From positions 1 to 36,809 of the forward strand of contig CANMFQ010000035.1 in NCBI GenBank assembly GCA_947497145.1: DNA of 36,809 nucleotides, in the 5' to 3' direction. How positions within the stretch are numbered: the stretch's first letter is position 1; each line of letters starts with the position of its first letter. The stretch comes from an uncultured Flavobacteriaceae bacterium (GTDB lineage: Bacteria; Bacteroidota; Bacteroidia; Flavobacteriales; Flavobacteriaceae). Below, piece by piece: positions 1-36,809 of this stretch. The position numbers and the translations under genes are program-made. Below the pieces are notes generated by a model. It was not told the origin of the DNA and made no database searches. It worked only from the letters and a program-made list of their open reading frames with translations.

Positions 1-2925
1 CAAATAGGTGACTATTCAGCAACTGCTGGCGAATTAGCCTTAAGAGAAATTAATTTTGAAGGTACAGGTATAAGCGCATCAGATGCTTACTGTGATTTAG
101 ATATAGATGGCGACGGTATACCCAATTACTTGGATTTAGACAGCGACGGGGATGGTTGCCCAGATGCAATAGAAGGTGGTTCAACAACGATTACCGCCAG
201 TGATTTAGAAGATTCTAGTGTGCCCGGTGGTAACTCAGGGGTAAATTATAATGGAATAACCCCAATAGGCGTACAGCAAAACTTAGGCACAACAGTAACT
301 ACTGATGGAGTACCAACAATTGCCAGTACGGGGCAAGCAATAGGCGTTTCACAAACAGGAAGCACCGATACTGAGTGTTGTACAGATGCAGACAAATACC
401 CTGCAATAATTGATAGCGATGGTGATGGCATAGGTGATGTTTGCGATTTAGATGATGATAACGATGGTATTTTAGATGTAGACGAAGGGTGTGTTGCACC
501 AAATATGATAACTATAGAAGGCGATGGAACTTTCGAAACGATTCCAACCAATACAGGAGATTTAGCAGCTAACTACAAAGATTTATCGAATTCTCCTGGT
601 GGAGGTTATTCTTTTGTAACAAGTAATAATGGAGCAGGAGAATATGCTGTAGCAAATCATTACGGAGCACAAAATTGGCATACGGCAAATGCTAATTTTT
701 GGTATTTCCCTGGCTATTCAGGGACTGCGGATGATGCATACCTTTTAGTAAATGGCAGTACTAGTGTTGGTACATTTTTACAAAATTATATAAATGTAGA
801 TGTTGCTACAGATTATACTTTTGGTTTTGCTCACAGAAATGGACATACAAGTACTAGTGCTAGTAATGGCTATTCGTTAAAGGCAGAGGTAATAGCTGTA
901 GATGCATCTAATAATCCTATATTATCTAACGCAGGAAATCCTATAGTACTAGGTAGTGTTTCAACAGGCATTTCAACAGACAATACCTCTTGGCATGTTG
1001 CAGAAGGTACTTTTAATTCAGGGATGTATACTAGAGTAAAATTTGTTTTAGTAAACGAGTCTGTAAATTTCGGAGGTAATGATTTTGCTATTGATACTAT
1101 TGGATTAAGAAAAACATCAGGATCAGATGAATGCTCATCGCCTGACTTAGATGGTGACGGTATCCCCAACCACTTAGATTTAGACAGCGACGACGATGGC
1201 TGTAATGATGTTATCGAAGCAGGTTTTAGTGACAGTAATAATGATGGTATTCTTGGAGGTTTACCAACGGTAGTCGATAGTGATGGTAAAGTAACAGGCA
1301 CAGGTGTCACCGATGGTTATACTACCCCAGCCGATGGTGACAACAATAGTATTTTCGACTTTTTACAAGTAAGTACCGCCCCTGTTATAAGCGCACAACC
1401 AGTAAATAAGACATTGCCAGTAGGTACAAATGCTACATATAGTGTATCAGCAACAGGCACAGGGCTTACGTATCAGTGGGAATTAAGTACCGATGGTGGC
1501 GTAAATTTCACACCCATTACCAACAATGCAGTTTATAGCAATGCTACAACCGCAGTATTAGGGATATCGTCAGTGACTACAGCAATGGATACCTACCAAT
1601 ATCGGGTACACATTACCAGTAGTATCTACCAATGTGGTACTACCTCTAGCGCAGGGGTATTACGTGTACCCAATGGACTTAGTTGTAGTGACACCTTGTA
1701 TCAATATTATAAGGAAGGTAGTGACTATAAAGTAGGCAGTTTAGTGCCTACAACAGGGAGTTATCAAGAAGTGTATAGTATGGGTGCAACGGCAGCAATC
1801 AATGGCTTAGGGTATTCCCCTAGTAATGGTATTGTGTACGGTTCGCGAGTTTCAGCAACCTCCAGTGAACGCACGCTTCATTTTATAGACGGCTCTGGTA
1901 ATTTAGTAGATTTAGGAGTTGCTTTAGGAGTTGATATTTCTGGTGGTGATATCGATAGTACAAACGGTGTTTATTACGGTTTTTCAAGTGCATCTAATAG
2001 TATTGTAACGGTTAATTTAACGACCCTATCGGTAAACACATTGTCTGTTACGCTTCCTTCTGTAGGCGATTGGTCTTATGTTGCGGGAGATAATAAGTTT
2101 TATGGAGTATTAGATTCTAGTAGCACTTTGGCTATCTATGATCCTAGCTCAAATACGGTAAGTCAATCAACCTTAACGGGAGCCATAACTAGTGCGGGAA
2201 CGGGCATTTTTGGTGCTACTTGGGTAACATCAGATGAGGTGGTATATGCCTATCATAATAGTAGCGGGAATATATACCAAATAGATAACAACACCTTAAA
2301 GACCGGTATAGTAGCCACTAGTACCTCAGGCTTAAGCTTTAATGATGGTTTTTCATGTTCAAGTATGGCTGCTCCCTTTGTCGATTATGGAGATGCCCCA
2401 GCCAGTTATGGTAGTTTGTTAGCGAATAATGGAGCACGTCATGGAATAGGATCTTTATTATTAGGCACAAAGGTGGATAATGATGCTGATGCTCATCTCA
2501 CTAGTTTGGCCGCTGGTGATGATAGTGATGGGGAAGGTGATGATGAAGATGGGGTTACCTTCAACAGCAATGATTTACAAGGTCAGACCTTATTTTTAGG
2601 AAAAACGTCAAATTTATCAGTGGCTACTACAGGGGTAGGCAAGCTATCAGTATGGGCAGATTGGAATGGCAATGGCAGTTTTGATACAGGCGAGCAAGCA
2701 GTTACTGATTTGACTACGGTAGCAGGGGTTAATACAGTAAATATTGCGGTGCCAGCAAATGCAAAAACAGGTGTCACCTATATGCGTTTTCGTTTAACGA
2801 CCCAATCGGGTATAGGTGCTGTAGGTGCAGCTAGTGATGGAGAAGTAGAAGATTACCAAGTAAAACTAAAGGTAAAAACCATCATTACCAACCGAAGAAT
2901 AACACACCGTGTTAAAAAGCAGTAA
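1..2925 (+). CDS. TSP3-repeat / Ig-like / DUF6923 / GEVED secreted surface protein, 5'-truncated by window edge
   Basis: The frame is open from base 1, so the start lies upstream; the TTG at 130 is only an internal codon. 974 residues are visible. Order (window residues): end of an insert; a TSP3 linker cassette (~33-162) with [16 protein letters not shown], a Cys-Cys pair and [11 protein letters not shown]; a jelly-roll-like insert (~163-378) bracketed by Cys; a variant TSP3 linker (~381-455); an Ig-like domain (~460-555, with a YQWELSTDGG strand); a propeller-like region resembling DUF6923 (~560-787); and a GEVED domain (~794-954: DYGDAPASYG, ADWNGNGSFD, GEVEDYQV). TSP3 motifs bind Ca2+; GEVED domains are common near the C-terminus of exported Bacteroidota proteins. 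The protein ends with a short basic tail (TNRRITHRVKKQ) just after GEVED, and no T9SS sorting domain is seen in this or the other forward frames downstream. Role as an adhesin or matrix protein is inferred. Confidence 0.9.
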   Translation, partial: QIGDYSATAGELALREINFEGTGISASDAYCDLDIDGDGIPNYLDLDSDGDGCPDAIEGGSTTITASDLEDSSVPGGNSGVNYNGITPIGVQQNLGTTVTTDGVPTIASTGQAIGVSQTGSTDTECCTDADKYPAIIDSDGDGIGDVCDLDDDNDGILDVDEGCVAPNMITIEGDGTFETIPTNTGDLAANYKDLSNSPGGGYSFVTSNNGAGEYAVANHYGAQNWHTANANFWYFPGYSGTADDAYLLVNGSTSVGTFLQNYINVDVATDYTFGFAHRNGHTSTSASNGYSLKAEVIAVDASNNPILSNAGNPIVLGSVSTGISTDNTSWHVAEGTFNSGMYTRVKFVLVNESVNFGGNDFAIDTIGLRKTSGSDECSSPDLDGDGIPNHLDLDSDDDGCNDVIEAGFSDSNNDGILGGLPTVVDSDGKVTGTGVTDGYTTPADGDNNSIFDFLQVSTAPVISAQPVNKTLPVGTNATYSVSATGTGLTYQWELSTDGGVNFTPITNNAVYSNATTAVLGISSVTTAMDTYQYRVHITSSIYQCGTTSSAGVLRVPNGLSCSDTLYQYYKEGSDYKVGSLVPTTGSYQEVYSMGATAAINGLGYSPSNGIVYGSRVSATSSERTLHFIDGSGNLVDLGVALGVDISGGDIDSTNGVYYGFSSASNSIVTVNLTTLSVNTLSVTLPSVGDWSYVAGDNKFYGVLDSSSTLAIYDPSSNTVSQSTLTGAITSAGTGIFGATWVTSDEVVYAYHNSSGNIYQIDNNTLKTGIVATSTSGLSFNDGFSCSSMAAPFVDYGDAPASYGSLLANNGARHGIGSLLLGTKVDNDADAHLTSLAAGDDSDGEGDDEDGVTFNSNDLQGQTLFLGKTSNLSVATTGVGKLSVWADWNGNGSFDTGEQAVTDLTTVAGVNTVNIAVPANAKTGVTYMRFRLTTQSGIGAVGAASDGEVEDYQVKLKVKTIITNRRITHRVKKQ

Positions 2926-3738
2926 TGAAGTAGACTCATACTTCCTCTCAAATGACGTTGTTTAGCCAATAGTATTGTTGGCTTAGGTTTACTTCTTTTA
3001 CCTCACAGCTGGCGTATTCTAACGATTAAACCATGGTAAAGAAACTAAAAAAGCAGTGCTCTCTTAGTTTGAGTATTGCATCGTTATGCTTTCGTTTTTA
3101 AAAATGCTGCCCGTCGTTTTGTTTTGAAACACTGCTAAAACTTAAACCCATAAGGCAGTTTTATCTCATTGTTGCCTTTGTCATTTTTACTTAACAAAGT
3201 GCAAGAATTAGCTCTCCTCAGCGTAGGCTTTCATTGCTATCACCTCTTTTTTAAAGCACGCATCTCCGATTCAAAAGTATGTAACGATACCATTTAACCA
3301 GGTAGTTAGATTGAATTGTATATCAAATTTCCTTAAATCCTTTTTCAAGCTTTCACATAGGGTTACCATGGCTAAATTCAAAAAACGGCACTACATTTTA
3401 TATTCATAGGTGCTGTTTTCAAAAATGCAACAAAATGTACTTTTATTATCGCGCAAAACAGGGTTTTTAATGCTTGATTTATTGTTGCTTATGGTTTAAA
3501 AAATTGAAGTACTATTCATACAATACCTAGTGTAAACATCATTTTTAGCTTGTTTGACAGCTATTTTTAGCAATTTGGCAGCATTTACGTTATTTAAATG
3601 TAAGTTAATTCGTACATTTATAATATTAAAATCTATTTTAATAAGACAACTTTAGAGTACTACCATTTTTTTCTAAAAAATACCTAGCACTAAGGCCATA
3701 AAAATCTCGAGTTATTTCATATAAAAGTACGCTTAATT
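2926..3738. other. Intergenic region, no gene seen
   Basis: About 0.8 kb of AT-rich DNA with stops in all forward frames and no credible coding start. It must contain the 3' end of the upstream transcript and the promoter of the giant gene at 3739, but I could not find an exact Bacteroidota -7 element (TAnnTTTG) with a matching -33 TTG. A weak hairpin lies just after the upstream stop. No tRNA-, riboswitch- or insertion-sequence-like structure was recognised. Confidence 0.6.
2964..2983 (+). terminator. Weak hairpin, possible terminator of the first gene
   Basis: AGCCAA at 2964-2969 pairs with TTGGCT at 2978-2983 about 40 bp after the stop codon, with two more pairs possible inside (one G-T). 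The T-rich stretch that follows is interrupted (TAGGTTTACTTCTTTT), so termination is only a possibility. Confidence 0.3.
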
Positions 3739-6700
3739 ATGTTTACACACGTATCTGTTTTTTTTCAAATTACTCCCCTGTTAAAGAAAATACATCAAGT
3801 AAAATCAATAGGGGTGATTTTATTACTGATGTTTAATGTAACCGTAGGACAATCTTTTGCAACTATTTTTCCGAAAAATACAATAGCAAAGCAAAAAAGT
3901 ATCCTATTTGTTGATGCTCAAATCACAAATAAAAAAGGCTTACAATCATTTGTAATGGACGATATTCAAACAATTCATTTATTTTCTCATGGTAGATCAG
4001 GTGAATTATTGATAGATGGCGAATGGAAAGATGCAAAGGCAATTGTATCATTTCTGAATTCAGAATTTGCAATCCAAAATGATCAATTCAAAACTATTAA
4101 CATTTATGGGTGTGAATTTGCCAAAGGCGAAAAAGGAAAACAAGCCGTTGCTTACCTAGAAAATAAACTAGGGCTTCAAGTGAATGCCTCTACCAATATT
4201 ACAGGGAAAGATGGCGATTGGGTGTTAGAAGTCGGAGACAAAGATTATACTTCAGTTTTTTCTTATGAAGGTAATTTACAAACTTGTGCAGGGACATCAG
4301 GAGGAACAGGAGAAAATGATGATTATGACAGTGATGGAGTGTGTAATAAAGATGATTTAGATTATGATAATGATGGTATTTTAGATGTACATGAATGCGA
4401 AGATTTAATACCATATGTTTATCATTTGTTCGATTCAAGCAATGATCTTTATAAATCTACTTTCGGAGGATTAATAATAGATGCAGGAGAAGATGGAGGT
4501 GCAGTTTATGTTGAAACAGGAATTCCTTCAACAGTTGAAAATATTGCTATTGATAAAGGCAATCTGTATTACCTTTCAAATGGAGAGATATTTCAAAGCA
4601 CAAATTTAGGAGCAAGCTGGACTTCAATGGCAACCACTAGTGTGGGAGCCAGTGTGAATAATTTAGCAGTTGATAATGGTGTTTTTTACCATATTTTTAA
4701 CAATGCAGGAACTGCAGAACTGTATTCTAGTACAAATTTATCTAATGGATGGACTTTACAAGGTAGTTTGTCTGTATCACCAGACAGTATAGACGATATA
4801 GCCGTTTTTGATGGTCAATTTTATATCTTAAACCTACTAGACCCTGAGAGTGAAGGAAATCATGAGATATATACAACTTCAACTCCATTACAAGCGTCGA
4901 TGTGGCCAAATGCAAACAGTGCAATGGATGTGTTTGGAGCAGATGTTAAAAGCCTAGGCATAGGACAAAATGCGATTGAATGTGATGTAGATAACGACGG
5001 TATTCCAAATCACTTAGATCTAGACAGCGATGGCGATGGCTGTCCAGATGCTTTAGAATCAGCTTCAAGTCCATATAAATACAGTGATCTTAATAATGAT
5101 GCCAGTATTAACACTACAACACATGCGGTAAATGGAGATGGTATACCATCAGGAACATCTTATGTTATTGGTACATCTCAAGATAATGCACAGCAAGCAG
5201 ATGAGTGTGATCCTTGCAATAGTTCTAGTACATTATTTGTAGATAGTGATGGAGATACTATTGGAGATGTTTGTGATTTTGATGATGATAATGATGGTAT
5301 CTTAGACACAAACGAGTGTACTGGGCCAGATGTGCCTTTAACTGTAGAGGCTATAGGTACTCCTCTAGCAGCTTCTACTGTAGGAGTGGGACAAAATTTA
5401 CCTAATCTAACTTATACTATACCAGAAGGATCAAATAGAGTGATGCTTTTTGTTGTCTCAACAGAAAGGGTGATGTGTTCGGGTCAAGCAACTGCTGCTC
5501 CTGTAGCACATAGTAATAATTCTGAAGATGGAGTAGAAAATGCTGGAATTGAATTTAATGGCACTAAATTAAAGTTTCAAGATAAAAGTTGGAATCTTGC
5601 AGGTAGTGTATCAGTACCTAGTTTTGAACATTATTTTGCAGTATATGCGCTGTGGGAGAGTGATATACAAGCCTTATCATCTACAACTGGAAGTTTTTCT
5701 TTTGTTGCTGGTGACGGTTTTACTGCTCATGGATGTGCTCAAGACGAAACAGTAGTAAGTGTGATTACATATCAAAATGTACTTCAAGAAACAGATGAGG
5801 TGTTAACACAAGACGTTTGGTCTGGTTGGTTTGAGCTAGGAGGCGCTACGCTTTATCCACCACCAGGTGGGGTAGATTCTTGGGATCCTGCTTCGGCTCC
5901 AGAGAATGTACAACCTGCAGGAACAACAGCAGCTAATAACGCCTTATTTATTTATGGGGTAAGTACGGCAGTAAATTCAGTTTCGGTTTCGGCAACAGGA
6001 ATTACCGAAAATATTAGAACAGTAGTTAACAATACAAGTGCAGATACTAATACTACTGATTCTGCATGGAACGAAAATGATGGGACGTTTTTATCGATTT
6101 CAACAATTTCAGGAATTAGTACTACTGAAAGTGTTACAATAAATGGTCCAGCTTCATTTGCAGGAACAGCTAGAGGTTTAGAGTTAGTTTCGGTAGGTAC
6201 AATACCTTCATGTATCGATTCAGATGGTGATGGGATATTAGATAAGTTGGATTTAGATTCCGATGGCGATGGTTGTCCAGATGCCATTGAGGGTGGTTCA
6301 ACATCAATAACGGATTCTAATCTAACAACTTCTACTATGCCTGGCGGAAATTCAGGTACAGGTTATAATGGTATTTCATCAACAGCTGTACAACAAAATT
6401 TAGGCACCACAGTAAATGGAGATGGTATTCCTATGAGTGCAAATACAGGTCAAACCGTTGGCGATTCACAAACAGGAAGTACAGATACCGAATGTTGTAA
6501 AGATGCAGATAAGTTTTTAGGGGTAACTGATTCTGACGGTGATGGTATAGGAGACGGATGTGATCAAGATGATGATAATGATGGGATATTAGATACAGAT
6601 GAATGTAACGGGGGACTAACAACAGAACTGTTTAATAACGCTCAATTAGATTTAGCAGGAACAACGGCACAAGTCAGTTTTATTCCTAGTGGTTGGACTA

Positions 6701-9700
6701 TGGGGAATCAAACAACAAATAGAGATGATTTTAATGCAAATGTGTTAAATTCCTTAAATACTTGGGGTGTTTTACCATCATCTCAAGGCTGGTCGTCAAC
6801 AAATACAGCATTATTACATTCTTCTCGTATTGGAGATTATGAAAGTATAACAAATACGTTGACGGGCCTAGTCCCTGGGGCTACTTATAGTTATTCATTT
6901 GAAGCTGCTTTAAATATGAATACAAGTCTGTCAGGGTCATCTGCAATTACAGGAGGTGTTCTAGAGGTAAAAGTGGATAATGTTGTGGCAGGAAGTTATG
7001 AAGTGCTTTACAATAGTCCAGCAAGACGCTATACGTTTACTTGGACGCAACCCGCTGGAGACACCGATGCTGAGATCGAATTATTCACGGGTAATGCTAT
7101 AGTTGGGACGGCTGCAAATAATAACCAAAACCCTTCTTTCTTTGTTTTGGGAGGATCTGGTAGTTTTGAGAGAACAGATAATATGTCTTGTATAGATACC
7201 GATAACGATGGTATCCCAAATAGTTTAGATTTAGATTCTGATGGCGATGGTTGTCCAGATGCTATAGAAGGTGGTTCAACAACTATAACAGCTTCTAATT
7301 TAAGTACATCAACAATTTCTGGTGGAAATTCAGGAGCAGATTACAATGGTATATCAACAACAGGGGTACAACAAAATTTAGGGACAACAGTGGAAGAAAC
7401 TGACCCCGCCAAATTAGGTGTCCCCATCACCGCAGGAACAGGACAAACTGTAGGTGCTTCACAAACTGGAAGCACAAATACCGAATGTTGTACAGATGCC
7501 GAAAATTATGCAGGAATAACAGATACAGATGGAGATGGATATGGAGATGCCTGTGATTTAGACGATGATAATGATGGTATTTTAGATACTACAGAAAATG
7601 CTTCTGTTGTTACAACAGTTACTGCTGAATATCATGAGACAGCTTCAGATGCTACATTAAGTAATGGTGATTCTAGGAAATTAACATGGGGTACTAATCA
7701 TGTTGAGGGTACTGGAAATGATCTACCTAATTATTATGAGTATAATGGTGCTACTCAAGAATTTTCTCCTTCTGGTTCAATCATTCCTGGTATTGATGGA
7801 GCCCTTGATTATAGTCTTGCTGGAGGAAATGTACATCTTACAAATGATCCTGTTGTTGAGGTTCAAGATGTATCTATATATTTTGCTGAAATAGATGCTG
7901 GTAGTCCAAACGGAAAGGTCACTTTTACTAATGTTTATAATCATTTAGGAATCCAGTTATTAACTCTTGGTCAAATTGAGATATTTGATATTAGAGATAA
8001 TTACGGAGCAAGTATGGTTGAAAACCCTGCGTTTTTGATGCTTACAAACCCATCTCCAGGAGTTTTTGTTATGAAAAAAAACCCTTCTTTTCCTAATACA
8101 GATTTACATTTTAAAATTCGATCAACTACAGGATTTATTCAACGCTCAGATGTAGCTTTAGAAAATTTAAAACAGGATGATTGGATTGGAATTAAAATGT
8201 TAAGAAAATTAGCAACTCATTTGGATACAGATAATGACGGCATTATTAATTCACTAGATTTAGATTCCGATGGCGATGGTTGCCCAGATGCTATAGAAGG
8301 TGGTTCAACGACAATAGCTTACTCAAATTTAGTGTCATCAACTTTACCTGGCGGAAACTCAGGTGCCGATTATAATGGTATTTCAACAACTGGTGTACAG
8401 CAAAATTTAGGAACTGAAGTTAATAGTGATGGTATTCCAAACATAGCAAACACAGGACAAACTGCTGGCGACTCTCAAAATGGAAGTACAAATACAGAAT
8501 GTTGTTCAGATGCAACAAACTATCCATCAATTACAGATACAGACGATGATGGTATAGGAGATGCTTGCGATTTAGATGATGATAATGATGGAATAAAAGA
8601 TGTAGATGAAGAGTGTAAAGGATTTATATCTCAAAATACAGATGGTAGTTGGATTGGTGAATCTGAGAGTACAGCAGACGTTACACTTTCTCCTTCAGGT
8701 TTTGGTGTTAGACCCAATGGACAAACAATTACTACCGACCAGATTCAATATAATATGAAAAAACGTGGTGGAGACGCTATTGTTGATTATACTGGAAATT
8801 CAGAATTTAAAGTTACTTTTTCGCCTGGTGTACCAGCAAACGAAATAGCTTTTTATATATATGATTTTGATGAAGCATCATCGCCAAATGGATATTTTGA
8901 TGTAACAATTAATGGAGGAAACCCAGCGGGAGTTAATTTTGAAGAAGTAGAGTATGGATATGCATATACCTTAGATTATAATGCTTCCTCTAGCCAAGTT
9001 GTTTCTGACGGAGGAGAAGATCAAAGAATTCTTATACGTGGTGTTGGAAATTCACTTATTACAGAATTTAAAGTGACTTCTGTCAATTTAACTACAAGTG
9101 AATATATGGCTTATTCTTTATTAGGAAAAAGTTATTGTGATTCCGATGGTGATGGAATAAAAAATACCTTAGACTTAGATAGTGATGCTGATGGTTGTCC
9201 AGATGCTGTTGAAGGAGCAGGCTCATTTGATGCCGAAAACTTAGTGACAAGTACCTTAGCAGGAGGCTCAACCAATGTAACCACTAATTTATGTAATTCT
9301 TCAACTTGTGTAGATAGCTCAGGTGTACCTATTGTGAATGGTAGCACTGCAGCGCAATCGCAGGGTAATGCCCACCTATATAGTACTAAAACAGAATGTT
9401 GTTTAGAACCAGATGAATTCGCTAATATAACAGATAGTGATGGAGACGGAATAGCAGATGGTTGTGATTTAGATGATGATAACGATGGTATTTTAGATGA
9501 CAATGAAAATAATTATGTGAATTTAGCAGCTTCAGGTACAGCTACCCAGTCTTCCAATTTGTCAGCATCTTATCTGGCAAATAAAGCTATCGATGGCGAT
9601 ATTAACAATTTTTCACATACATCTAATCAAGATCAAAATGCATGGTGGCAAATAGATTTAGGAAGTGTGCAAGATATTAGCTTTATGAATATCTATAATC

Positions 9701-12700
9701 GAGCAAATTGCTGTCAAATTAGATTAGAAGACTATTATGTTTTTGTGTCTGACGTACCTTTTACAGCTACAGATATTACTACTACCCAAAATCAAACTGG
9801 AGTTTTAGATATTCATGAGGCCAAACAGGCTGGTAGGCCAACCGTTATTAATATAAATAGAACAGGTCGTTATATTAGAATTCAATCAACTAAGAATCAA
9901 GAATATTTACAAATCGCAGAAATTGAAATTTTCGATAATCCAAATATTGATATAGATAATGATGGTATTCCAAATCATTTAGACTTAGACAGTGACGGCG
10001 ATGGTTGCCCTGATGCCATAGAAGGTGGTTCAACAACTATAACAGCATCTAATTTAAGTATATCAACACTACCAGGCGGAAATTCAGGAATAGACTACAA
10101 CGGTATTTCTTCAACAGGCGTGCCACAAAATTTAGGAACTTCTGTTGATAGTGATGGTATTCCAATGAGTGCAAGTACAGGACAAACAGTGGGGGATTCT
10201 CAAACAGGAAGTACAGATACCGAATGTTGTACAGATGCCGAAAATTATGCAGGAATCACTGATTCCGATGGAGATGGATATGGAGATGGTTGTGATTTAG
10301 ATGATGATAATGATGGTATTTTAGATGTAAACGAAGGCAATACAGGTTTTGATTATACCAAACTTAATATGCCTAGTACATTAAATAATGGTGTATCATA
10401 TAATACACCTACAACTTTATTAGATGGAGCAACTGTTAATGTAACGGCTAAGTATACTGGCGGTTCAGCTACTGTAGTTTATAATTCAGCTGCTAGTGTA
10501 GATGGGTATACATATCATAATGGAACTAACAATGATCAACCTATTAATGGCGTACAACGTTTTGAGTATAGTTTTGATATACCACAAAAATATTTGCGTG
10601 TAAGAGCTCTTTTTAATGAGCATTTCGGAGAATCTAATGCTACTTCTAGTGAAGGGTTTAGTTTAATTCTTAACGGAAGTAATAACTTTCATGTCTTTGA
10701 TCCCGCAAATATGTCTTCTACCATGAATATTGACGATAGTATTGGTGGAGGAACCATTGCTTATAGTTCTTCTGGAGGTTATTATACGATATATGATCCT
10801 AATGGAATTAGTAGTATTTCATTATTTAGTCGTATTTATCAAGGAAGTGCGGGAAATGCAGCCGCTTATCAAGTAGCTCTTGGTTCAGAAACGAATCAAG
10901 ATACCGATGGCGATGGTATTTTTGATCACTTAGATCTAGATAGTGATGGTGATGGTTGCCCTGATGCCATAGAAGGTGGTTCAACATCAATAGTATATAG
11001 TAATTTGGTTGATTCTAGCATGCCTAGCGGAAACTCAGGGGCAGGTTATGTAGGCGTGTCAACGGGCGTAAAGCAAAACTTAGGAACAAGTGTAAGCAAT
11101 GCAGCAGCAACTTTAGGAGTTCCAACAATTGCAGGAGCGGGACAAGCAATAGGTTCATCCATAGATATGGCCACGGTGGTTTGTTGTGATGCATCAGAAT
11201 CTGGTTTCCCAGATGCAGATAATGATGATGTTGCAGACAACTGTGATTTAGATGATGATAATGATGGTATATTAGATACGGTTGAGTATGGCGGAGTTAA
11301 CCCAGCCACTGATGCAGATAATGATGGTGTTCCATTGTATTTAGATGATGATGATGCAGACAATACAAAAGGTGATGACAACTCGGCAGTAGAAACTGCT
11401 TTTGATTCCGACGGTGATGGAAAGGCTAATCATTTAGATGCCGATAGTGATGATGATGGCTGTAGCGATTACAGTGAGACTGATACTAACGAAACCGATG
11501 GTAGTGTATTGGTGGTGTCAGGGCCTTATGGTACTAATGGTTTTGCAGATGCCTTAGAGTCGGCAGCAGATAGTGGTACAGCTACCAATACAGTAAATAC
11601 AGATGGTGGAACAAGCTATGCTGCTGCTACCAATCCTAGCGATGTGTCTTGTGTCCTTTTTAAAATAATTGACGATGACATAAGTGTTACTGAAGATAAC
11701 GATGCGATAATAAGTATTTTAGGCAATGATGTTAACGTACCTAGTGATGCTACAGTAACTATAACACAACCAAGCAACGGTACAGTAGTTAAAAACAGTG
11801 ATGGTACTGTAACCTATACTCCAGATACTAATTTTAGTGGTACAGATACCTTTACTTATGAAGTTTGTGACACCAAAATGACACAAAGCTGTTATACGGC
11901 AACAGTAACGGTAACGGTTAATGCAGAAAACGATCCTCCTGTAGCAGATGATGATTCAGAAACTGGTTTTGAAGAAGATCCTGTTGTTATTGATGTTTTA
12001 GCAGGTGATACCGATGTTGATGATGACATAGATGAAACTAGCGTTGTTTTTGTACATCCGCCAGCGGGAACTACATTGTCTCCAAACATGAAAATGTTAA
12101 CAGCACCAGGCCAAGGCGTATGGACAATAAACCCGAGTGACGGAAAAGTAACCTTTACTCCAGAAACAAATTTTAATGGTACCGTAACACCAGTGCAGTA
12201 TACTGTAGATGATATGGCATCAGGTACATCAAACCCGGCAACAATATCAGTTACCATAACGTCGGTTAACGATGTTCCGGTAACTACTGAGGATGCTGCT
12301 TCTGGATATGAAGATACGCCAGTAACGATAGCTGTTTTAGAAAATGATAGTGATGTAGATGATCCTATAGACCCAAGCAGTGTGACATTTGTAAATCCTC
12401 CATCGGGAGCAACCTTGTCATCAGATGGAAAAACCTTAACGGTACCAAACGAAGGCGTTTGGACAATAAACCCGAGTACAGGGCTTGTTACCTTTACTCC
12501 AGATACCGGATATACAGGAGATGTTACCCCTGTAGCATATGCCATTTCTGATGGTAAAGACACTTCCATACCGCAAAGTATAGCAGTTACCATAAAGCCG
12601 TGTGAAGAATTACCAACAGGTGATTGTGATGGCGATGGTTTAACAAACGCTCAAGAGCAAGCCTTAGGTACAAATCCATTGAGTAATGATACCGATGGCG

Positions 12701-15700
12701 ATGGTGTAAGCGATAGTCAAGAACAAATTGATGGCACAACAGCAACAGATCCGTGTAGTTTAACAGTAGCTAACAGTGATGTTACCCCTACGAATACATG
12801 GAATACTTCTGATTGTGATGGCGATGGTTTAACTAATGCAGCTGAATTAACCAATGGAACGGGTATAAATAATCCCGATACCGATGGTGATGGCGTAAGT
12901 GATGGTCAAGAAATTGATGATATGACCAGCCCTACTGATGGGTGTAGTTTAATTTTGGCTAGTCAAACACTCACAGCTAGTTCAGCATGGCAATCAGGTG
13001 ATTGTGATGGTGATGGAAATAGCAACGGATCTGATCCACATGTATTGGAAGCAACTGCAACCAATGATAATACACACGCAGACGTTGGTGTTGTAAAAGA
13101 AATAGCAATACTTTCTAATGATGATTTTAATATAGGTAGTACAATTACTGTTTTAACAACAGGTACAGCGTCAGGTACCATATCTGTAGATCAGTCTACG
13201 GGTAAACTTAGCTACACGGCCGTAGCGTCAGAAGATAATGGTACCGCAACTATTGATTATCGTGTTTGTAATGATGCCGTATGCGATACAGCTACAGTAA
13301 CCATTTCAATTCCTTCTTGTACAGATACCGATGGTGATAATATATGTGATGTTGATGATACCGCACCAAATGATGCCTGTAGCCCCAATGATCATCCAGA
13401 TTGGGTATCTCCATCAGATTCAGACTGTGATGGTGATGGCTTAACCTATGGTGAAGAAACCACAGGTATCGATGACCCCAGCACGACAGCAGATCCAAAT
13501 GGAGAGCGCACCGATCCAATGGATAATGATACTGATGGTGATGGCGTAACTGACGCCCAAGAAGCGATAAATGGTACCGATCCAAATGATTCGTGTTCGT
13601 ATAGCTCGGCAAGCATAACTGAGCCTATAGATTCTGGTGCAGATTGTGATGGCGATGGTTTATTAGATGTGGAAGAAATTACAGGTGTTGACGACCCTAG
13701 TACAACTGCAGTACCAACTGGCACAAGTAATGTAACTGATGTTTGTGATCCTCTACAAACCGCCCCAAGTTGTGATACCGATGGCGATGGTGTAACTAAT
13801 GCAGAAGAAGCTGCTTTAGGTACTAACCCAAATAATGCAGATAGTGATGGTGATGGCGTAAGCGACGGACAAGAAGTTAGCGACGGTACCGATGGTGCTA
13901 ATCCATGTGATTTTGTATTAGCGAATCAAGATGGCACTCCAAGTGCAGCATGGTTAGCTTCAGATTGTGATAACGACGGTATTACTAATGGCGAAGAAGT
14001 AACGAATGGAACAAATCCGCTCAATGGAGATAGTGATGGTGATGGTGTTAGTGACGGTCAAGAACAAACCGATGGAACCGACGCAACCGATTCATGTACC
14101 TTCGACCTTAACAATCAAGATGCTTCACCAAGCATAGCATGGCTAGGTTTAGATTGTGACGGCGATGGTTTAACCAATGGGCAAGAGCAAAATTTGGGCA
14201 CAAATCCATTAAGTAGTGATAGTGACGGTGATGGTGTTAGTGACGGTCAAGAACAAACCGATGGTACAACAGCAACAGATCCGTGTAGTTTAATAGCAGC
14301 TAATAGCGATGGTACGCCAACTAATGCATGGTTAGCTTCAGATTGTGATGGTGATGGCTTATCTAATGAGGATGAACTTACAAATGGCACAGGGTTAAAT
14401 AATCCCGATACCGATGGCGATGGGGTAATTGACAGTCAAGAGGTTGATGATATGACTAGCCCTACTGATGGGTGTAGTTTAATTTTGGCTAGTCAAACAC
14501 TAACATCCAGTTCAGCATGGCAATCAAACGATTGTGATGGCGATGGAAATAGCAACGGATCTGACCCACATGTATTGGAAGCAACCGCAACCAATGATAA
14601 TACATACGCAGACGTAGGTGTTGCAAAAGAAATAGAAGTGCTGGGCAATGATGATTTTAATTTAGGTAGTACAATTACTGTTTTAACAACAGGTACAGCA
14701 GCAGGGGTAATAACTGTTAATCAATCTTCGGGTAGCATTACGTATACGGCGTTAGCAGCAGAAGATAATAGTAGTGTAACGGTTAATTATCGCGTTTGTA
14801 ATGATGGGGTATGCGATACAGCAACAGTAACCATTACAATTCCTACTTGTATAGATACCGATGGTGATAATATATGCGATGCTGATGATACGGCACCAAA
14901 TGATCCTTGTAGTCCGAGTGATCATCCAGATTGGGTTCCAATATCAAATTCAGACTGTGATGGTGATGGTTTAACGTATCAAGAAGAAATAAAAGGGATA
15001 GACGATCCTAGCACGGCAGCAAATCCAAATGGAATTAGAACCAACCCCATAGATAATGATAGTGATGGTGATGGCGTAACTGATGGTCAAGAAGCGATAA
15101 ATGGTACCGATCCAAATGATTCATGTTCTTATATTCCATCGAGTATTACTGAACCAATTGATTCAGGAGCAGATTGCGATGGTGATGGTTTGTTAGATGT
15201 AGAAGAAATTATGGGTATAGACGACCCTAGTACAGCTGCTGTGCCTGCAGGAATAGGAAATACGGTAGATATTTGCAATCCCTTACAAACAGCACCAAGT
15301 TGTGATGGTGACGGTGACGGTTTAACCAATGCTGAAGAGGCTGCTTTAGGTACTAACCCAAATAATGCAGATAGTGATGGTGATGGCGTAAGCGATGGTC
15401 AAGAACAAATCGATGGTACAACAGCGATTGATCCATGTAGTTTAAAGGCTAGTAGTCAAGATATTTTGCCAAGTATATCATGGTTGTCATTAGATTGCGA
15501 TGGTGATGGTTTAACGAATGGGGAAGAAACCACAGGAGTAGATGATCCGAGTACATCTGGTAGTCCGAATGGAATAATTACTGATCCGACAAAATCAGAT
15601 ACTGATGGTGATGGTGTAAGCGATGAAGAAGAGGCAGCTAATGGTACCGATCCTAATAATCCAGATACCGATGGCGATGGTTTAACTGATGGTGAAGAAT

Positions 15701-16593
15701 TAAATAATATTGACGACCCTAGTACTCCAAGCGTGCCTACAGGGGTGTCTAGTCCAACGGATGCATGTGATCCAGATAGCTCAGGGTCAGATTGTGATCT
15801 AGATGGTGATGGTTTAACTAACGCTGAAGAAACTGCAAACGGTACCGACCCTAATAATCCAGATACCGATGGTGATGGTTTAACTGATGGTGAAGAAGTA
15901 CATAATATTGATGACCCCGCTACTCCCGGCGTACCTTCGGGTGTATCTAGTCCAATAAATCCATGCGATCCTGATAGCTCTGGGGCAGCTTGTGATACTG
16001 ACGGAGATGGAGTAACCAATGGCGAAGAGGTGTTAAATGGAACAGATCCTCTTGATGCTTGTGATTATAGTGCTTTAAGTCAAGATATTGCCTTAGTAAG
16101 TGAATCTTGGAATGCGCTAGACTGTGATGGTGACGGATTATCAAATCAAGAAGAGATCGAGATAGGTACAGACCCTATCAATAGTGATACTGATGGTGAT
16201 GGTATAAGCGACAATGATGAGTTAACTGCGGGTACTGATCCATTAGACGGTTGTAGTTCTGTTGGCGGCACACCACCATTAGGATCTGATTGTGATATAG
16301 AAATCATAAGCGATTTGATTTCGGCAGATGCAGAAGGAGGTGTTTTCACTATTCGTAATATTGAGCATTATCCACAAAATAAAGTAACCATTTATAATAG
16401 GTGGGGTGTTATTGTTTATCAAACGGAAGGTTATGATAATAAAGAAAATGCTTTTAAAGGTGTTTCTAAAGGAAGAGAGACAATTAAAAAAGAAGAGGGT
16501 TTACCGGTAGGCGTTTATTATTACACCATTTATTATGTTAATAAAGATGGTGTGGCCAGAACAAAAGTTGGTTACCTGTATATAAACCGATAA
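3739..16593 (+). CDS. Giant DUF4347 / TSP3-cassette / cadherin-like adhesin with T9SS type B sorting domain (4284 aa)
   Basis: Signal peptide ~1-41 (hydrophobic core [13 protein letters not shown], cleavage near SFA). DUF4347 ~55-175 with SHGRSGEL (His84) and [10 protein letters not shown] (Cys125). Then seven linker cassettes (~416-527, 826-956, 1152-1284, 1495-1624, 1801-1924, 2070-2199, 2388-2515) separated by different inserts: a propeller-like region with Asp-box-like strands (221-413), an unrecognised domain (528-825), a DUF642/CBM-like domain (957-1150), two unrecognised beta-rich domains (1285-1494, 1625-1800), an F5/8 type C (discoidin-like) domain (1925-2069) and a domain beginning GFDYTKLN (2200-2387). 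Three cadherin-like/Big_9 repeats (2643-2953), a long TSP3 field (2955-4184) and a T9SS type B C-terminal domain (4187-4284: [17 protein letters not shown]) follow. The family is exported by T9SS and attached to or released from the outer membrane. I infer a Ca2+-stiffened surface adhesin with several ligand-binding inserts; ligands are unknown. ATG at 3739 is chosen because it precedes the signal peptide; no ribosome binding site is evident. An intrinsic terminator follows. Confidence 0.95.
3901..4263 (+). other. DUF4347 domain of gene 2 (possible caspase-like fold)
   Basis: Residues ~55-175. A hydrophobic strand leads into [13 protein letters not shown] (His84); a second strand leads into [13 protein letters not shown] (Cys125); [13 protein letters not shown] closes the domain. 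The same His and Cys occur with the same 41-residue spacing at 17445 and 29933. Placement in DUF4347 is by recognition of these family motifs. The caspase-like interpretation is inference from the HG...GC pattern and spacing. Confidence 0.8.
9511..9945 (+). other. F5/8 type C (discoidin-like) insert
   Basis: Residues ~1925-2069 of gene 2. Visible hallmarks are [20 protein letters not shown], a WWQIDLG strand, a following strand around [10 protein letters not shown] and a C-terminal RYIRIQS strand leading to IAEIEIFD. F5/8C and fucolectin-like domains usually bind carbohydrates or lipids, so this insert is the clearest candidate for a ligand-binding payload. It has an internal Cys-Cys and no bracketing cysteines. 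Confidence 0.8.
10336..10905 (+). repeat. Insert 'D' (GFDYTKLN type), also present twice in gene 4
   Basis: A domain of about 188 residues starting around [18 protein letters not shown] and ending SRIYQGS...[11 protein letters not shown]. Near-identical DNA, including synonymous positions, recurs at about 21946-22512 and 22900-23463. No family was recognised; a beta-sandwich is plausible from the alternating hydrophobic pattern. It has no bracketing cysteines. Confidence 0.85.
11665..12597 (+). repeat. Three cadherin-like / Big_9 repeats of gene 2
   Basis: One short repeat ([20 protein letters not shown]...DTFTYEVCD) and two long ones opening with NDPPVADDD and NDVPVTTED and ending PVQYTVDD / PVAYAISD. 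Each long repeat is about 110 residues with the typical D-V-L-x-N-D-x-D-V-D motif. They probably form an extended stalk between the linker/insert region and the C-terminal TSP3 field. Confidence 0.85.
12622..15440 (+). repeat. 1530-bp in-frame tandem duplication in the TSP3 field of gene 2
   Basis: Anchors separated by exactly 1530 bp (510 codons): GATTGTGA at 12622 and 14152, AGCAACGGAT at 13021 and 14551, AATAATGCAG at 13831 and 15361. Each unit holds TSP3 motifs ([12 protein letters not shown]), one embedded Big_9-like domain (ATNDNT...YRVCND) and the DTAPND and [11 protein letters not shown]-type segments. The copies differ at scattered positions, so the event is not the most recent in the window. 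Confidence 0.9.
16297..16590 (+). other. T9SS type B sorting domain (CHU_C) of gene 2
   Basis: The last ~98 residues: [20 protein letters not shown], then [26 protein letters not shown] and GYLYINR at the very end. This is the pattern of the gliding-motility-associated C-terminal domain, the type B signal for export through the T9SS. In known cases such proteins usually need a PorP/SprF-like partner, none of which is encoded in this window. Confidence 0.93.
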
Positions 16594-16674
16594 TTGTCCA
16601 AGGTAGTATATGCTATTAGTAGCGTAGCATTAAGGTGTATAAGGCGCTAAACAAGTTTTAAAGCCATAATAAAT

Positions 16675-16715
16675 AAAAAATCAAGTCATTGAACATCAAT
16701 GACTTGATTTTTTTT
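16675..16715 (+). terminator. Intrinsic terminator of gene 2
   Basis: ATCAAGTCATTG (ending 16691) pairs perfectly with CAATGACTTGAT (from 16697) across a 5-base AACAT loop, followed by a run of eight T. The stem is preceded by six A, so it could also stop transcription from the other side. It lies about 80 bp after the stop codon. Confidence 0.9.
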
Positions 16716-16970
16716 GTATTCCATCTAACCCCTTACGTGCAAAACTATTAGGTTACAGTTAAAAATGTTGTGCATGTAGGTGAATAAAAAAAACAGTAAC
16801 ATTTTATAGGTATATAGGCTTTGTAAAATGATGTCAATATTATGTATAAGCTATTGATGAATTTTGAATTGATAGGATACAGTGCAGTCTTAAAATATAT
16901 GATGCTACAAAATATTTACATGTTATTTCTTACTTATTATATAATATTTAGCTTAAACAAAAGTTAATAT

Positions 16971-16986
16971 TGTAAGAAAAAACTTA
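16971..16986. repeat. 16-bp motif shared with the gap before gene 5 (copy 1)
   Basis: TGTAAGAAAAAACTTA is identical to 29648-29663. Both copies lie in an intergenic region upstream of a DUF4347 gene (about 470 and 285 bp from the starts). It could be a regulator site, but A-rich composition makes chance possible. Confidence 0.35.
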
Positions 16987-17444
16987 ATAAATGTAAATGA
17001 GAAACAATTACTTCTACTTTGAGTTTAGTCATCAGAAAATTTTTAGCGAAAAAGTAATTTTAAATGTTCTGCTTCATTAGGTGTTCTTACTGATGTTTTT
17101 TAGCCCTGATTGGTTTGTCAAGGTCTAACCTAAAGATTGTAGGAAACACGCTAAAGAAACTATAATCGCTAAACGATCCTTTTAAATTCTTCAATAAATA
17201 GGGGTTAAAAGAGACTATTACAAACAAATTCTGGCCCTATGGGTGTTGCATATCAGGCGAATTCAGTGAAAAGAATCAAACATTTCTTCATGGCTATATA
17301 GAAATGTCAAATCCATTGGTCGAAAGCAAAAGGTAGTTTAAAGGGTTTACGAGGTGGTTTAAATGTTTTCAACAAACAAAAAGTAATGGGTTCATTTAAT
17401 TTGTGGCTCAAATGTTTTTACAAAAACGAATAAAACAAATAATT

Positions 17445-18041
17445 ATGAAACAATACACACCATTAGTAAAGTTAATATCGCTATTAATTTTAATGCTAGT
17501 TTGTCAGTTAGATGTATTGGCAAAAAGTGTTGTAGATGCAACGTTCGTCCCTAGTTCTTTTCTTGCCGATTCAGTATCAGCTACTGATTTATTAAAGGCA
17601 AAGTATAATAATGATTCTTGTGGGTTTGATTTGTTTTCTCATGACCGTTCACAAGAATTAATGATTCAAGGCGAATGGAAAGATGCAAAAGCCATTGTAT
17701 CATTCTTGAATTCACAATTTGTAAGCCAAAATGCTCAATTCAAAAGTGTCAATATTTACGGTTGCGAGTTTGCCAAAGGAGAGCAAGGCAAACAAGCTGT
17801 TGTGTATTTAGAAAAACATTTGAATGTAAAAGTAAACGCTTCTACGAACATCACAAGAAAAAATGGTGATGGGTTTTTACAATATAGATGCCATCAAGCA
17901 AAAGGTATTGCTGTAAACAGATTAATAGCACGAGACTATGGTGAATCACAATTAATAAATAGATGTCGTGATGCAATAAGCTGTACAGACATAGAACAAC
18001 AAAACAATAGACCTAATGAGTTTATTGCGATTATAAAATAA
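17445..18041 (+). pseudogene. DUF4347-OmpA C-terminus chimera (198 aa), probable deletion relic
   Basis: ATG at 17445 opens a classic signal peptide (KLISLLILMLVCQLDVLA, cleavage near residue 26); earlier GTG (17403) and ATG (17412) would only lengthen the n-region. Residues ~60-143 match the DUF4347 domains of the flanking giants ([31 protein letters not shown]). His66 and Cys107 remain, but SHGRSGEL has become SHDRSQEL and the GDW motif reads GDG. From about residue 151 the sequence switches to the end of an OmpA-family domain: KGIAVNRLIARDYGESQLIN, then two Cys and a degenerate H-Q-x-N-R-R-x-EF motif ending IAIIK. The start of the OmpA domain is missing. A single in-frame deletion joining the 5' end of a giant adhesin gene to the 3' end of an OmpA gene explains this. 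It may still be expressed as a small secreted protein, so 'pseudogene' is provisional. It ends 40 bp before gene 4. Confidence 0.75.
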
Positions 18042-18081
18042 ATGAGATTGTAATTTGATTAAAAACATAAAAGAATTAGAA

Positions 18082-21000
18082 ATGAAAACAACGAATCTTA
18101 ATAATAAAAAAATGAAGTTCTTTTTAAATTATAAATTGCAATTTAAATTTGTATTGTGTTTATTGTTTTTAGGAGGTGTAACTACTTCATTGCAAGCACA
18201 GGTATGCTCTTCGACAGCTAATATACCTGCTTCTGGTACTGTTACTATAAATGGCATAGGAATAACAACAAGTTATTCAGGGTCTGTTTCTAGTTATAAT
18301 GGTTCGCTGACTGCATGTACAGGCTCTTCTGAAGCAACTACTCATCCAGGGGCACTTTATGTAGGTAATGCAGGGTTTTGGAGAGAAACCTTAACATTTA
18401 GTGAGCCTGTCAATAATATGATTATTGTTATTACAGCAGCAGGAACCAATCAAAATGAGAATTTCATTTTTAATGTAGATGGTGCTCCTGCAACGGTTAC
18501 AGATCTTGGGTCTTGTTTTTCTACAATAAATGGAAACGAAATAGTATCAGGGAATGGAGCTCCTCCAGGTGATGCTGGTGGCGGTGGTGGAAACTTTAAA
18601 ATTTCAGCAGCAGCTGCTTATACAACATTAACGATTGAAGGTTCAGGGTTTGAAAGCGGCTCTTTACTTGCTATTTGTCAATCAACAATTTGTGGCGTTG
18701 GTGATGATGACCCAACTTTAAGTGCATCTACACTAGCGGCATCATGTCCAAATCAAGAGGGTGATTTGACGACAATTACAGCAACTAATACCCCATCTTC
18801 TGGCAATATTGAGTTAACATGGCATACTTCTGAATTCGCAAATAATGACAATTTAGTTTCTACGGCTACTAGCGTTAGTAGTGGTACTTACTATGGGGCT
18901 TTTCATGATATTACAAACGATTGTTTTGGGCCGACCACAAGTATAGTTGTAACAGAAGCTGACTGTTGTGATGCAACAATTAATACTTCGCTTATAGATA
19001 GTGATGACGATGGTTATGCTGATACTTGCGATTTAGACGATGATAACGATGGAATAAAAGATATAGACGAAGAATGTGGGGGGTATATTGCTCAAAATAC
19101 AGACGGAGTTTGGAAAGGATTTACAGAAAGTGTGGTAGACGTAACTTTGGGTGGTAATAGTTTTGAGACTCTTACTAATGAAAGAACATATACAGATGGT
19201 CAAGTGTCTTATTCTATAAATTTACGAGGAGGAGATAAGTGGGTAAGAACACAAGGGGGGACAGTAGAGATTACCGCTACTTTTTCTCCAGGAATTCCAA
19301 TAGATGAAATAGCATTTCATGTTTTTGATATGGATCATAGCAATTCACCAAATGCATATTTTAACTTTACTATAAATGGAGGGACTCCAGCTGGTAATCT
19401 TATTGAAGTAGTAGATTATGGATATGCATCACCATCAACTTATGATGCAACAACAAGTAGATTGGAAGCATCAGGAATTCCCGATCAAAGTACTTTATTA
19501 AAAGGAGTTGGTAATACCATAATCACAGAGCTTAAAATTGAATCTTTTAGTGTTGGGACTGGAGATTGGATGGCTTATTCCATATTTGCTAGAAGTGATT
19601 GTGATACCGATGGCGATGGAATTAAAAACACCTTAGATTTAGATTCAGACGGCGATGGTTGTCCAGATGCTACAGAAGGCGGTTTAACATCAATTATGGC
19701 TTCTAACCTAGTTACATCAGCACTTCCTGGTGGAAACACAGGAACAGATTACAACGGTACAGCAACAACAGGTGTACAACAAAATTTAGGGACTACAGTC
19801 AATACTGATGGTATTCCAACGATAGCAGGAACGGGACAAACAGCCGGCGATTCACAAATAGGAAGTACAGATACCGAATGTTGTAAAGAAGCAAACAATT
19901 ATCCCGCAATAACTGATACCGATGGTGATGGTATAGGCGATGGTTGTGATTTAGATGATGATAATGATGGGATACTGGATTCGTTGGAATGTGATCTTTC
20001 AAATTTAAATTATAATTTTATAACATACTGGACCTTTAATGATAATACATATTCAGCTTCAACACCGTCTTCAGTTTTTACTTCAGCATCAGATTTAATA
20101 TCAGGTTCTGGGGTTACAAAAGATATAGGATTTTATCCTACAAAAGCAATGAGAGTTAATGATGTTAATAATAATTCTTTATCCACTTCCATATCAAATA
20201 ATGATTATGTAGAAGTTTCGGTTACAACTGATAATGATATTGGTTATACTTATTTTTCTCAATATGGTAATTGGTATGATGGAGGAGCAATAGGACTGGG
20301 GTATTATCCATATGATTATAGTATGCAAATTTCAACAGATTCTAATTTTTCTAATTACACAACGTTGATTGATAATTACAATTCTTTACCTCCAAGTACT
20401 TCTACCAAAGGATTTAATTATGTTGCGTTACCTAATCCATATAGATTGGAGTCAAACACTACTTATTATATAAGGGTATATTTTTATAATGCTCCAGCCG
20501 GGGGTCAGATTGTATTTGATGATTTTATTATTTACACAACAACATTATCTTATCCTTTATGTGATTTCGATGCAGATGGAATTCCAAATGAAACAGACTT
20601 AGATAGTGACGGGGATGGTTGCCCAGACGCTATAGAAGGAGGGTCAACATCAATTGCTTATTCTAATTTAAGCACATCTACTATTGCTGGCGGAAATACA
20701 GGTGCTAATTATAATGGATTAGTAGCAACAGGTGTACAACAAAATTTAGGGACTACAGTCAATACTGATGGTATTCCAACGATAGCAGGAACAGGACAAA
20801 CAGCCGGCGATTCACAAATAGGAAGTACAGATACCGAATGTTGTAAAGAAGCAAACAATTATCCCGCAATAACTGATACCGATGGTGATGGTATAGGCGA
20901 TGCTTGTGATTTAGATGATGATAATGATGGTATTTTAGATACAGCTGAATGTACTTCATACGAATTAATTTCTTTTGATTTTAATGCAGACGGTAGTTTT

Positions 21001-24000
21001 GAAACCTTAGCTTCTATTGCGAGTAATGATACTTTTAATAGTGATATTACTAGTGGAGGTTCTGGTTGGGTAAACACACAGGGTTCTTTAGATTCATGGG
21101 TAAGTCCTATGCCTACGACAGGTTCTGGTACTTGGGCAGGAATGGCAGACGGATTATCAGCATCACCAGATGGAGGTGTTTTTGTAGGAGGATGGATTTC
21201 TGATGGATCTTTTGAAGGGTTTAGTACTACTGTTACAGGTCTTACAGTAGGTAAGGAATATACCTTGAAATTTTATCAAGCAAATGCAGGAGTTGAAGGA
21301 ACTACACCCGTTAATGTAAATCAAAAAGCAAGATGGAAGGTTCAATTTGGTTCGGAGACTCTTTATAGTACGGCTATGGATTTTAAAGGAGAAGGGAATC
21401 AAGTTTGGATGGAAGAAACTATGGTTTTTACAGCAACAGCCACTTCTCAAACTTTAGTTTATAGTACAGATAATGATGGAACAGCCTTTAATTTTGAATA
21501 TATGGCGCTAGATGGTATCCGTCTATTAATAGAAAGTGAAAATTCATCATCATGTTTAACAGATACCGATAATGATGGTATACCCAATCACTTAGACCTA
21601 GACAGCGATGGTGATGGATGCCCAGATGCCATAGAAGGTGGTTCAACCGCAATAGCGTATGCAAATTTAAGTACGTCAAGTTTGGCTGGTGGAAATTCAG
21701 GAACAGGATATAATGGAATCGTATCGACAGCCGTTCAGCAAAATTTAGGTACTACAGTCAATGCTGATGGTATTCCAACAATAGCAGGAACAGGACAAAC
21801 CGCTGGTGCTTCACAAACAGGAAGTACAGATACCGAATGTTGTAAAGATGCCGAAAATTATGCAGGAATCACTGATACCGATGGTGATGGCATAGGAGAT
21901 GGTTGTGATTTAGATGATGATAATGATGGTATTTTAGATGTAAATGAAGGTAATATAGGTATTGATTATACCAAACTTAATATGCCTAGTACATTAAATA
22001 ATGGTGTGTCATATAATACATCTACAACTTTATTAGATGGAGCAACGGTTAATGTAACGGCTAAGTACACTGGCGGTTCAGCTACTGTAGTTTATAATTC
22101 AGCTGCTAGTATAGATGGGTATTTATACAACACAGGAACTAACAATGGTCAACCTGTTAATGGCGTACAACGTTTTGATTATAGTTTTGATGTACCACAA
22201 AAATATTTACGTGTAAGAGCTCTTTTTAATGAGCATTTTGGAGAATTTAATGCTACTTCTAGTGAAGGGTTTAGTTTAATTCTTAACGGAAGTAATAACT
22301 TTCATGTCTTTGATCCCGCAAATATGTCTTCTACCATGAATATTGACGATAGTATTGGTGGAGGAACTATTGCTTATAGTACCTCTGGAGGTTATTATAC
22401 GATATATGACCCTAATGGAATTAGTAGTATTTCATTACTTAGTCGTATTTATCAAGGAAGTGAGGCAAATGCAGCCGCTTATCATGTAGCTCTTGGTTCA
22501 GAAACGAATCAAGATACCGATGGCGATGGTATTTTTGATCATTTAGATCTAGATAGTGATGGCGATGGTTGCTCTGATGCCATAGAAGGTGGTTCAACAT
22601 CAATAGTTTATTCAAATTTAGTAATATCAAGTTTACCTGGCGGAAATTCAGGAACAGGATATAATGGAATCGTATCAACAGGCGTTCAGCAAAATTTAGG
22701 AAATACAGTCAATGCTGATGGTATTCCAACAATAGCAGGAACAGGACAAACCGCTGGTGCTTCACAAACAGGAAGTACAGATACCGAATGTTGTAAAGAT
22801 GCAGAAAATTATCCTGCAATAACTGATACCGATGGTGATGGTATAGGCGATGCTTGCGATTTAGATGATGATAATGATGGTATTTTAGATGTAGATGAAG
22901 GTAATATAGGTATCGATTATACCAAACTTAATATGCCTAGTACATTAAATAATGGTGTATCATATAATACACCTACAACTTTATTAGATGGAGCAACGGT
23001 TAATGTAACGGCTAATTATACTGGCGGTTCAGCTACTGTAGTTTATAATTCAGCTGCTAGTGTAGATGGGTATTTATACAACACAGGAACTAACAATGGT
23101 CAACCTGTTAATGGTGTACAACGTTTTGATTATAGTTTTGATGTACCACAAAAATATTTACGTGTAAGAGCCGTTTTTAATGATCATTTAGGAGAATTTA
23201 ATGCTACTTCTAGTGAGGGCTTTAGTTTAATTCTTAACGGAAGTACAAACTTTCATGTCTTTGATCCTGCAAATATGTCTTCTAGTATGAATATTGACGA
23301 TAGTATCGGTGGAGGAACTATTGCTTATAGTGCTTCTGGAGGTTATTATACGATATATGACCCTAATGGAATTAGTAGTATTTCATTACTTAGTCGTGTG
23401 TATCAAGGAAGTGCGGCAAATGCAGCCGCTTATCATGTAGCTCTTGGTTCAGAAACGAATCAAGATACCGATGGCGATGGTATTTTTGATCACTTAGATC
23501 TAGATAGTGATGGCGATGGTTGCTCTGATGCCATAGAAGGTGGTTCAACATCAATAGCGTATGCAAATTTAAGTACATCAAGTTTACCAGGCGGAAACTC
23601 AGGTGCTAATTATAATGGTACAGCTACAACTGGAATACAACAGAACTTAGGAACTACAGTCAATGCTGATGGTATTCCAACGATAGCAGGAACAGGACAA
23701 ACCGTTGGTGATTCACAAACAGGAAGTACAGATGCCGAATGTTGTAAAGATGCAGAAAATTATCCTGCAATAACTGATACCGATGGTGATGGTATAGGCG
23801 ATGCTTGTGATTTAGATGATGATAATGATGGTATTTTAGATGCTGATGAACTTTTGTGTGAAAATATTAAAATAGATCGTTCACCAGATTCATCTAGTTA
23901 TGATACTACCCAAGTTAATGCCTTCCCTTCGGGTAGAGAATTGTCAAAAACACATGACGGAAGTTTATCAACTTATGGAGGAACACAACCAGCTAGCTCG

Positions 24001-27000
24001 CCCGATGCTATTACGGGTACAGTGACATATATGTATACAAATCCTTTAGATTTTGTTAAAGAGCTTAAAATATATAACAATGCAGGATCTATTCTTACTG
24101 ATGGAGGTAGTGTCGGAACGATAGAAAATCTAAAATTATATGATGCTCAAGGTACTGTTCTATACTCGCAAAATAATATCGTAGTGCCAGAAGGTCCTGC
24201 AGGGAATCCTTTTGTTGTTTCATTTCCCACATTAAGAAATGTCAAATCTTTTTCTTTAACTAATTTGACTGGTACTTCCGGTGGTGGTCAAGAGACAATT
24301 TGGAGAGAAATATACTTAGTAAATGTAACCTGTACTACTGAAGATTTTGATAAAGATGGTATACCAAACAGATTAGATTTAGATAGTGACGGTGACGGTT
24401 GTCCTGATGCTATAGAGGGTGGTTCAACGTCAATTGCTTATTCTAATTTAGCAACGTCAACACTACCTGGCGGAAATTCTGGTGCCGATTATAACGGTAT
24501 TTCAACAACAGGGGTACAGCAAAATCTGGGAACTACAGTGAATGCTGATGGTATTCCAACGATAGCAGGAACAGGACAAACCGTTGGTGATTCACAAACA
24601 GCAAGCGCAAATACTGAATGTTGTGGTGATGCGGGTAATTATGCGTCAATTACAGATACCGATGGTGATGGCATAGGAGATGCTTGTGATTTAGACGATG
24701 ATAATGATGGAATATTAGATACTGTTGAAGATTCTAATTCTGATGGCGATAATAATCCATTAACAAACCCTGATGATATCGATAATGATTTTATCCCCAA
24801 CCATTTAGATGCCGACAGTGATAACGATGGCTGTAGCGATTTAAGCGAGGCCGATACAAGCGTAACCGATGGTGAGGTATTAACGGTAGCGGGGCCTTAT
24901 GGCACCAATGGTTTTGCTGATAGTTTAGAGTCTTCAGCAGATAGTGGTACAGCTAACAACACCGTAAACACTGATGGCGGCACATTATATGCAGCAGCAA
25001 CTGATGCCAATGTTAAGTCATGTTCAATCTTTGAAGTAGAAGACGATACAGCAAGTGTTGATGAAGATGGTTCGGCAACAATAGATATATTAGGAAACGA
25101 TATGGATGTGCCAAGTGATGCAACAGTTACGCTTACACAACCTGCTAACGGAACGGTAGTTCAAAACCCCGACGGCACAGTAACATATACTCCTAATGCA
25201 AATTATAATGGAACTGATACATTTACGTATGAAGTTTGTGATACAGAAACTCCACAAACCTGTCATACGGCAACCGTAACAGTAACAGTGAACCCAGTTA
25301 ACGATCCGCCGGCAGCGGCTGATGATACTGCAACTGTTACTGAAGATTCACCAATAGTAGTAAATGTATTAGCTGATGATACCGATGTTGATGATGCAAT
25401 AGACCCAACCAGTGTTGCATTTGTAACCCCACCAACGGGATCAACCTTGTCTCCTGATGGTAATACCTTGACGGTACCAGGGGAAGGGGTTTGGACAATA
25501 GATGCTGCAACAGGCGAAATTACGTTTACACCGGAAGCTAACTATAATGGTACAGCTACACCAATACAATATACCGTTGATGATGAAGGAGGTAATACTT
25601 CCAACCCAGGAACGATAGCGGTTACAGTATCTCCAGTGAACGATGCGCCAGCAGTAGCAGGAGATACGGTTACAGGTACTGAAGATGCACCAGTATCTAT
25701 TGATGTACTTGATAATGATACTGATGTAGATGGTACATTAGATCCAACTACTGTAATTTTTGTTAATTCTCCAGCAGGTGCAACATTATCAACTGATGGA
25801 AAGACTTTAACGGTACCAGGAGAAGGAGTGTGGACTATTAACCCAACAACTGGGGAGATGACTTTTACACCAGAGGCTAATTTTAATGGTGCGGCTACTC
25901 CAGTTGAATATACTGTAGAAGATGACAGTGGGCAGGTTTCACAGCCTTCAGTAGTGAATGTAAGTTTAAGTCCTGTTAATGATGTGCCGGTGGCGGCAGA
26001 TGAAGCCTTATCTTCACCTGAAGATACGCCAGTTAGTATAGCTGTTTTAGCGAATGATAATGACCCTGAAAACAGTTTAAATCCAGCAAGTGTTAGTTTT
26101 GTATCTACTCCAACAGGGGCAACATTGTCGCCTGATGGCAAAACTTTAACCGTACCAGGAGAGGGTGTTTGGGAAATAAACCCTACTTCAGGCGAAATAA
26201 CATTTACCCCTGAAAGTAATTTTAATGGTGCTCTTACTCCAGTGGGTTATACTGTAGCAGATACCGATGGTCTGGTGTCTAATGAAGCAATGATTAATTT
26301 AACAATTACCAGTATAGACGATCCTATTCATGTAGAAAATGATATGGGTACAACATCAGAAGATACCCCATTAGAAATTGATGTATTGGCAAACGATAGT
26401 GATGTAGATAATGATTTAGATCCCACTAGTGTTACTTTGGTAAACCCACCAGCAGGTGCAACATTGGCTGCTGATGGAAAAACGTTAACGGTGCCAGGAG
26501 AGGGCGTTTGGACGGTAAACCCAACAACAGGAGCTGTAATCTTTACTCCTGAAGATGATTTTAATGGCGATGTAAGTCCAGTTGGCTACACTGTAATGAA
26601 TGATAATAATGAGGTGTCTCCAGTAGCATCGGTTATCAATATTACGGTAACACCAGTAAATGATGCACCAAGAATGGCAGATGATATGGTTACAGGGTTG
26701 GAAGATACACCTGTAACGGTAGATGTTTTAATCAATGATAGTGATGTAGATGGATCCATTGATGCAACAAGTGTGGCTTTTTATATGCCACCAGCAGGAG
26801 CTACATTGTCTGCTGACGGTAAATCCTTAACCGTACCAGGTGAAGGCGTATGGACTATAGATCCTGTTACGGGTGCGATGACTTTTACACCAGAGGATGA
26901 TTTTAATGGTACAGCAACGCCAATTCAATATACGGTGGCTGATAATGACGGTTTGGTGTCAGATCCAGCAACATTAAGTGTTACTTTGTCGCCAGTAAAT

Positions 27001-29037
27001 GATGCTCCAGTTATAGAAGATGATATGGTTACGGGAACAGAAGATATGCCAGTAGAGATTGATGTACTAGCAAATGATAAAGATGCCGAAAACCAATTAG
27101 ACCCAACGAGTGTTACTTTTGTAAATCCTCCAGTAGGGGCAACATTATCGGCCGATGGAAAAATGGTAGTAGTACCAGGAGAAGGCATATGGACAATAGA
27201 TGCAGTAACAGGTAAAATGACCTTTACTCCTGAAGATGATTTTAATGGTGTGGCAACCACAATAGAGTATACTGTTGCAGATACAGATGGATTAGTCTCG
27301 CAACCAGGAACAGTGGAGGTAACCATAGCAGCTGTTAATGATCAGCCAGTACTTACTAGTCAAACTATTACAGGAACAGAAGACACAAATTTAGAAATTG
27401 ATGTAATAGGAAGCGCTACAGATGTTGACGGTAGCATAGATCCTACGAGTGTGGCTTTCGTAAATCCACCAGCAGGAGCTACATTGTCTGCCGACGGTAA
27501 ATCCTTAACCGTACCAGGAGAAGGTGTATGGACTATAGATCCTCTTACAGGTGCGATGACTTTTACACCAGAGGGTGATTTTAATGGAGTTGTAACACCA
27601 ATTCAATATACGGTGGCTGATAATGACGGTTTGGTGTCAGAACCAGCTACTATAAACGCAATGATAGATGCTGTTAATGATGTGCCACTAGCACAAAATG
27701 ATACGGCGATTGGTTATCAAGATATGCCAGTATCAGTGGCTGTTTTAGCTAATGATAGCGATGTTGATGGAACATTAGATACAACGAGCGTGACTTTCGT
27801 AAATCCACCAGCAGGAGCTGTATTGTCTACTGACGGTAAAACCTTAACTGTACCAGGGGAAGGGTTGTGGACTATAGATGGAACTACAGGTGAAGTTACA
27901 TTTATGCCTGAGGCAGGGTTTGTGGGTAGTACGACTCCAGTGGCTTATACCGTATCTGATAATGAGGGTAGAGCATCAATGCAAGGGATGATTACTATTG
28001 ATATTGGGTTGTGTTCAACATTACCAACAGCTGATTGTGATGGAGATGGTTTAACAAATGGAGAAGAAGAAGCACTAGGAACAGACCCATTAAGTGCAGA
28101 TAGCGATGGTGATGGTGTGAGTGATGGCCAAGAGGTAATGGATAATACCAGTGCAATCGATTCATGTGATTTACTAGTTGCCAATCAAAATGAAACGCCA
28201 ACTACCGATTGGTTGGCATTAGATTGTGATGGTGACGGATTAACCAATGCTCAAGAAATTGATAATGGTACTGATCTAAACAATGCTGATACAGACGGTG
28301 ATGGTTTAACTGATGCTGAAGAGGTGAATAATATTGACGATCCAAATACGGCAGCAATTCCAGACGGTACATCTAGTCCTACTGATTCTTGTGCTCCAAA
28401 TAATTCAGGGGCAGATTGTAACCTTGATGCTGATGATGATGCTGATGGTGATGGCGTAACCAATGCAGATGAAATATTAAACGGTACTGATCCTTTTAAT
28501 GGTTGTGATTATAATTATGCAATTCAAAACATTCAGGCTGTAAGTGAATCATGGAAATCTTCAGACTGTGACAATGACGGATTAACAAATAAACAGGAAG
28601 CTGAAATCGGTTCTGATCCTGTTAATGTTGATACAGATGGTGATGGCATATCAGATAAAGAAGAAATTTCTGCTGGTACTGATGCACTAGATGGTTGCAG
28701 TTCTATTGGAGGTACACCGCCAACAGGTTCAAGCTGTGATATAGAAATAATGAGTGATTTAGTGTCGGCAAATGTAGAAGGAAGTGCTTTTAAAATTCGT
28801 AATATCGAGCATTATACAGATAATTTGGTAACCCTTTACAACAGATGGGGAGTTATCGTATTTCAACAGCAAGGCTATGATAATAATGAAAATGTCTTTA
28901 GAGGTATTTCTAATGGTCGAGAAGTGATTGCAAAGGAAGCTAGTTTACCTCCAGGCATTTATTATTACATAATTAAATATGTGAATAAAGAAGGAGTTAA
29001 TAAGTCAAAAGTTGGCTACCTATACTTAAATATTTAA
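18082..29037 (+). CDS. Giant TSP3-cassette / cadherin-like adhesin with T9SS type B sorting domain (3651 aa)
   Basis: A TTG at 18055 is in frame, but ATG at 18082 gives a normal signal peptide (core FKFVLCLLFLGGV, cleavage near SLQA, residue ~39). There is no DUF4347. Order: Cys-containing N-terminal beta domain (~40-203), an Ig-like domain (~207-295, LTTITATNTP...TWHTSE, also found in gene 5), then six linker cassettes and six inserts: A (328-503, related to the 1625-1800 insert of gene 2), B (637-826), C (957-1158, CBM/DUF642-like), D (1289-1477), D' (1607-1793) and E (1923-2086). Nine cadherin-like repeats (2319-3308), a shorter TSP3 field (3313-3553) and the sorting domain (3554-3651: [17 protein letters not shown]) follow. 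Compared with gene 2 it has more cadherin-like repeats and a shorter TSP3 field. I infer a T9SS-exported, Ca2+-dependent surface adhesin. It may be co-transcribed with the 198-aa chimera just upstream; a strong terminator follows. Confidence 0.95.
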   Translation: MKTTNLNNKKMKFFLNYKLQFKFVLCLLFLGGVTTSLQAQVCSSTANIPASGTVTINGIGITTSYSGSVSSYNGSLTACTGSSEATTHPGALYVGNAGFWRETLTFSEPVNNMIIVITAAGTNQNENFIFNVDGAPATVTDLGSCFSTINGNEIVSGNGAPPGDAGGGGGNFKISAAAAYTTLTIEGSGFESGSLLAICQSTICGVGDDDPTLSASTLAASCPNQEGDLTTITATNTPSSGNIELTWHTSEFANNDNLVSTATSVSSGTYYGAFHDITNDCFGPTTSIVVTEADCCDATINTSLIDSDDDGYADTCDLDDDNDGIKDIDEECGGYIAQNTDGVWKGFTESVVDVTLGGNSFETLTNERTYTDGQVSYSINLRGGDKWVRTQGGTVEITATFSPGIPIDEIAFHVFDMDHSNSPNAYFNFTINGGTPAGNLIEVVDYGYASPSTYDATTSRLEASGIPDQSTLLKGVGNTIITELKIESFSVGTGDWMAYSIFARSDCDTDGDGIKNTLDLDSDGDGCPDATEGGLTSIMASNLVTSALPGGNTGTDYNGTATTGVQQNLGTTVNTDGIPTIAGTGQTAGDSQIGSTDTECCKEANNYPAITDTDGDGIGDGCDLDDDNDGILDSLECDLSNLNYNFITYWTFNDNTYSASTPSSVFTSASDLISGSGVTKDIGFYPTKAMRVNDVNNNSLSTSISNNDYVEVSVTTDNDIGYTYFSQYGNWYDGGAIGLGYYPYDYSMQISTDSNFSNYTTLIDNYNSLPPSTSTKGFNYVALPNPYRLESNTTYYIRVYFYNAPAGGQIVFDDFIIYTTTLSYPLCDFDADGIPNETDLDSDGDGCPDAIEGGSTSIAYSNLSTSTIAGGNTGANYNGLVATGVQQNLGTTVNTDGIPTIAGTGQTAGDSQIGSTDTECCKEANNYPAITDTDGDGIGDACDLDDDNDGILDTAECTSYELISFDFNADGSFETLASIASNDTFNSDITSGGSGWVNTQGSLDSWVSPMPTTGSGTWAGMADGLSASPDGGVFVGGWISDGSFEGFSTTVTGLTVGKEYTLKFYQANAGVEGTTPVNVNQKARWKVQFGSETLYSTAMDFKGEGNQVWMEETMVFTATATSQTLVYSTDNDGTAFNFEYMALDGIRLLIESENSSSCLTDTDNDGIPNHLDLDSDGDGCPDAIEGGSTAIAYANLSTSSLAGGNSGTGYNGIVSTAVQQNLGTTVNADGIPTIAGTGQTAGASQTGSTDTECCKDAENYAGITDTDGDGIGDGCDLDDDNDGILDVNEGNIGIDYTKLNMPSTLNNGVSYNTSTTLLDGATVNVTAKYTGGSATVVYNSAASIDGYLYNTGTNNGQPVNGVQRFDYSFDVPQKYLRVRALFNEHFGEFNATSSEGFSLILNGSNNFHVFDPANMSSTMNIDDSIGGGTIAYSTSGGYYTIYDPNGISSISLLSRIYQGSEANAAAYHVALGSETNQDTDGDGIFDHLDLDSDGDGCSDAIEGGSTSIVYSNLVISSLPGGNSGTGYNGIVSTGVQQNLGNTVNADGIPTIAGTGQTAGASQTGSTDTECCKDAENYPAITDTDGDGIGDACDLDDDNDGILDVDEGNIGIDYTKLNMPSTLNNGVSYNTPTTLLDGATVNVTANYTGGSATVVYNSAASVDGYLYNTGTNNGQPVNGVQRFDYSFDVPQKYLRVRAVFNDHLGEFNATSSEGFSLILNGSTNFHVFDPANMSSSMNIDDSIGGGTIAYSASGGYYTIYDPNGISSISLLSRVYQGSAANAAAYHVALGSETNQDTDGDGIFDHLDLDSDGDGCSDAIEGGSTSIAYANLSTSSLPGGNSGANYNGTATTGIQQNLGTTVNADGIPTIAGTGQTVGDSQTGSTDAECCKDAENYPAITDTDGDGIGDACDLDDDNDGILDADELLCENIKIDRSPDSSSYDTTQVNAFPSGRELSKTHDGSLSTYGGTQPASSPDAITGTVTYMYTNPLDFVKELKIYNNAGSILTDGGSVGTIENLKLYDAQGTVLYSQNNIVVPEGPAGNPFVVSFPTLRNVKSFSLTNLTGTSGGGQETIWREIYLVNVTCTTEDFDKDGIPNRLDLDSDGDGCPDAIEGGSTSIAYSNLATSTLPGGNSGADYNGISTTGVQQNLGTTVNADGIPTIAGTGQTVGDSQTASANTECCGDAGNYASITDTDGDGIGDACDLDDDNDGILDTVEDSNSDGDNNPLTNPDDIDNDFIPNHLDADSDNDGCSDLSEADTSVTDGEVLTVAGPYGTNGFADSLESSADSGTANNTVNTDGGTLYAAATDANVKSCSIFEVEDDTASVDEDGSATIDILGNDMDVPSDATVTLTQPANGTVVQNPDGTVTYTPNANYNGTDTFTYEVCDTETPQTCHTATVTVTVNPVNDPPAAADDTATVTEDSPIVVNVLADDTDVDDAIDPTSVAFVTPPTGSTLSPDGNTLTVPGEGVWTIDAATGEITFTPEANYNGTATPIQYTVDDEGGNTSNPGTIAVTVSPVNDAPAVAGDTVTGTEDAPVSIDVLDNDTDVDGTLDPTTVIFVNSPAGATLSTDGKTLTVPGEGVWTINPTTGEMTFTPEANFNGAATPVEYTVEDDSGQVSQPSVVNVSLSPVNDVPVAADEALSSPEDTPVSIAVLANDNDPENSLNPASVSFVSTPTGATLSPDGKTLTVPGEGVWEINPTSGEITFTPESNFNGALTPVGYTVADTDGLVSNEAMINLTITSIDDPIHVENDMGTTSEDTPLEIDVLANDSDVDNDLDPTSVTLVNPPAGATLAADGKTLTVPGEGVWTVNPTTGAVIFTPEDDFNGDVSPVGYTVMNDNNEVSPVASVINITVTPVNDAPRMADDMVTGLEDTPVTVDVLINDSDVDGSIDATSVAFYMPPAGATLSADGKSLTVPGEGVWTIDPVTGAMTFTPEDDFNGTATPIQYTVADNDGLVSDPATLSVTLSPVNDAPVIEDDMVTGTEDMPVEIDVLANDKDAENQLDPTSVTFVNPPVGATLSADGKMVVVPGEGIWTIDAVTGKMTFTPEDDFNGVATTIEYTVADTDGLVSQPGTVEVTIAAVNDQPVLTSQTITGTEDTNLEIDVIGSATDVDGSIDPTSVAFVNPPAGATLSADGKSLTVPGEGVWTIDPLTGAMTFTPEGDFNGVVTPIQYTVADNDGLVSEPATINAMIDAVNDVPLAQNDTAIGYQDMPVSVAVLANDSDVDGTLDTTSVTFVNPPAGAVLSTDGKTLTVPGEGLWTIDGTTGEVTFMPEAGFVGSTTPVAYTVSDNEGRASMQGMITIDIGLCSTLPTADCDGDGLTNGEEEALGTDPLSADSDGDGVSDGQEVMDNTSAIDSCDLLVANQNETPTTDWLALDCDGDGLTNAQEIDNGTDLNNADTDGDGLTDAEEVNNIDDPNTAAIPDGTSSPTDSCAPNNSGADCNLDADDDADGDGVTNADEILNGTDPFNGCDYNYAIQNIQAVSESWKSSDCDNDGLTNKQEAEIGSDPVNVDTDGDGISDKEEISAGTDALDGCSSIGGTPPTGSSCDIEIMSDLVSANVEGSAFKIRNIEHYTDNLVTLYNRWGVIVFQQQGYDNNENVFRGISNGREVIAKEASLPPGIYYYIIKYVNKEGVNKSKVGYLYLNI
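19763..20901 (+). repeat. Pair of almost identical linker segments 960 bp apart flanking insert B
   Basis: Positions 19763-19941 and 20723-20901 appear to differ at one base over ~179 bp (ACGGGAC versus ACAGGAC), while insert B between them and the inserts on either outer side are unrelated. The shared DNA encodes [19 protein letters not shown] to DTDGDGIGD, including the rarer TECCKEANN variant. Such identity limited to the linker points to recent gene conversion or duplication. Confidence 0.85.
21556..23850 (+). repeat. 951-bp tandem repeat (linker + insert D) in gene 4
   Basis: Three linkers and two intervening D inserts keep a period of exactly 951 bp (317 codons): AATGCTGATGG-type anchors at 21760, 22711 and 23662; the ATYGATTAT start of the insert at 21961 and 22912; AGTAATAACT/AGTACAAACT at 22291 and 23242. 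The second and third linkers share a Cys-Pro to Cys-Ser change (DGCSDAIEGG) not seen elsewhere in the window, which marks the duplicated unit. The event is in frame. Confidence 0.92.
25036..28005 (+). repeat. Nine cadherin-like / Big_9 repeats of gene 4
   Basis: One short repeat (TASVDEDGSATIDILGND) and eight of about 112 residues, each with V-N-D-x-P, a D-V-L-x-N-D-x-D-V-D-like turn, P-x-G-A-T-L-S-x-D-G, VPGEGVWTI and TFTPE..FNG. Repeats starting near 26651 and 27341 are almost identical in DNA over about 180 bp and are offset by 678 bp (anchor CCAGCAGGAG at 26791 and 27469), i.e. two repeat lengths. This suggests duplication of a two-repeat block or conversion between non-adjacent repeats. 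The array probably forms a long stalk. Confidence 0.9.
28741..29034 (+). other. T9SS type B sorting domain (CHU_C) of gene 4
   Basis: The last ~98 residues parallel those of gene 2: [43 protein letters not shown] and GYLYLNI at the end. The two domains are close but clearly diverged in DNA, so the two giants separated before the most recent insert exchanges. Confidence 0.93.
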
Positions 29038-29127
29038 TTTGTTCGTGACAAAATTCAATACACATTGTTTGTGCGCGATGAGGTTTTGAAGTCTGAAAAA
29101 TAGATTAATTGGTTGTTTATTGAGAAG

Positions 29128-29164
29128 AGGTCAAGTTGCTTTAATGAGCATCTTGACCTTTTTT
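29128..29164 (+). terminator. Intrinsic terminator of gene 4
   Basis: AGGTCAAG-T-TGCT (29128-29140) pairs with AGCA-T-CTTGACCT (29147-29159), giving 12 pairs with one T-T mismatch, a 6-base loop TTAATG and a run of T. It lies about 90 bp after the stop codon. Confidence 0.88.
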
Positions 29165-29647
29165 AATGCGCCAAAAAGAGCTGATTTTTATTAGCTTTAT
29201 ATATTCTAATTACAATACAAAACGAGCTTAGCCCTTCCCTCAATGATTCAATAAAAGGAAATTGTAATGCGAGCAACGCTAGAGTTTTTAATTCAGCTAA
29301 ACAAAAAATCATCATTATAAAGAATAATAAATATGGTTAGCGCCTTAAGAGCTGATAAAACTGCACCTTTTTACTAGTGCTCGGCATATGTTGGTTTAAA
29401 CTCATTTTAAAACCTAATAACGACTATACTAATTAGAAAACAGGGTTTAATATAATAGAGTTTTTCATGTAGATATTTAGTTAAAATAGTTTGCAAAGGC
29501 AGCCTGTTTTGGTCGTTGTCTAACGGTTTGTAGTGTTTTTTTTACTCTTGTATGTAGCTCATTAAAGGGTATTTATAGCTATTCGCCCCAAAAAATGATG
29601 TTTTTACTGACTATATATAATAATTAGTCATATTTATAGTTGTTGTA

Positions 29648-29663
29648 TGTAAGAAAAAACTTA
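29648..29663. repeat. 16-bp motif shared with the gap before gene 3 (copy 2)
   Basis: TGTAAGAAAAAACTTA, identical to 16971-16986. The sequences around the two copies are otherwise unrelated. A third copy was not found in the gap before gene 2. Confidence 0.35.
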
Positions 29664-29886
29664 TTTTGTAAAAAATAAAACACTACAGACCTCTTTATTA
29701 TGAAATTATATTCAGAGATAAACAATAAGCTATACATATATAATGTTTAGGTAGGGTTAACTTTTGTTATAATCTCATAATTCCAAAGAGTTTGTTATAA
29801 AAATCAATCAAATATATCTCAATGAACTGAATTTTTTCATTTCAGAAATATAATTAAAAATACACTGAAAAAAATAGGCTGAATTA

Positions 29887-29911
29887 TGGTAACATTTAGG
29901 CTATGTTATCA
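29887..29911 (+). promoter_or_regulatory. Inverted repeat just upstream of the GTG start of gene 5
   Basis: TGGTAACAT (29887-29895) and ATGTTATCA (29903-29911) form nine pairs (one G-T) around a 7-base loop, ending 21 bp before the start codon. There is no T run, so it is not an intrinsic terminator. It could be an operator or a 5'-UTR structure limiting translation of a very large mRNA. Confidence 0.4.
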
Positions 29912-29932
29912 GCGGCAATGAAATAAAAATAA

Positions 29933-32900
29933 GTGAAATTAAATATACAATTAATAAAGCTAATACCTGCATTATTATTAATAGCGGTATGCCATTTTAA
30001 TATAATGGCAAAAAATGGAACGCATGAAAAGTTACCAACTAACTTTTTTATTGATGTTGCAGTAGTAGATAGTGACGTGTTGGAGGCTAATTTAAATAAA
30101 GATGCTCAACTATTTCATTTGTTTAGTCATGGTCGTTCAGGGGAGTTGCTTATCAATGGTAGTTGGTTAAATGCTGATGCTATAGCATCATTTTTCACTA
30201 ATGAATTGAAGCTTGAAAAAGCAACGGTTAAGCACATCAATATTTATGGTTGTGAATTTGGAAAGGGCAAAAAAGGAAGGCTAGCTGTAGCGTATTTGGA
30301 GAAAAGTTTAGGGGTAAAAGTAAATGCTTCTACGAATATTACGGGGAGTGATGGCGATTGGCTTTTAGAGGTTGGTGGTTATTGTTTTGATGAATTAATA
30401 GGATACAGCTATAATTTGCAATCAAGTATTGGAGGTGTAGTGAATACCTATGCCCCAGTTTCAAACATAAACGTATCGTCAAAAAATGTTACCATTGGGT
30501 CAACAACGGGGGCATCAACACCTTTTGCGGTAGGAGATAAGGCCTTGTTAATTCAAATGCAGGGAGCAGAAATGATAACTACTGAAAATGCTACCTATGG
30601 TACTATCACTGATATGAATGGTGTTGGTTCACAACAATTACTAACCATTACCGCAGTAAGTGGAAGTACAATCACCTTTAATGAGAATATTATCGTTGAT
30701 TTAGACCCTGTAAATGGCAAGGTACAGTTGGTGCGTATGCCAGATTATACAGGAGAAACGACTACTACCGTTAGCAGTAAGTTGGAAGCAATGCCTTGGA
30801 ATGGAGCTACAGGAGGTATTGTAGGCGTGTTAGCAAACAATTTAGTGTTAAATGCAGATATTGATGTTTCAACACAAGGTTTTCGAGGAGGAAATAGAGG
30901 ATCTTCTGGTAATTCTAGAGATTACGGTAAGTCTTCAGCGGGCACTTATTCAGGAACTGGCGGATTGTTAAAAGGAGAAGGAATTGTAATTACACAGGGT
31001 ACAGCCCATGCTTCAGGTAGAGGACATGCCGGTAATGGAGGAGGAGCTGGAATGGGCGTGAATAATGGCGGTGGCGGAGGTTCGAACGCAGGTAGTGCAG
31101 GTAACGGAGGTGATTATGGTAGCGATCAAAATAATTTGAGTCAAGGGGGTACGAGTGATTTTGGCTGTTTCAATTACGGTCAACCTATAATTCTTGGCGG
31201 AGCCGGTGGTGGTGGAGAACAAAATAATGGGTCTTCGTCTGATGGTGCCAATGGAGGAGGAATAGTATTTATACAAGCCAATGCTATCACTGCCAATGGA
31301 AATGACATTATATCCAATGGAGAAACCATTTCTCCAGCATCTCAAAATGGAGATGGTGGCGGTGGTGGTGGCGCTGGAGGTACCATTATTTTAGATATCA
31401 CTACCTATAATGATGCGTTAGCTGTTACAGCCAATGGGTCTAGAGGTCAAAGTGCTGGAGTACATGGATCTGGTGGTGGTGGCTCTGGGGGTAAAATTTT
31501 GGCAACAAGCACTTTGCCAGCTGTGGTAACAACAAGCGTTTTAGGGGCAACAGCAGTTGGCGATGCTTCAGCAGGAAGCAATGGTGTTGTGGAAGCATTT
31601 GTACCTAATTTTATTGCTCCATCTTTTGTGCCAAACCAAACATTTGCTTTAAGTCTTCCCTTTCAAGCATCAGACGCTATTGTAGGAGTTTCTGACCCCG
31701 GAAATGCTATTGTAGATGCACAAGGAGGTACTATTTCTGATTTTGCTATAGTGAGCTCAAGACCTTCTTTGGGTAGTGCTTTGACAATTAATGCAACTAC
31801 AGGAGAATTGACAGTTAATAATTTAGCTGCATTAAACGTACTCCCAGATGTAGATTATGAAATAACATTATCTGGTAATGCTGCGGGTACAAGTACAGCA
31901 GTATGTGAAGAAAAAATAATCGTATCCATTATTAAGGATACTGATGGCGATGGCATAACTGATTCAAAGGATTTAGACGATGATAATGATGGTATTTTAG
32001 ATACGATTGAATCACCTTGTGCAGGTGAGGCATTTGATATGTCTCAGGCTACAGCGCGTCAAATAAGTGATTTTTCTACTACTTATGTGGCAAGTAGGGC
32101 TATAGATGGCAATACATCAACAACTTCTATTACTTCAGGATCAACCACTACAGATTGGTGGGAAGTTGATTTAGGAGAACATGTAAATGTAGACGATATT
32201 ACTATAAGACCGAGGCTTGCAGGCTCGTTGGATAACGCGTATATGTTATTTTCTAATACGGCATTTTCAGGGAATGATTTGACTACAGCTCAGACTAATG
32301 CAACACATTCTCATCAATTAGGAGGAAGTTTACCTACTACACCTTTAACAATAAACGTAGATCAAGGAAATATTAGATACATAAGAGTGCAGAACTCGGG
32401 AAATAATGGATCTCGAAATTTTTTGGAAATTATAGAATTTAGTTTAAATATAATCCCTGTTTGCACTGTTGATACAGATAACGATGGTATTCAAAATCAT
32501 TTAGACTTAGATTCTGACGGCGACGGTATCCCAGATAATATTGAGGCACAAACCACCGGTGGGTATATCGTACCAAATACAGATACAGCTGCAACCTACC
32601 AAACAAACGATGGTTTAAATTCTGCCTATACAGCTACTTCAGGAATAACACCAATAGATACAGACGAAGATGGAATTCCAGATTATTTAGATACAGAATC
32701 CGATGGTGATGGTATTACTGATACTGTTGAAGCAGGAATTACTTTAGCCAATAACGATGCAGATTCAGATGGTTTAGATGATGCTGTAGATACAAATGAT
32801 TCAGACTTTGGGCCAGCAAATGCGGGAATTACAAATGTGTTAGCAGCATACCCAGACAATACATTTAATGCGTTCTGGCGTTTAAAATGTCATAATGGAG

Positions 32901-35900
32901 AAATTAATAATATTCAATACGTAGCATCAGCAGTAGGTAATGGTAATGCAAGTTGGGGGTCTACAGGAGGTGTTGTTGGTGAGGCAGATATCGTTAATGC
33001 AGCTACAGATGTAATTGCAAATAGAGTTAGTATCTATAATACGACATCAACTGCTTTAGAATATGAAAACACATTTTCAGGAGGTACGGACATTGAAATT
33101 AAAGCACGTCGTTGGTCAAATGCAACGTATACAAGAGGTTTTTCTATTTCGGTATCTGAAGACGGAACAACCTATACTACACCTTCATCAGAATTTATAC
33201 CTTCAGCTTATGCGGGAGGAGATTATGAAACAATCAACTATACAGTGCCTACAAGTTTAACGGGAGATTATAAATATATAAAATTAACTCCAGCTGGAGG
33301 AACATCTTCTTTATTAGTAATAGATGCAGTAAAAGTAACAGAAGAAAAATGTGGTATGTACCAAGCTTCAATTTTTAATGATGCAGGTATTGGTGGTGGT
33401 ACTTTTTCAAATGGCATAAAAGACGGAACAGAAAGTGAAGCAGGTTTGCCAACAGGTTTGTACGCAAATGTGGTAGATGCTTCTAATACCGTATTGTTTT
33501 CTGCTCCAGTAAAAGCAGATGGTAGCTACGCTATACCTATCTTAGATAATGGCACCTATACTATTGTTTTAGCTAATGATAAAACGGCAACAACAAGTGT
33601 TTTACCTAATTTATGGGAAAATGCCAATAGTGGTTCAGGAACCTATGCAATAACAGTGGCTTCAAATGAAGTGACAACCCCAGATCCAATTCCTACTTTA
33701 GGAATCAATTCTTGTGAATTCGGAGTTGTAGAAAACACACAATATGTTATAGCTAGTACAGGAGGTTATACAAATAATGCATCAAACAATCCAATAGGTG
33801 CGCCAAATGGAAATGGAGCATCTGTTTATACAGCAAGTACAGCTACCAACAGAGCTACTATACTAGAATATGCAGATAGTTTTAGTGGAGGAGTTGAAGT
33901 GGTAATCACCGCAAAATATAATGATACTCGTAGTGATGGTATTTATTTACAATATAGTGAAGATGGTACAACTTGGACAACTTCAGACCCTACCTTAATT
34001 AATGGGTTCAATCGATCAGCTTATAGCGATGTAAGTTATACCGTGCCAGCTACTCGAACAGGAATGTATAAATATATTCGTCTTGTTGGTAATAGTGGTA
34101 ACACATATTTGAATGTAGACGCTGTTCAAATAATAGATCAAGAATGTGCAATGTACAATGCTTCAATTTTTAATGATGCAGGTATTGGTGGCGGTACTTT
34201 TTCAAATGGCATAAAAGACGGAACAGAAAGTGAAGCAGGTTTGCCAACAGGTTTGTACGCAAATGTGGTAGATGCTTCTAATGCCGTATTGTTTTCTGCT
34301 CCTGTAGAAACCAATGGTAGCTATGCTATTCCTACCTTAGATAATGGCACCTATACTATTGTTTTAGCTGATGATAAAACGGCAACAACAAGTGTTTTAC
34401 CTAATTTATGGGAAAATGCCAATAGTGGTTCAGGAACCTATGCAATAACAGTGGCTTCAAATGAAGTGACAACGCCCGATCCAATTCCTACTTTAGGAAT
34501 AAATTCTTGTGAGTTTGGTATTGTAGGAAGTAATCAATATGCAACAACAAGTACAGGAGGTTATACAAATAATGCATCAAACAATCCAATAGGTGCGCCA
34601 AATGGAAATGGAGCGTCAGTTTATACCACGAGTACAGCTACCAACAGAGCTACTATCATAGGATATGCTAATGTTTTTAGTGGAGGAGCAGAAATTACCA
34701 TCACCGCAAAATATAATGATACTCGTAGTGATGGTATTTATTTACAATATAGTGAAGATGGTACAACTTGGACAACTTCAGACCCTACCTTAATTAATGG
34801 GTTCAATCGATCGGCTTATAGCGATGTAAGTTATACCATACCAGCTACTCGTACAGGAATGTATAAATATATTCGTCTTGTAGGAAATAGTGGTAATACG
34901 TATTTAAATGTAGATGCTGTTCTAATAAACAGTGAAAGATGTTATACTTGCCCAGCAGGTTTAAATCCTCCAAACTTATCGGCAACTACAGCAACAAACA
35001 CCTGTCCAACCACTACAGCAGATTTAACAACCATTACTGCCAACAATGGTTTGGCAAATACAACCGTTACTTGGCATACTGGCACCCCGGCAACAACAGC
35101 TAATAAAGTAGCAGACGCAACAAAGGTATCGGGTGGCACCTATTATGCAGCCTTTTATAATGCAGCAAATGATTGTTATAGCGGCGTTGACGGGGCAGCA
35201 ACTACTGAGGTAGTAGTTACTACAGATTCAGATTGTGATGGTGTGTCTGATGCAGATGATTTAGACGATGATAATGATGGGATATTGGATGTAGATGAAA
35301 TGAACCCTGTACCCGATCCAACAGTTTTATTCAATGATTGTAGTGATTGGACTGCTGGAAGTGTTGGAGGAGTAAACAACGCATGTAAATCGGGTGCTAA
35401 TTCTTGGAGTCAAAATATTACGGGACCTTATGGAGAAGCTGCTGGAAGTTTTCAATATTTTGAACTAAATGATGTGAGCTATGGAGATGCTCGAACATTA
35501 GCGATGACCACAGTTCCGGGGAAAACATATACCCTTCAATTTTGGGCAACACCTCCATTTAATGGCCCTGCTAGTAATAGTCATTCACACCTTCAAGCCT
35601 ATGCAGATGGCGTAGCCTTTACACCAGTTTTACCCACTCCATATAATGGTTTTATAGCAGGGGCAGGGAACTGGAATAGTTTTGAGGGTTCGTTTACAGC
35701 TACAAGCACCTCTACGACGATTTCAATAAGGGATAGAGCACCCGGAAACAATACGTCTAATGATGTTATGGTGTTAGTAGGATTTTATAATATAGAAAAT
35801 CTTACTGCTCCAAAAGACACTGATAATGATGGTATTTATGATCATTTAGACTTAGATAGTGATGGCGATGGTTGCCCTGATGCTGTAGAAGGTGGTGGTA

Positions 35901-36809
35901 GTTTTACGTCAACAAATTTAGTTTTGTCAGCAATGCCAGGAGGGAACTCAGGTACAGATTATAATGGAACGGCAACATTAGGTGTACAGCAAAATTTAGG
36001 AACAGTTGTAAGTACAGCAGCGGCAACATTAGGTGTGCCTACTATAGCAGGAACAGGGCAAGCTATTGGTGAATCAGCAGATGTTAATGCAAATTCAGAT
36101 TGTTGTTCAGATGCTAATAATTATCCTGCGCTAATTGATACTGATGGTGATGGTTATGGGGATAGTTGTGATCTAGATGACGATAATGATGGTATTTTAG
36201 ATAGTGATGAAGGATATGTTTGTGTAGACTCTCCTGTAGCATTAGATTTATCACAAATTACAAGTGATGCTACAGCAAATAATTTAAACTATACATTTCC
36301 ATATCGATTAGAAAGAGATCGGTCTATTCCTGTAACGGTAACAGGAAGTTTAAATAATGTATCTTCTGGTGACATAGCAAAAGGATTTAGTAACGGACAT
36401 TTAGCGATTGCAGGAGAAACTGGCGCTCCAGATTATACTACTGGTGATAGCTATACATTTAGTTTTAATACCGCTGTATTTATGCAGATTAATCCGCAAA
36501 TTATTGGTGTTGGCTCAGGAACTTTTGATGGAGAATTCAATGGTGGAGATGAAATTTACTTAGAAGCAACAGGAGGTTTTACATTATCAGATCCAAATAA
36601 TGAATTATTAGTACAAAGCCAAACAGGAAATTCTATAGAATTCCGTCCAATCGTGGGAAGAAATTTTAATGTTGATCAAGGAACATGGAGCATCGTTACA
36701 AATCAGCCAGTTTCTAGTTTGAAATATCAAGTAGATGGAAATCCTGCGGCAGCAGTTAGATTTCTTGTTGCAGAAAAAATGTGTGCTTATGTAGATACCG
36801 ATGGCGATG
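29933..36809 (+). CDS. Giant DUF4347 / Gly-rich / discoidin / TSP3 surface protein, GTG start, 3'-truncated by window edge
   Basis: The frame is closed by TAA at 29930-29932 and opens with GTG at 29933, which directly precedes a signal peptide ([18 protein letters not shown], cleavage near residue 26); a later ATG at 30005 would remove it. No stop occurs to the window end (2292 codons). DUF4347 ~38-148 has SHGRSGEL (His66) and [10 protein letters not shown] (Cys107). Then a beta domain (~163-290), a Gly-rich region (~296-526), a cadherin-like domain (~563-668), a TSP3 motif, an F5/8C-like insert (~700-845: SRAIDGN, WWEVDLG, RYIRVQN), TSP3 repeats (~846-960), a beta domain (~985-1140), two 265-residue tandem copies (~1147-1675), an Ig-like domain (~1676-1760), an insert (~1790-1960), a full linker cassette (~1962-2090) and a further insert bracketed by Cys. 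The final visible residues begin another TSP3 motif. A T9SS sorting domain is expected beyond the window but is not seen. Confidence 0.9.
30044..30390 (+). other. DUF4347 domain of gene 5 (possible caspase-like fold)
   Basis: Residues ~38-148. [19 protein letters not shown] carries His66 and [14 protein letters not shown] carries Cys107, 41 residues apart as in gene 2. [19 protein letters not shown] follows. The domain sits directly after the signal peptide, so it would be at the exposed N-terminus of the mature protein. Confidence 0.8.
30820..31510 (+). other. Glycine-rich domain of gene 5
   Basis: Residues ~296-526 contain several runs such as [30 protein letters not shown] and [14 protein letters not shown], separated by beta-strand-like segments ([29 protein letters not shown]). 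The regular alternation suggests stacked beta turns or a beta-helix. No such region is present in the other giants here. Confidence 0.75.
33371..34955 (+). repeat. 795-bp in-frame tandem duplication in gene 5
   Basis: ATTTTTAATGATGCAGGTAT occurs at 33371 and 34166, exactly 795 bp (265 codons) apart, and similarity continues through both units. Each unit holds a prealbumin/SdrB-like domain ([20 protein letters not shown] to [11 protein letters not shown]) and a second beta domain ([19 protein letters not shown] to [20 protein letters not shown]). DNA is almost identical over long stretches, with few third-position changes, so the event looks recent. A diverged relative of the second half occurs just upstream (about 32920-33355). 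Confidence 0.92.
35816..36205 (+). repeat. TSP3 linker cassette in gene 5
   Basis: The same cassette as in genes 1, 2 and 4: [20 protein letters not shown], then [25 protein letters not shown], a Cys-Cys and [20 protein letters not shown]. It shows that gene 5 belongs to the same exchangeable family despite its different N-terminal half. Confidence 0.85.

Follow-up and report, generated by a model that had tools for sequence, protein, structure and literature searches.

How can a protein family hold one linker nearly constant while the segments on either side of it change from copy to copy, and do those segments move? The question is raised by a 36,809-nt stretch of DNA (the window, meaning the whole stretch analysed) from an uncultured Flavobacteriaceae bacterium (assembly GCA_947497145.1, contig CANMFQ010000035.1), with five reading frames on the + strand. 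Gene 1 (1..2925, 974 aa, open at the 5′ end) has one complete linker and, near a C-terminus that is present and has no CHU_C match in Pfam, a GEVED domain. Gene 2 (3739..16593, 4284 aa) has DUF4347 near its N-terminus, seven linkers, Big_9/cadherin-like domains, 17 TSP3_bac stretches, and CHU_C, the type IX secretion signal domain (16327..16584, Pfam match). Gene 3 (17403..18041) is a 212-aa ORF that looks truncated, with DUF4347 as its sole Pfam match. Gene 4 (18055..29037, 3660 aa) combines six linkers with Big_9/cadherin-like (tandem-95/CshA-type) domains in nine stretches, TSP3_bac, and CHU_C (28756..29028, Pfam match), and gene 5 (29933..36808, 2292 aa, open at the 3′ end) contains DUF4347, an F5/8C domain, and one complete linker. 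Genes 2 and 4 carry at the C-terminus the CHU_C sorting domain by which type IX cargo is recognized, and the linker proteins are predicted to be giant type IX-exported proteins that would be displayed at the cell surface. By eye, the C31 and C11 genes have a C-terminal ending similar to that of the CHU_C genes, and the C41, C45, C47, C48, C50, C52, and C54 frames reach the contig end or break off without a CHU_C-like ending in the letters inspected.

A linker profile was built from 14 linkers of the window and then searched over the genome. It gave 15 full-length matches in the window, one in gene 1 (100..477), seven in gene 2 (4984-11277), six in gene 4 (19603-24720), and one in gene 5 (35816..36202), all on the + strand, the same tally that a preliminary description of the locus had made from the letters alone. 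The range it had given, 4984-24730, covers genes 2-4 only, so that the gene 1 and gene 5 linkers fall outside, while its size of about 130 residues agrees with the 108-131 residues of the window copies. In gene 2, the linkers lie at 4984..5307 (a short type of 108 aa), 6217..6594, 7195..7587 (131 aa), 8224..8601, 9139..9498 (120 aa, the type that separates A from B in C35, C41, and C59), 9949..10326, and 10900..11277, and in gene 4 at 19603..19980, 20563..20940, 21562..21939 (the first row of modelled alignment A2), 22513..22890, 23464..23841, and 24343..24720. The whole genome has 107 full-length linkers, distributed over 19 reading frames and 14 contigs. Chance origin is excluded, because linkers here reach E-values down to 1.0e-72 and congeners have almost no strong matches: 124 profile matches in this genome compare with 0-10 in 13 congeners, and at E 1e-10 or better there is a single match, in one of the 13. 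The linker-insert architecture occurs across Bacteroidota; among the compared congeners this genome is extreme in linker number.

The linkers were also said to be bounded by TSP3 motifs, and this was borne out: the 3′ end (profile positions 90-123) matches thrombospondin-2 (E 0.004), and at the 5′ end Asp residues are, by eye, spaced in the same way. Fifteen columns are invariant across 76 aligned linkers, ten of them Asp, and TSP_3 and TSP3_bac match above the Pfam cut-off in genes 2 and 4. With such Asp-rich motifs of the DxDxDGxxD type and spaced Cys, the proteins are TSP3 repeat proteins, which by motif may bind Ca2+. Outside profile positions 90-123, it had no match in a sequence search of solved structures, and the modelled linker met known folds in Foldseek only at E of at least 4. 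Its protein sequence is conserved (median pN 0.14 versus pS 0.54, pN/pS about 0.26), and for this reason linkers look like selected structural spacers that double as homology arms, and not like recombination sites in their own right. Homogenisation of linkers within genes is ruled out by identities of 60.8% within and 61.0% between genes; neighbouring linkers are slightly closer, at 67.8%.

The segments between linkers form a far more varied set. Over the whole genome, 85 inserts longer than 100 residues fall into 32 sequence families; 18 of these are multi-member families, scattered among genes in differing orders, and two linker sites are empty, with six residues in place of an insert. In the window, the 11 segments with a full linker on each side (150-303 residues) represent nine families, all again on the + strand. 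Gene 2 begins with three inserts without a relative among the inserts of this genome, u28 (5308..6216, 303 aa), u29 (6595..7194, 200 aa), and u30 (7588..8223, 212 aa, without Cys), and continues with family A (8602..9138, 14 genome copies, Cys at both ends, 92% amino acid identity to the first A of C41), family B (9499..9948, an F5/8C, galactose-binding-like domain, 92% to B of C41), and family D (10327..10899, 86-91% to the D copies of C31, C41, and gene 4). Gene 4 holds family K (19981..20562), family G (20941..21561, 95% to G of C45), an adjacent D-D pair (21940..22512 and 22891..23463, the second 97% identical to D of C41), and family Q (23842..24342, 69% to Q of C41). The segments are therefore not all unrelated: family D has three copies here, and the stretch preceding the first full linker of gene 4 (19063..19602, + strand) shows 48% identity to family A.

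A common origin for the inserts was rejected, as profile comparison joined only two of 496 family pairs at a probability >90 (A-P and F-H), although a common fold might lie beyond the reach of sequence. In 55 of the 85 inserts a Cys lies close to each end, and the total Cys count is even in 82 of 85. F5/8C matches were found in 10 of 85 scanned segments and PA14, GLEYA, and CBM_4_9 in one each (Pfam), which suggests a putative role in ligand or glycan binding. The beta-rich character attributed to the inserts was modelled for one family only, with low confidence: the family A model, from a five-row alignment, has a pLDDT of 63.8, and its many matches, all too weak to name the fold (best Foldseek E 0.002), include beta-sandwich and carbohydrate-binding modules and a gingipain K2 adhesin domain.

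Has the family arisen simply by vertical descent, through whole-gene and tandem duplication, with linkers that look constant only through purifying selection? The linker pN/pS of about 0.26 would fit, and over all 185 same-family insert pairs of this genome synonymous differences of inserts (0.55) and linkers (0.59) are nearly equal, because most pairs are old. Recent pairs, defined as same-family inserts with a synonymous difference <0.2, number 18 of the 185 (0.00-0.17); they are non-independent, and only families A, B, D, E, and G contribute to them. Sixteen are isolated, meaning that neighbouring inserts differ on both sides or that a neighbour is unknown, and in these the inserts differ by a mean of 0.10 while the flanking linkers stand at 0.43, near the background divergence; in the two collinear recent pairs, the flanking linkers average 0.48. 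Nine old collinear C31-C23 pairs serve as a clock control, with inserts at 0.54 and linkers at 0.56, and since they diverged equally the two clocks match. That the decoupling reflects a higher mutation rate in linkers is ruled out by these nine pairs and by close linker copies with pS down to 0.035.

The converse comparison begins from the linkers. Fourteen linker pairs have a nucleotide identity of at least 0.90; eight have an unknown flank, and of the remaining six none shares the inserts on both sides. Vertical descent is thereby contradicted for the recent A, B, D, E, and G copies, and we regard it as an unlikely account of the whole. The preliminary description had proposed a scaffold on which inserts are swapped or multiplied in frame. 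Inserts have indeed moved between linkers of different genes, independently of most of the linker, but part of the family comes from ordinary block duplication. Linker and insert divergence is decoupled in recent pairs; the C31 and C23 collinear runs, equally diverged, fit plain duplication and are, for those genes, the pattern that the description had named as refuting its proposal. The assembly is fragmented at the linker-insert repeats, and a 593-nt identical B-B block in C23 may be unreliable. One usable replicate outside this genome, an uncultured Aquimarina (L105), is a case of co-duplication: near-identical inserts (0.23) and their left linkers (0.22) show no decoupling, opposite to this genome and in favour of descent there. 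The pattern of domain shuffling by homology arms, with near-identical inserts in differing contexts, arms at background divergence, and switch points within the arms, is found for this genome only.

Where the copied blocks end was examined against nulls that use position-specific background identity, which ranges from 0.64 to 0.93 per 18-nt bin (41 linkers). Of the 18 sequence switches on the 3′ side, 16 lie no more than 105 nt into the linker (26% expected), and on the 5′ side 12 of 18 fall within 105 nt of the linker edge (27% expected); thinned to 11 pairs, the counts are 9 and 6, respectively. The switch points range from about 0 to more than 100 nt into the linker, and some identity blocks reach 247-290 nt into it or cross it whole (393 nt), so a copied block can carry linker along. 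Such scatter, with no single site, speaks against targeted diversification, in which a diversity-generating retroelement or a site-specific recombinase would move or mutate inserts. The differences between recent pairs are ordinary as well: transitions account for 271 of 470 and third codon positions for 258 of 470 (counted over overlapping pairs, so that some are counted more than once), with no adenine excess, a spectrum that rules out retroelement-type hypermutation. We consider targeted diversification highly improbable.

The linkers themselves are mosaics. Their two halves have the same nearest neighbour in 7 of 41 cases versus 17 of 41 for odd and even codons, and in the PHI test none of 1000 permutations was as low over all sites (p 0.04 on third positions). 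Mosaicism would also follow if inserts stayed where they were duplicated and gene conversion from other linkers repeatedly replaced the linkers. C41 and C35 share an A and a B insert that are both close, while the linker joining the two has diverged in its middle, and two of the six close linker pairs with known flanks have unrelated inserts on both sides, which fits such overwriting. It leaves the differing neighbour inserts unexplained, as 16 of the 18 recent pairs are isolated, and is quite improbable as the full account; it probably acts in addition to insert movement and not as a replacement for it.

We therefore favour, at a probability of roughly 75%, giant linker-insert proteins in which linkers serve as homology arms that let recombination or gene conversion copy inserts between genes in frame. 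The linker would be a selected spacer of Ca2+-type (TSP3) of about 126 residues, and the insert an independent domain seated between two TSP3 ends, with Cys at each end in most copies. As DNA, the linkers would be homology arms scattered over 19 reading frames; homologous recombination, or gene conversion, initiated in two such arms could transfer the heterologous insert they enclose to a different gene with the reading frame intact. The agent is presumably RecA-type recombination, and a changing repertoire would presumably benefit the cell. A broader and more doubtful extension, which we offer only tentatively, is that the linker with its TSP3 edges is a standard socket for any domain whose ends lie together (mostly with Cys at each), fillable or left empty, that more than 100 sockets form a shared pool, so that single cells of the species differ in the binding domains of each giant protein, and that Bacteroidota lineages run the same system with their own linker sequences.

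Domain shuffling in bacteria is often inferred from comparison of distant species. One genome with many recent and old insert copies makes tract ends, socket turnover, and the domains allowed directly measurable; if strains differ in insert order, the surface repertoire would be unusually large, and for protein engineers the linker would be a naturally tested socket that takes about 30 domain sequence families. Cassette-type antigenic variation, as in Neisseria pilE/pilS and Borrelia vlsE, relies on conserved flanks that guide the copying of variable segments. The present proteins likewise have conserved flanks beside variable segments, but in place of a silent store of partial cassettes the copies seen lie in long open frames, and each insert is an entire domain, from families that are for the most part unrelated. 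To our knowledge, thrombospondin type 3 repeats run without such inserts; the linker resembles these repeats (TSP-2, 1YO8, 2RHP) in the Asp-rich Ca2+ motifs of its 3′ end and, by eye, of its 5′ end.

Fibrillar adhesins of the CshA/B NR2 type join adhesive beta-sandwich domains to a variety of stalk domains and, in Bacteroidota, to CHU_C anchors (PMC10952558). Such an adhesin has an NR2-like adhesive domain ahead of a GEVED-like domain, with CshA repeats as its stalk; of these elements, genes 2 and 4 match CshA repeats and gene 1 matches GEVED (Pfam). The case for shuffling there came from comparing domain order between species, and the word "recombination" is absent from the main text of that article (PMC10952558), whereas here shuffling is between paralogues and the switch points are mapped. 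Titles and abstract openings from the literature searched yielded no description of this linker-insert system. The closest known case is the adhesin-domain rearrangement of Porphyromonas: the gingipain and HagA proteins of P. gingivalis have repeated adhesin domains that are rearranged and exchanged by recombination, and the repeats break draft assemblies (PMC5266723). Its cleaved adhesin domains repeat in kgp, rgpA, and hagA, and 21 strains were compared (PMC5266723). The present system works like that one but, judged by domain content, is not a member of it, because the cleaved-adhesin Pfam domain had no match among the 85 scanned segments at E 0.01. Both consist of Bacteroidota repeat proteins with recombining domains whose repeats disrupt assembly; in P. 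gingivalis the adhesin domains are themselves the repeats (PMC5266723), whereas in the present genome that role falls to a separate conserved linker, with inserts mostly from families that show no detectable relation, on a scale of 107 linkers in 19 reading frames.

The constant-linker, variable-insert architecture noted in the preliminary description was borne out and extends across the window's host genome, a 5.1 Mb assembly of 198 contigs with 99.97% completeness in which the window (36,809 bases) is contig C35. A profile search found 107 full-length linkers (158 domains in total), spread over 14 contigs and 19 stop-to-stop reading frames; the inserts between them number 85 and fall into 32 families. 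The linker profile was built from 14 window copies and run against the contigs from which stretches had been taken; one of the 107 full linkers, the copy on contig C3, is very weak (16.4 bits). A single-sequence search gave 140 matches genome-wide, partial ones counted. As the linker family itself probably breaks the assembly, these copy numbers are lower bounds.

The five genes of the window all lie on the + strand. Gene 1 (1-2925) is open at its 5' end and has its C-terminus present without a CHU_C match, while genes 2 (3739-16593) and 4 (18055-29037) combine bacterial TSP3 and Ig/cadherin-like repeats with a CHU_C type IX secretion signal at the end. DUF4347 lies near the N-terminus of gene 2 (3958-4251) and of gene 5 (29933-36808, 3' open; domain at 30095-30373), which places it at the start of giant proteins predicted to be type IX cargo; its SHG and YGCEF motifs are reminiscent of the His/Cys pair in clan CD peptidases. 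Gene 3 (17403-18041), whose sole match is DUF4347, retains the neighbours' DUF4347 start and stops after 212 aa before gene 4; it is apparently a truncated or otherwise broken member of the family. Elsewhere in the genome, contig C31 (~5200-40045, - strand; loci L021 and L022) holds the longest frame found, 11,610 aa without a stop; it carries 28 full linkers and is very long for a bacterial reading frame. Two linker genes with linkers mostly of a 136-aa type occur on C11, where two stretches in areas of linker genes (locus L033; 2742-4936 and 11588-13783) hold a common 2.2 kb block at 97.7% identity. Contig C54 starts and C52 stops inside a linker, and the reading frames of C41, C47 and C54 end abruptly in repeats.

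Selection at the protein level keeps the linkers conserved, since typical copies differ by a median of 0.54 at synonymous and 0.14 at nonsynonymous sites (52 linkers, 1326 pairs). In a set of 76 linkers, drawn from the window's genome and others, fifteen columns are invariant, namely ten Asp, two Gly, one Cys, one Glu and one Asn. A sequence search shows the 3' end to be TSP3-like, with profile positions 90-123 matching thrombospondin-2 at E 0.004; the 5' end is TSP3-like by eye. The structure was predicted fairly confidently (pLDDT 84.9, pTM 0.76), and the model found no good match among solved structures, the best being thrombospondins at E 4 or more.

Between consecutive full linkers lie 88 segments, of which 85 have 145-303 residues, one has 50 and two have six. 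Eighteen insert families have at least two members, and profile comparison linked only 2 of 496 family pairs at probability >90. Pfam searches (E 0.01) covered 85 segments, including the one preceding gene 4's first linker and omitting one insert that spans two stretches; F5/8C matched ten, PA14, CBM_4_9, GLEYA and beta-propeller models gave single matches, and at least 41 had no Pfam match. Insert interiors are nearly Cys-free across unrelated families (0.0032 per residue). Of the 85 inserts, 55 have a Cys no more than eight residues from each end, nine have one so placed at a single end and 21 at neither, and the Cys number is even in 82. Inserts of other species have such end Cys at both (62/82), one (9/82) or neither (11/82) of their ends. 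We read this pattern as two insert ends held together by a putative bond. The two six-residue linker-linker junctions, on C31 and C23, are without Cys and look like empty insert sites; they represent one event rather than two, because they occupy equivalent places in a collinear run of both genes.

It had further been suggested that the linker lets inserts be swapped in frame, and this held among paralogues of the window's genome. Synonymous difference (pS) is below 0.2 in 18 of 185 same-family insert pairs, and 16 of these recent pairs, which have no known matching neighbour, average 0.10 in the insert and 0.43 in the flanking linkers. For instance, an E-family insert on C31 and C54 (98% amino acid identity) has a pS of 0.06 with linkers at 0.51 and 0.50, and a D-family insert in gene 4 and C41 (97%) has 0.09 with linkers at 0.38 and 0.41. 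As a control, nine collinear C31-C23 pairs, a few of which match non-equivalent positions, gave 0.54 for inserts and 0.56 for linkers, so that both keep the same clock. Against swapping stand the collinear runs shared by these contigs, which are compatible with block duplication. Taken over all pairs, linker divergence exceeds insert divergence by only 0.05 (159 isolated) and 0.04 (26 collinear) because most insert pairs are old; it is the 18 recent pairs that carry the contrast. An identical 593-nt block of two B (F5/8C) inserts in C23 could be an assembly error.

The points where copied blocks end lie no more than 105 nt from the linker edge on the 3' side for 16 of the 18 recent pairs (26% expected) and on the 5' side for 12 (27%), with background set per linker position and simulations of uniform switch points as the null. 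These pairs overlap, and thinning to 11 left 9/11 and 6/11, so the clustering is clear at the 3' side and moderate at the 5' side. Some copied tracts include much or all of one linker. Fourteen linker pairs reach 90% identity or more; eight of them have an unknown flank, and the other six share both inserts in no case, one in four and none in two. The linkers are mosaics: nearest neighbours of linker halves agree in 7 of 41 cases versus 17 of 41 for odd/even codons, and in the PHI test none of 1000 permutations reached as low a value when all sites were used, with third positions alone giving p 0.04. Most likely, homologous recombination or gene conversion within flanking linkers would carry the heterologous insert.

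No decoupling of inserts from linkers was seen in the uncultured Aquimarina locus L105. Three same-locus insert pairs of at least 60% identity were found in other genomes, and the sole near-identical one, in L105 (insert pS 0.23, left linker 0.22, right 0.35), was copied together with its left linker. The other two (L105, L110) are old and without insert/linker contrast. Decoupled movement is therefore shown for the window's genome only.

A scan of species genomes found at least 323 encoding stretches, of which 80 were kept; the matches listed are Bacteroidota by title except for one Anaerolineae metagenome bin (L060, WFSA01000211.1), a linker match explained by mis-binning or else by transfer from Bacteroidota. 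Loci L038-L129, some of which duplicate each other (e.g., L038 and L066), hold 162 full linkers and 82 inserts, 19 of them resembling a family of the window's genome. Linker identity in 15 other loci with at least four full linkers is on average higher within than between loci, from 70 versus 51% (L044) down to 49 versus 48% (L055). The architecture is thus widespread and the linker lineage-specific. Within the genus, the window's genome has at least 124 matches to the profile (E 1e-8; 150 candidates scored out of 232), and 13 congeners, some incomplete, have 0-10; one congener gene has six full linkers of ~102 residues with a differing middle and five inserts, four from one family. Of 395 genomes sampled from the family, 42, the window's counted, had a match at E 1e-15; with just 11 candidates scored in each, no other genome had more than five. 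Among the genomes searched, an expansion of this size is exceptional.

From what is known of these domain families, the proteins may form Ca2+-stiffened surface fibres displaying glycan-binding beads. The Porphyromonas adhesin rearrangements (PMC5266723) and CshA-type shuffling (PMC10952558) are known relatives in behaviour.
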